Assembly (NCBI GenBank): GCA_949358305.1
Contig: OX442314.1
Location: 9,231,060-9,295,059, forward strand
Direction of reading: 5' to 3'
DNA: 64,000 bases
Source of the DNA: Strigamia acuminata
Taxonomy: Eukaryota; Arthropoda; Chilopoda; Geophilomorpha; Linotaeniidae
Shown here piece after piece: positions 1 through 64,000 of the stretch. The notes under the pieces were generated by a model that saw only the letters and a list, made by a program, of their open reading frames with translations, was not told where the DNA came from and did not search any database. The position numbers were made by a program, and so were the translations under genes. The first letter of the stretch is position 1. The number at the start of each line of letters is the position of its first letter.

Positions 1-1087
1 ATCCACCACCTAAAACGTGAGTAAATGCATAATTATACATCCAAATAACTCGACCGCAACCACAATCCTTTAGTTCTCTGAAAATAAAAGCATTTTTAAT
101 CGCCATTATAACACAAGGCAAGGCCGAGGCACAAAAATGTCCATTTCTGTCCATCAAACCATGAAAAACAGCAAAAACAGAAATTTTAATTGCACTAAGC
201 AATTTTAAAATATAAAAAAAAAATAAACGTTGACAAATGTTGAAAATTTATATTAATTAATTTATAAAATAAAAAAAATTTTCCATTTTACTCACGAGTC
301 GTATTTATATTCATATTCAGTTGCGCAAATCAAGTTATTATCATTAAAAGAGAAAGAAAAACGCATAGCCTTCAGGAAGGCATGCAAAATGCTTGAAAAT
401 GATGAGTTTTTAATTTTTGAAATATTACACTTTACCCAAACTCATTTTTCTCTCCGTTTTTTCCTAAATCGTCGCCCGGAGATGGCGGCGACACGCGCGC
501 CAAAGAAAAGCCAAAACGACGTGTCTAATGACTCTTTCCCACACGTGTGATTGAATTTCTATCCATTTTTGATTGAATCCGCTCGACAGATGAATTTTTA
601 CACCTTTTTGCGCAATTTTAAATGGTTGGTCGTTGTGTAGAATAACAGTTGTAATTGGATTTGAATGGACAGCGAATATAAGTGAATTAGAAGTTGAAAT
701 GAAAGTTTGGATCGATGCAATTTGTGATTAAAGGCGAAGAAAGTTAAGTCGTTAGGCGTTGAGTGTGGTGACAAAGGGGTTTAGCATAGGTATGAGTGCA
801 ATTTATTATACTGGAAACAGATAAAATGAAAATCTGGGCGTGATTCACATTGAGGCATGAGGGAATTAAAATGGGATCACGACGTCCGAATGATTAATTT
901 CATTTCGCCACTTCAGTTTGAAGGGCGAACATGTCAATTTGTTTAATTAGTGCGTTTTAATTCCGTCGAGTTTTCTTTGTTTTGGGGTTTTTTTTGGATT
1001 TTTAATTAGGGAAAAAGATTGTGGGGATGGATTGTGTAAATTAATTTTTAGATATTGACGTGGTTTGATGGAGTGAGTGTAAAACGA
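1..1087. other. AT-rich non-coding DNA, no gene seen
   Basis: No open frame of useful length and no recognisable exon on either strand. A short G+C-rich patch near 475-510 contains CpG-rich words, but nothing ties it to a gene. Confidence 0.6.
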
Positions 1088-1763
1088 GAGGTTTTGAGAA
1101 TAATGTGCAGTTTTACGTGGAAAAATGAAGAATAATATGCAGTTTTGCGTGCAGAAATGGCTTGTTTTGAGTTAATTATATAGTTTTACGTGGAAAAATG
1201 AACCCGTTCTGGGTTAATTGTGCAGTTTTACATGCAAAAATCCTCTGTTTTAAGAAAAATATGTATTTTTACGTGAAAAAATACCCCGTTTTGAGTTTAT
1301 TATGCAGTTTTACGTGGAAAAATACCCTGTTGTGGGTTTATTTGTGCAATTTTACTTGCAAAAATGTCCTATTTTGAGTTATTTATGCAGTTTTACCTGC
1401 AAAAATTTCCTATTTTGAGTTATTTATGCAGTTTTACCTGCAAAAATGTTTTATTTTGAGTTATTTTTTCAGTTTTACACGCAAAAATGCTCTGTTTTAA
1501 GAAAATGTGCATTTTCAGGTGAAAAAATACCCCGTTTTCAGTTTATTATGCAGTTTTACGTGGAGAAATACCCCGTTGTGGGTTTATTTGTGCAATTTTA
1601 CTTGCAAAAATGCTCCGTTTTGAGGAAAATATGCTGTTTTACGTGCAAAAATGTCTTATTTTGAGTTATTTATGCAGTTTTACCTGCAAAAATGTTTTAT
1701 TATAAGTTATTTTTTCAATTTTACACGCAAAAATGCTCTGTTTTAAGAAAAATATGTATTTTT
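1088..1763. repeat. 41-bp minisatellite, left part (interrupted by a copia element)
   Basis: Degenerate tandem copies of a unit built on GCAGTTTTACNTGCAAAAAT followed by a CCCGTTTTGAGTTATTTAT-like half. Adjacent copies of the word ATGCAG at 1385 and 1426 are 41 bp apart. Blocks of several units are themselves repeated: about 1210-1350 resembles about 1480-1610. The array resumes at 6375 on the far side of the copia insertion. Short open frames inside it are translated repeat. Confidence 0.9.
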
Positions 1764-1924
1764 TGTGAGTGTACGTGTGTGTGCAGAAAATGTAGGAAGA
1801 AGAAAGCTTTTTCAACAAGAAACTGATGAGATGTATATTCAATACAAGTAACACAATAATACAGAACATGCGCGCAGTGCGCGTTACCAAGCAACTTAAA
1901 CTATGATAACATATATATCTCACA
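1764..1924 (-). repeat. copia 3' LTR
   Basis: 161 bp, starting TGTGAGTG and ending ATCTCACA on the + strand; short inverted ends TGTGAG/CTCACA. It matches the copy at 6214-6374. It lies downstream of the polyprotein and so supplies the 3' end of the transcript. Confidence 0.95.
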
Positions 1925-1939
1925 AATCCCCCTCATAGG
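1925..1939 (-). other. copia polypurine tract
   Basis: Immediately inside the 3' LTR the minus strand reads CCTATGAGGGGGATT, a purine run in the expected place for priming plus-strand DNA synthesis. Confidence 0.75.
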
Positions 1940-2028
1940 TTATCATTTGTTTAAACTTAAAAAGAAAACTAACTCTAACAACAAACATGAATGAAAGAGA
2001 AAAACGAATAAAATATTAACAACAAAAA

Positions 2029-5000
2029 TTATTGTTCTTCTTCTTTCATCTTGGCATCATCTTGAAGACCCACACGATCACGGCCTTCTTCAAACTTGTC
2101 CTTTGCCAGCGGTTTAGTCAAGAAATCCGCAACCATTTCTGCTGAAGGAAGGTGGACCAGCTTGATATTTCCCAATTTTAGATCGTCCTTAATAAACATC
2201 ATATGTCGATTCATATGCTTGGTCCGCCCAAACTGGTTTGAACCACAAAGAACTTGAATGCCGGGTGTGCAGTCAGTGTAGATTGGTACGCATCTTGGCA
2301 CGCAATCCCCCTCACCGACCTCGCTTAGGAAATCTCTTGCCCATTTGATTATTTTGAGCAGTTCACAAATCGCAAGTATCTCGCTCTCGGTGGTGGACAT
2401 CGCCACCAAACGTTGTCTTTTCGTTTTCCATCCGATAGTTGCGTCGCCGATCTTTAAAATCAAGCCCGTGTGTGACTTAGCATCTTGGGTTACACACCAA
2501 CTTGCGTCCGCGAATCCTTGTAAGCTTCCTTCTTTGCTTGAGAAGAACAAACGCAAATCTTTTGTACCGTTGACATAACGCAAAACGCGTTTCGCTGCTC
2601 GAAAGTGCAGTTGGCGAGGATCTTTGGAGAAAGCTGAGAGAGCGCTCACAGCATATGACAAATCCGGACGAGAAACAATCATCAGGTGCATCAAAGAACC
2701 GATGATCTGCTGGTATAAATTCTGATCAACCTTCTTTGATTTGTCGAAGTCCTCCAAATCCTGTCCTGTTGCCATCGGCGTTTTCGCAGTGATCCCATTG
2801 AGTAAGTCAAATTTTGTCAAAATGTCGTTTACATATTTTTGTTGTCCCACGTATACTCCGTCCTTAGTGACCGAAATTTCCATTCCGAGAAGGAAGTGAA
2901 CTTCCCCCATGTCGACTATTTCGAAAACCTTCTTTAGTCGTTTTAGTATCCGATCAAGAATTCTTTGTCTCGTGAAAGCAGCCAAAATATCGTCCACGTA
3001 CACGCCCAAAATTATGTAGTCATTTTTATGTCTATAAATATAGACACACCGGTCGTTTATGAGCGGTTTCAAGCCAATCTTGATCAGTTCCTGGTCAAGT
3101 CGCTCGTTCCAGCATCGCCCCGACTGGCGCAACCCGTACAGGCTGCGTTCCAGTCGGCAAACGAGATCGTCTTGCTCGTAACCTTCCGGTTGTTCCATAA
3201 AGATGACTTCGTCCAACAATCCGTAAAGGTACGCGGTCTTAATGTCGAACTGTCGCGTCAACAGTCCGTGTCTGGCTATCATCGAAAGTATGATCCGGAG
3301 CGACTCCATCCTCACTACGGGCGAAAAAGTCTCCGTGAAATCCACACCAGGTCGTTGGGAATACCCCACCGCCACCAGGCGTGCCTTATACTTATTGACG
3401 CTTCTGTCGGCATTAAGTTTAATGCGGAAAATCCATTTGCTTTTCACCGTCACTGTCTGTCTTTCCCTCTTTACAAGTGTCCATACTTTATTGATGTGTA
3501 GAGAATTAATCTCGCTGTCCATCGCTTCTTGCCATTTCTTTCTGTCATTGCAGTTTACCGCCTCTACGTAAGTTTCAGGAGTGAACAGCTCTTCCACACA
3601 CTCTATTGCAGCATTGACCGCCTCTTGTTGCGCTGCTATGCGCTCCGAGCGTCGCACTCCCTCTTGTTGCAATCGCTCTTCGCGCTGCGCAAGCTGTTCC
3701 GCCAGTCTCTGCTCAAGCGCCGCTTTCGTCGCGCCCCTGGGTCGCCCCACCTGCACCGGCTGAAGTGGCTGCGGTGCGGCGTCGTCAACAGCGATAACCG
3801 GGTGTTCGACCTCGTCTTGAGCGTCCTGCAACTCGTTCACCGGTTCAACAGGAAAAATGGCGTCTTCCTCTTCTTGGCAAAAACGTTGCTTTGCCCCCTC
3901 ATCGTTTAAACCAAAAACGTCTGCACCTCGCACCTCCTCATTGAATCCTACCGTCCTGCCCTCTTCTACTTTACCGTCTTTCGGAACGTAAATTCGATAG
4001 GCTTTCCTGTCGACTGAATAACCGACAAATATGCCGTGTTTGGCTTTCGGATCCAATTTCCGTCGCTTTTCCTCCGGTATGTGCAAAAAGGCTTCGCAAC
4101 CAAAAATCCGCAAGAATGCAACTGTCGTCTTGTGTTTCGACCATAACTCCTCGGGTGTAAAATCCCCATTCGGCTTGGTAAACGATCTATTTTTGACATA
4201 GACCGATGTGGCGATCGCTTCGGCCCAAAACTTCAAAGGAAGGCCCGATTTGATTAGCAGTGTCCGAGCCGCCTCTACCAGCGTACGATTCGCTCTCTCA
4301 GAAATTCCATTACTAGAAGGATTAAAGGGAACCGTAAGCTCGTGCAGAATGCCCTCAGATTCGAAAAAACGCTTGAAATTTGCATTGACAAATTCCCCAC
4401 CGTTGTCACTTCTAAACCTTTTGAGTTTGTAGCCAGTTTGCTTCTCTGCCATGTTCTTGAATATTTCAAAATGTTCAAAGCATTGAGATTTCTCCCGCAA
4501 GAAAAACGCGAATTTTTTGCGTGTAAAATCATCAGTTAGAATCAAAGCATACTTGCTGCCTCCCAGCGATGCAGTCTGAAACGGTCCAACCATATCCCCA
4601 TGAATAAGTTGCAAAACTTCAGATGACTGCTTCCCCTTGACTCTTTTGTACGGGCTTCTCGTCATTTTTCCCAACGTGCATGCAGTGCATTTTTCCAAAT
4701 GCACGTCCGCATATTCCAGCCCGTGCACAATCTGTTTGTCTCGCATTTTATCTATTGCACGCTCATTTAAATGACACAGTCGCTCATGCCACAATTCCTT
4801 GCTGGCTGGGCGAGGTTGCACAGAAACTGCGTTGGCTTCCTCTCCAACCCATTGGTGCAGTAAATACATGCTGCCATTTAATGTTCCTGTTGCAATCGTC
4901 ATTCCTCTTGGGTCCTTAATTTCCGCGACTTTATTGTTGAATGAAATCGCATAATTATTAGCGGTAAGACGTGGAATTGACAACAGATTGCCTTTCAACT

Positions 5001-6093
5001 CTGGCACAAATAAGACGTCGAGGAGCAAAATCTTCATGAATTCCGTTTCTGAAAGCTTGCATCTCAAAATGATATTCCCTTTCCCCGTAGCCAACAATTT
5101 TGCGCCCTTTTTGGCTGTGGTGACCACTGCTTCGATTTCCTTGAAAGTCCCAAACAATTCCCGTTTTCCAGACATATGCGCCGACGCGCCGGAATCGAGA
5201 ATCCACTCGTCTTGACAATCGTCGCCGCCCAAATCGACGACAAAAGCATGCTGGATAACCGCTTCCTGTTGTGCTATTTTTGCCGTGGCTGCCTCTCTTG
5301 GTCGTTGTGACGCTGGACTCGGCCTCTTTTCGGGGTAGCGCTGCCAACAATTCTTGGCAATGTGGCCACTTTTACCACATTCATAACAGGCTGATTTTGA
5401 AACGTTTTTCAACTTCTTGCCGCCCGAATTACGTCCCACCTGCGCCTTGAACGCAACCGTCACGTTGTCCACGGTCTGTCCCTTTGAGTGGAATGTCGCC
5501 CACTGATCTTCCATTTTCAGTGACCGTCGCAAATCTTCAAATTTCGCGTCTGCCGCGTCACGATAATTTCGTGCAATATTGCCATATTTTGGCAAAAGTC
5601 CTCGTGTCGTGTAATGAAGAATCTCGCGGTCCGAAACAACCTTTCCTACCGCTTTGGCTTTTGCCTGAATCGACTTGGCCCTGTTCAAGTAACCATCCGT
5701 CGACTCGTCGTGTCTCATGCGCAGCTCCGCAAGTTCCGAACCAGCGTCAATTTGTCGCTCTTCCGTGGTACCTGCGTACTGCGCTTTCAACGCCTCCCAA
5801 AGCGCCTTGGCCTCGGTAAAAGCCATACAGTTTGTGGCTTCTTCGTCCGACATCGTTAAAACTATAATCCCTAAAGCCTCGTCATTATTTTTGGCCCACG
5901 CTTCGTGCTTCTTCAGCGCGTCTGCATACGTTGCATCCGTCGCGTCGGGCACTATCGGCTCCGGTTTCGTGATGACGCCTTTCAAACCTTTTGCAGCTAG
6001 AAGTGTCCCCACTTTGAATTGCCAAGTAAAATAGTTTTGAGGTTTTAGAAGTTCAATTCGATTCAAAGATGTACTTGCAATCGCATCCGCCAT
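2029..6093 (-). CDS. copia Gag-Pol polyprotein, 1354 residues
   Basis: A single uninterrupted frame, as is usual for copia elements. Domains in order: a Gag region of about 230 residues; one zinc knuckle, CYECGKSGHIAKNC (about 236-249); an aspartic protease with DSGA near residue 300; a GAG-pre-integrase segment and an integrase core with HGDMVGPF, DNGGEF and GISERANR; reverse transcriptase with the YVDD signature; and a C-terminal RNase H ending in the ADFLTKPL motif typical of the family. The integrase-before-reverse-transcriptase order separates copia from gypsy. No stop or frameshift is visible, so the protein is probably functional. The start is the first ATG of the frame, about 120 nt inside the 5' LTR. 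Confidence 0.96.
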   Translation of the reverse strand: MADAIASTSLNRIELLKPQNYFTWQFKVGTLLAAKGLKGVITKPEPIVPDATDATYADALKKHEAWAKNNDEALGIIVLTMSDEEATNCMAFTEAKALWEALKAQYAGTTEERQIDAGSELAELRMRHDESTDGYLNRAKSIQAKAKAVGKVVSDREILHYTTRGLLPKYGNIARNYRDAADAKFEDLRRSLKMEDQWATFHSKGQTVDNVTVAFKAQVGRNSGGKKLKNVSKSACYECGKSGHIAKNCWQRYPEKRPSPASQRPREAATAKIAQQEAVIQHAFVVDLGGDDCQDEWILDSGASAHMSGKRELFGTFKEIEAVVTTAKKGAKLLATGKGNIILRCKLSETEFMKILLLDVLFVPELKGNLLSIPRLTANNYAISFNNKVAEIKDPRGMTIATGTLNGSMYLLHQWVGEEANAVSVQPRPASKELWHERLCHLNERAIDKMRDKQIVHGLEYADVHLEKCTACTLGKMTRSPYKRVKGKQSSEVLQLIHGDMVGPFQTASLGGSKYALILTDDFTRKKFAFFLREKSQCFEHFEIFKNMAEKQTGYKLKRFRSDNGGEFVNANFKRFFESEGILHELTVPFNPSSNGISERANRTLVEAARTLLIKSGLPLKFWAEAIATSVYVKNRSFTKPNGDFTPEELWSKHKTTVAFLRIFGCEAFLHIPEEKRRKLDPKAKHGIFVGYSVDRKAYRIYVPKDGKVEEGRTVGFNEEVRGADVFGLNDEGAKQRFCQEEEDAIFPVEPVNELQDAQDEVEHPVIAVDDAAPQPLQPVQVGRPRGATKAALEQRLAEQLAQREERLQQEGVRRSERIAAQQEAVNAAIECVEELFTPETYVEAVNCNDRKKWQEAMDSEINSLHINKVWTLVKRERQTVTVKSKWIFRIKLNADRSVNKYKARLVAVGYSQRPGVDFTETFSPVVRMESLRIILSMIARHGLLTRQFDIKTAYLYGLLDEVIFMEQPEGYEQDDLVCRLERSLYGLRQSGRCWNERLDQELIKIGLKPLINDRCVYIYRHKNDYIILGVYVDDILAAFTRQRILDRILKRLKKVFEIVDMGEVHFLLGMEISVTKDGVYVGQQKYVNDILTKFDLLNGITAKTPMATGQDLEDFDKSKKVDQNLYQQIIGSLMHLMIVSRPDLSYAVSALSAFSKDPRQLHFRAAKRVLRYVNGTKDLRLFFSSKEGSLQGFADASWCVTQDAKSHTGLILKIGDATIGWKTKRQRLVAMSTTESEILAICELLKIIKWARDFLSEVGEGDCVPRCVPIYTDCTPGIQVLCGSNQFGRTKHMNRHMMFIKDDLKLGNIKLVHLPSAEMVADFLTKPLAKDKFEEGRDRVGLQDDAKMKEEEQ

Positions 6094-6190
6094 CTTCCTT
6101 GTTCGATCGTTACGCCTTGTTTTTCAATTCTTCTTTCACCGCAAATTCTCCACAAATCGTCGCCAAAATGGAACGTTTCTATCTTGCAAA

Positions 6191-6211
6191 GAAACCAGAC
6201 TCCTGCTACCA
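6191..6211 (-). other. copia primer-binding site, initiator tRNA-Met type
   Basis: On the minus strand, two bases after the 5' LTR, the sequence is TGGTAGCAG then GAGTCTGGTTTC. The first nine bases fit the 3' end of animal initiator tRNA-Met (…CTGCTACCA); further in the match is imperfect. Confidence 0.7.
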
Positions 6212-6213
6212 CT

Positions 6214-6374
6214 TGTGAGTGTACGTGTGTGTGCAGAAAATGTAGGAAGAAGAAAGCTTTTTCAACAAGAAACTGATGAGATGTATATTCAATACAAGTA
6301 ACACAATAATACAGAACATGCGCGCAGTGCGCGTTACCAAGCAACTTAAACTATGATAACATATATATCTCACA
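6214..6374 (-). repeat. copia 5' LTR
   Basis: 161 bp, matching 1764-1924. In the element's orientation this is the promoter LTR. It is followed outward by the TTTTT duplication and the resumed minisatellite. Confidence 0.95.
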
Positions 6375-6530
6375 TTTTTACGTGAAAAAATACCCCGTTT
6401 TGAGTTAATAAACCAGTTTTACGTGCAAAAACCCAGTTTTAAATTAATTAAGCAGCTTTACGTGCAAAAAAATTCGTTTTAATGCAAGCAAAATGCCATT
6501 TTAGCGAAAAAAAGTACATTTTTTAGACCA
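6375..6530. repeat. 41-bp minisatellite, right part
   Basis: Continues the array at 1088-1763 after the copia insertion: TTTTTACGTGAAAAAATACC follows directly, as in the uninterrupted unit near 1265. It decays after about 6480. Confidence 0.85.
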
Positions 6531-6539
6531 CAAAACTGC

Positions 6540-7980
6540 AAACCTGCCATTTATAAATTAATAAAAACATATATATACACCCTACATAAACAATCAGTGG
6601 AATTAACCAATCAGTGACCAAACAATCCCAACCCCAAATCCATTATCCCCCATTTCATAACCCCCAAAAATCCATTTTTTCCCATCAAAAACAAAAAAAA
6701 ATTTCTCCGGAATTTCAATTAGTGTTTCAATAAACACACGCCACTTGACAACACTAAATCTGCTCCCCGATCCTCCCTTCATCATCCCCATCACAAGAGG
6801 ATCAAGACAAGAGGCTAAGCAAATAATTGCTGACATGAAACCGAGTCACTGAACGCCTGTCTCGCAGCCATGCAAAGTTGTCAACATTCCCCCCCCACAC
6901 CCCCCCTTCACCACTACCCCTATCCCATCCAAACCCATCCCCATTAAATCGCGCTCCACACCTGTCCGCCATCATTCTGTCATTACAGACCCCTCTTGTT
7001 CACTCCATTAGGGCCTTTGAATCCCACTCCATCTAATTATTCTTTTAATCCTTTTTTTTCTTGGTTTTAGGCGGCCATTTTTGTGAATAATTAATTTTGG
7101 TGCACTTTGTTTGATCTTTTTGCTCGCTCAGGTGTAATTTTTTAAGTGGATGTTAATTTGAGAGATGGAAGTTGAAATTAATAAGTTTTTAGTTGAGTGT
7201 GTTTGAATTTTGAAGGGAATGTGGGTTGAGATGGAAGAAATGGTTTTTTGGGTTTGTTGAGTGATGGTTTCCATGTGTTGGTCGTTTTTCTTTTATTTGA
7301 TACTCTGTCTCTGTCGTCGGTTAATGAGAATTTTTTATTTTTTATTTTTTTTTTGTTTTTATTTTGTGGGTTTTTATTTAAATCTTTTGGGTGGAATTAG
7401 TTTGGGAGTTTTGGACAAGAAAAGCCGACAAATTGGTGAGGATTTAGTGGAAAGTGCATTGCAATTTGGGTTGATTAAGCGGAGGATTGAAGTTTTTGTG
7501 CATTTTGTTTGTGTTTTTGTATTTTGTGTGTCAAAGTTTTAAATATTGGGTGTTGAAAGTGTAAGATTACATTTTTGGGTTAAATTACACGATTGGAGGT
7601 GTAATGAACGTGAGGTGTAAATATTACAGTTTTATGTGTGTTGTGTGACCGGAGCGGTAAAAGGAGCCATGGTGTAAATTTACTTCATTATGGTGTAAAT
7701 GTACTCCATTATGGTGTAAATGGTGTAAATCTATACTGATTTAAATAAACAGGTGTTGAAAAATAAAAATAATGTTTGAAGAGGAACATTTTAATTTTGA
7801 TTTATTTAAAACCACCATTTTCTTTTGTTGATGAAATCTTTTTGAAATTTATTTTTAATTTCTACCCCATACTCGGATTCAAAAGCAGGTCCATCCATTT
7901 CATAGGCCGGTATCCGATCCACTGGTCTATTTTTGGCAGATAGTAAATACGAGCACAAAGTATCTCTTACATTTTTATTT
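6540..7980. other. Non-coding DNA with a short 21-bp repeat
   Basis: No supportable gene. Around 7670-7735 there are two and a half copies of a 21-bp unit built on ATTATGGTGTAAATG. The rest is AT-rich with C-rich and T-rich low-complexity runs. Confidence 0.5.
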
Positions 7981-7983
7981 ATT

Positions 7984-8100
7984 TAATGTCGAAACTCTTT
8001 ATAACGAATCGCGATATAAAAAATTATCGATGTAACGAATACCTAAAAATGGCTGGTTTGGTTGGCTGGTCATAGAAGACCATGTTAAAAAATTCCCTCC
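7984..8100. mobile_element. Relic of a pogo/Tigger-like inverted-repeat element
   Basis: Begins GTCGAAACTCTTTATAACGA and shares its centre (a TTTGGTTGGCTGGTC-like stretch, then ATGTTAAAAAA) with the complete element at 23843-24078. It is a degraded, truncated copy of the same family. Confidence 0.6.
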
Positions 8101-8286
8101 TAGAATATAGTGCACTAAAATTATTTTTTGCAAACTTATATAAAATTTTATGTAAAATTTTCTGCAAAAATTTTTTTTTTCTCTTTTCTTTTTAGTAGTT
8201 AATTTTTGAAAAATTTAATTCACTGATAGATGAAGTGGGGTGCGGAAGATCGCCTTGTTTAAAAATGGATCGCGATGCTAAAAAGT

Positions 8287-8310
8287 TTGGAAACCATCCT
8301 CTGCTACCAT
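8287..8310 (+). other. CCA-bearing 3' end of initiator tRNA-Met
   Basis: The bases GGAAACCATCCTCTGCTACCA agree with the T-arm/acceptor end of an animal initiator tRNA-Met plus the CCA tail, but no tRNA body precedes them. CCA is not encoded in nuclear tRNA genes, so this is more likely a fossil primer-binding site of a minus-strand LTR element than a tRNA gene. Confidence 0.55.
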
Positions 8311-8979
8311 TGATGATGCTGTATGTTGCGTGGAAACATGGTCATCAAAAATCCATCGCTAAACACTTAAACCTCCAATAATTTCCAACAATTCCCAACT
8401 TATTGGACACAACTCACAAGCAATGCCAAACCCACACGCATGTCCCCCAGTAATATCACATACAAATCTTAATAACCGGTATATACCCCAAACAAAAAAA
8501 AATTCATACAAAATCAATAAAAGCCACAACTTGCATAATAAAAAGCAATCTGTCGGCCAAACCCATTCTCCTGACTCACTTTATTGACCAAAAACAGGTG
8601 AAACAAACCCCACATAACCTCCATCTATGCGGGTCATTTTCAATTCGGACACGGACCACTAATTGCTCCTTATTTTTTACTACCTCAATACACACACCCC
8701 TAAATTTCTTTGATTACATTTCAATCCAAATCCACCCACCATTTTTTTCTTCTTCTAATTTCCATTAGCAATTCCTCCTAATAAGACTAAAAAGACAAAT
8801 GGCTTCCTTGATTGTTCCTTCAACTAGACAAAAACAACCTCCCCCCCATCACTTTTTTTCCTTCTTTTTAACCCTCCCACATCAAGTGTCTCGAGTTTGA
8901 TCAATTCCCTTGTTTAATGGGTTCCACGACACAAAGCCGGCTCAAGTAATTGGTAAAACAAAGGAAAGAAAGAAAAAAA

Positions 8980-9022
8980 TGAACCATCCTCTGCTACCAA
9001 AGAACCATCCTCTGCTACCAAA
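8980..9022 (+). other. Two tandem CCA-bearing initiator tRNA-Met 3' ends
   Basis: The 21-bp word GAACCATCCTCTGCTACCA plus AA occurs twice in direct tandem. Each copy ends in the CCA-tailed acceptor sequence of initiator tRNA-Met and has no tRNA body. The tandem arrangement is not that of a simple primer-binding site. Confidence 0.55.
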
Positions 9023-12000
9023 GTCATCAAATTCATTCGTTTGGGTCTGCGCATGCGCGCCGCGCTTTTAATACGATTTTGCGTCATGCGATACTCGGTG
9101 CAAGTGTCACTGCTGTGAAGACAGGCGTAGTGAGAAGTGGGGTCGCGTGGCGCCCACCTGGGCTCACCTATTCCCAACCTAGACCCCAACGGTTGACGGG
9201 CAGGTGCTTTCGCTTATGGGCGAATGGAGAGGAGTAACTTGTCAGGGTGAGTGATGTCTGATGGTAGCAAACAACTTCCTCTTTTAATAAAAAATAAATG
9301 GGAATTTTCTCTAGCCCGAAGTACATCCCGCGAAATAAAAGTCAAACTATCGAATGGTATTGTTCAGTGTGGCACCGTCAGGTGGCGTACAAGCGTATTT
9401 GAATATAGATGTAACAAAAAATAGAATAAATCTCACTTCCTGTTTAACATGCAAATGTAACACGTGCCGTAAGTTGTCTCCCACTGCAATTAACGCAATC
9501 GACGTGTAATCTCGATGAGTTTTTAAGGCGTTACTGCGTGACCCAAAATTGTTTTATTCGATTAGTTATTTTAATGTTAATGAAATTAATCTGAAAAGTA
9601 GCCAGCCCTGAACTAGTCGTCAGGAGGTGTAAAATGAATTTTAGAGATTTGAAATCGGTCGACCGGTTTCGGAGGAGATAGAGTCCGTAGAAAGACGGAC
9701 AAACGGACTACGCACGATTAATATAACGATGACGATATATACCGGTATATTCTTCTTCTGGGTTAGATAAGCAACAGAAATCGCTTTTGTTTCACTTTTA
9801 TTTCACTTTTGCCAATCGGAACGTGCAAAAGCGATCATTATTGACCAATTTTCGTGTTAATTGCGTGGCGTCCTCTGCCGGTTAACGGCGGAAATGATTC
9901 TTTGCTCCCTCTGGTGCCAACTCAATTAACCTCACTGTGCGTGGGCACACCCCAGGAACCCCCTCATCCTCCCAAACCACCCCGATACACCCCTCAACGC
10001 CATTTCTATTTTTGCCAGGTGTTTTTGTTTATTGTACTCCCGGAAATTTATAGTTGCGGTCGTTACGGCGCTTCGCACGGCGGCCATTTTGGATTTTTGT
10101 GTCTCGGTTGCCCGCGAGATGGAGATTTTTGAATTTCTAGAAAAATCTAATTTGTTTTGGAATAATTAAATGAGAATTTTATTTTTATCTTTTTTTTTTT
10201 TTCAAAATGGAGTTGACGGATAAAGAATTTGTGTCTGGCGCAGTCGGGACCTCCCGTGGAGTTTAGGAAAACTATCCATTTATAAAATGGCGGGCAGGAG
10301 GGGGGAATTTGAATAGCTCCGGTTTATACAATGCAAAGTTTTGATTCTACATGCAGATTAGTTCTTGGGTTTCTTTTGTAAGGAAAAGATTGGACATCAC
10401 TTGAATCGATTACGGTCTGGAATATGTGCGGCTCACCTGTAATCACTTGATTCGAGGGGAGGGAAATGGGTTTGTGGGGAGGGCATCCACTACGGGGAAC
10501 TGCCCACGCGTCACACGCACTCAAAACATCAACTGCGCATGCGCTGGTTTATTTACGTGTGTGATGATAATTAACAACACGATTTTAACGTTTTTGATTA
10601 ATTTTTTTATTGATTAAACCGTGAAATAAATGTTTTTTTAAATAAATAAACGAGTGTTTTGGTTTTTTGTCGGTAGGAGGGGGCAAAAATGGCGGCGCGC
10701 ACGGAATGGTTATTATAAGTTTGGATTTGGTTGTGAGTGCCCGGCGGATTTTCAAGCCTGATTCAATTGTCGTTTGGGCTTTGATTAGCGCCCACTCGAC
10801 TCGCATGTCGATGTGCGGGGATTGTGTGAGTGTCAGTCGGAACCCTTTTAACCCGTAATACAATTTGCTGATAGTTAGCATAGCGATGTCGTCGAGTGTT
10901 GTCAAGGTGATTGCGTTACGAACACCGATACACCGATTCGATTCCCCTTCCAGCAAAATGCACTCATCGCATTACAAGTTTCACGTTCTTCAATTTTTAA
11001 TTCGAAAAAGCTTAAAATCATTCGCGAACATTTTAGAGACAAATCGCCGCCATTTTACACGCACCGGTTGTTGCGCCCGTTTGACTCGGCGTCAGATTAA
11101 TGACCAAATTGTGTTATAAATCGACGAAATGTGACGTCATTTGAAGAAATAACAACCAAATGGCCTCCATTTAGCTCAGCGCGATTTCATATGAAAACCG
11201 GTCGTTGAATGGCTTATGGGTCTTGAATCATGGCGCGGATTAATAGCCGGGGCTCTTAATCGAAGCTGAACCACGCTTTTTATATGAAAATATTTTTTTT
11301 TATAACAATTTCTAGTTTTCGACAGAACTGTCGGGCGTTTAATGCCACAACAACATATATATAATATATATATAAATAAAAAAAAATGTTGAATAATGAA
11401 TTTGATCTCGTGTTTCCCCTTCAAACTCAAATTGATGTATTTTTTTTCCCGTGTTTTTGTCAGTTGCAAAATTGAAGGGGATTTTTTTTTTGTTTTCTTT
11501 TCTGATGGAAATTCATGCTTATATTGAAAAATGAATTAGTAATCGCATAGAAAATGGCTGCGTCTGTCTCATTTCGCTGATAACATCTTGGTTTCTTTTA
11601 TCTGACACGAATTAACATCCATATTGACCTCCGTAAATAAAATATGGTCGAAACAAGCAGTCACGTAACAGATATGACTGTCAAACTCGTCACGAACAAT
11701 TTCACCCACATGTATGAGCCGAGCGCCCCCTTGCGGGTCCGGGGTCCTTCGTATTTGCATGTTGTTAAATAAAAATGAGAATGTGGAGGGAAAAAATGGG
11801 ATTGTTGGTAATTTTTATGTTTGAATCGCAGCGATGGATCTGATTGCAATTTAGGGTCATTTGTATCGTATTGTTTCCACTCCAGCTGCGAGGTCGAAGC
11901 GGGACCTCGGATCAAGGGTCGGTTTGGTTTCATTATTTATTGCATGTGTGAATGTTGAGTTTGTTTGTTTTTTCGAGTGGAATAGGCGTTTTTGGATGGG

Positions 12001-12260
12001 TTTTGGATTGGTTAAAGATGGGTCTAAAATGCCTATGGTTTCAAAAATTTGATTTTAAAGGTAAAAGTTATTTTTTTTTTTTAAATTTGGGTTTTGGTTG
12101 ATAGAAATTGTAAAAAATGATGAAATAAATGAGGAAAATGCATTTAAAAAAATTTAGATTGGTCTAAAATGTCTGTAGTTTTATGAATGGGCTGATTTTT
12201 AGGGCAAAAGTGATTTTTTTTTAATTAGATTTTTGGAAAAAAAACACTAAAGTGATTAAA
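9023..12260. other. Non-coding stretch, no supportable gene
   Basis: G+C-rich patches near 9020-9230, 9860-10110 and 10430-10530 have short open frames but no convincing splice context or family. A CTCF-like motif lies at 11721-11738. ATG-initiated frames of 60-120 codons occur at chance frequency. Confidence 0.45.
11721..11738 (-). promoter_or_regulatory. CTCF-like motif
   Basis: The minus strand reads ACCCGCAAGGGGGCGCTC, close to the animal CTCF core CCGCNAGGGGGCGC. Single-motif evidence only. Confidence 0.35.
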
Positions 12261-12269
12261 TGAAGCGGA

Positions 12270-12452
12270 AAAATGCATTAAAAAATTATAAATGAGTCTA
12301 AAATGCATTAAAAAATTATAAACGGGTCTAAAATGCATTAAAAATTCTAAATGGGTCTAATTTGCATTAAAAAATTATAAATGGGTCTAAAATGCATTAA
12401 AAATTCTTGTTGGGTCTAATATGCATTAAAAAATTATAAATGGGTCTAAAAT
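12270..12452. repeat. 30-bp minisatellite
   Basis: About six copies of a 30-bp unit: AAAATGCATT, then AAAAAATTAT, then AAATGGGTCT, with 29-bp variants. Degenerate relatives of the GGTCTAAAATG word extend from about 12020 to 12950. Confidence 0.9.
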
Positions 12453-13470
12453 GTCTATAATATCATACAAGTAAATGTGTGTGATTTTTATACTATTTAA
12501 GTTTTTATTTTAAAAAATCCCAGAAATGATGAAAGAAAATTTAAAACATGCATTTTTTATAATACATTCAAAAGAGGTCTAAAATGCCTATATACGGTAG
12601 TTTTAGAAATTTGCTAAAAATTATTTTTTTGATTTGAGTTTTGATTAGAAAAATCACAAAAATGATAAAATTAATAAGAAAAATGCATTTTTAAAAGGAA
12701 ATAACTTTAAAACAGGTCTAAAAATGTCTAAAATTTCATAAATTTACTATTCCAAGCTAAAAGTAATTTTTTAATTGAATTTCTGATTTAAAAAAATCAC
12801 AAAAATGATAAATAATTAATAAAAAATAATAAAAATAAATGTTAATCACAAAAATAATAAAATAAATTTCAATCACAAAAATAACAAAAATAAATGTCAA
12901 AAACCCACTTTTACCAAACAAAATTTAAAAAACCAGTCTAAAAATCTCCATAATTTCATATATTTATATTTATTAAAAAAAAAAAAAAAATTTGTTATAA
13001 CGAGGTTGTGACCTCTTAATTGCTTCTGGTTGCAAAAAAAAGAAGAAAAAGTAGCTGCATGACGTCAAGTAAAGTGAGGGATGCCATGGAGGGGCTGGGG
13101 GGGTCGCCAGGAGTCGCCAGGCAGACCGGCCCCGGATGGCCGGGCACCTCATCGCCTCAGGGTGCCCGGGAACTCGGGAAGGTGAGAGGGGTGTCGGGAT
13201 GAGGGGAGACGCAGAGTGTGTAGTCAAACTGCAACTTGCGATTTTTTTTTTGTTCAATTTTATTTTACTACATGAGCCACGTGTGCTCGAACGTGCTGCC
13301 AGTGTCGGACAAGTGGATTTATAAAAGAATGATATTTAGAAGAAAAAAAACTGAAGGGGAAAAAAAATCCATAAAATAAAATGTTAATCCAAGTGCTGAA
13401 GCGCATGCGTGATTTAAGTTGACCTTTTATCAATTTTAGACAGGGTTTTTAATTTTTCTTTTTGGTCAGT
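12453..13470. other. AT-rich spacer with a short G+C-rich island
   Basis: A-rich low complexity to about 12990, then a G+C-rich patch (13060-13210) with no convincing exon. The word TTATAACGAGG at 12996 recalls the inverted-repeat elements elsewhere in the window. Confidence 0.45.
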
Positions 13471-14100
13471 TTTGTTCGACGGGATTTTGTTTGAGTTGGG
13501 CGGGAGATGGTCGCTTGGTTGCGGCGGAGTTGATCGCGCATCACCGTCGAAATGTCTGAGTGATTAAAACGTCGGATAAATGTTGAAAAAGTTTAGATTT
13601 TAGACTTGGGGATGAAATTTTAGTCCATTTAGGCCCTGTTTTTAATATTTTTGAAAATTTCAATTTTTGAAAGGTGATTTTTGCACGAAATTGTGTTCGA
13701 CGAGATTTGTGTTCCCATGCGGGCTGTGGTCGCCTCGCCGCGGCACAACAGATCGCGCATCACCGTCGAAAAATTCACGCTCTTAAAAAGCGCAAAAAAA
13801 CTCGATATTTTAGACTTGCGAATGAACTTTTAGTCTCTTTAGACCTATTTTGAATCCCATCTCTTTATTACACCTCAAATAAATTTTTATTTCTTTATTT
13901 TTGCACGAAATTACTTCCGACGGGAATATTCGTATCCCCACGCGGGCGAAGCTCGCTTTTCCTCCGCCCAAAAACCGCGCATCACCCGTCGAAAAATCAA
14001 AAACTAAAAAACTCCAAATTAAATAAAAAAAAATTGACATTTTAGACTAACAAACAACTTTTTAGTCCCTTTAGGCCTATTTTGAATCCCATCTCTTAAT
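13460..14100. repeat. Tandem triplication of a ~220-bp unit with a conserved hairpin
   Basis: Three diverged copies start TTCGACGG/TTCCGACGGG at 13475, 13696 and 13915 (spacing 221 and 219 bp). Each carries the complementary arm CACCGTCGAA or CACCCGTCGAA 75-79 bp later (ending 13551, 13770, 13993). Each is followed by an AT-rich tail with TTTTAGAC and TTTAGTCYNTTTAG words. The arms and the GCGCATCAC word are better kept than the loop. Confidence 0.75.
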
Positions 14101-14770
14101 TCCCCCCCCACTCTTTACACAAGATAAGAGGAATTCTCACGAGGGGGTGTTTTGTGTGCACTGTGCATGTGCAGGGCTTTTTGTCTCTCTCTGATTGGTC
14201 TGATGGATAAGGATCGCAATTTTCGACGATCCAAATTGGATGTTGCGCCAATAAAGAAAGAAAAATCCCACACTTTATGTCGCACCTTATGTTTGTCCGA
14301 CCGAAAATGGCGTCGGCTTTCGATTTTATCGGCCGAAACAAGAGCGCACAACAAACGGGATTAGGGAGCATTGTGGGTAATCTGGTGATTTAATGACGCA
14401 ATGCGCAGGTAATTGAGAAAGTTGAGTGTGGCGAGAATTTTTCGAATTGTTGGAGTTGTTTGCATTTGGAGACGGAAAACTGACCCGGATGATCAATTGA
14501 GGCTTTAATCAAGAGTTTGTTGGATACGTGCGTCGCATGTTGAGGGATTCGGGCCAGGGTTGGGCTTGGCTGCATGTCATATTCAATTGTTATGCTTTTT
14601 TTTTCGGGTTGAGTGATGAATAGCGGAAGTGAGCAAAGTTTTGTTTGGTTCGTGGATACGCACAAAGAGAGGGAGTTGGGATTGTGTGCGGGGAGCCCGA
14701 GATGGCGTTTGGTTGTGGATTATCTTGATTTTGGAGGGGAAAGGGTTGAATGGGAGGGGGGGAGGAAGTG

Positions 14771-14809
<39 letters not shown>

Positions 14810-15015
14810 GTGGGGTTTGCAGAATCGGGGAAATGCAAATTGGGGTAATCGGTGAGGGATCATTGTGTCATCGGGATTGGGTGTAAAGTGAAGGGTATGA
14901 AAGGGTTGTGAAAGATGGGGGGGGATGTGAGGGGGTGTGAATTTTTTTTTTTTTGGTGGATTTGAAAATTGGGTTTTTTTTGGGGTGGAAATTGGAAGGT
15001 TTGGATTTAGGTTTT
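14101..15015. other. Non-coding spacer with a long poly-T run
   Basis: Contains an uninterrupted run of about 36 T at 14773-14808 and other T- and G-rich tracts. Overlapping open frames on both strands near 14100-14370 show no family resemblance. Confidence 0.5.
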
Positions 15016-15019
15016 GGGA

Positions 15020-15466
15020 AAATTGTTTTATTTTGGAATTTTGTGTTTGAAAAATTGTGCTTTTTGGAGTTTTGAGTTGGAAAATTTTGATTTTTTTAGT
15101 TTTGAGTAGAAAATTTGTGATTTTTTTGGAGTTTTGTGTGGGAAAATTGGAATTTTTGGAAATTTCAGTTGGATAATTGAGATTTTTCGGTGATAAATGG
15201 AGTTTTGAGTCGGAAAATTGGGAGTTTTGGGTCGAAAATTTAGTTTTGAGTCCGAAAATTGGGATTTATGGTAGGAAAATTGAAATTTCTGGCAGGAAAA
15301 TTGGAATTTTTGGCTAGAAAATGGAGTTTTGAGTCGAAAAATGGAGTTTTGAGTCGAAAAATGGAGTTTTGAGTCGAAAAATGGAGTTTTGAGTCGAAAA
15401 ATGGAGTTTTGAGTCGAAAAATGGCGTTTTGAGTCGAAAAATGGAGTTTTGAGCCGAAAAATCGAA
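15020..15466. repeat. 20-bp minisatellite
   Basis: The unit AAAATGGAGTTTTGAGTCGA is nearly perfect from about 15316 to 15466 and degenerates leftward to about 15020. It produces a spurious minus-strand frame of 183 codons rich in Phe, Ser and Gln. Confidence 0.93.
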
Positions 15467-15469
15467 ACT

Positions 15470-16600
15470 TCAGCACTTTCATCATCGAAAAAATTAAACT
15501 TCTCCTCCATTCGTCTAATCCCAAACTCAAATTCAACCTCCACATTCCCAAAATCACACTCCCAAACCCCAAACAACATTTCCCACCACTAAACCCCCCC
15601 CCCCCCAACCCCTCCCAGCAAACAAACTGTCCCATCTCCAGTCTCCACTCCATCTTTTCTCATTCTCCTCTTCATCCTATTGATCCTCCCGTTCCGCCTT
15701 GGCTCATTAGCGATAACGAGGCAAACCCTCGCGCGCAACTTCCCAACCTCATTACACCGACTTAATGACAAATTAATTAATTAACTCAAAAAACCCCGAA
15801 AGCAACACGTGGATCCTCCGCACCTGTTGCACAAACGCGCGCCCCGATTCCCCAAAAAACCCGCAACACCGCCACCAGATGGCGCGCGCAACCCCCTCAC
15901 CTGCGCGTCCCCGCCGTGACGTCATCGCCGACGAGGAAAAATGGCGAAGGAAAGGAAGAGAAGGGTGAACAATAAAAATGGAGCCGTGGTTTGGAGCGCG
16001 GTTCATCGATCGAGGTAATTAGGCCTAAATGAAGATTGAGGGGGAGGCCGAGGAAGTGATTGGGTTCCATTAAAAATTAACCACATCCAACGGTGACAGG
16101 AAGGAAATTGATCAAAAATAATACACAACGCATTACGCATGCGCAACACGACATAAGAGAAAGTGAAATTAATTAAGGTCCATTAGTGGACGCGAAACGC
16201 ATGCAGCGATGTGTGACGTTTTCTTTGGTTGAAGTTTGGTGCGCATGCGCGGGGGGAGGGTGGGTGGGTTTTTTTTTGTTATGCGTGGTTTGGTTCTGGT
16301 TCAATTGCGTGTTAAATGACCACCTGTGCTCGGGTTTAATTAATGCAACGTGATGTCGTTATTAATTCATGGTGATGTTGATTTTATTCAAGATGGTGGA
16401 GCGTGGCAGATGATGGAAGCGTCGGTGGAGAAATGAGATGTTTCGTGTTTGGGTTTGTTCGGTGGGAGTTGGAGGTGGTTTGGAGGCGAGGACACGGTAG
16501 AGGGCATTAAAACGTTGGGTTGGGTTGAGTTTTGCGTGGATTTTGGGGTGTTTAATGTTGGTTTTGTGTGGATTTTGTGTTTTGGCGTTGATTTTGGTTG
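15470..16600. other. Spacer with a G+C-rich patch, no gene assigned
   Basis: A C-rich low-complexity patch lies at 15540-15620 and a CpG-rich patch at 15730-16010, the latter with a CTCF-like motif at 15872-15885. A frame beginning ATGGCG near 15944 is too short to call. Confidence 0.4.
15872..15885 (+). promoter_or_regulatory. CTCF-like motif
   Basis: CCACCAGATGGCGC fits the animal CTCF core CCASYAGRKGGC at every position and is followed by further GC. Motif evidence only. Confidence 0.4.
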
Positions 16601-16945
16601 GATTTAGTGGTTTTAACATTGTTTTTGGAGTAATGTGTTGGTTTTAACGGGTTTTTTGCAGTTTTTATTGGTTTTAACGTTGTTTGTACAGTAATTATTG
16701 GTTTTAACGTTGTTTGTACAGTAATTATTGGTTTTAACGTTGTTTTTACAGTAATTATTGGTTTTAACGTTGTTTTTACAGTAATTATTGGTTTTAACGC
16801 TGTTTATACAGAATTTATTGGTTTTAACGTTGGTTTTGTGTACATTTGTGGTGTTTAACGTTGGTTTTGCGTGGATTTAGTGTTTTGACGTTGATTTTGC
16901 GTGGATTTAGTTGTTTTAACGTTGTTTTTGCAGTAATGTATTGGT
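16600..16945. repeat. 30-bp minisatellite (GGTTTTAACGTTG family)
   Basis: Clean copies at about 16650-16830 of a 30-bp unit: ATTATTGGTT, TTAACGTTGT, TTGTACAGTA. Longer diverged copies lie on both sides. Confidence 0.9.
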
Positions 16946-16999
16946 TTTTAACGTTATTCTACAAAAATTTATTGTTTACAGCGTAGTTTTACACACGTA

Positions 17000-17240
17000 T
17001 TTATTGGTTTTGACGTTATTTTGCAAATTTTTATTAGTTTTAACGTTATTTTGCAAATTTTTATTAGTTTTAACGTTATTTTGCAAATTTTTATTAGTTT
17101 TAACGTTATTTTGCAAATTTTTATTAGTTTTAACGTTATTTTGCAAATTTTTATTAATTTTAACGTTATTTTGCAAATTTTTATTAGTTTTAACGTTATT
17201 TTAATTTTTTTTTATTAGTTTTAACGTTATTTTGCAAATA
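17000..17240. repeat. 30-bp minisatellite (AGTTTTAACGTTATTTTGCA family)
   Basis: About seven nearly perfect copies of the 30-bp unit TATTAGTTTT, AACGTTATTT, TGCAAATTTT. It shares the GTTTTAACGTT core with the array just to its left, so the two probably have a common origin. Confidence 0.93.
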
Positions 17241-18290
17241 TTAATTAATTTTTTAGCGATGTTTTCACACGTATTTATAACTTTTAACGTTATTTTGCAA
17301 ATACTTGTTTTCACACGTATTCACAAATATTAACGTGTTTTTTATTTCCTAAAAAATTCATCAATTTCGTATTCCGCTGTACGTGAAATTTTATTTATTT
17401 CCGTCCAATCTCCGGTATTGAATTTTTAATTCCCAGCGTATTTAACGTTTCCCCATCTCCAGCAATCACCAAACACAAAAAAATCGTTACCAAAATATGA
17501 CCACGCAATTATTTACCTTTCCCTTTTCGCAAACTGTCAGTGCAAAAATTATTCCACTGATTTCAACGCGAGATAACGATACGATGCCAGAGTATAATAG
17601 CAAACTAGAAAAACTATCAACAAATTTTGACTCACGGTACATTATAACAACCGCACGGACACGTCAATCACGTTGCATTCATTTCCAGCTCGAGTCAAAT
17701 TCGGATCGTGAACAAACATGGCGTGAGTTACAAAATAGAGTTCCCATCCGAGCGAATATGTCATAAATAACGTCGCAATCGCAAACAAACGTGAATTATT
17801 TATTCGCTTCACTGCATGGCGCGCGGGGCAGCAGCAAAGCCGCACTTCGGGCGGAGTTTTTTGCGCTTTGTAAATTGAGACGTCAAATGCGTTTTGTTTG
17901 TCGCGAGACGAATCGGACCAAGGCGTCGAGTGTGAATGATGGCGAGTGACGCAGCAATTAAAAATTGGAGCGTTTTTTTTGTGTGGGACTTCCGGTTTGG
18001 AGCGGAAGTGACGAAAATTAGATGAATTTTGTTCGGGGTTAATTATGCTTTATTGAAGAGAATGTGTTTGGACGAGGGAGGTTTGCGATGCATTACTGTG
18101 ACGGCGTTGTAGTTGGAAGTTTTGGGTTGTGATGCGGGAAGTAAATGTGCGGATTGGAATTGAGTTTTGTGGGGGAAAGGTGAAAAATTGAAGTGTTTTG
18201 AGTGGAGATGGAGTTTTGGGTATGAAATAGTTAATTTTTTTGGGAAATTTTCTTGTTTTAAGTGAAGAGTTCACAAATGAATGCAATTTT
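17241..18290. other. Non-coding spacer
   Basis: No supportable gene. A moderately G+C-rich patch lies near 17810-17960. Confidence 0.45.
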
Positions 18291-18840
18291 TCGTTTAAGA
18301 ATTCGGTTTTGCACACAAAAATTTGGTTTTACGGACAAAAATTTGGTTTTACACCCGAAAATTTGGTTTTACACCAAAAAATTCTGTTTTCACACCCAAT
18401 AATTCAATTTGACACTCAGAAATTTAATTTTACATTTAATCAATTTTTCCACAAAAAAATCATTATTTTCACATAAAAAACAATTTTTCCACAGAAAAAT
18501 CAATTTTTCCACAGAAAAATCAATTTTTCCACAGAAAAATCAATTTTTCCACAAAAAAATCAATTTTTCCACAAAAAAATCAATTTTTCCACAAAAAAAT
18601 CAATTTTTCCACAAAAAAATCAATTTTTCCACAAAAAAATCAATTTTTCCACAAAAAAATCAATTTTTCCACAAAAAAATCAATTTTTCCACAAAAAAAT
18701 CAATTTTTCCACAAAAAAATCAATTTTTCCACAAAAAAATCAATTTTTCCACAAAAAAATCAATTTTTCCACAAAAAAATCAATTTTTCCACAAAACAAT
18801 CAATTTTTCCACAAAACAATCAATTCTTTCACAAATAAAT
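18291..18840. repeat. 20-bp minisatellite, block A
   Basis: The left third has AAATTTGGTTTTACACCAAA-type 20-mers. From 18479 to about 18800 the unit CAATTTTTCCACAAAAAAAT repeats almost without change. Because 20 is not a multiple of three, all three frames are used in turn and a spurious 153-codon frame results. Confidence 0.95.
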
Positions 18841-18865
18841 CAATTTTGTTGTGTTCTGTATATGT

Positions 18866-19683
18866 GTTGAACTGCTGGAGCAGCGATTGAAAGAAGATAA
18901 TTGTCGGTCTGTGGATATGAAGTGGCAAGCCATGACGTGCAAACCAATCCTTTAAAACCCGGACGGTTGCCGCGGCTGTAGTGGTTTTCATGATTGCCAC
19001 CTCGCACCATTTAGACTTTGCATCAACTGCCAATAAAAAATTATAGTTCATAAATGGACCCGCAAAATCTAGGTGAACCCTTCCCCATACGGTGTCTGGA
19101 AGATTCCTTTGGGGAGAGGGCAGATTGCGAGCGCAGATGTCGCAACCCTTTATTGTTATTTCGATTTGGGAGTCGAACTGGGGCCACCAAACCACAAGAG
19201 CGGGCCAATAATTTAGTCCGCACTATGCCTGCATGACCGGCATGAAGTTCAATTAGTACACTGCTGTTCCGTAACTTGTGCGGAATAATTATTCTTTCTC
19301 CGAAAAATAAAATTCCATCATTAGTTGATAAGGAATGGCGAATTTTGTAAAAAGGTTGCAAGTTGCATTTTGACTTATTTAGCCTTAGACCCTTTTCTTT
19401 GAATACATTCAAAACCATATAGAAGTTGATGAGGTGTTCCTCATCAGTGGTCCCTGTAGTGCATGTGGCATCAATAAAAGGTCTGGTCATGAGAGCGGGA
19501 GCCACTAATTTGCTTCACAGCTTTTTGTAAAATAGCTGGGACAGATGAGATGCGGGATGCCATAAAAAAGTTGGTTCACTTCATCCCATGTGTGTGTTTA
19601 TGACACACAATTGTTTACTCGTTATAAGCATCCTCGTCGTTGAACTGCTGGAGCAGCAATTGAAAGAATGTGATTGTCGGTCT
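18866..19683. repeat. 45-bp direct repeat bounding a gypsy fragment
   Basis: GTTGAACTGCTGGAGCAGC and the following 26 bases occur at 18866-18910 and 19639-19683 with a few differences. The pair brackets the pol fragment and may be the remains of terminal repeats or a duplicated element end. Confidence 0.6.
18870..19505 (-). pseudogene. Truncated, frameshifted Ty3/gypsy pol fragment
   Basis: Reading leftward on the minus strand, the end of a reverse-transcriptase palm/thumb (TTDEEHLINFYMVLNVFKEK, then GLRLNKSKCNLQ) runs directly into a pre-integrase/integrase region (LHAGHAGIVRTKLLARS). The RNase H between them is missing. A frameshift near 19180 puts the rest (GCDICARNLPSPQRNLP, then LDFAGPF) in another frame, and the frame ends before the second catalytic Asp region is complete. 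It is a deleted, non-functional relic lying between two arrays of the same 20-mer. Confidence 0.85.
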
Positions 19684-19904
19684 TTGTCTTAACTACATTT
19701 GAATTATTCTTGAGAAAGAGCAAGGGAAGTATACAACATGAGCACCCTTATATTTTGTAACCAATATTGGTTACAAAATTGTTAAAGGTCACGCATTGAA
19801 AGAGGGAGGGTAATAAAAGAGAGAGTGCACAAGGCCAATAAATGTACATAACATTTCACTGCTAAACACTGCAGTTATATATCCAATTAAATTTTCCATA
19901 AAAC
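19684..19904. other. Possible LTR remnant with a 28-bp perfect palindrome
   Basis: Between the second 45-bp repeat and the next minisatellite. At 19752-19779 two 14-base arms (ATTTTGTAACCAAT and its exact complement) meet with no spacer. A TAATAAAAGAG stretch and an AATAAA near 19838 would suit an LTR polyadenylation region, but its ends are not clear. Confidence 0.45.
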
Positions 19905-21190
19905 AATGAATTTTACATCCAATCAATTTTTCCACAAAAACATCAATTTTTCAACAAAAACATCAATTTTTTCACAAAAACATCAATTTTTCCACAAAAA
20001 CATCAATTTTTCCACAAAAACATCAATTTTTCCACAAAAACATCAATTTTTCCACAAAAACATCAATTTTTCCACAAAAACATCAATTTTCCCACAAAAA
20101 CATCAATTTTCCCACAAAAACATCAATTTTCCCACAAAAACATCAATTTTCCCACAAAAACATCAATTTTTCCACAAAAAAATCAATTTTTCCACAAAAA
20201 AATCAATTTTTCCACAAAAAAATCAATTTTTCCACAAAAAAATCAATTTTTCCACAAAAACATCAATTTTTCCACAAAAACATCAATTTTTCCACAAAAA
20301 CATCAATTTTTCCACAAAACAATCAATTTTTCCACACATAAATCAATTTTACATCCAATCAATTTTTCCACAAAAAAATCAATTTTTCCACAAAAAAATC
20401 AATTTTTCCACAAAAACATCAATTTTTCCACAAAAACATCAATTTTTCCACAAAAACATCAATTTTTCCACAAAACAATCAATTTTTCCACAAAAACATC
20501 AATTTTTCCACAAAAAAATCAATTTTTCCACAAAAAAATCAATTTTTCCACAAAAAAATCAATTTTTCCACAAAAAAATCAATTTTTCCACAAAAACATC
20601 AATTTTTCCACAAAAACATCAATTTTTCCACAAAAACATCAATTTTTCCACAAAACAATCAATTTTTCCACACATAAATCAATTTTACATCCAATCAATT
20701 TTTCCACAAAAAAATCAATTTTTCCACAAAAAAATCAATTTTTCCACAAAAACATCAATTTTTCCACAAAAACATCAATTTTTCCACAAAAACATCAATT
20801 TTTCCACAAAACAATCAATTTTTCCACACATAAATCAATTTTACATCCAATCAATTTTTCCACAAAAACATCAATTTTTCAACAAAAACATCAATTTTTC
20901 CACAAAAACATCAATTTTTCCACAAAAACATCAATTTTTCCACAAAAACATCAATTTTTCCACAAAAACATCAATTTTTCCACAAAACAATCAATTTTTC
21001 CACACATAAATCAATTTTACATCCAATCAATTTTTCCACAAAAAGATCAATTTTCCCACAAAAACATCAATTTTCCCACAAAAACATCAATTTTCCCACA
21101 AAAACATCAATTTTTCCACAAAAACATCAATTTTTCCACAAAAAAATCAATTTTTCCACAAAAAAATCAATTTTCCACAAAAATCCGATT
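19905..21190. repeat. 20-bp minisatellite, block B, with a 16-bp anchor unit
   Basis: Over 60 copies of a 20-bp unit, ATCAATTTTTCCACAAAAAC, the same 20-mer as block A with an A/C variant. A shortened 16-bp unit, AATCAATTTTACATCC, recurs as an anchor. Its ACATCC word is at 19915, 20351, 20687, 20843 and 21019: spacings 436, 336, 156 and 176, each equal to 16 plus a multiple of 20. A 367-codon frame through the array is not a protein. Confidence 0.96.
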
Positions 21191-21697
21191 TTCCAAAATC
21201 CGATTTCGTTTTTATGACGGAAAAACCGTCACTTCCGGGCTCCCAAAATCAGCTAAATCAGCGAAATCCATTTTATATTGAACGCGCCTAATATTTTACC
21301 CAAAAAATCAATTTATTCTACTCAAAAAATCAACAACAAAGAGTTAGTATGTAACTTTCTAAAATTACACGTCCGAACACGTCTATCCAACAAATCCCGA
21401 ACCCAAAAGAAACCAAACCAACAAAAAAAAACGCCCGCTTGTAAAAACGAAAAGCAAAACGTAAACAAATGACTTTCACTTTAATCCAGTTCCTAAACAT
21501 TCGAAAGTTTTCGCGGGAAGTGATTCACCTGAGGTTACGCACCTGTTGACACACCTGCAACCGGTGAGGGGAAACGATGACCGTGACTCGAGACTCCACC
21601 ATCATCACTGACCTCGTTTTCGAGCCGGCAACAGGGTCGTCAACCTTCGTCGTAACAAGTTCCGACATGTTCTCGCCAAACCACAACCTCGCACCCG
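21191..21697. other. Spacer rising in G+C toward the gene at 21851
   Basis: AT-rich to about 21520, then G+C-richer with CpGs. A short ATG frame at 21577-21792 is probably promoter-region DNA, not a gene. Confidence 0.4.
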
Positions 21698-21850
21698 ATT
21701 GGCTCCCACACACCGCGCGCGAAACATCCGCAAATGACGTCACGCCAACAAACAGACGGACAAACCGAAGCGGTTACGTCACGCGCGGATGATGCCGAGA
21801 GTTGTGGAGTGCGAGTGCACGTGGAGCGAAGGCTCAGATTGAGTTATGCG
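21698..21850 (+). promoter_or_regulatory. Likely promoter and 5' UTR of the BH3 gene
   Basis: Contains an inverted CCAAT box (ATTGG, 21698-21702), a full palindromic CRE TGACGTCA (21735-21742) and a second CRE-like TACGTCA (21775-21781). A TCAGATTG at about 21834 could serve as an initiator. An ATG at 21846, five bases before the proposed start and in another frame, opens a 14-codon upstream frame. Binding and start site are inferred from motifs only. Confidence 0.45.
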
Positions 21851-24293
21851 ATGGAGACGTGCGAGTGCTGCGACAAGTGGTCATCTCTGATGGGTTCTTC
21901 GTCCGTTCGTCTGCCGCGTTGGATGCCGTTCGCGGGCGTGCTCCGCTCGACCGGAGCGCGGGTGATGCACGCGCTGGTCGTCAACGTGCCCGTGCAACTC
22001 GTGTTTGATGGACAAGTGCAAATCTTTGCGATGCACACGTTGGTGCAGGTTGTGTTCCACACCGTGTTCACGGCTGCTTCGAGGCTAAATCAAGGTGAGT
22101 CACTGAGTAAATTTAGATTTTTTTAATTTGTCTTGATTTATTTTTTAGTTTTGCTTTTTTTTTTCACTTTTTTCACTTTCTTTCACTTGCTTTGTGTTTT
22201 CATTTTTTATTCATTTCTTCCATGTTTTTATTCACTTTTTCCACGTTTTCCCATGTATTTATTCATTTTTTCCATGTTTTTCCATGTTTTTCCACTTATT
22301 ATTCATTTTTTCCATGTTTTATTCATTTTTTCTACGTTTTTATTCATTTTTTCCACGTTTTCCCATGTATTTATTTCTTTTTTTCATGTTTTTCCATGTT
22401 TTTCCACTTATTATTCATTTTTTCCATGTTTTTATTCATTTTTTTCCATGTTTTTACTCATTTTTACCATGTTTTTATTCATTTTTTCCATGTTTTGCCA
22501 TGTTTTTCCACGTTTTACCATGTTTTTATTCATTTTTTCCATGTTTTGTCATGTTTTTCCACGTTTTACCATAATTTTCCATTTTTTATTCATTTTTTCC
22601 ACTTATATTCATTTTTTGCATGTTTTTCCATGTTTTGCAATGTATTTCCACCTTTTTTCACGTTTTCCCATGTTTTTCCTTTTCATTTTTCCTTTTTTCC
22701 CAATATATTCCAACATTTCCAATTTCTTTTTTTCTTTTTTCACATTTTTGCATCAAAAAATTGACTTTTCCCGTTCTTTAGGCGACGGCACTTTACCCGA
22801 TGTTGTTCCGCCGCTGGAGCAAGACGTGTACGGGAGCATCGGACACGGACTCAGGCTATTAGCCGACGATTTTGACGGCGGCTCCACAAACCCGACGACG
22901 AGTCTCTTCGGCTGCTTGTCAGTTATTTTCGCACAGGTGAGACATTTCTGCACGTCAAAACGCACTTTTTTCGACCGAGAAACGGCGAGATGAGCGCGTT
23001 TTGATGTTTATCTGGTGTTGGTGACAGCTGCATCGTTAATTTGATGGCGAAACAAGTCGAAATGAGTCGATCTGACACTTTACAAATGACCCAGCCCATT
23101 AAATCCACAAATAAACTCAATGCACCGCATTCAATGTTTTTTATTTTTATTTTTATTAATTTTTTCAATTTTAATTATCATTGAGTTTGGTGGATTCTGA
23201 TGGCAAGCAGTTGAGTGGCGCCATCTGGCGGTGATAAAGGAGGTGCGCTTAATTTGTGATGAATTTGTGATGCAATGCGTAAAATTGGAATGGCAGCTGA
23301 ATAATTAGATGGAGTGACCACTCTAGTTGTCCGAGCCTTTGTCCAGTTTAATTTATTCATTGGTATTTAGAATTTTTTTTTAATTTTTTTTAAATTTTTT
23401 TTTTAAATTTTTATTTATTTATTTATTCATAGAAGTGATATTTATGACGTCATATTTCATGCGGAGATTGTGTTTGACTTATTAAATTTTCATGAAATGT
23501 TTGTATAAGTTCTAATCACTTGCATCAACAGATTGGTTAAGTCAACACGTTGATCCAAATTGATCCTGACTTTATATCTCGCGTTCTAAAAATTCGATTT
23601 AATTAAAAATGGGGGGAGGAGTGTAAAATAAAAGAGTGGTTTTTATTATTAACACTAGGTGCGTTCAAATTGGTTTAAAAAAATCTGCTTAAATGTTTTA
23701 AGTCGATAACCTCGTTTTCATTTCTGGATATGACGGTTTTATGTCATATTTTGCTTAAGTTAGGCCAAGGATGCGATTTGCGCATGCTCAGTTGAACAAT
23801 CATTCATTTCTCAATTGCGCAAAAGCCTGCGTATTAGTGATACAGAAACGAATCGCGATATAACGAATTATTCGTTATAACGAATCACGATATAACGAAT
23901 TATTCGTTATAACGAATCACGATAGAACGAATTATTCGTTATAACGAATAGGTAAAAATGTCCCATTTGGTTGGTTGGCCGTAGAACACTATGTTAAAAA
24001 AAATTCGTTATAACGAATTATCGTTATAACGAACTGATTTTTTGGTTCCTTGCTATTCGTTGTAAGGAGTTTCGACTGTATTAGTATTTTGTTGAGTAAA
24101 TAAGTCGCTTATTTCACTTATTTGTAGTTTTAGTATTTGTTTAAGTGGCGGATAATTTGAACGCAATTGGTGATTTTTTTGTTTATTTTTTTATTTATTT
24201 AAATTTTATTTTTTTTTATTAATTTTTTTATTTATTTATTTGTAGGGTTGGCATTTCCTCGTTCAACTGATGGATTATTTGTGGAATTTTTAG
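21851..24293 (+). CDS. Candidate BH3-only apoptosis activator (three exons, 148 aa)
   Basis: Exons 21851-22094, 22782-22936 and 24246-24293 join in phase (phase 1, then phase 0) at GT-AG sites: CAAG/GTGAGT, TTCTTTAG/, CACAG/GTGAGA, TTTGTAG/. The frame ends TAG at 24291. Residues 101-113, IGHGLRLLADDFD, fit the BH3 consensus hydrophobic-x3-hydrophobic-x2-hydrophobic-small-Asp-x-hydrophobic-Asp at every position. A hydrophobic patch (SLFGCLSVIFAQ) and a Trp-rich tail (GWHFLVQLMDYLWNF) follow. No BH1 (NWGR-like) or BH2 is visible, so it resembles BH3-only proteins such as EGL-1, Bim and Bmf, which neutralise anti-apoptotic Bcl-2 proteins at the mitochondrion. Exon 1 has G/C-rich third positions but matches nothing I know. 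The frame is also open upstream to an ATG at 21734, so the start is uncertain. The splice model is inferred. Confidence 0.6.
22140..22745. repeat. 10-bp T-rich minisatellite in intron 1 of the BH3 gene
   Basis: Irregular copies of TTTTTCCATG and TTTTTATTCA words, roughly 10 bp each, fill most of intron 1. They give overlapping spurious frames of Phe, His and Ser in all three frames. Confidence 0.85.
23216..23232 (-). promoter_or_regulatory. CTCF-like motif in intron 2 of the BH3 gene
   Basis: The minus strand reads CACCGCCAGATGGCGCC, close to the CCASYAGRKGGC core. It faces the + strand motif at 15872. Confidence 0.35.
23843..24078. mobile_element. Pogo/Tigger-like inverted-repeat element (MITE), TA duplication
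   Basis: 236 bp from CAGAAACGAATCGCGATATA to TTCGTTGTAAGGAGTTTCGACTG, flanked by TA on both sides (23841-23842, 24079-24080). The CAGTCGAAAC-type end and TA target fit pogo/Tigger relatives of Tc1-mariner. The interior has several TTCGTTATAACGAA palindromes. There is no transposase. It sits in intron 2 of the BH3 gene. Confidence 0.8.
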
Positions 24294-25078
24294 GGGATAA
24301 TTTCGAGTAAAAAAGATAAATAATTATTCAGGGAATTTCCATACTGCCGTCCAAGGATTTCTTTTCTTCTTCTTATTGTTTGTTTATTATTTTTTTTTTT
24401 ATATAAAAATGGAAATTTGAAATATTAAATTTTTGTTTTGTTTTATTTTGATTTGCTCAAAAGCCAAAACCAAAAAAAATGGATAATTAAAATAAAAAAT
24501 GAATGAATGAAATTTCTTAAGTTTTGCATCTTTGCTATAAAAATTGTATTTAAAAATAAAAATTACAAAAAAATGGCGCTCGGAAAAAATAAACTGTGAT
24601 ATTTTATATAAAGTTGAAAAATTTTTTTTGAAAATTTTTTTTAAGAAATTTTTTTTTTGTTAATTTATATTTTTCACTTATTATTATTATTATTATTTTT
24701 TTTTGTATAAATCTCATTTGTGGTAGCGTTGTAGATAGTTATCAACTCAATTACTCGTTTGATGTCACTTTATAAGGTTGTGTTTACATATCTAGCAATA
24801 GAAATATAATTTCCATACTTAATAATTGTTAATGTGTCCAATATACATCTATGTAACAATAACAACCTTTTTCTTTATTGAATATATTTTTGATGTAAAT
24901 AATTTTCCACTTAAAAAAAAAACAAACAAAAAAAAAATAATAAAATTTTTTTGTGATAATTTTTCTTTTATTTAATAAAAAAAAACTTAAAGCAACAAAA
25001 ATTGCTTTATTTCATTACCCTGTCTTTCAATTTTGATATTTAGTACTATAAAATTTGTAAACTTTTAATAAAAATAAA
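24294..25078 (+). other. Probable 3' UTR of the BH3 gene
   Basis: AT-rich sequence after the TAG at 24291. Two overlapping polyadenylation signals AATAAA lie at 25067-25072 and 25073-25078. No other gene is seen. Confidence 0.4.
25067..25078 (+). terminator. Polyadenylation signals (AATAAA, two copies)
   Basis: Two AATAAA hexamers in a row, the best candidate 3' end for the BH3 gene transcript. AATAAA is common by chance in such AT-rich DNA. Confidence 0.35.
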
Positions 25079-25659
25079 GTTTGAAAATAATAATAAAAAA
25101 AAAAATGTGTTTTTATTTTAATAAAAAAATTGATCACGGGATAAATTGACTTCATTTTTGCCATTATTTTTCCTCTTTTTGTCGGAAAATGAAGGCAAAG
25201 GGTTAATGATGCATGGCGCGATTGTATAGGAAGGGGGAAACAGAAATGTCGATCTGATACATCACGAGTTTGATAATTACATCAAAATTGAGTCATCCAA
25301 ATGAAAAGAAACAAATTGGTTCAATTTTCAAGAGAACATGCTCTTTGATTGAAATTTAGACACCCAACTGACATTCATTTTAGAGTTTCAACCCTTTTTT
25401 GTGAAAACTTAACGAGAAAACCAAATAAAAGCAAAGAGAATAATAACGCACACTTCACAAAACAGTGTACAGCGGTGCAGCCGAACCGTCGCTTGCGCAG
25501 GGCGGCCGACGGCCGACTCGAAGCCACAACTCGTTGCTCATATTTATAGGTTCGCTACTTCGCTCTGATGGTTCCGCTGCAATTAATGCAGTTTTTTTTA
25601 TCGAAAAGTATCGCTTTTACACTAAACCTGCAATTTTTAATTAACAAAGGATAAATTTT

Positions 25660-26060
25660 ACATTTAATTCTGTGGTTTTTCATGGAAATTGATCATTTTT
25701 GCACCTTAAATTGTAGTTTTTCATGGAAATTGATCATTTTTGCACCTTAAATTACAGTTTTTCATGGAAATTGATCATTTTTGCAACTTAAATAATAGTT
25801 TTTCATGGAAATTGATCATTTTTGCACCTTAAATTATAGTTTTTCATGAAAATTGATTATTTTTGCACGTTAAATTATAGTTTTTCAATAAAACGAATTA
25901 ATTTACGACTTAAATTTTTAGTTTTTTGTCAAAAATGTTCATTTTGACACATGCAACTGTAGTGTTTCAATACAAATAACCATTTTTGCACTTAAAATTG
26001 TAGTTTTTTTTATTAAAAACAATCATTTTGCACCTAAAACTAAGGTTTTCCAATAAAAAC
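25660..26060. repeat. 41-bp minisatellite
   Basis: Unit AGTTTTTCATGGAAATTGAT, then CATTTTTGCACCTTAAATTAT. The word CATGG is at 25681, 25722, 25763 and 25804, exactly 41 bp apart. Copies decay rightward. No sequence similarity to the 41-bp array at 1088. Confidence 0.93.
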
Positions 26061-27780
26061 GATCATGTCAGCAGTCATATTTCTACTTTTTTGCACCTAG
26101 ACTGCATTATCTAATCTTTAAAAATCTATTCTTCCCCTGACTTTGCAAACTCGGCGCCGTGTCTGACCACATCCCATAAATCCGAGCAGTGAAGCCGTCA
26201 AAACTCGCCTCATTTTCCCAGCCACCCGAATACAACTCCGAACAATCTAACTCGCACTTGATTAAAACAACTTTAATCAGCTGTAAACACACTGTCCCAA
26301 AAATTAGTCTTAGGTCGCAACTGTTCGTCGCCACTGCTCGATCCAGCCAGCTGACGACCATAAATTGACAAATTGAGTTTTATTTGTCATGTAATTGTAA
26401 ATCACCCTAATTACACATCCCTTTCCCTTTTTACCCCTTTAGGTGTTTAGATTAGGCCCGGAGTCCCCCGGGATCCAACTTGGTTGATTAACTGTCATTG
26501 AGGCGACGAGTTAATCAAAGTGTCAGCCATTTTCTCGTTTCTTCAATTAATTGAGATTTATTAATTTTTATTTTTATATATCCCACCAAAAAAAAAATTA
26601 AAAAATGGAAATTAAGTTTTGGGGGGGCAAGGGGGGGCAGGTTCCATAAAATTCTAATATACGACCGTTTCATTTGCCCGTCTATAAATTTAAATGGAAA
26701 TCGTAATTAAGATGTCATCTTTTATCTGCAAACAAATAGCTCCGAACACATGTCACTTTTTATCTTTTCAATTTCTCCCCAGTGGTGGCTCCATCTGACG
26801 CGAGATTGATGCAATTCGGTGCGTACAAGCGGCGCAGACGATCCAAAAACCCTCCAAAACACGAGTCAAACTCGTCTTATCTCCTTCTTATCTCGAGTGT
26901 AATCCACATCCAAAGAGAGACACACACACATCACATTGAAAAATGATAATAACACGAGGGAAATTCGTTCTTTAATTATTCTCGAGACAAAGAAAAACGA
27001 CTCGATACACATTTCTTCCCGTCTTAAGAATAAAAAGATAACGACGAAGCAAATTGCAATTTCTTTACTTACAAATGCATCCCAAGAGTTTTTTAGTCTT
27101 CTTTTATCAGTGTTTGGACGTTCTAGTTGCTAAAATAGCATTTTTCTTGCACTTGAACTGATCAATCAGCCAGACTCATCAAGTAGAGTTTGTCTAAAAA
27201 ATTACGACCGGTTTAGGCACTCGAGAGCCACCACCAGGGGGATCTTTTAGCAGACTGTAAAGTATCCGATGTGCCAGCTGCTGCTCTCTCTCTCTCTCTT
27301 TCTGAGAGATAAAAGTGTATACTGATAAAGCAAATAAAATTCAGCAGTGATTTACACCTGACAACCTTTCACCTCTTTTCGTGGAAGCCATTATTAATTA
27401 ACAACGTGGAGTTTTGGTTTGCGCCATTGTATCATCGCCGGTTGGAAGATTATGGGAGGAAGAGTGCTTTTAGGGTTTAGTGTAATAGATGGCAGAAGCC
27501 ATTTGCACTCAAATTCCAACGTGAGGACTCGGGTGGATTCCTCCTTGCTTGGTGGGAGATTAGACGGCTTCGCTGTCAACAATATCAATTTGTGATTACC
27601 GCTAAGTCCTGGTGATCATCCGCTTCGTGCGGGAACATCGCTTCCTATTATTATATTTCTTAAAGTGGTTGACAATTACATGTATTTGTTACGTATGTAT
27701 TGTTGTTTGAATAAATCGAAGTATGTCTTTTGAACGGTGTGTATGACACTGGTATCTAATGGGGTCCAATTGGATTTTCA
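26061..27780. other. Non-coding stretch with no supportable gene
   Basis: A minus-strand frame at 26107-26361 (84 codons) has no recognisable features. CCACCAGGGGGAT at about 27231 is CTCF-like. A CT dinucleotide run lies near 27283-27300. Confidence 0.4.
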
Positions 27781-27784
27781 CGCA

Positions 27785-28420
27785 AAATAAAGCATTTTCT
27801 GGTGAAATAATGCATTTTAATGTAAATAAATGCGTTTTCAGACAAAATAAATGCGTTTTCAGACAAAATAAATGCATTTTTAGACAAAATAAATGCATTT
27901 TCAGACAAAATAAATGCATTTTCAGAAAAATAAATGCTTCTTAAACAAAATAAATGCGTTTTTAGACAAAATAAATGCATTTTTAGACAAAATAAATGCA
28001 TTTTCAGACAAAATAAATGTATTTTCAGACAAAATAAATGCGTTTTCAGACAAAATAAATGCATTTTTAGACAAAATAAATGTATTTTTAGACAAAATAA
28101 ATGTATTTTTAGACAAAATAAATAAATTTTTAGAAAAATAAATGCATTTCAGACAAAATAAATGCATTTTCAGACTAAATAAATGCATTTTCAGACTAAA
28201 TAAATGCATTTTCAAACAAAATAAATGCATTTTTAGACAAAAAAATCCATTTTCAGAAAAATAAATGCTTTTCAGACAAAATAAATGCATTTTCAGACAA
28301 AATAAATGCGTTTTCAGACGAAATAAATGCATTTTCAGTCAAAATAAATGCATTTTCAGTCAAAATAAATGCATTTTCAGTCAAAATAAATGCATTTTCA
28401 AACAAAAAAATCCATTATGA
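27785..28420. repeat. 21-bp minisatellite
   Basis: About 29 copies of ACAAAATAAATGCATTTTCAG with G/A and C/T variants; neighbouring GACAAAAT words at 27841 and 27862 are 21 bp apart. Since 21 is a multiple of three, four frames stay open through long parts of it (up to 136 codons), all spurious. Confidence 0.95.
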
Positions 28421-28439
28421 ACAAAAACATGCATTTTTA

Positions 28440-30520
28440 TTTGGAATAAAACACATTTTAATATGTGTAGCATGTACCGGGTGCCCTTTGGAATCGCCAC
28501 TGGACAGCACTCATCGAGACATTTCCTCCAGCCTCATCATCTGACCCCTATGGGCCGTTTCCCCAATCAACCGACCCAAGATAATCATATCAATTACCCA
28601 ACTCTACATGTCACACACCAAAAAAAAAAAACCCAAATGAATTATAGATTAAACAAACAAGTTGTAAAAAGAAATGGACAACCATAACACTTTTATTTAC
28701 GATGTTTATACTTATTGTAATCTCCTTAAGAACTTTATTGATACCAGTCAAACTCCTCACCAAACTTGTTTATAAAATAAAATATAAAAACACAACGAAT
28801 AAAATAAAATAAAAAAAAATAAAAAAAAACGTGTTAACCATGCAATGATAATAATAATAAACAAGTTTGATATGTGTAGCATAGCATCACCTTCCCTTCT
28901 TTTGTATGTGGGGACTCCTGGTGGCATTTCTCCTCTTTTATAGCTCAGCATTTGCTTCATGAAATGACAGACTGCATTCGATCATAAAATGCAGCAGTAA
29001 ATTGGGTTTTATGAGCAGTTCTCTGCCTTGTGTGCCACAATAATTGTTTATTCAAGTCGATGGATGGGAAAAGTCAATCTGAATGCAACGTCCATTTTCT
29101 ACAACGCCACCTGTTCGACAAAAATAAAGAAAAGTGGTTCTGTGCTCCCGATTCCGCCGGATAAAGCCAAATCAGATGAAAAGACATTTTTTCCTTCTTC
29201 TTTCAACTCCTCACTTTTGTTGCTCGCAAAGAGCAGCGCCATAAAAGTTTTATAATCGTCTTTGGTGACAAATATGCAAATGACGCTTTCCACGGTGTAA
29301 TTACGCACGCGCAGTGGGAAATGTTAAACTGTTAATTCTACAATATTAATTCTTGGAAGCGGGGTTTAGGGCGGACCTCGTTATAACGAATTGTGGGGGT
29401 TGGGGCGGCGATTCGTTGTAACGAGGTCGCGTGTGCCAAATCTGCGGTTCGCCTCGAGCTGATGTTTCTTGGTATGCAAATGAGAGGATTGCGACTGCAA
29501 AGCTCGCTTGCTCAAAGCTCATTTATTTGATTTATCCTCGCAAATCCACCTCCATTTGTAATTTGGATCCCGCAAAAAAGATATAAAATCCGGATCTGTC
29601 AATCAAATTTTTTTTTTGTCTTCTGGTTAAGAGATAAAGGAAACAAAAGGCAATTTATTTTTTTTTTTGTTATTTTTTTTTATTTTGGCTTCAAGATTTA
29701 ACCCTTTTGTTGGATTCAACGAAGGAAGATGAGTGGCGTGTATTTTCATGTCATTTTTATGATGGGGAATGAGGTGTTGAATATTCATCAGGTGTCAGCA
29801 ACTTCATTAGGATTTTTACGAGGTGTTGGGAGAAATGTGGGTTAAGAAAGAAAAAATTAATAAATAATATAAATAATATCAAAAGAAAAAAAATAATTAT
29901 TTTTTTTATTTTTATTTTTTTTATTTTTTTTATTTTTATTATTTTTTTGTTAATTTGATGTGATGGCGAGTTCGTGGAAAAATAGTAAATTGTTTGGTTG
30001 TCTGGAAAATTGTCGTAAACTGGGCCGGCTTTCGTTGCACTCATAAAATAAAAATCAACCCTGTTGCTATTATTTCAATTGGGAGGTAATAAAGTGGAGA
30101 GAAGTAGTAAAAGTTAATTTTTGGTGTTTTTCGGATTAGTTTCAGGTGATGAAGGTTTTAAGTTGGTGTTTCTGGTGCGATGGAAGTGGGGATTTATTAT
30201 TTAAATGTTGGATTGGTGCTCGGGTGCTTGTTGGGTGTTGTGGAGGGGAATTGGATCCCGTTTGTGGATGTGTGAGAGGAGGCGCCACTTCGGGTTTCGT
30301 ACGAACTGGTGTTTAGGTGGTTTGCTGATTCCCGTGGAAAATGTTTGTGTATCATGACATTTCAGCAAAATCTAAATTTTTTTTTTTTTTTGAAATTAAA
30401 TTTTAGTTTTTTTTTTAAAAAAAATCTTACTTGGTGATATGCAACAGCGGTAGGTCCTGAAGATTTTCGTTTATTTTCGTGTTCTTTATCTTGCTCTATC
30501 TTAAACGAATCGAACGTGCA
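28440..30520. other. AT-rich non-coding DNA
   Basis: No supportable gene. It includes T- and A-rich low complexity at 29860-29950 and 30380-30420, and the small palindromic element at 29374-29428. Confidence 0.45.
29374..29428. mobile_element. 55-bp palindromic mini-element
   Basis: 18-bp arms GACCTCGTTATAACGAAT and ATTCGTTGTAACGAGGTC (one mismatch) around a G-rich 19-bp centre. The arm recalls the TTCGTTATAACGAA words of the element at 23843, so it may be a minimal member of a related family. Confidence 0.5.
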
Positions 30521-30524
30521 CAAT

Positions 30525-31930
30525 TTTTTGCCAGTTTTTGCCCGATTTTGTCCGGTTTTGCCCGATTTTGCCCGATTTTGCCCGATTTTGCCCCGGTTTT
30601 GCTCGATTTTGCCCGGTTTTGCCCGAATTTGTCCGATTTTAGTAGATTTTGCCCGATTTTGACAGATTTTGTCGGACTTTTGTAAGATTTTGACCGATTT
30701 TGCCCGGTTTTGCCCGATTTTGCCCGGTTTTGCCCGGTTTTGCCCGGTTTTGCTCGGTTTTGCCCGATTTTGCCCCGGTTTTGCCCGATTTTGCCCGGTT
30801 TTGCCCGGTTTTGCCCGAATTGCCAGATTTTGTCCGATTTTAGTAGATTTTGCCCGATTTTGACAGATTTTGTCGGACTTTTGTAAGATTTTGACCGATT
30901 TTGCCCGGTTTTGCCCGATTTTTCTCGGTTTTGCCCGATTTTGCCCGAATTGCCAGATTTTGTCCGATTTTAGTAGATTTTGCCCTTTTGACAGATTTTG
31001 TCGGACTTTTGTAAGATTTTGACCGATTTTGCCCGGTTTTGCCCGGTTTTGCCCGGTTTTGCTCGGTTTTGCCCGATTTTGCCCCGGTTTTGCCCGATTT
31101 TGCCCGGTTTTGCCCGGTTTTGCCCGAATTGCCAGATTTTGTCCGATTTTAGTAGATTTTGCCCGATTTTGACAGATTTTGTCGGACTTTTGTAAGATTT
31201 TGACCGATTTTGCCCGGTTTTGCCCGATTTTTCTCGGTTTTGCCCGATTTTGCCCGAATTGCCAGATTTTGTCCGATTTTAGTAGATTTTGCCCTTTTGA
31301 CAGATTTTGTCGGACTTTTGTAAGATTTTGACCGATTTTGCCCGGTTTTGCCCGATTTTGCCCGGTTTTGCCCCGGTTTTGCCCGGTTTTGCCCGGTTTT
31401 GCCCGATTTTGCCCGGTTTTGCCCGAATTGCCAGATTTTGTCCGATTTTAGTAGATTTTGCCCTTTTGACAGATTTTGTCGGACTTTTGTAAGATTTTGA
31501 CCGATTTTGCCCGGTTTTGCCCGGTTTTGCTCGGTTTTGCCCGATTTTGCCCCAGTTTTGCCCGGTTTTGCCCGGTTTTGCCCGGTTTTGCCCGAATTGC
31601 CAGATTTTGTCCGATTTTAGTAGATTTTGCCCGATTTTGACAGATTTTGTCGGACTTTTGTAAGATTTTGACCGATTTTGCCCGGTTTTGCCCGATTTTT
31701 CTCGGTTTTGCCCGATTTTGCCCGAATTGCCAGATTTTGTCCGATTTTAGTAGATTTTGCCCGACTTTGGCAGATTTTGTCCGACTTTTTAAGATTTTGA
31801 CCGATTTTGCCCGAACTTGCAGATCTTCACGCCAGATTTTGCCAGATTTTGCAAGCTTTTGCCCGATTCTGCATGATTTTGCATGATTTTGCCAGATTTT
31901 GTCCGATTTCTCCCGAACTTGTGCATCTTC
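30525..31930. repeat. 10-bp minisatellite with higher-order blocks
   Basis: The basic 10-mer is TTTTGCCCGA/TTTTGCCCGG. A variant run, GACAGATTTTGTCGGACTTT, recurs at 30661, 30862, 30990, 31171, 31299, 31468 and 31639, so the 10-mers are organised into longer blocks (for example 201+128 then 181+128). It decays to the right through about 32060. Confidence 0.94.
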
Positions 31931-32253
31931 TCGCTCGATCTAGCCCACATTTGCAGATCTTTTTCCCCGATCTTGCAGACCTCACCCAATCTTGCGTAAT
32001 TTCTCGTTCATTCTTGCCAGATTTTGTCCAAACGTGCAGATCTTCTCACCCGATCTTGCACACCATTCTGTTACAGTTTCAGCAAATATTTTTCTTGGCA
32101 AAATCAAACTTTTAATTGCCAATACCTTAAAACAGATCCCCCAATTTTTCTAATCATTTACCTCACACCCATTCACACTTTTTTGTTTCCAACTCGAAAA
32201 GATACATTTACCAACCAACTTTACCGTACAAAACAAAACAATCTACCAACCGT

Positions 32254-32494
32254 GTGACGATAACGTACCGGCGCAAATAACAAGATAATAAGATAAGTTT
32301 AACAGGAGAAAATAGTGAACTGTGTAACTGAGATAAAGTAAAATGGAGGCGCTTGGAGGCGCTTGTTTTATCAAAACATGAACATTTATTGCTTGGGTAT
32401 ATAATTACAATAAATAATTAATAACAACCAATTTGGAAGTTTGACTAGTTTTGGCCAAGTATGTTAAATACTTGCGCCGGTACGTCATCGTCAC
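32254..32494. mobile_element. Inverted-repeat-bounded element, 241 bp
   Basis: Ends GTGACGATAACGTACCGGCG and CGCCGGTACGTCATCGTCAC are inverted copies with one mismatch. AACCGT lies on the left and AACCTT on the right, which may be an imperfect target duplication. The interior is AT-rich with an internal GGAGGCGCTT doublet. No coding capacity. Confidence 0.6.
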
Positions 32495-32499
32495 AACCT

Positions 32500-33905
32500 T
32501 CCAGTTTCGTACACGTAAAATGGATTTCTACACTTAGCACTTTGACGGCTCAAATTCCACCATTTATTTTTCCTTTTTTCTCCTCCAGAAAAACAAACTT
32601 TATGCGTCTGGCCTTAAACCCTCGATTTGCCTATTGGCTCCTCTCCAACATTAATATTTTTTTGCATCTTATTTACGGTACATGTATTTACAAATGGAGG
32701 GAATCTCTCTCGACGAGACGACGGAAGGTCATTTGGTCTTAATGGATTGGTGTTAAAGGGGTTGAGAGTGGGGAAGGCAGGCACTGCTGAAAGTAATTTG
32801 CTGCGTCGTAAAGCCAAAGTGCATCAACTCCTTGGAAATAGCAAATTCCGGCGTCGATCTCACGCGATAGATGAAGATTTCGGCCAAACGTTCAAACTTG
32901 AAAGTCGCGCAAACTATTTATTCACAGCTGCAATTTTCATGCGTCGAGAAAAAGAAAAGAAAAAGGGTTGAAATACGAACAGCTGCGTTTAATCGAGTGG
33001 AAACGTCACGCTGTTTTGTTCAGTCCAATTCAAAACCCCAAACAAAAGATCATTTAATGACCGTAGTACAAAGAGGAAAATTAACTTTTCAAGTATTGAC
33101 CACAGGAATAAAAAAAACAAACCATTAATTCCTTTTTATGTTTATTTTGTGTATGACCAGAAGGGGGAGTAATGAAACTTATTATTATTACGGAGATGTT
33201 TAGTATGGAAATGGTGATTGGTGTGTGAGGAATAAAAAGAGAGGGAGTTGATAATAAAACGAGGAGTAGTTTTGTTGGGAAAAATAGAAAGGAATCTCTA
33301 TCTTTTTATTTTTTATTTTAGAGCTTATGCAAATTGAAAACGTGTGCAAGTAAAATTTTTATGGAGATTGGCTCGGATGGTCCGTCCGAGGCGAGTGGCT
33401 CCATTTTGATAACAGATTGTGCTTAAGGAGGCAAAACATGTCGTTTTTCTTTCCTGGTATTTTCGCGTGTAGCGACTATAGTTTTTATTGATACCATCAG
33501 GATTTAAAATCTCCAACAAAGGTTTTGTACTTTATTATCTCGGCTCCATTTGTTGCCAATAGAGGAAGAAATCAATTACGAGGTTTTGCCAAAACATGTG
33601 CAGTTTATCGGATGAGAATTCTTTAATTGATGATCATCTGCATGCAAATGGGAATTAAAGTAGACTATTTGTACATTCTTTGGATTAAGAGTTGCTATAG
33701 AGTATGCTGTGATCTGGGTTTAAACTCACAGTTCGGATACAGTAAAACTGTCTTTTAGTTCTAAAATAAAACGGTTTGTTTAGTGGTCTAGTGGTAAAAT
33801 AAGTAAATACACAGGTAAGTAATTGATAAAAAACACACAAATAATTTATTAAACACAAATTACAATGACAATAATAATAATTAATAATACTAAGCTAATT
33901 ACGAC
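32500..33905. other. Non-coding spacer
   Basis: No gene supported. A frame at 32627-32971 begins with a hydrophobic stretch but lacks an ATG and any splice support. Confidence 0.4.
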
Positions 33906-33909
33906 ATTA

Positions 33910-34400
33910 GAGAGTTTGCGGGATGCATTTTTCCCTTACAGTTAAAGACTATACGGTATAAAAATAGTGTAAGGGAAAAATGATAAATTAAGTTTTTGCG
34001 GGCTGCACTTTTCCCTTATCACTACACTATTTCAGCCAACTACTGACAGTTAGTAATTTTGGGCCTAAAAATTTAATTTGGGGGCGTAGATGTGCAAATT
34101 TCTGCATAAAATTCCATTATTATGCCTATAAAGTATGGTTTGTACCTAAAATTCAATTTTGGACCTCACTTATCATTCAATCTACGTACCTATGACTGTG
34201 ATGTGTTTGATCGGGACAACAAAATAATCGCCATTTGCAATGGGCGGAGCTAACAATATAGTGTTCTCAATTCTGATTGGCTGCGCTATATTTTAATTTA
34301 GTGTTGAAAACGATACACTAAAGATTTTTTCCTTACGTTATGGCACTAAAATAGTGTAACGTGGCACAAAATAAGGGAAAAATGCATCCCGCAAACTCTC
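33910..34400. mobile_element. MITE with TA duplication, 491 bp
   Basis: Ends GAGAGTTTGCGGGATGCATT and AATGCATCCCGCAAACTCTC are exact inverted copies, with matching TTTTCCCTTA inside. TA flanks both sides (33908-33909, 34401-34402). An internal imperfect copy of the end (TTTTTGCGGGCTGCACTTTT) lies at about 33992. No transposase. Confidence 0.85.
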
Positions 34401-34953
34401 TATTGGAATAATGAAAAGAACGGAATAAAATAAGACAACGGTCGCATGGGAAAAAATGTCGTTCTTACTCGATCAGTACTCGCAGAATTAGCAGAGTAAT
34501 GACACGATCTGTTGTATGTTCGTTGGTGAAATCAAGAGTGTGCCAAAACTCTAAATTTGAGCCCAGCAATAAAACGCAATGAGCGCGTTTTGGTGCTACA
34601 AAGGAATTATTGCATCAAAACGGTTAATTAGTAGCTCACCCCAGCCAATTTAAGGTAAGGTGTGCCTAGGAAGTTTTCACCTCCTAGTCACATGGTCTGG
34701 TTTGGCACTGCTAAGCCAGACTAATTAAAAATAATAAATATTTTTAGTGGTGCAATTCAAATATAAATTAGATACGTTTGAGATCACCACAAATAAAATA
34801 ATGTATAAAAAGAACATGTGTTTTATGGAACAAATAAAGAGATTTCATTTGAGGATATCAATATCCTCAAATTTACATAGCTTGAAAACAATACATTCTT
34901 ATGCTTGAAAGCACTGTTCCGAGATACGAGTTGTACTAAACAAATGAGAAAAG
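34401..34953. other. 5' flank of the first lipase gene
   Basis: AT-rich with no gene. It contains an inverted ATATCCTC/GAGGATAT hairpin at about 34853-34870, roughly 90 bp before the ATG. Confidence 0.35.
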
Positions 34954-37900
34954 ATGAATTTTCTAACATTATTGGTGTTAATAAGCCCCATTGCTGTACT
35001 ATGCAACTGCGAAAATTACACTGAGATTTGCTATGACATCAAGAATTTCAGAAATATCAACAGCGTGCTCAGACTGTATAAAACAGCAACTTCAAGATCA
35101 GTAAGAATATATTTACTTCTATTAAGGCTTATATACAGAAATGTTTAAATCTCACAAGGCTGAACTAATTCGAAAAAATGGATACCCAGTTGAGAATCAC
35201 GATGTAACTACAGAGGACGGTTACATCCTCAGCTTACAAAGAATTCCGCACGGACTCACAACAGAACGTAAACGAGATGCTGCCCCTATTCTAATTCTTC
35301 ATGGCATATTTGCATCTTCAGCAGCATACACCTATTTCACCAACAGTCTGCGTAAGTAAATAAGCTGTAATGAGCTCAAATTACGGCTAGGATTTATAAC
35401 AATAAAACTAAGCTCATTGATGCCACAACGGGTCTTATACAAATACTTCTCAAATAACTCAATCTTAATTCAAACTTCAAGTTAAACACTAAGAGAAATA
35501 ATGACTCTATTATTTCTCAATAAAAAGGAAGATTTATTCAAACTTAGAATAAATACTAAATCAAATACAATATTATTAATACAGATATTATTTTGTGATA
35601 AAATGATAAATTAAATGACTGAAGAAATAATTTACTAAAAGAAAAGTAATCAGAAACAACGGAAAATGATAAAGAATACAATCGATTCGACGACTCCACT
35701 TCTCGGGAACGCCGAACGCTTGGATTCGCTTCACTCGACGCTCGGCTCGGCCTCGGCGTTTCTTCAACACGGACTCAATTCCGTCACAACTATCTCGCTC
35801 TCGTAAATTCGGGCGCAACCCCGACTCTTCAAACTTCTCTCCTTGCGACTCCGTCCTCTCAGTGAATCGCAACACGCCGGTTGCGATATGACTGCGACTA
35901 AATTCGCTTGCTTCTGTCACACAGACTCGACTTCGTAGCCCGACGATGGCGACGAAACTAAACGGTCTCTCCGCGGCGGTTGCTCGGCGGCAAGACAAAC
36001 TCCTCGCTCAAACGACGATCGCTTGACGAGAATAAAATTCCCACTGTCACTAACTGAAGTAACAGCAAGAGATATCTCACAAATTGCTCTGGCAATTTGC
36101 AAGACTGAGTCCAAATACTCTGACAATCTTTCACTAAATCAGCTTGTAGAATGGTGTTTTCTCAGGAAGATTTTGGTGACTGGTTGCTCTCAAAGTAAGT
36201 TTCAAACTGAGGAGTTTTTCTGCTCCTCACAGGAAGTGTTTCCTGCTCCAGGAGGTTGCGGGCTGGTTTCCTTGGCGACCACCCACAATTCCTCCCACCC
36301 TGCCTAACTCCCTTTGTCTAGACAGGAAATCATAAAAAATATAAAATAAAATAAAACAATCTCCAATTTAATATTTTATTTCGGGTTCATTCCCAATACT
36401 TCATTAGTGACCACTAGGGTCACTACAAAGCTTACATATAAATATATTGGTCCTCAGAATGGGCCATCTTCAGTGGTATTTGCGTTTTGCTACCGATGTA
36501 ACTCTACTAAATATTTCTGAAAGTGCTGACAATGCATCTAATTTAATGATGATAAAGTATTAAAGTTGGGTGGGGAAATTTTTCGGTGACCCAAAATTTG
36601 ACCTTGGGATGTTCCATCAAGGTCATTGGAAAATTATCTTGGAAACCGTTAGAGTTAGACAGAAATTTCCAATTGTAAACTTGTAGAGCAACATTTATTT
36701 AGTCTAAAAATGACTACTCAAATCTTTTGAACTAAAATTTTTAAGAAAATCGCACTGGAGTCTGGGATGACAACAGGTAACAAACATGCTTAGTTAGCAA
36801 GCAATGCATGCTTGACACGTGAGTGCTGACAGCCAATCAGCGCACAGAACAACGAATCAAGAGGATATAACACGCAGATATGAGTCCATGTTATCCTTAG
36901 TTTATGCTTGATCATATTTTCTTTGCAGCATACGCGCTAGTGAATGAAGGTTACGATGTTTGGCTTGGAAATTTTCGCAGTAGTTTTCAAGATACTCGCC
37001 ACATCAAATATTCCCAATCTAATTTCAAATATTGGAATTTCGGGTATGGTTGATTAATTTCTTTTTCTGTTCTTTGTAATCACTTCTACCCTAGTATTGA
37101 AGAATTAGCTGAACTCGACACACCAGCAATGATTGAATACATTCTGCAAACCACTAATCACATACAAGTATCAATCATTTCTATGTCTATGTCTACCACA
37201 ACAACAACATACATGCTTGCTTTCAATCCAGAACTAAATGAAAAAGTAACTAAGATTAAGCTGTAAAGAAAAAGTCATAATCAAATGTCATTTCTAGATA
37301 TCGAGGCATGTGCAATTAGCACCAACAGTGCATCTTGGTTACATGACTGCAGTGATTCCATATTTTAAACTAAAGGTGTGGCAGTACAGAATAATTGTAG
37401 TCATAATTTTTCCTTTTCATACTTAATACAAAGTCCCAAAAACCTCCCAATAGCTTGACTGTAGTTGGTTTAGAATACTTCTCTACTAATTCAAGATTTC
37501 TTGGGTCTGGTGAAATCCCTTTGTTGTCTATAACATAATGTAATTTGTGATGTACACCCCGATCGAGCGATGTGGGTGTACCATGGGAAACTCTTCACTC
37601 AACTCAAATTAAAATAGTTTCTTCAATTAACATTAACATTGATTTAATAATAGAAAAGTGACAATATTTACAATAAATAAAGGTAAAATAAAAACACAAC
37701 ACAGAGCCTAATGACCATTTTATAATTACTGTTCAGTTCTTGGAACATGGATCCTTCCTAGTCCAAGCGTCTCTTGATGGTTTCGGTCTTTCTTACATCT
37801 TGGCACAATCACTTCACAACACAACACTTTGGCATAGGGGCTCAGCACCCAAAACAGCTTGATCCTTCTAGTACAAGATTCTACACACAACTGTCCTCTA

Positions 37901-38803
37901 CAGTGACAGTTTTGGAAAGCTGCTAAACTATTTCATAGACCATGGCATAGAACGTTAAATTCAAAATGTCCATTTAAGTAACATAATCTGAATTTTCTGT
38001 GACGCGACCAGCTAAATATCCAACAGTTGATTTTGTTTATTCCAAACTTATTTTATTTGTTAAAGAAATTTCGCGACATCACAGGAATCACAGACGATAT
38101 TTTATCTTCACTGAATAAATTAGCTTACTATGTTGTCCCAATTGTGTGTTCTGGTATCCCTTCTGCCGCACCATTCTGCCGGGGATTACTAACACTCCCG
38201 ACTGGTTACAGTCCAGGAATTTACGGGGTAAAAAATGTAATTAATAACTTAATACACGATACTAATACTACTACTGTTTGCTATTGTTAATTAGTTTTGC
38301 ACAGGTGGCATATTTGCTAATCTTTTGCGAGGTTTCTCAATTAAAACACTACTTCACTTCTATCAGGTAATTCGAATCTCTTTTACTTCTCAATGCTTAC
38401 TTATGTAATTATTTCAGATTTTAACAAATAAACAATTGATGCGGTATGATTACGGTTTAGATGAAAATCTCGCAAGATATGCAACTGTGAATATAATTCT
38501 AATTCTGCTGTTACGTATTAATTAGAGCACTGTAATATTTTTTTTCTTTTTTTGTATTAGAAAAAGCCCCCAATTGCAAATGTCAGCCGGATTACAACAC
38601 CCACATATCTTGTCTACAGTGCAAACGATGCCTTAGCAACTCCACTGAACGTTGCAATGCTGGCAAGAGAAATGAAAACGGCTAACGTCGTATTACTCGA
38701 AGATACAATGGTTAATCATGTAGATTTTATTGCTGGTGCATTGGACGATAATATTATGAAGCGTATAAATCGTGTAGTACTGGGGTGTATTCGTTTGCCC
38801 TAA
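34954..38803 (+). CDS. Secreted acid lipase, copy 1 (9 exons, 409 aa)
   Basis: Exons: 34954-35100, 35159-35351, 36929-37043, 37095-37245, 37298-37375, 38066-38227, 38295-38366, 38418-38486, 38561-38803; all joins are GT-AG and keep frame. It is an alpha/beta-hydrolase of the acid (lysosomal/gastric) lipase family, which releases fatty acids from acylglycerols and sterol esters. A signal peptide (MNFLTLLVLISPIAVL) implies secretion or lysosomal/gut delivery. Family marks: TTEDGYILSLQRIPHG, oxyanion loop ILILHGIF, NEGYDVWLGN, and AND/NHVDF carrying Asp352 and His382. The nucleophile elbow, normally GHSQG, is SMSMS (Ser183 in the centre). Length is normal for the family. Intron 2 holds a 1062-bp LTR. 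Activity is inferred; the altered elbow could change or abolish it. Confidence 0.9.
35366..36427. mobile_element. Solo LTR (1062 bp) in intron 2 of lipase copy 1
   Basis: Ends TGTAATGA...TCACTACA form an 8-bp inverted pair with one mismatch. It is flanked by the 4-bp duplication AAGC (35362-35365, 36428-36431). No internal coding region remains. A related copy starts at 63121. The minus-strand frames inside are not gene-like. Confidence 0.75.
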
Positions 38804-38940
38804 CTAGGTGTGTAATAGAAGGGTGAAGTTTTGGAAATGCATAAAGCACATTGCATGACGCAACTAAAATGACCCCTTAATGCTTCTCTGTAATGCAAGG
38901 CGCATCCATATAAATATAAACGCATACAATTAATGTAAAT

Positions 38941-38946
38941 AATAAA
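38941..38946 (+). terminator. Polyadenylation signal of lipase copy 1
   Basis: AATAAA 138 bp after the stop codon. Confidence 0.5.
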
Positions 38947-39263
38947 GACAACCTGTAGCATCCTATCCACACCCACACACAAAAAGAACCAAATGCTGAA
39001 TTCTAATTATTTTGCTAACGATAAAAGAACATTTCAAATTCATTGCAATAAATTAAAATTAAATTCCAATGTATTTTTGAACCGTGGAGAAAGTTTATAA
39101 ATTTATCTGAAATTAGCAGCACATCCTTCACTGTAAATATGGTACCACCAGGTAAATAGTAACAATAAGAATAGATACCATTCATACCAATAACATTACC
39201 ATGATAATACAATAAAATAATTTGGAAGCAAATATTTCGCAGAATGATCAATCCGATGTGCTT

Positions 39264-40240
39264 TGTGGTAATCTCAAAATATTCACCAACTTAGAAGATA
39301 AAATTAATTGTCTTCTAATTAATTTGACTGTGGCACACGCCAAGTCAGATCATGTGACCGAGGGGAGAAATCCTCTCTAGGCACATATCACCCCAGGTTG
39401 TCCGGGGTGAAAACGGTTATTAGCCGTTATGGTGCAATATGGTGTAATAACCACTAGTTGCACCCATTTGAGCTAAGTGCGCAGGTTTTCTGCGCAATAT
39501 TGAAGCGTGCTGGGCTCGCGCCTTGGCTCAAATCGGGACTCTGAAAAATAACACACAACCACAAACATCACTGCTTTTGCTCCTGAAAGAAAAGTATTGA
39601 TAGTGGACTCGTGTTCTTCAGTTTCACCTGCTATCTTTGTGCAACAAACGCACAAAGCCAGCAATTCTGCTTGAATTAGCCGTAGCTAATTCCAGCAATC
39701 GAGAAGAGAAGTTTCCCGACGATCGTGAACCATCGCCGTCGCTGTTGCGCGAACGACAGCCACCGCCATCGTACGAGAGCCGGACGCCTGCCCCGTGAAC
39801 CACCGCCACTGAGAGCCGTCGTACGAGGACAGAAGAAACTCACGAGAACCATCGTCTTCGACCATCGTTCGTGAGTTTGCAGAACGAAGACAATTTGCCT
39901 TCGCCTAACAACATTGTGTTGTTTAAGCGCCATTTCTGACGCTTTGTAGCTTGCAACAGTCGTTGCAAGCCCTTCCTTTGTTTCATTGTTTCCCGCTCAT
40001 TTTAATACGCGACTTGTCGCACCTTGTGATATTCTTAATTTTAACTAGTCATTTCCATTGTAATTAAACCGAATAAAACATATTGTGATTTTTATACTGA
40101 AAACTATCTTTTTATTTCTTTTCCTTAAACTTAACCCCTAGATAATTTAAGGCCGCCGATTGTAAGTCTTTTAAAGCATTCACCTGCGGTTTCTGCTTAA
40201 TTTATTAGAAATTAAGTGGATAAAAACCCGGATCGCAGCA
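39264..40240 (+). repeat. gypsy 5' LTR
   Basis: 977 bp from TGTGGTAATCTC to GGATCGCAGCA. It carries AATAAA at 40072-40077, suited to polyadenylation in the 3' copy. Minus-strand frames within it are duplicated exactly in the other LTR and are not genes. Confidence 0.97.
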
Positions 40241-40242
40241 CG

Positions 40243-40260
40243 TGGGGGCCCGTCCGGGAT
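40243..40260 (+). other. gypsy primer-binding site, tRNA-Pro type
   Basis: TGGGGGCCCGTCCGGGAT, two bases after the LTR. It is complementary to the 3' end of a tRNA-Pro and differs by one base from the well-known tRNA-Pro primer site of murine leukaemia virus. Confidence 0.85.
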
Positions 40261-40353
40261 AGTCATTGTATAAATTTTGATAGTTTAAAATTTACCCGCC
40301 ATTTTTATCTTGCTTATCTTTCTTCTCTATCCTTTCTAAATCCTCATTGAAAA

Positions 40354-42927
40354 ATGGCGACTCCTTCAGAGAAGAGACCGAGAGGAAGGCCGGCGAAGAG
40401 ACGAGTGGCGATCGATCTACCAGTCGTGGATCAAGAAGTGACTGAGTCACAAGAACTGTTTGAAGCCATGGATCAAACAGCTAACTGTAACTCGGCACAG
40501 TTAATCGTGAATGAATTCACGCAAGCGTTGGAGCGACAACAGCCATCCCCGCCCAGCGGCCAGTTGGACTTAAATAATCCAACTGGAAGTGGCCGTTCCA
40601 AGACGCAAAACGATGATTTGAATTTACGAATTCAATCATCAAGTGCAGAGCACTCGCTGAATTCATCACCGGTTCAAGGTGCAGCACAGCAAGATTCTGA
40701 GAACTCCAATATGGAAGTTTCTCATTCTCCCGTGCGTGTTACCATGATGGACGCACTCCGTGAGCAAGCTAGGCTCGAGGGAGTAAAAGTCACTAGCGAA
40801 ATGACTGTGGAACAAATCCACAAAGCTATGGTTCGCAAACAAAGCCAAAAAGACGTTGAAATCGTCAGAACAAGCTTGCAAGCAGAGTTCGAGCGAATGC
40901 ATGCAGAAATGCAGCAGCAAAATGCCAAACTAAAACAACAACGTGCAAATGATCACGTTAAGTTGTTAAATTTAGAGCAGGAAAAAGCTTCCTGGCTAAT
41001 TACTGACGAAGAGCAACAACAAAGGCTCGAGCAACTAAATCAAGCACAAAAAGATTTAGAAATTGCTAATGAAAATTTGAGATTGGCCAACGCAAATTTG
41101 CGAGAAGCCAACGCAAATTTGCGAGAAGCCAACACAAATTTAATGACTGCCGAACTAACCGCCCCAGTTCGAGCGAGGGAAGTAATTCCCTCCACTTCTC
41201 GAAATTACGAGAATTATGCTGCAGAACAAGCAGCAAGAGCTAAGAGATTAGCACAACGAGAAAACGAAATATTTCTCGCTCGACAGCAGTCAGTAATTGA
41301 TGCTGGTCAAGCCGCCAAAAGTCAAAGTACTGCAGAGCAGTTATTACGTGCCGACTTAGCTGCGCAAGCTCGTGAAAACGAAATTCTTCGCGCAGATCTA
41401 CTGACAGTACAAGAAAATTTTGCAGTAGTTGTACAAAAAGTACAAGACGTTTGCGGCGAAGATAATTTTGCAAAGCCAGCCCCAGTTTTGCAAAAAGGTG
41501 CTTCCAAATCACCTGAGTTGATTGATTTAACATCAGCTAAACCAAAAGTCAGTCGACAATCAAGTTGGACTGACAGCGATGACTCACGCAGTAGTCGTGG
41601 AAGCCGTAATAGTCATCACAGTCGCAAAAAGCGAAAGCGACAACCAGACCCGACCGAATATCATTCCCCAAACGTTCCGCAAAATTCGGATCGATTCTTT
41701 AGCAATAGTGACCGATTAATCGGATTGCTAGAGAGAAAAAATAAAGAACGTGAGAAACCACACGATCGTGGACGGTCACACGATAATCCGCGAGAAGGCT
41801 CACCGAAACGAGATTGTCATAACGACATCCGTGATGGGCCGAGGTACCGTGGAAATCCACCAGGTGGTGACCCACCGGGTGGAGATAGTTCAGATGGACA
41901 TGGAGGTGGCCACTCACGTGACCACAATTCGAATGGCAATCGAGGTGGAAGGGGACCACCAAATGGAGACCGTCGTCCGCCAGATGGCGACGATCCTCCG
42001 GACCCTGATCCGCCGCCAAATCCGAATCATGAATCTGCGTCAGATACAGATTCCTCACACCCCAGTGTGAGAGGGCGATCTCGTCACAGAACACGTAGTA
42101 GAACTCAAAGACCCGACTTCTACACGAAAGATGAGATTGACCAGCTGTTGAGGCAAAATGCTCAACAACAGCGAAAAAGCAGAAGGGATAAAATTATTTT
42201 GCAAAAAATAAATGAATTCACTTCTGATAAATGGACTCATCAAACAACAGATGAAAAGTTCATTAGATGGGATCGAGTTATCCCACATGCCTATAATGGA
42301 AATTGGCAAGCAGGGTCAAACCTCTTGCTGGAAATATTCGAACTAGGCAAGGTTCACAGTTTTGGCTGTGAAGGTGCATTGGCCCATCTAGTACCAAGAA
42401 TACTGGTTGGCGATGTCAAGGAGTGGTTTCGCAGGAAAGACTTCACGAAGTGGGATGACTTCGTTAAACAATTTATGTTTAAATTTGGTGAATCGAGCGA
42501 AGACATCAAGACGCTCTGGAGATGTCTTAAGCAACGAAAAGGCGAAAGCTTACATTCGTACATGCTAAGAGCAGAGAATCTGCTTGGCAGAATGCCACAT
42601 GCTGTTACTGATGCAACAGCTGATGATCAGTTTAGAGCTGGCCTCACAGAATATAGTAAAAATATTCTGATGATGTCGGACGCTCCCGACCCGGGGAAAT
42701 TCTCCGAGTTAAATGAGTTCATGGAGGTCAATCAATTGCGCATTGACGAAAAGTACAAAGCTTACCTTACAGATAGCGAAAGGTCAGCGTACTTAAAGCG
42801 AGAGAAAAGACTCGCTGAGCAAAACAATGAAACCTTCAATGGTTTGAAATTGTTGCAGCCACCTAGTTACGAAGACTTTCTAGACGAGGTGGAAGGGAAG
42901 AGTTCGAAAAAAGAATCTTCCAAATAG
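40354..42927 (+). CDS. gypsy Gag, 857 residues, ending in UAG
   Basis: Starts at an ATG 113 nt after the LTR. The N-terminus has an AT-hook-like core (KRPRGRPAKRR, residues 7-17). Residues about 120-360 are a long Gln/Glu/Arg-rich coiled coil with degenerate repeats (LREANANLREANTNL). A Gly/Asp/Pro/His/Arg-rich linker follows at about 410-600. Residues about 610-800 are the capsid-type retrotransposon Gag domain (WFRRKDFTKWDDFVKQF, then FKFGESSEDIKTLWR). The frame stops at TAG 42925-42927 before any zinc knuckle, but the same frame is open again at once. The product forms the virus-like particle. Its size is large for a gypsy Gag. Confidence 0.93.
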   Translation: MATPSEKRPRGRPAKRRVAIDLPVVDQEVTESQELFEAMDQTANCNSAQLIVNEFTQALERQQPSPPSGQLDLNNPTGSGRSKTQNDDLNLRIQSSSAEHSLNSSPVQGAAQQDSENSNMEVSHSPVRVTMMDALREQARLEGVKVTSEMTVEQIHKAMVRKQSQKDVEIVRTSLQAEFERMHAEMQQQNAKLKQQRANDHVKLLNLEQEKASWLITDEEQQQRLEQLNQAQKDLEIANENLRLANANLREANANLREANTNLMTAELTAPVRAREVIPSTSRNYENYAAEQAARAKRLAQRENEIFLARQQSVIDAGQAAKSQSTAEQLLRADLAAQARENEILRADLLTVQENFAVVVQKVQDVCGEDNFAKPAPVLQKGASKSPELIDLTSAKPKVSRQSSWTDSDDSRSSRGSRNSHHSRKKRKRQPDPTEYHSPNVPQNSDRFFSNSDRLIGLLERKNKEREKPHDRGRSHDNPREGSPKRDCHNDIRDGPRYRGNPPGGDPPGGDSSDGHGGGHSRDHNSNGNRGGRGPPNGDRRPPDGDDPPDPDPPPNPNHESASDTDSSHPSVRGRSRHRTRSRTQRPDFYTKDEIDQLLRQNAQQQRKSRRDKIILQKINEFTSDKWTHQTTDEKFIRWDRVIPHAYNGNWQAGSNLLLEIFELGKVHSFGCEGALAHLVPRILVGDVKEWFRRKDFTKWDDFVKQFMFKFGESSEDIKTLWRCLKQRKGESLHSYMLRAENLLGRMPHAVTDATADDQFRAGLTEYSKNILMMSDAPDPGKFSELNEFMEVNQLRIDEKYKAYLTDSERSAYLKREKRLAEQNNETFNGLKLLQPPSYEDFLDEVEGKSSKKESSK

Positions 42928-43398
42928 GACGTCAAAAATCCTCATTCAGTTCCTAAGTTACATGCAAATATAACTGGAGCTGAAACTCCGTCGTCTGAAG
43001 CTGAAGAAGCTGAAGAGGAGGAGGAAGCAGGAGATGAGACGTTGGCTTTATTAGCCAAAGCAGCGGCGTTGTTAGCAAAAAATAACCCCGTTGCAGGCAA
43101 ATGGAAGCCAAGAATGAAACCAAAAAATGTTTCATTTGACGCATCAAAGGTGAATACCGAAAGGAATTCAAAGTCACCTGCGGTGTCGCCAGAGCGCCGG
43201 TCTGACGCTCGTTCTCGTTCTGCCTCACCAGCAGCAACGAAAAAGAAATCGCCTGCCACTGATCCATGCAATTTATGCAAAAAATTAGGGCATTGGCAAA
43301 AAGACTGCCCATCCTCTAAGAGGGACAAACCAGTGTCAACAGCTGAGTTTGAAAAAGCAGTCAAGATCATAACTGACATGTTTCGAAAAAACTTGTAG
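42928..43398 (+). CDS. In-frame Gag extension with a zinc knuckle (nucleocapsid)
   Basis: Same frame as gag, open from the codon after the UAG to TAG at 43396-43398 (156 codons). It has an acidic stretch (SSEAEEAEEEEEAGDE), a Ser/Arg-rich basic region and one CCHC knuckle, CNLCKKLGHWQKDC, the RNA-binding nucleocapsid signature. It has no good start of its own near the UAG, so it is most simply made by UAG read-through, or the UAG is a mutation in this copy. Confidence 0.75.
   Translation, partial: DVKNPHSVPKLHANITGAETPSSEAEEAEEEEEAGDETLALLAKAAALLAKNNPVAGKWKPRMKPKNVSFDASKVNTERNSKSPAVSPERRSDARSRSASPAATKKKSPATDPCNLCKKLGHWQKDCPSSKRDKPVSTAEFEKAVKIITDMFRKNL
43386..43392 (+). promoter_or_regulatory. 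-1 ribosomal frameshift site A-AAA-AAC
   Basis: In the gag frame the codons read CGA AAA AAC TTG TAG. This is the canonical X-XXY-YYZ slippery heptamer placed two codons before the gag stop. The pol frame is the -1 frame and is open across the site. I could not test for a downstream stem or pseudoknot. Confidence 0.8.
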
Positions 43399-43418
43399 AC
43401 GCAGATCCATCAGGTCTA

Positions 43419-46400
43419 GTGGACGCTGCGTCACCTCTGAAATCGGAATCAGAAAATGAAAATCTGAAGATAATGGAAGATGTTGGAGAAGTTATTGATG
43501 AATTAATTCGTCAAACAGAACTAAAAGAAAAGGAATCTCTTGAGTTAAAAAAGGAGATTGTCGGCGAAACTCCGACTGAAGAAGACACTTCCAATATTAA
43601 AGATAAAGTCGAAGTTAAAGACGATAGACCAAGCTCAGTTCCAGAGACACCTGGAATTGAGGAGTGCATTAAGTTATTTGCAACTACAACTCTTGATACC
43701 AATGAGTTATTAGACGAACTACCTTTGGAGCCTCCAATTACAGTTCCTCATAAATTGCGCAAGTTTGAGTGCAAAGTGGCTGGAATACCAAACAGCCATG
43801 ACCTTCCAACGTTGAAGTTAGAAACGTTAAAAGGTGTAATAACTGGAATGTTGGACTCAGGAGCAAATAAAAGCTTCCTAGCCACTTCAGTTATTAACCA
43901 ATTAGGTCTAGAAAAATATCTACGACCTATCGGACCTGGTGTCAGAGTTACGACGGCAAGTGAAGAAGTCACTCCAGATGGAACCATCCATCTTTCATTT
44001 CGATGGACACATGGCACGTTACGTCATCCGTTCATCGTAATACCAAATAAGTATCCCATGGTACTATTGGGTTGCGATTTTATGAATAAGTTAAAAATCC
44101 AACCTAATCCACAGACGATGTCTTGGAATTTCACGCAACCTGTGGATGCAGATTTACCCTACATTCCACAAGCGTTGCTGGAACGTTATTTGGAGAAAAT
44201 AGAGGAACCCGATTCCTCATTTATGACCTTCGCAAAAGCATACGCTGCAAGTGTAACTCAAGGCAAAATTGATGAAGAGAATTTCATCCAAAAGTTAGTC
44301 GAAGAAGCTAACTTAAATTTGGAGCAATCCAAATTATTAGAAAAGATGTTATCCAAACATAAAAGGATTATTTCTAAAGATCCAGGTAAAACACACCTGG
44401 TTAAGCACAAAATTGAGCTTGACACGGAGAAACCCATCCGTGTCCCCTTTAAGAGCATAAACCCTCAAAAAAGGGAAATAATCAGACAACTTTGTCAAGA
44501 CATGATTGACAAAGGCGTAGTCGTCAAAGCTGAAGGCGATTACGGAATGCGGCCAGTCCTAGTCATGCGACCAGGAAACGACCCACGTTTGTGCATTGAT
44601 TTTCGCCCCATCAATACACATACTAAGTACAACCCACCTCAAATGCCAACAATTGAGGAAATTCTGCGAGAAATCGGAGAATTCGAGTGGGTCAGTACTA
44701 TAGATCTGACCAAGGGATATTGGCAGATAGAATTGCGACCTGAAGACAGAGAAAAAACTGCCTTCTGGAGCCCAATGGGAAGACTAATGTTTTTAGTCAT
44801 GCCTTTCGGATTAGTAAACGCACCAACTACCTTCCAAGAATTGATGGAAAAAGTTTTGGGTGACGTTTACAGAAAATTTGCATGGGCATATTTGGATGAC
44901 ATAATTGTTGTATCCAAATCGTTCGAAGAACACATTAAACATTTAGATATAGTGTTTAAAAAATTGGCAGAAGCTAATTTACATGCGCATCCTGGCAAGA
45001 CGCATCTCTGTAGAAAGGAATTAATTTTTCTAGGCTACAAAGTAGGAGTAGAAGGACTTGCAGTAGACCCTAAAAAAGTCGCTGCAATTACGCAATTTCC
45101 GGCTCCTACCAATCTTAAGGAATTACAAAGATTTCTAGGCATGGTGAATTTCTTTCACCGCCTAATCAAGAATTTGGCCACAGTGGCAGAACCACTAAGG
45201 CCTCTCTTGAAGAAAGATGCGGAGTTCGATTGGGAACTGCATCATCAGGCAGCATTCGACGCAATAAAAGACTTACTTACGAATGCTGAAACAATGAAGA
45301 TGCCTGACTTGTACATGCCATTTATTGTTCATACTGACGCCAGTAGACAAGGGTTGGGTGCAGCCCTTACACAAAAGAAAAATGTGGATGGCCAAGAAGT
45401 CGAAATGCCATGCGTGTATGCAAGCAGAAGCTTGCAGCCCGCTGAAAAGAATTATACTGTGACAGAATTGGAATGTCTCGCAGTAGTATGGGGATTGCGC
45501 AAATTTCGCCCATACTTAGAGTACACTACATTCACTGTACAAACGGATCACCAAGCACTTAAGTGGTTGATGTCGTTATCTGACCCGTCGGGCAGATTAG
45601 CTCGTTGGCAAATGGAGCTGATGGCGTATTCGTTCGAAATACAGTACGTCAAAGGTCCGCTAAATGTAATAGCAGACGCATTGTCACGTGCACCTGTCAG
45701 CGCACCTGACGAACCAGAAGACGATGGCGATAATGATGATTTATTATCATATTGTCCATCTCCTTGCCGAAGTTGGCAAATGGGAAAATTGAACGAATTA
45801 CCCAAGTCAATAATAGTCAATGAAGATGATCAAGCATTAATTAATTTTTGTATTAATATGCATGATCCGTCAGGAACCCCTGACGTCGAATTAAGAGCTA
45901 TGATGGCTAAAAAATTCGAGCTGCCAACAACAAATGTTTTAATTAAAGCATTTGCAGCTAAAATTGCTAAACAATTGGAATGTGATCCTCCAACGAGAGA
46001 TGACATTATTGCAGAGCAAAAAGCAGACAAATTTTGCCAATATATTCGCAATTACTTATTAAATAAGCAATATCCAAGTTACATAGTAACTCGTCTTCAA
46101 AGAAGAAATTTTGAAAGACACGCGAGTACTTATCTCATTGAAGAAGATATGTTACTCCATTATCATCCTACCTCTACCGATGAATTGGGAGAGGATGGTA
46201 GGGCACTTAAAGTTGTTGTGCCAAGAAAATTGATTTATAAAATCATTTGGTTGATGCACGGACATCCACTGTCCGGCCACCCAGGCATTGCGAGGACAAT
46301 GTACCGAACTCGAAGAGTTTATACCTGGAAAGGTATGAAACGTGATATTACACGTTTTATTCAGCATTGTCAAGGATGTCAGGCATGTAAGCCGAGATCA

Positions 46401-47645
46401 AAGACCGAAATTGAAGGCGCTCAAATTGGACCATTTGGACCATTTGACTGCCTCAGTGTGGATTTGTCTGGTCCCAAACCAAGAACCAGAAAAAACAATA
46501 CCCACATTTGCGTCATCGTAGATGTCGCTACACATTGGCCCGAATTATTTCCAATGTGTAATCCAACGGCAATAAAAGTTGCCAACACAATTTATCACTT
46601 ATCAATGACTTTCGGATTTCCGAGACAAATCTTAAGTGATAATGGACCACAATTTCGATCACAGGTCTATAAAGAATTTTGCAAAAAATTCGACATGTCG
46701 CGAACACCGACATCGATTTATCATCCACAAAGCAATCCTGTGGAGAGAACCAATCGAGATATTAAATATTTAGTTTCGATTTATTTAGATATTCATGACC
46801 AATGGGATGAGTATCTACGCGAATTTGCATTCAGTTTGAGAACAACTGTAACAAGAGGCAGAGATTATTCTCCTGCTTTCTTAAATTTTTTCCGAGAATT
46901 AAGAATTCCTTGGGATCCAAGAATTCCGGAAGGAATTTTAGTCATTGATCCAAAAAATCCGCATTTATATGTTCAGAAATTAGAAGCAATAATTGCAGAG
47001 ACGTATCAGCATATGATGTCTCACGTCTTAGATTTGAGACGCCGTGTCGAAGCTGAAAAATCAGATAAGAAATTCGATAACTTCAGACAGAATGATTTAG
47101 TCTGGCGAGAGTCTCATATTCTCTCAAATGCCGCTAAAGGAATAGCAGCAGGCATTTCACCGAAAAGGAATGGGCCTTATGTAATTGTCAAAAGGTTACA
47201 AGGAGGCGCCTTTCAACTTCGACGGCTGAGTGATAATAAAATTTATCCAGCTGTTCACGGCACTGAATTAATGCCGTACTTTCCCGTTTTCAACCAAGAA
47301 ATTTGGCTGGAAGGGGAGGAAGTGGGTCAAAAAACAAAAAATATTGTTAATACCTTGGATGATGTTGAATTATCCAAAATTCCTGTCGAAAACACGGAAT
47401 CGAGTGAAAAATCGAAACTCAAAAATAACGAAGTCGATGAAATAAACAAGCGACTTGAAAATGTTTCTCTTGATGAAAATCTAGAAAAGGAAATGTTTTT
47501 AGAAAAAGAGAAAATTTCAAACAATGAAGAAAATAACTCATCTGACATTGGAGACGATGCTGATGACAATCTAAACAAGTTGGATTGTACTTCGCGAAAG
47601 TCAAAGTACAACTTGAGATCTCGCGTTCCGCGAGTCAAGACATAG
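43419..47645 (+). CDS. gypsy Pol: protease, reverse transcriptase, RNase H, integrase
   Basis: 1408 codons counted from 43419 (a GTG); the frame is already open at the slip site, so translation probably enters by -1 frameshift. Domains: acidic leader; protease DSGA (146-149) with the LLGCDF flap region; reverse transcriptase with CIDFRPIN, MPFGLVNAP and YLDD (491-494); RNase H from HTDAS to DALSR (about 638-757); zinc-binding H2C2 (948-991); integrase core Asp1015, Asp1074, Glu1109 (35-residue spacing); and a GPY/F module (NGPYVIVKRL). Domain order is that of Ty3/gypsy. No break is visible. The C-terminus is a charged tail of about 100 residues. Confidence 0.96.
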   Translation: MDAASPLKSESENENLKIMEDVGEVIDELIRQTELKEKESLELKKEIVGETPTEEDTSNIKDKVEVKDDRPSSVPETPGIEECIKLFATTTLDTNELLDELPLEPPITVPHKLRKFECKVAGIPNSHDLPTLKLETLKGVITGMLDSGANKSFLATSVINQLGLEKYLRPIGPGVRVTTASEEVTPDGTIHLSFRWTHGTLRHPFIVIPNKYPMVLLGCDFMNKLKIQPNPQTMSWNFTQPVDADLPYIPQALLERYLEKIEEPDSSFMTFAKAYAASVTQGKIDEENFIQKLVEEANLNLEQSKLLEKMLSKHKRIISKDPGKTHLVKHKIELDTEKPIRVPFKSINPQKREIIRQLCQDMIDKGVVVKAEGDYGMRPVLVMRPGNDPRLCIDFRPINTHTKYNPPQMPTIEEILREIGEFEWVSTIDLTKGYWQIELRPEDREKTAFWSPMGRLMFLVMPFGLVNAPTTFQELMEKVLGDVYRKFAWAYLDDIIVVSKSFEEHIKHLDIVFKKLAEANLHAHPGKTHLCRKELIFLGYKVGVEGLAVDPKKVAAITQFPAPTNLKELQRFLGMVNFFHRLIKNLATVAEPLRPLLKKDAEFDWELHHQAAFDAIKDLLTNAETMKMPDLYMPFIVHTDASRQGLGAALTQKKNVDGQEVEMPCVYASRSLQPAEKNYTVTELECLAVVWGLRKFRPYLEYTTFTVQTDHQALKWLMSLSDPSGRLARWQMELMAYSFEIQYVKGPLNVIADALSRAPVSAPDEPEDDGDNDDLLSYCPSPCRSWQMGKLNELPKSIIVNEDDQALINFCINMHDPSGTPDVELRAMMAKKFELPTTNVLIKAFAAKIAKQLECDPPTRDDIIAEQKADKFCQYIRNYLLNKQYPSYIVTRLQRRNFERHASTYLIEEDMLLHYHPTSTDELGEDGRALKVVVPRKLIYKIIWLMHGHPLSGHPGIARTMYRTRRVYTWKGMKRDITRFIQHCQGCQACKPRSKTEIEGAQIGPFGPFDCLSVDLSGPKPRTRKNNTHICVIVDVATHWPELFPMCNPTAIKVANTIYHLSMTFGFPRQILSDNGPQFRSQVYKEFCKKFDMSRTPTSIYHPQSNPVERTNRDIKYLVSIYLDIHDQWDEYLREFAFSLRTTVTRGRDYSPAFLNFFRELRIPWDPRIPEGILVIDPKNPHLYVQKLEAIIAETYQHMMSHVLDLRRRVEAEKSDKKFDNFRQNDLVWRESHILSNAAKGIAAGISPKRNGPYVIVKRLQGGAFQLRRLSDNKIYPAVHGTELMPYFPVFNQEIWLEGEEVGQKTKNIVNTLDDVELSKIPVENTESSEKSKLKNNEVDEINKRLENVSLDENLEKEMFLEKEKISNNEENNSSDIGDDADDNLNKLDCTSRKSKYNLRSRVPRVKT

Positions 47646-47883
47646 CGTTGACTTTCACCTTTTGGGTTCACCCAAAAGATCCGAGAGGGCAATCTCGTGA
47701 CGTCATTCGTAGTTCACACTCGAATGACAACGTTCACAATGCGTTATAATTTGTGACGTCATTCGGTGTCACCGAAACAAGTTCGTTTCTCCAATCAACG
47801 AACTTAGCCACTTTTCCGATAAGTTTTGAAGTGGATGCATCGACTCCGATACCACACGACAGTTTTTATTGATTCAGCAAACT

Positions 47884-47949
47884 GTAAGTTATTTTTCTGA
47901 AAGAAAAATTCGATAAATATATTTAATATAGTTTATTACTTCTTTCTAG
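47884..47949 (+). other. Probable intron in the ORF3 leader (66 bp)
   Basis: Donor ACT/GTAAGT and acceptor TTCTTTCTAG/C, 66 bp apart and 38 bp before the ORF3 start codon. It would lie in the 5' UTR of an ORF3 message. Confidence 0.5.
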
Positions 47950-47987
47950 CCGAAAGAATTTCTTTTTCGACGCGAAAAAGAAAACGA

Positions 47988-50634
47988 ATGGCAGACGACG
48001 AAGTCAACCTCCATGCGGACGAGGAAACGCCGATGGAAGGAGCCGGTAACGATGTCCAATTATCGTTACAACAGAGGGTAAATTATTAAAATAATTTTCA
48101 CTTGGTGTTTCAGTCAGAAAAATTGAGTAATTCCACTTTTCCTGACTTCAAACACAAGCCGCTCAAAAATAAAAATGGCGGCTATAAAAGTCACGTGCTT
48201 CCAGCATGTGCGAAGGGAGTTGCCATGACAACCATCATCCCTTAGTGGTTCACTGCCACAAGCGCTAAGCTTAAAAAATATTTCAAATAAGAAATTATTT
48301 GTTTATTTTTAAATAAACTAATTTATTTATTTTTTTTTTCGAATATAGATCGAGAGGGATCGAGAAACGCCGTTCGCGCTTCCCGACCATGTGCCAACTC
48401 AGCACCCGCTGATTTTTCGAGCGGCGTTGCCCGAAAAAATTAGACGTCTGAAGACGGCGAACAACACGTGGTGGAAGCTGCGCCACGACTTCAGCAGATC
48501 GGCTCTGCAAGGATTTGGAGCAAGAGGTCGATTCATCGAGCGCCTTCACGTGGACGGTGTCGACGAAATCGAGTGGACGCTCGACGAGAGCCCCCCAGGA
48601 CCACTAGCTGCCGAGTTGCTGCACAACCAGTGGCCAGTGACGCCACGAGAGCGTCACGAGCGCAGAAGAGCGCTAAAGAGTACCGGAATTAATTACGGTG
48701 CTCTCACCCAATTGAGGAAGAACCTCAAAACAACACAACGCGAAGTCGTGCAACGGTACCGCAAGTCCGTTCGTGACGGGAACCCGCAATTTCCCGCCAC
48801 ACAAACCGAGCTCCATCAGTTGGCGCTCGCCGGGTGTTTTAATGATTTTCCGGGATTTTTCCCGTCGAAAGCACTCCGAGCTGCCGCAGTGCAGCTTCGC
48901 GTCGACGAAAATCGACAACTGGCTCAAGCACTCGAGGCAGAGGAGCAAGCGCGCTGCGCTCTCCCTTTTTATCGGGAAGATGAAATTCCGGCCCCAGCGG
49001 CCATCCATCCTCCGCCACAAGACGAGGATTTGAGGGTGGGGCAACTCCCTCCGCCGGTTCCGGTCCGACCGATGTTCCGCGAATCGAGCCGCGATCGAGA
49101 GGAGCGACAGAGGCGATCGCGCCCATATTCGACTGAAGCACCGCCACCACGCCCGCAGTCGCGACGAGGACGGACACCAGAGACGTTTGGCTCGTCGTCC
49201 TCGCTGAGTTTCGAATCGGACTCCACAATCCAGTCCGCCCGAAGTAGCCGAACCGCCTCCACGTTCAAAGTGGACAACCCGGCTACTCCATACGCCATGA
49301 GACGTGTTGTCGGTGATATCTCTCCCGACTGTAGCGTGCCAGTACCTGGACACGCTAGCCGCTTGCCCGAACATGGATATGTTTCCCGCTTGCCGGCTGG
49401 AGTTAGCAACCTGCAACTCCGGCCATTTTTTAGTGAGTCATTCGGACCACAATGGACCTGCTACGAGCAGCAACCCATTAGAGCACAGCAGGAAGTGCTC
49501 CAGAAGCTGGACGCATACCAAAGCGCCCAGATCGCCGAGTCGCAGAAGGACTGGCAGAGATTGGCTGAAAGGCTAGAGCTCTCAGACATCATGACCATTG
49601 ATGATCCCCGACTAATGGATTTCCAGCGTCAGCTAATTCCGGGGATGACTAGGGTGTTGTACCCTGGTGTTCTTCCTTCGCCAGGACAGGCGTTAGCGGC
49701 CATCACGTACCTTTGGACCGCGCCGATGGGCCTGTCGGAGAAGAAAGTCGAGCTGTGGTACCACCTCCGGCTCGACCCGCCTACGATCTTAGCCGAGCTA
49801 ATAAAGCAAGTCGTAGCAAACGGTGAGACCGAAGAAGAGGCCGCCGTTCGGTTGCGAACCGAGTGGTCCTTTGCGAAGGCCACGGCGCGAATAGCCGGAA
49901 GACCACCGCTTCCAGTTACAAGCGCCACAGCAGCTGCGTCACTGGCTGTTTTTCAGTCGGCCCAAGAAGGCGCTGGATGTTCGTTTTGGCCGGAGAACGC
50001 CGGAAGTTCTCAAACTCCAGCCGGAGTTCAACGGGCAGTCGAACCCCGTAAGCTCACCGGAGTTGGTCGAGCGCAGGGACGAGGCGTCACACCCTCGTCA
50101 ACCTCCGCACCCGCGTTGGTTTTCTTGGGCTCGCCGAGCCATTTCGACGATGCCTCGACGGAAGACTCACGTCCACCGCCGCCGCCGCCGCCAGCCAAGC
50201 CGGAGACGAAGGTCAAGCCGCTGAAGAAGGAGTCGGCTTTCAAGACCCTGATGCGCCTGTATCCGCACTTCTATTTGACGCCGGATACAAGAACACTGCT
50301 GAGCAACAATCACAAGTTGTCGAGGCAGGTGTTTATGTGGCTCGAAGACCACATTCGGGTGTTAAGCCCACCATCGGTGCTCCATGATCGACTCCTGAGA
50401 GCACGATTAGCGCCAGAGGATCCGATAGAGTTTGCGGCGCTGGGATTTTTCAACCGAGCGAACTCGGCAAGAATCATCCAGGTTTGGCTTCATGTCAACC
50501 CTGGAATGGTCTCCGGACCAAACGCAGGTCGCGACCTGTGTACGGTTAACGAGCGGTCCAACCCGAGGGACGACACCACGGATATGATGCGCCCGTTGAC
50601 GCCTGAGCGAACTCAGAACATGGACGAATCATAA
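47988..50634 (+). CDS. gypsy ORF3, spliced, 791 residues, function unknown
   Basis: Two exons: 47988-48077 (ATG, 30 codons, acidic) and 48349-50634, joined in phase 0 at AGAGG/GTAAAT and CGAATATAG/ATC. The large exon alone has no ATG near its start, which supports the spliced model. Position after pol is where env lies in errantiviruses, but I see no signal peptide, transmembrane segment or furin-like site, so it is not an envelope by these criteria. Features: a basic Arg-rich N-terminal domain, a Pro-rich linker (PPPPPPPAKPE near the C-terminal third) and an Arg/Leu-rich C-terminal domain (SRQVFMWLEDHIRVLSPP). G+C is visibly higher than in gag and pol, suggesting a different origin. I do not recognise the family. 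Confidence 0.75.
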
Positions 50635-50673
50635 ATTGGTTCGTTCATTTTCTCTCCATGTAAGATTCGTCTT

Positions 50674-50686
50674 AAATGGGGGGATG
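50674..50686 (+). other. gypsy polypurine tract
   Basis: AAATGGGGGGATG immediately before the 3' LTR, the expected plus-strand primer. Confidence 0.85.
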
Positions 50687-51663
50687 TGTGGTAATCTCAA
50701 AATATTCACCAACTTAGAAGATAAAATTAATTGTCTTCTAATTAATTTGACTGTGGCACACGCCAAGTCAGATCATGTGACCGAGGGGAGAAATCCTCTC
50801 TAGGCACATATCACCCCAGGTTGTCCGGGGTGAAAACGGTTATTAGCCGTTATGGTGCAATATGGTGTAATAACCACTAGTTGCACCCATTTGAGCTAAG
50901 TGCGCAGGTTTTCTGCGCAATATTGAAGCGTGCTGGGCTCGCGCCTTGGCTCAAATCGGGACTCTGAAAAATAACACACAACCACAAACATCACTGCTTT
51001 TGCTCCTGAAAGAAAAGTATTGATAGTGGACTCGTGTTCTTCAGTTTCACCTGCTATCTTTGTGCAACAAACGCACAAAGCCAGCAATTCTGCTTGAATT
51101 AGCCGTAGCTAATTCCAGCAATCGAGAAGAGAAGTTTCCCGACGATCGTGAACCATCGCCGTCGCTGTTGCGCGAACGACAGCCACCGCCATCGTACGAG
51201 AGCCGGACGCCTGCCCCGTGAACCACCGCCACTGAGAGCCGTCGTACGAGGACAGAAGAAACTCACGAGAACCATCGTCTTCGACCATCGTTCGTGAGTT
51301 TGCAGAACGAAGACAATTTGCCTTCGCCTAACAACATTGTGTTGTTTAAGCGCCATTTCTGACGCTTTGTAGCTTGCAACAGTCGTTGCAAGCCCTTCCT
51401 TTGTTTCATTGTTTCCCGCTCATTTTAATACGCGACTTGTCGCACCTTGTGATATTCTTAATTTTAACTAGTCATTTCCATTGTAATTAAACCGAATAAA
51501 ACATATTGTGATTTTTATACTGAAAACTATCTTTTTATTTCTTTTCCTTAAACTTAACCCCTAGATAATTTAAGGCCGCCGATTGTAAGTCTTTTAAAGC
51601 ATTCACCTGCGGTTTCTGCTTAATTTATTAGAAATTAAGTGGATAAAAACCCGGATCGCAGCA
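50687..51663 (+). repeat. gypsy 3' LTR
   Basis: 977 bp at a constant offset of 11423 from the 5' copy, same sequence by eye. It ends 228 bp before the start codon of lipase copy 2, so its promoter or read-through could affect that gene. Confidence 0.97.
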
Positions 51664-51891
51664 GCTTTTGAATCTTGACAAAAGTAAGAAAAACAAAATT
51701 AAACTGTTACACAATCCACTTACAAGTTGCAAACTATTCTAGACAAAACGGTGCAATGCATTGTTGCAGAACATCGCTTAAATCGTGAACAATTGATGTG
51801 AGCATCTGGCACACTGTACGATCAAACCGATATGAATTAAATGTAAAGAAAAAATGCCCTTGAATACTATTAGTTCACTCTTTCCTGAACA

Positions 51892-54800
51892 ATGAATTTT
51901 GCTGGATTGCTCGTGTTTTGTTCCATTGCTTTAACATGCAACAGCAAGAATTTGACAGAAATTTGCTTCAATAGTAATCCAAAAAACACTGACAACCTAA
52001 TCAATAACTACAAAATGTGGATATCAGGAACAGTAAGGATGTTTTTATTTGTTTAAGGGGTTATTTGGAGATATTTAATTTTTCTTAAGGCTAAACTCAT
52101 TAGAGAAGCTGGATACCCGCTTGAAATTCACCAGGTAAGCACGGATGACGGTTACATCATCAACATACAAAGAATACCACATGGACTCACAAATAAACGC
52201 AGAGATTCCGCTGCACCTGTATTAGTCCTCCCGGGATTAGGGACATCGTCAGCAATGTATGTTGTCTTTCCAAATAGCATCGGTAGGCGCATTTCAATCA
52301 TTTTTAAAAGAAACACCACAAGGTAATCTTCAAGAGACAAATTGTTTTCTTAAATCACTTAGAGAATTGAACTAAATAAGTGAATTCTCAGAGATATGAT
52401 GTAAAAAACGTCATATCCTGTTGTGAGAAGTCATTTCAGAGGAATATGTCGATTCGTCTTTTGAAGATTGAAAGCATCTACACTCTGGCTCACTACAAGA
52501 TGGGCCTTTCTCCCATTGGCTGAGCCATTTCACTTGTGTAGTGACACATAAAAGTAAATCAAAACTCCAGAATTGCATTAGATGTGCAGACATTGCAATC
52601 GATTATTTATTTTTAGGAAATTGTGTGCTTTCCTGACAAAGCAACCGATAAACTGAACAAACATGTACGTTGAAATAAAAACAGCATAAAACTGTATTTT
52701 ATAAATGGAAAAAACATTTTATTATAAAATACAATTAAAATTATATCATTTTAATCATTATGGTAGTACACAGTCTATAGTTAGAAGTAATGAGACTCGG
52801 CCAATGGGAGAAAGGCCCACCTTGTAGTGAGCCAGAGTATAATGTAAAATTCTGTCAAAAATGTTTCTTTTTCCAGTGTACATGCTGGCCAATGAAGGTT
52901 ATGACGTTTGGCTAGGAAATTTTCGAAGTAGTTACCAAGATACCCGACACATCAAATATTCACAATCACAATCGGAATATTGGGACTTCAGGTAAAATTT
53001 CCATTCTTCGTTGTACATTTTTATGCTGCTTCTGCTCTGAATGAGAAGCTTTATGTTTCTGCAACAAGTTTCCAAGAATGTCCTGCTTTTTCAAGCAAAT
53101 TAATTTTAATCCACAGTATGGATGAAATGGGTCTGTATGACACACCTGCAATGATTGACCATATTTTGAAAACCACCAATCAAACTCAACTATCAATAAT
53201 TTCTCTGTCAATGTCAACTATAACAACTTCACTTATGCTTGCTCTCAAACCAGAAATAAATAATAAGGTAAACCAAATTCAACCGCCACACTCGAAATTT
53301 AAAGTTAGTTGTTTGATTTAACAGGTATCAAAGCATTTGGTAATAGCACCTGCAGTGAATCTTGATTACATGGTTATTCCAACATTTCCATTGGTCGTAG
53401 CAAAAGTATAAATGTAAAAGAGTGTCTACACTACCAACTACACTAATCGCTTTACTCGTTCAAGACAATTTACAACATAAGGTCCATAGTCTCCTTTTTT
53501 GCAATCTTCAACAAATTAAGCTTCTACTTGACACCAATTATATGTTCACCTTTTGGTTTCATGCGTATCTGCCAAGGATTATTGACGATATTCATTTCTG
53601 GCTACAGTCCAGGGTCTTATGGGGTTTGAAATGATAGATAATTGAAAGATTTAATTTAAACACACATGTAATACATCCTGTACACCTACTAGTATATCTA
53701 CGATATACTCTTGTATACAGGGTGAGTCAAAAGTCTAGAAACACCTTTTTTTCTTGAAAAGGACTGAAGATGTATCAATTCTATTAATCTGGTCGAATAG
53801 GAAGTTGATGCTGTTTTCTTGGATGTGGATAACAGGAAAGCTGGAAACTGAATATACAGTATGTTATAAGTGCGTTTAAATCAAATTTTCAAGCTTCTAT
53901 TCTCAAAGAACTTGACTGTTGTGTTTCTTTAGTCATGTATCTGTTTGTACAATTGCAGATTTGTATTGGTGGAATGATAAATGGTGGTTTTCGAGGCATG
54001 TCAATTAAGACACTCGCACAAGACTATCAGGTAAATGCAAAGATAAATTATGAGCACATCTGCAAAAAGTCTTTCCTGGCGAGTCAAACCAGCATGTTGG
54101 TTTGCTTCAGCTTGAAGACTTGCCTAAATCTTTCATTCAAGGCTGTACCTTCTCCCATTGGCTGAGCCATTTCACTTGTACATTGATACAAAAAAAAGAC
54201 CAAACCACCAGAATTGCACTTGATGTACAGACATTGTAGTTGAAAAGCAAAAATTCAAAAATTGTTTGCTTTCCTGACAAAGCAACCAATAAACTAAACA
54301 AACATGTATGATGAATTAAAAACAGCATAAAACTTAATTTCATGAATCAAAAAAACATTTTATTATAAAATACAAATAAAATTTAATTATTTTAATCATT
54401 AGAATGATCCAAAAAATAACAAAATCTACTTTTCTTGGTGGCACAGTAGGAGTAATGAGGCTCGGCCAATGACAGAAGGTACAACTTTGTAGTTGATCAG
54501 AGTATACAGTATGATTATTTCTCAGACTGTAACGAGAAAACAGCTGTCCAGATTCGATTATGGGTCCAAGGAAAACCTTGCGAGATACGGAACTGTAAGT
54601 GCAATGTTAATACAACACTGCAAATATATGTATGGTACGTTCTTTCTTTATGGTTAGGAAATTGCACCAATTGTAGATGTCAGTCGGATCACAACACCCA
54701 CAACTTTCATCCACAGTGCAAATGATCCCATGGGAACTCCTGTAAATGTTGAACTGCTGGCAAGAAAAATGAAAACAGCTAGAGTTATTTTACTTAAAGA

Positions 54801-54900
54801 TCGAATGATAAATCACATAGATTATACCGTCGGTAGGCTTGACGATAATGTAGTAAATGATTTCAACCATTTAATACTGGAAATCATTAAGTTGCCATAG
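51892..54900 (+). CDS. Secreted acid lipase, copy 2 (9 exons, 407 aa)
   Basis: Exons: 51892-52032, 52090-52282, 52877-52991, 53117-53267, 53325-53405, 53465-53623, 53959-54030, 54526-54594, 54658-54900. Exons 2, 3, 4, 7, 8 and 9 have exactly the lengths of copy 1 (193, 115, 151, 72, 69, 243). Signal peptide MNFAGLLVFCSIALTC; family marks STDDGYIINIQRIPHG and NEGYDVWLGN. The elbow reads SLSMS (central Ser181); Asp350 and His380 are kept. The oxyanion loop has LPG where copies 1 and 3 and the family have LHG, so catalysis is more doubtful here. Introns 2 and 7 each hold a copy of the same inverted-repeat element. The retrotransposon's right LTR lies just upstream. Confidence 0.88.
52482..52838. 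mobile_element. Inverted-repeat element in intron 2 of lipase copy 2
   Basis: Ends ACTCTGGCTCACTACAAG and CTTGTAGTGAGCCAGAGT are exact inverted copies. Pairing continues through GGGCCTTTCTCCCATTGGC, giving arms of about 40 bp. The interior is AT-rich with ACAAAGCAACCGATAAACTG. A diverged copy in the same orientation lies in intron 7. Confidence 0.8.
54141..54503. mobile_element. Second copy of the same element, intron 7 of lipase copy 2
   Basis: Shares CTTCTCCCATTGGCTGAGCC and GCTTTCCTGACAAAGCAACC and the AT-rich interior with 52482-52838. The left end is degraded; the right end reads GGCCAATGACAGAAGG then GATCAGAGT. Confidence 0.7.
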
Positions 54901-56030
54901 ATTTTGAATGCAATTAAAGTATATTTTTTGTTTATACTGTAGTGGTCCCCAAAGTGTCACTTTAATTAGGTTAATTTTAATGTGTCTTCAAAGTGGTTTG
55001 AAGTGATGAATCTCGATGTAAAATGTCGAGTCAAGAAAATGGCAGCCATGAGGTAAGTGAATATGTACGTAGTCTGTCTTGACTAAAGGAGACCGTAGGA
55101 GTGTGTAATTCACAATTGTTAAAATTCTTGTTAAATAAAGTATTCACATGACCTACTGGAAAAAAATATGGCTTTAAATGTCTTTTAATTGCTGAAAAGT
55201 TAATCTAAATTTTAACTTTCGGCTTTGTAAAGTCACATTTTCAAAGATTGTAAATTTTTGTTTTTCAATAACTTTACAAAATTAAAAAGACTTTTTACAA
55301 TAAACACGCACAACAACTTTACAGTTTGTAAATTTCAAATTTGTCAGTTTTAACAATAAATTTAAGTTAATTTAAATTTTTTTTTTTAATTTTAAATTTT
55401 AAACCTTAAATATGTGATTTCAAACTTCTAAATTTATTACAATTTATTTCAAAATATTTTCATGTAAATATTTTTATTATTTCATGAAAATAAATCTCAT
55501 GAAAATATATCCTACGAAAATAAATCCCATGAAATCTTCATAAAAATCTCACACATCCATAAGATATGCAGAGGATTCATAGCCTTGATCAGAAAAGTGA
55601 ACAAAATCAACAATGTAAAGCATCAATATAAGTGTCTAATTTAAACATCAAAAAGTGATTAAATTCAATGTTAATTTTTCTTCAATTTTACAACAACTTT
55701 ACAAAAACTGTAAAGCTCACATTTCCACATTAACTTTTGGAACATTTACAATTTGTAAAGCCATATTTTTTTCCTGAGCAATGTTTCTTTTAAATATTTA
55801 AATGCAACGCTCACTCACATTGTTCCAAACAGTTACAACAGACAGGATTCTTTACTGTGTGTTGAAACACTATTTTTTGGTTTTTTTGAGTAAAAAGGTC
55901 AAGTGTAGCACGACACATGGTGATTAGCCTGTTCAGACCTTACTCTGGAATCCAAGTAATTTGATATCACATAACATATGACATCACAACTTTGTTCACC
56001 GACATGACTGCCTGCATGAAGACAACAATA
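54901..56030. other. AT-rich spacer after lipase copy 2
   Basis: A possible polyadenylation signal ATTAAA lies near 54913. Words such as CTTTACAAACTGTAAA occur repeatedly near 55270-55770. No gene is seen. Confidence 0.4.
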
Positions 56031-56034
56031 GTTT

Positions 56035-56112
56035 GTAGTGGTGGCCCAGTGGTTAAGGCAATAACTAGGAATATTTCCACATCTTTCCACAGGTTCAAAT
56101 CCTGTTGTCTGT
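56035..56112 (+). tRNA. Degenerate tRNA-Ser-like sequence (pseudogene or SINE head)
   Basis: GTAGTGGTGGCCCAGTGGTTAAGGC matches the acceptor, D-arm and A-box of animal tRNA-Ser. ACAGGTTCAAATCCTGT is an intact T-arm/B-box. The anticodon stem pairs poorly and the acceptor 3' strand does not pair, so it is unlikely to be a working tRNA. A tRNA-derived SINE is the main alternative. Confidence 0.5.
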
Positions 56113-56599
56113 GAAAATTTTTACTTTTATTTTTGATTTATTTTTAGCAGTAATGTTAATGTTTGTTATTTTATATTTGTTTTTAGAAAATTTTAATTTA
56201 ATTATTTTTAATTTTTTAACAAATATAAAATTTGAAACAGTAATTGAGCATGCAAATAACGTTGGTGTAGTTTAGATTCACATAACATATAGGTGGTGCT
56301 GCAGAAAGGTAGTGTCACAAATTAACAAATAACAAGTGATATGCATTAGAGTGAAGAACACTCCAGCATCCCTTCAATTGTGAACCAATAAGCGGAGCAA
56401 TTAGTAAATTCAAAGTGATAAAACTTAACATGAAATGTAAATTTAAATTGAACAATAAAATACTTGGATTTTAAAATCGTCCGTGGCATCACTTGCACAC
56501 GCCGGCACAAGGGTTCGACGACTGCGGCTGGTCCCAAAACGGGCAATGGGTATTGTAGAAATTACCCAAATGGCGTCTGTGGTTGTGACCAGTGATTTT

Positions 56600-57180
56600 C
56601 TGCGCTGGGGAAACCGTGGTCGAGTTTGCATAGATGTCGGAGACTGCACATTTGGTGAGCTCCATCTGAATGACTATCTAGTGAGCCTGAGCGAACATCA
56701 TTTCAGACTGACTAATGATGGTTTGCTGAATGTTGACACAACTCAACCCGGCGATTAAACGATCACTCAGCGATTGGAGTGCAACTGCAACAAAATGGCG
56801 AAATCTGCAGCGGATTCCACCTGTCCCTGCACTCGGGTGTTGAAGCTGAAATGTCGACCGTGAGGATGGGTTTTGAGTGCTGTTAATCGACCTTCAACGT
56901 GGTGAGTGCGGCGAACGTCGTCTGCACAGGCTTCTCCGGAAAACAGGTCAGCCAGATGTGCGTATGATGGCTCGCCGACGCTGCACAGCAAAACAACCAC
57001 TTTCTTCGTGTCATTGGTGATGCCACTGCGCATGAAAAAGCAGTCAACCTGGTCAATGTAATGGGTCCAGTTATTCTTGAAGCGATCACAGAAGTTTTGC
57101 ACATTCAGATACATCTTTCTCCCAACTCCTGTTGACGAAAGGTAACAAACAGACCATTTGTTGCCGCCAACGTGATTCAA
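56600..57180 (-). pseudogene. Degraded Ty3/gypsy gag fragment
   Basis: The minus strand encodes NNWTHYIDQVDCFFMRSGIT, VVVLLCSVGEPSYAHLADLF, FNTRVQGQVESAADFAILL and, further on, LSDRLIAGLS with a following QMELTKCAV. Together these are the conserved order of a gypsy Gag capsid domain. A frameshift near 56930 and an in-frame stop near 56690 break it. It belongs to a different lineage from the Gag at 40354. Confidence 0.75.
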
Positions 57181-57208
57181 AGCCCGTCTTGTTCATGAGC
57201 TGACGGTT

Positions 57209-57561
57209 AAGCTAGGTTCACACTTGTGTTCATACTAGATGCTTACAAAAATTCTTGAAATAAGAAAAAGTCTTGCGGCCAACCAATCACGATCGACTAC
57301 AACACTCATCGATTCATGTCTGGTTGGCGAGACTTTGCCACATGCAAACAGGCCGCCATTTTCGGATTCTGGAACTAGTTCTAGAACTAGATCTAATTCC
57401 AGGTTCCATTGAAACCATTTGATTGGCCAGACGCAACATCAATTATTTCAGCTCTGCTCACACGTGCCCTACAGTGTGGACAGACTGTATTGCGTTAGAC
57501 TAATTTTTCCTTGCGTTGCATTGCATTGCGTCTAGTGTGAACACAAGTGTGAATCTAGCTT
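57209..57561. mobile_element. Inverted-repeat element, copy 1 (353 bp)
   Basis: Ends AAGCTAGGTTCACACTTGTG and CACAAGTGTGAATCTAGCTT are inverted copies with one mismatch. The interior shares GGCCAACCAATCACGATCGA and TCTAGAACTAGATCTAATTC with copy 2 at 62268. It abuts the gag pseudogene, and the junction is the same in copy 2. Confidence 0.8.
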
Positions 57562-58141
57562 TTAGCCACTACAACTCATTTGCAAGTTCTTGCAGAATGA
57601 ATACCAGTTACTTCCTCGGTGCCATATTGCTGGGAGTTTACACTTCTTCTCGGAGAATTTCCTTTGTAAATGTGACCCTACAAAGCTAAAAGTTCAAATT
57701 TACATTAACTTTTCAACAATTAAAAGACATTTAAAACTTTTTTTTTTCCAGTGCATTCATCTGCAAATTCCAGGCAATTTATATTGAGCAATTTATTGAA
57801 CGTAAAACTGTGATAACAACAATTCTTTCAGTTTTGTATGTTCTTTCGTATTATTTTATTTGTAAGATATTTTTATCAATTTGAATACAGTTTGCGATGC
57901 AATCAGCAAATTTCTAAAGGTTTAAAGTGGTAATGAATAAAAAGTGACTTTGCCTGCACTTCACCAACAAAAATTTCAACCAGCCTAATTGTTGCAGAGC
58001 ATCTGTTTAGCAGAGATCACAATGGCCAAGTCAGTAAATTAAATAAAACAAAGAACCTAATGATTCCTTGATTAATATTATTGAATGTGCCCATTCAACC
58101 TGGCACACCCCTGCCAAACCCTGATCAGTTAATCAGAAACA
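57562..58141. other. Spacer upstream of lipase copy 3
   Basis: AT-rich, no gene. A minus-strand AATAAA lies near the centre but has no partner gene. Confidence 0.35.
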
Positions 58142-61006
58142 ATGATTTTCCTAAACTTGATGTTGTTAAGCTCCTTTGCTTTAATATGCAATTGCAAAAA
58201 TTTTAATCAACTTTGCTATGATGTCCAACAACACAAAACTTTAGACGCACTAACCAGCGTGTACAAACTTTCAATATCGAAAACGGTATAGAGTAATTTC
58301 GTTGTTTTTGTTGTTCATTTAGAATTATTTTTTTTTTCGCACGAGGTTCGGAATATTCAAAATAATGAATACCCCGTTGAGATTCATAAGGTAACCACAG
58401 ATGACGGATACATCCTCGACGTGCATAGAATCCCATACGGACTCAAGCAAGACCGTAAAGATAATGCTCCTCCAGTTTTAATCCTTCATGGAATAGGCTC
58501 ATCATCGGCTCCGTTCACTTTTTTCCCTAAAAGCATTGGTAAGTCCCACTATCTAATGAATAGTTGTTCATGAAACCGAATTGTTTGGATAATCGAACAT
58601 TAGATTTATACACGTATGAAAACAAAATGTCATTATAATATAGTTAGAAAGGAATGAAACTGACCAAAAATAGATAAAAATTATCAAAAAACATTAAAAA
58701 CCGATTAAAACTTCTAACAACGTCAAAATATTAATTTTTGTGGCGTCATTTTGTGTTCGGTGGCCCCGAGTCCTGCAAGTATTTTGGATCCCATTTATTG
58801 GGCCACTAATTTTCCTGAGAATTCCACTAAAATTAATTTAGTGGGAAATTCAGTAAGTGGAAAATTTAATATTTATTTAGTGGGAATTTCAGGAAAATTA
58901 GTGAGGTTTTAATTTACCCCCAAATATTTTCAGTGTTTCCTTATAAAAAATATTGTGATTTCAGCTTACAAGCTGGCCAATGAAGGTTATGACGTCTGGC
59001 TAGGAAATTTACGAAGTAGTTTTGAATATAGTCGTCACGTTAACTATTCGCAGTTGGACTCCGAATTTTGGAACTTCGGGTACAGTCAAAGAATATTCTT
59101 TTTCTGTGTACAAGTAAACTGTGACTGCTTCAATTGTATGCCTGACATGTGACATCATAACTACTCATAATTCAGAATTCATAATTCACTATTCATGATA
59201 TCAACATGTCACATTTCCAGCAGCCTATTCACCAAGTGTTATGATAAAATTGTCGGCTTCACCGCTTTGCTCCGATCTTCTAAAGGTGGAAACACAAGGA
59301 AGCGGGTAAAATTCCAAAGCTTGCTAGTACAAGTTTAAAGAGGGAATCATTTACAAGCTCACTTGACCCGCTTTTGGCTTACCAGCTTAACTGACAAACT
59401 CAAGCTAGTTAGAAATTCCTGCCAAAATTTCCTCCAAGAATTTCTTCATGATTCTGATTGGCTGTCAAAATCACATGACCAAAACACCACCAAGCTTGAA
59501 GCTGGTAAATGAAACTCAGTTTGATCGGAGCGGGTGTGTACAAGCTGGCTTCAAAACAAAGCTTTGAATAAAAATACAAGCTTGTGTTTGCTCAAGCGAG
59601 CGAATTTTTAGCCGCTTTTTCAAGAAAAAGGAAGTTTTTAAATTTTAGCCGCTCCCTTGTGTGTCCACCTTAAAACAATTTTACAGACAAATACAAAACA
59701 CGTGCACTCAAAAAGCAAGGCATAAGCACGACTTAAGTAAATCTTAAAAGAAAAAAAATGTTTAAGCTCCATTTAGTTATCAAAACCCAATTTTTCTGTT
59801 GCAACGACCGAATCAGCTTGCTTTGCACCATGTTTGTCAGCATTACTTTTAATGTAAACACAAAGTGATTAAAAAAATTACTTCCATCACAGAGTGGACG
59901 AAATGGCCTTATTTGACACACCTGCAATGATTAACTACATTTTGCTAATCACTAATCAAACTCAGCTATCCATCATGTCTATGTCTATGTCAACAACGAC
60001 CACAACAGTCATGCTTGCTTTCAAACCAGAACTAAATAAAAAGGTGACATCATCATGCCATTCTTTGCTAATTACTAACATAATTAATCAGCACATTTGT
60101 AGGTGTCAAAACATGTTGCTGTAGCACCAACAGTGTATCTTGACCACTTCGTTTCTTTACTTCCAAGTCATCTAATAAAAGTAGTGTATGTGTGAATGTG
60201 AAACCGATCAGAATAATCTAATGCATCAATTATTTCCTTCCTTTAAGAAATTGGTCGATGTTGTAAAGTATCAAGACAACTTTCTCTCAGTACTCAATAA
60301 ATTATCCTTTTACTTGCTACCGATTGCATGTTCACCGCTTGGATTCGTGCATTTATGCCAAGCGGCTGTATTACTCGTTGTTGGCTATTCCCCAGGAAAT
60401 TACGGGGTTTGAAAACATTGTAATAAAATAAACTGGGCATGTCAGCATTGTAGATGCATTTTCAGGCTTGCATTGGGCCAATAATAACGGGTGGACTGCG
60501 AGGAACCTCAATGAAAACACTGCTCCACTTTTATCAAGTAAGTTGTTCGTTTACTTTAGGTGTAATTGGATTTATTGTGTGGTTTTTAAAATTTTTGTTT
60601 GTTTAGTAGACTAATTCATAACGTTATTTCTCAGCTTTTAACAACAAAGCAGTTGATGCGATATGATTACGGATTAGAGGAAAATCTTGTCAGATATGGA
60701 AGTGTAAATGCAATGTTTATTTATGGTGGTTAGTTAAGTAATCATTTTATTCCTCTTTCGTGATAGGAAATTCCACCAATTGCTGATTTAAGTCAAATCA
60801 CAGTGCCCACATGCATTGTCCATAGTGCCAACGATCCCGTAGGAAGTCCACTGAATGCTGCATTGCTGGCAAAAAGAATGAAAACGGCAAAAATTGTATT
60901 AATGGAAGATACAATGATTACTCACATGGATTTTGTTGTTGGAGCATTTGATGATGATATTTTGGAGCGAATAAATCGCGTAATATCAGAGAACATTCGA
61001 ACTTAA
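58142..61006 (+). CDS. Secreted acid lipase, copy 3 (9 exons, 406 aa)
   Basis: Exons: 58142-58285, 58346-58538, 58965-59079, 59893-60043, 60103-60180, 60248-60406, 60466-60537, 60635-60703, 60767-61006. Joins keep frame and match copies 1 and 2. Signal peptide MIFLNLMLLSSFALIC; marks TTDDGYILDVHRIPYG, oxyanion VLILHGIG and NEGYDVWLGN. The elbow reads SMSMS (central Ser182); Asp350 and His380 are kept. Most similar to copy 1 by eye in the elbow and C-terminal region. Intron 3 holds a 389-bp inverted-repeat element. Expected to be secreted; the substrate is unknown. Confidence 0.9.
59283..59671. mobile_element. Inverted-repeat element in intron 3 of lipase copy 3
   Basis: Ends AAGGTGGAAACACAAGGAAG and CTCCCTTGTGTGTCCACCTT are inverted copies with a few mismatches, continuing into GCGGGTAAAA/TTTTAGCCGC. 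No coding capacity. The target duplication is unclear. Confidence 0.65.
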
Positions 61007-61298
61007 GCACATTCCACATTTCTCGGACAAATATTGGTGATTTGTATTTGCAGTTTATAGTTTCATATCAGCAATTTACGCTGACTAGACAATGGTTATC
61101 TGTACATAAATTTCTAAAACGTAATTTTACATGCAGATCGCACTTTTCAAGTTCATTTACTGCAAAAACTACATTTTTCTATGTACAAAAAACATTTTTG
61201 AGATTATGTATTATACACAATGAAATCACTAAGACAATAAGACAAATGTTTAAGCAACTGTTTTACTAAAGATCAAACTGATATGAATTAAAAATCTT

Positions 61299-61304
61299 AA
61301 TAAA
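61299..61304 (+). terminator. Polyadenylation signal after lipase copy 3
   Basis: AATAAA about 290 bp after the stop. The preceding GATCAAACTGATATGAATTA is also present just upstream of copy 2 (about 51820), so this spacer was duplicated with the genes. Confidence 0.4.
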
Positions 61305-61377
61305 AGAAATAAATTACATACAGTACATGCATTTTTCTTTGAATATTCCCCATTCTTCTGCCAAACAGATCTAATCC

Positions 61378-61505
61378 GATTAATTTTCTAATTGATGATT
61401 CTAGGCTCCATTGTATTCACTTGCAATTACGAAAATTTTGCAAAGCTTTGTCACAATTTCAAACGTTTCAGACATGTTGGCAACCTATTCAGTCTGCAAC
61501 AATTG
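61378..61505 (+). pseudogene. Relic first exon of a fourth lipase
   Basis: AATTTTCTAATTGATGATTC at the left mirrors the AATTTTCTAACATTATTGGT start of copy 1, but ATG has become ATT and the leader is frameshifted. Downstream, IVFTCNYENFAKLCHNFKRF parallels AVLCNCENYTEICYDIKNF of copy 1. The sequence then runs into a 21-bp minisatellite and no further lipase exon follows. Confidence 0.7.
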
Positions 61506-61705
61506 AAAACATTTTGCAACAAATTTGAAACATTTTGCAACAAATTTGAAACATTTTGCAACAAATGTGAATCATTTTGCAACAAATGTGAAACATTTTG
61601 CAACAAATTTGAAACATTTTGCAACAAATGTGAATCATTTTGCAACAAATATGAATCATTTTGCAACAAATGAGAATCATTTTGCAACAAATGTGAAACA
61701 ATATA
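61506..61705. repeat. 21-bp minisatellite
   Basis: About nine copies of GAAACATTTTGCAACAAATTT with T/A and A/T variants; CATTTTGCAA at 61510 and 61531 are 21 bp apart. It starts within the relic lipase exon. Confidence 0.93.
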
Positions 61706-62174
61706 TTTTGTAATATATTTTGCGATATATTGTAAATTCGCATAGGCCTAGTCAGGTGAGAAGAGGGTGGAGTCAGAACACTCCAAATTTTATACTCCGT
61801 ATGTAATAAATGATGATTCATTTTAATTGTGGGGTAGATAATTGTTTTATTGCTCTTGCTTTTAGACTATTAGTTAATCCTACAGGTTATTAGGAAAAAA
61901 CCGTTACCTTTACCATAGCAACCAAACTCCAAATTGCCAAATTGCTCCTTGCCTTAGCAACGCACTGTTGTTAGGCATGGCGTGTGCCAGCCATGCACTG
62001 TGGCTTTTTCGGCCAAATTTTGGAGGAGTAATTTCTTACTTCTAAGTCTTTGTTTTTCCTTCATCCTATTCACCTAGCGTGTCACAGCTCTGCCCTAAAC
62101 TGCATTGTTCTGACCGGTGATCTGCGAAAGACGCTTTGAAGACCTGAAGACTCCTCAAAAGATTTATCTGATCT
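61706..62174. other. Spacer, no gene seen
   Basis: No supportable gene or element ends. Confidence 0.35.
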
Positions 62175-62267
62175 ACATTCAGATACATCTTTCTCCCGAC
62201 TCCCGTTGACGACCATTTGTTGCCGCCAACGTGATTCAAAGCCTGTCCTGCTCCTGAGCTGACGGTT
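62175..62267 (-). pseudogene. Short gag-derived flank, duplicate of 57101-57208
   Basis: ACATTCAGATACATCTTTCT through GAGCTGACGGTTAAGC repeats the 5' part of the gag pseudogene at 57101-57208, with a 15-bp deletion. It carries the same junction to the inverted-repeat element. Confidence 0.65.
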
Positions 62268-63120
62268 AAGCTAGGTTCACACTAGACGCAACAGAAGAAA
62301 ACTGACACAACGCAAGCTGCTTGCGTCCAAAAATTCTTAATGTTGACGCCAATTCCTGCTTCAAGTTCAAGTTGAAGTAAGCAACACAATGTAAGAAAAG
62401 GTCTTGCGGCCAACCAATCACGATCGACTCCAACTCTCGTCGATTCACGTCTGGTTGGCGAGACTTTGCCACATGCAAACAGGCTGTGAAATCCAGTTAA
62501 AATAAAACAAGTGAATGTTCAAGCTATTTCGTTTCCGGTAAATCAATGGGTTCAGGTTCAAAGTTCGGTTTTCAACTTCAAAAAGTTTCCTCGAATACAG
62601 TGGTTTTTAGTCGCTCAGCAAGAACGACTCTCTTAGTTAAAAGTAAAACGTGTACTAATTTATTTCCACTTGTAAACAAGGTTAAATACAAAATTGAGAA
62701 TGACTTCTCGGAAAAAGATTCAAAAGATACAAAAAAAAAGCGGTTCAAAGACCCAATACAAAAGAAAACATCACCACATCTGGTGAAAATTACACATTCG
62801 AGGAAAAACACAACAAATCCTCAATTTTTCTCCTCAAAATTCTCAAAAACAATTATTTCTAAAAATACCAACATCAATTAAACAAACTCAAACATTTATT
62901 AAAACCCTAGTTTTCACACAGGCCGCCATTTTCAGATTCTGGGACTAGTTCTAGAACTAGATCTAATTCTTGGTTTCATTGAAACCATCTGATTGGCCAG
63001 ACGCAACATCAATTATTTCAGCTCTGTTCACATGTGCCCTACAGTGTGGACAGACTGTATTGCGTTTGACTAATTTTTCCTTGTGTTGCGTCTATTGTGA
63101 ACACAAGTGTGAACCTAGCT
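62268..63120. mobile_element. Inverted-repeat element, copy 2, split by a solo LTR
   Basis: Starts AAGCTAGGTTCACACTAGAC and ends AACACAAGTGTGAACCTAGC. The interior matches 57209-57561. It is interrupted at 62485-62918 by a solo LTR. Confidence 0.8.
62485..62918. mobile_element. Solo LTR (434 bp) nested in the inverted-repeat element
   Basis: Ends TGTGAAA...TTTTCACA are inverted copies. A 5-bp target duplication CAGGC flanks it (62480-62484, 62919-62923). Removing it restores the host element. The 111-codon frame inside is not gene-like. Confidence 0.85.
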
Positions 63121-64000
63121 TGTAATGAGCCTGAATTACTCCTTAAATTAATAAAGAATAATTCCAAGCTTATTGATGCTTAGACAAGACTTATCATAAA
63201 AAATACTACTAATTCTAACTCAAAATGGTGGGAAAATAAACACAAGTTATTTCTCAAATAAATTCTAAGATGATTTATTCTTAACTTAAACTATGCTTTA
63301 AAGGAAATACAAATAATAGGAATACGTGATAAAATCATACATATTTGACTAAATGATAAAATTAAATAAAAAATGAAAGATGAAATAATACAAAATGGCG
63401 ACGTTCGCGGTGAATTTCACGGCGACGTTACGGCAACGTTACGGCGACGTTGCGGCGACGTTACGGCAACGTTCACAAATCGTTTGCGACGTCCGATCTT
63501 CGTTTTCTACTCCCGGCGTTCGTTCCCGACGACACGGACAAATTTCTGACTAATGATGACTCGTAGCCGGACTCAATTCCGTTCTTGAAGATTTTCTCGA
63601 TGAAACGGACAAATTTCCGTGCAACTTCTCTCTCGCTTCTCATACGAATCTTCGCGACTCGACTCTCGAATCTCGGCGACACGGACTAATTCCGACTCGG
63701 TGATGAATTCGGACTAATTTCCGTTCTTCCGACGTTCTCTCGCAACTCATCCGTTGCGACTCCAACTTGTGGCTAATTCCACACAAATATCCCTTCTCAA
63801 CAATGTCGTTGAGACAAGATGAAATCTCACAATTGTATTCGTACAATTGCAAGAATGAACTCTAGCTGGATCCCTCTCAGCAAGAATGTGGCTTCCCGTG
63901 TCACTAGTTGTGGTGGCACAAGATGAATCTAGCTGGATTCTTCACAGCAAGATTATGAGTTCCATGGTGTTTCCAAATGTCACAAATCTAATGAAGAATT
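63121..64000. mobile_element. Second TGTAATGAGC-type LTR, cut by the window edge
   Basis: Starts TGTAATGAGCCTGAATTACT exactly at the end of the inverted-repeat element. It shares the start, the AAGCTTATTGATGC-type word and the general layout with the LTR at 35366-36427. It has a distinctive GGCGACGTTACGGCAACGTT-like repeat at 63415-63475. The right end lies beyond the window, so I cannot tell a solo LTR from a full element. Confidence 0.6.

What the first reader, a model, noticed from the sequence alone, without database searches (positions are those of the whole stretch)
21851..24293. An unannotated-looking BH3-only death gene in a repeat desert
Three exons join in phase to a 148-residue protein. 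Its residues 101-113, IGHGLRLLADDFD, meet the BH3 consensus at each position, including the invariant small-Asp pair and the flanking hydrophobics. No BH1 or BH2 is visible. BH3-only proteins are short and diverge fast, and few are known outside vertebrates and nematodes, so automated annotation would easily miss this one. The SLF...FA patch after the motif recalls the layout of nematode EGL-1 (from general knowledge of that family).
Basis: partly seen in the sequence, partly recalled or inferred. Interest (0 to 1): 0.87.

Follow-up and report, generated by a model that had tools for sequence, protein, structure and literature searches.

The report
Centipede BH3-only death-gene candidate, duplicated
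A short gene model in what appears to be a centipede chromosome carries the cell-death trigger motif BH3 and seems to have a sister gene about 53,000 bases upstream; if real, this is a kind of death-signal gene that I found described in arthropods only from flies, but nothing shows yet that either gene is expressed or binds its target.

Summary
In detail: three exons (21851-22094, 22782-22936, 24246-24293) join in phase to 148 residues with IGHGLRLLADDFD at 101-113. It is not in a repeat desert, and the EGL-1-like layout is not shown. The assembly matches the centipede Strigamia acuminata. The bare BH3 pattern is at chance level (8 matches in the window); the 13-residue core is the best of 68,610, the 20-residue context is not. 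New evidence lies outside the window: about 53 kb upstream, same strand, a second gene model (U) has an LC8-type GTQT motif and a BH3 exon with the same intron phases and a shared G-x-L-P-D-V-x-x-P. In a 12-column BH3-profile scan of 264 kb the two rank first and second of 284,213. The genome encodes Bcl-xL-, BAX- and BOK-like proteins. Best reading: a tandem pair of Bmf/Bim-like BH3-only genes. Against it: no RNA, no second species, no binding test; neither gene finds the other genome-wide; no Pfam BH3 family recognises either; most comparisons with human BMF and BIM are not above shuffles. New member of a known kind; confidence 0.55.

The parts
21851..22094 (+). Exon 1 (81 codons plus one base, ends in phase 1), N-terminal part of the predicted protein F
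   Evidence: Open frame, donor AAG|GTGAGT; stated frame best of six; GC by codon position 0.59/0.43/0.74, like the Bcl-2 genes, against 0.64/0.54/0.51 for 21734-21850
21734..21850 (+). Possible N-terminal extension from an upstream in-frame ATG
   Evidence: codon-position GC is less coding-like, but the stretch 21656-21850 also scores best in this frame
22095..22781 (+). Intron 1 (phase 1), largely a T-rich tandem array (22197-22679)
22782..22936 (+). Exon 2, BH3 exon, between phase-1 and phase-0 introns
   Evidence: second of 284,213 in the 12-column profile scan, after the sister exon; AlphaFold2 helix over residues 11-32 of 51, mean pLDDT 62.5
22787..22813 (+). G-T-L-P-D-V-V-P-P stretch shared with the sister gene (G-P-L-P-D-V-I-Q-P)
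   Evidence: Only two matches to G.[LIV]P[DE][VI]..P in six frames of 264 kb, one before each BH3; the pattern was written after seeing both
22838..22876 (+). BH3 core IGHGLRLLADDFD
22937..24245 (+). Intron 2 (phase 0), with a 32-bp tandem repeat at 23847-23949
24246..24293 (+). Exon 3: 15-residue hydrophobic tail GWHFLVQLMDYLWNF and stop TAG
   Evidence: the only one of three acceptors meeting my criteria that yields more than one codon

Best explanation
The finding (F) is the diverged downstream copy of a tandem pair of BH3-only genes of Bmf/Bim type in the centipede Strigamia acuminata. The upstream copy (U; C1:9191156-9191552 and 9200873-9201096, same strand, 30 to 40 kb before the window) has an acidic N-terminus, an LC8/dynein-light-chain type motif (SVGTQTSS) and a BH3 (LGRNLRDLADSF). 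F keeps the BH3 exon and its intron phases but has a first exon without visible likeness to U's and without a clear LC8 motif. Inferred mechanism: when F is made, the BH3 of exon 2 folds as an amphipathic helix into the groove of the genome's Bcl-xL-like proteins (I101, L105, L108 and F112 to the pockets, D110 to the BH1 arginine), freeing BAX/BOK-like effectors, while the hydrophobic tail of exon 3 holds it at a membrane. U would be held on LC8 until released, as Bim and Bmf are. Shown here: gene anatomy, profile match, likeness to U, presence of the partners. Inferred: expression, binding, membrane attachment, killing.
For: 12-column profile of 12 known BH3s over 264 kb, both strands: U 15.37 and F 14.47 bits rank 1 and 2 of 284,213; next 13.64. 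Upstream flanks of the best 100 BH3 hits (52 usable, 1,325 pairs): U-F ranks third (39), below two pairs that look like repeat copies; the next pair scores 32. Shuffling F's flanks with the core kept reaches the observed score in 20 of 20,000, shuffling the whole exon peptide in 0 of 20,000, the pre-core part alone in 7 of 20,000. Same strand, 52,896 bp between cores, same intron phases 1 and 0, 20 and 21 residues from the 12-residue core to the exon end. U's GTQT resembles the in-vitro evolved LC8 motif VSRGTQTE; Bmf has EDKATQTL (passages of PMC3078936). Partners, one of each type compared with the PDB: Bcl-xL-like (E 2.1e-19), BAX-like (1.3e-11), BOK-like (4.1e-27); one NB-ARC match. The two Bcl-xL-like proteins keep the BH1 arginine (GITWSR).
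Against: No transcript, no second species, no binding test. A genome search with F did not return U (E<=0.001), nor one with U return F (E<=10). Pfam gives no family for F or U at E<=10; the BMF and Bim-BH3 models miss both in the genome, though Pfam recognises human BMF and BIM. F ranks 36th of 196,124 in the 20-column scan. With the best 200 BH3 hits (105 usable, 5,454 pairs) the U-F flank pair falls to seventh, and one pair above it (46) is a phenylalanine-rich chance match. DNA likeness of the two BH3 exons, and any likeness of the first exons, is not above shuffles. In U exon 1 the opposite strand is also open and scores better with my codon table (-0.149 against -0.323). No C-terminal exon was found for U. 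F's exon 1 product is hydrophobic, unusual for this class. BUB1, which as I recall neighbours vertebrate Bim and Bmf, lies on another chromosome.
Confidence: 0.55

Rival explanations
1. F is a real short gene, but the BH3-like stretch is a chance match and the likeness to U is coincidence.
For: The bare pattern occurs 8 times in the window; another BH3-like stretch, VIKEVRLICDEF at 23231 inside intron 2, where it cannot be part of this protein, outscores F on the 20-column profile; no known BH3 family model recognises F; F's flank likeness to U is only seventh among 5,454 pairs in the larger set.
Against: U and F are the two best 12-column BH3 hits in 264 kb and share flanking residues and intron phases.
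Confidence: 0.23
2. Exons 2 and 3 of F are an alternative 3' end of the upstream gene U: one gene with two BH3 exons, spliced from U's exon 1 over about 62 kb, F's exon 1 being a separate promoter or an artefact.
For: U exon 1 ends in phase 1 and F exon 2 starts in phase 1, so the join would stay in frame; no C-terminal exon was found for U.
Against: F has its own open exon 1 with a strong donor, 687 bp from exon 2, best-scoring frame of six; long tandem arrays lie between.
Confidence: 0.1
3. F is a decaying duplicate that is not expressed, or the exon 1 or exon 3 model is wrong, for example with the protein ending unspliced after exon 2.
For: F's first exon is unlike U's and hydrophobic; repeats fill its introns; the unspliced continuation of exon 2 (18 codons) scores as well as the exons.
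Against: All three exons are open and in phase with good splice sites.
Confidence: 0.12

Closest known systems
Bmf / Bim (BCL2L11), vertebrate BH3-only proteins
   Same: Through the sister gene U: acidic start (EIEDDEVF against ELEDDVF in human BMF as I recall it), TQT-type LC8 motif, then a BH3. F shares the BH3 and has a short hydrophobic C-terminal tail.
   Different: Of the comparisons with human BMF and BIM only two, both with BMF and U, rise above shuffles, one of them chosen afterwards; no Pfam hit; F has no clear LC8 motif; no BUB1 linkage.
EGL-1, nematode BH3-only protein
   Same: BH3 core IGSKLAAMCDDFD (PDB 1ty4_C) agrees with F at 7 of 13 positions.
   Different: Human PUMA agrees as often (7), so this is not special to EGL-1; F has three exons; the genome has BAX- and BOK-like proteins, a type not reported from nematodes according to PMC7456325 (passages); phmmer of F's BH3 finds no PDB chain at E<=10.
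Sayonara (synr), Drosophila BH3-only protein
   Same: An arthropod protein with a BH3 motif as its only BH region (passages of PMC10107002).
   Different: Sayonara is a coiled-coil protein of a large family whose BH3 arose in the lineage to Diptera (same passages); no comparison of sequences was made here.

Membership tests
BH3-only proteins (general) | BH3 core with four hydrophobic positions, small residue and Asp | tested here: met
   I101, L105, L108, F112, A109, D110; best 13-mer of 68,610 in the window, though not with 20 columns
BH3-only proteins (general) | No BH1, BH2 or Bcl-2 fold | tested here: met
   No PF00452 match in the window; Pfam none at E<=10
BH3-only proteins (general) | Groove-bearing partners present in the same genome | tested here: met
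   Bcl-xL-, BAX- and BOK-like sequences
BH3-only proteins (general) | Binds a Bcl-2-type groove | not testable with these tools
   No complex prediction or binding assay was available
BH3-only proteins (general) | Promotes apoptosis when expressed | not testable with these tools
   Needs an experiment
Bmf/Bim | LC8 (dynein light chain) docking motif before the BH3 | tested here: inconclusive
   Sister gene U has SVGTQTSS; by eye F has only a weak V-Q-I in exon 1, with no statistical test
Bmf/Bim | Recognised by the BMF or Bim-BH3 Pfam models | tested here: not met
   No match for F or U; human BMF and BIM are recognised
Bmf/Bim | Hydrophobic C-terminal tail on a separate exon after the BH3 (exon layout recalled) | tested here: inconclusive
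   F exon 3 GWHFLVQLMDYLWNF, but likeness to the BMF or BIM tails is not above shuffles
EGL-1 | Homology beyond the BH3 | not tested
   Only the BH3 segments were compared, using the part of the chain shown; the Pfam scan at E<=10 named no family

The most novel reading that the evidence does not exclude
An LC8-tethered BH3-only lineage of Bmf/Bim type was present in the arthropod ancestor and survives in centipedes as a tandem pair, beside Bcl-xL-, BAX- and BOK-like partners. The BH3-only sensor arm would then be ancestral in ecdysozoans and lost in the model flies and worms, not absent or invented separately each time.
Probability: 0.35. Interest if true: 0.75.

Novelty: new member of a known kind. 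Interest (0 to 1): 0.55.

Why it matters
[quoted passage not shown] elegans but not in insects (PMC8998228), that seeding with nematode or schistosome BH3-only proteins did not find them in the other branch (same paper), and that the fly case arose in the lineage to Diptera (PMC10107002). A Bmf/Bim-like pair in a myriapod, next to Bcl-xL-, BAX- and BOK-like genes, would place the whole three-part switch in an arthropod and make its ancestry directly testable in other myriapods, chelicerates and crustaceans. On print: the open library holds no paper with both Strigamia and BH3. In the listings (25 of 104 papers shown; 9 of 9; 15 of 1,389; 14 of 14; 14 of 14) I saw, from titles and abstract starts, no report of a BH3-only gene in a non-insect arthropod; three papers were opened for passages. 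Most subscription papers are not held, so a report may exist.

Tried and rejected
Chance BH3 alone: could not be dismissed from the motif itself, made less likely by the likeness to U. Multidomain Bcl-2 gene: no BH1/BH2 match in the window. EGL-1 homologue: not supported beyond the BH3 core. BUB1 synteny as a test of Bim/Bmf orthology: no linkage. Pfam BMF and Bim-BH3 models over the genome: nothing for U or F; two weak hits elsewhere, one with stops, one in a 182-codon frame that does not look like a BH3-only protein. C-terminal exon of U: two scans with different criteria, nothing convincing, and five candidate acceptors in the next 7 kb without a fitting peptide; an unspliced tail VRPRFFSMLVHTFV followed by AATAAA about 100 bases on is possible, but it scores at shuffle level. 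CRE sites near the promoter: TGACGTCA occurs 19 times in 264 kb, so not telling. Ten other window ORFs against Pfam: two weak hits, none above cut-off. Structure of exon 2 alone: helix over the BH3 at low confidence; not used as evidence of binding.

Full report
What was claimed.

The observation. The join is exact: ATG 21851, donors at 22094 and 22936, acceptors before 22782 and 24246, stop at 24293, phases 1 and 0, 148 residues. An earlier in-frame ATG at 21734 exists; codon-position GC suggests that coding begins nearer 21851, though the stretch before it also scores best in this frame. With a table of only 762 codons the stated frame scores best of six in each exon, narrowly in exons 2 and 3; the unspliced continuation of exon 2 scores no worse. 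Of three acceptors in the following 2.4 kb that meet my criteria, two stop after one codon and 24246 gives the 15-residue tail. The locus is not a repeat desert: tandem arrays lie just upstream and inside both introns.

Chance. The loose BH3 pattern occurs 8 times in six frames of the window. A 13-column profile from 12 recalled BH3 sequences puts IGHGLRLLADDFD first of 68,610 (16.2 bits with pseudocount weight 5; the known BH3s, each left out in turn, score 10.7 to 28.4), about 7e-7 per random 13-mer. With 20 columns the rank falls to 16th or 4th of 50,994. The motif alone would be a weak claim.

Where it comes from. The window is C1:9231060-9295059 of a 237,517,015-base assembly in 157 contigs. 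Size and contig lengths (66,985,994; 19,343,292; 16,989,096; 10,363,448 bases) match, to within 0.01 Mb, the genome note of the centipede Strigamia acuminata, qcStrAcum1.1: 237.5 Mb in 158 scaffolds, with chromosomes of 66.99, 19.35, 16.99 and 10.36 Mb (passages of PMC10556566). I made this match; the tool names no organism.

A sister gene. I read 100 kb on each side. At C1:9191156-9191552 an open exon on the same strand encodes an acidic N-terminus (MQEIEDDEVFEAES) and, near its end, RSVGTQTSS. At 9200873-9201096 a second exon joins in phase and encodes GPLPDVIQPMNERRHSLDGSALQNLGRNLRDLADSFRARSEE. Its intron phases are 1 and 0, as in F. The two BH3 exons agree in 17 of 59 alignment columns, including G-x-L-P-D-V-x-x-P before the core and G-x-x-L-R-x-L-A-D-x-F in it. 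A caution on U: in its first exon the opposite strand is open too and scores better with my codon table.

Is the likeness real? I found U by a pattern scan of part of the region and by reading open frames, so I then scanned all 264 kb on both strands with profiles that contain neither. With 12 columns U (15.37) and F (14.47) are the two best of 284,213; the third scores 13.64. With 13 columns F is first and U third of 270,869; with 15 U is first and F third of 246,490; with 20 U is first of 196,124 and F 36th (all). The pattern G.[LIV]P[DE][VI]..P, written after seeing both, occurs nowhere else in the 264 kb. Among 52 usable members of the best 100 BH3 hits (1,325 pairs) the upstream flanks of U and F score third, below two pairs that look like repeat copies; among 105 usable of the best 200 (5,454 pairs) they score seventh, one pair above them being a phenylalanine-rich chance match. 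Shuffles reach the observed score in 20 of 20,000 with the core kept and in 7 of 20,000 for the pre-core part. Against this, the DNA of the two BH3 exons and the two first exons show no likeness above shuffles, and genome searches with either protein did not return the other. If homologous, they are old duplicates. That identical residues use different codons fits this, but would also fit chance, so I do not count it.

Family. U has the order seen in Bmf: acidic start, TQT motif, BH3. The LC8 motif resembles the consensus in PMC3078936 (passages: VSRGTQTE evolved in vitro; Bmf EDKATQTL). Against shuffles: BMF with U exon 1 whole 724 of 3,000, BIM with U exon 1 2,477 of 3,000, BMF with U exon 2 99 of 3,000, BIM with U exon 2 1,119 of 3,000, BMF and BIM with F exon 2 658 and 1,001 of 3,000, their tails with F exon 3 6,107 and 3,144 of 10,000. 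The first 25 residues of BMF with the first 20 of U give 64 of 10,000, a test chosen after seeing the alignment. The Pfam BMF and Bim-BH3 models find neither gene. Membership in Bmf/Bim is therefore not established; that F works like a BH3-only protein is the stronger claim.

Partners. Seven PF00452 matches were found, six over the cut-off, one of these with a stop inside. One of each type was compared with the PDB: Bcl-xL-like on C4 (a near-identical second copy lies 29 kb away), BAX-like on C5 (exons alike by eye on C1 and C4), BOK-like on C10. One NB-ARC match was found. The two Bcl-xL-like proteins keep the BH1 arginine that, from established knowledge of Bcl-2 complexes, pairs with the BH3 aspartate.

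How it would work. BH3 helix into the Bcl-xL-like groove, release of BAX/BOK-like effectors, tail at the membrane; U held on LC8 until freed. All of this is inferred. The AlphaFold2 model of exon 2 alone shows a helix over the BH3 at low confidence.

Verdict. A credible BH3-only candidate, strengthened by a sister gene, in an animal group for which I saw no report of one in the searches made (listings, some capped; three of the listed papers opened for passages). No expression, no cross-species conservation and no binding have been shown.

Noticed in passing
C1:9191156-9201096 (L025 97-493 and 9814-10000; L026 1-37), 30 to 40 kb before the window: Second BH3-only gene model (U) with an LC8-type GTQT motif; its C-terminal exon was not found, and the opposite strand of its first exon is also open.
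   Followed up: partly
L013, L014 (C4:18.89 and 18.86 Mb): Two near-identical Bcl-xL-like genes about 29 kb apart on opposite strands, with a further Bcl-2-family match holding an in-frame stop close by at C4:18.858 Mb.
   Followed up: partly
L015, L016 and C4:18858430: Three BAX-like exons (one tested against the PDB, the others alike by eye) in one arthropod genome, two of them nearly identical on different chromosomes.
   Followed up: partly
window 23219-23278: Another BH3-like stretch (VIKEVRLICDEF) in a short open frame inside intron 2; probably chance, but it outscores the finding on the 20-column profile.
   Followed up: no
window 2029-6093 (-): Open frame of 1,354 codons that reads like a Ty1/copia-type polyprotein (judged by eye).
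   Followed up: no
window 39604-51419: Retroelement-like frames (40354-42927, 43419-47645, 48391-50634) between identical flanking open frames 11,423 bases apart, which look like long terminal repeats (judged by eye).
   Followed up: no
window 18438-18847, 19922-21183, 30526-31909: Large tandem arrays of 20-bp and 10-bp units; one frame over 19906-21009 reads openly as repeats of about 20 residues.
   Followed up: no
G000 C8:10769146-10769214 (L039): Weak Bim-BH3 model match (E 2.42) in a 182-codon open frame that does not look like a BH3-only protein.
   Followed up: partly
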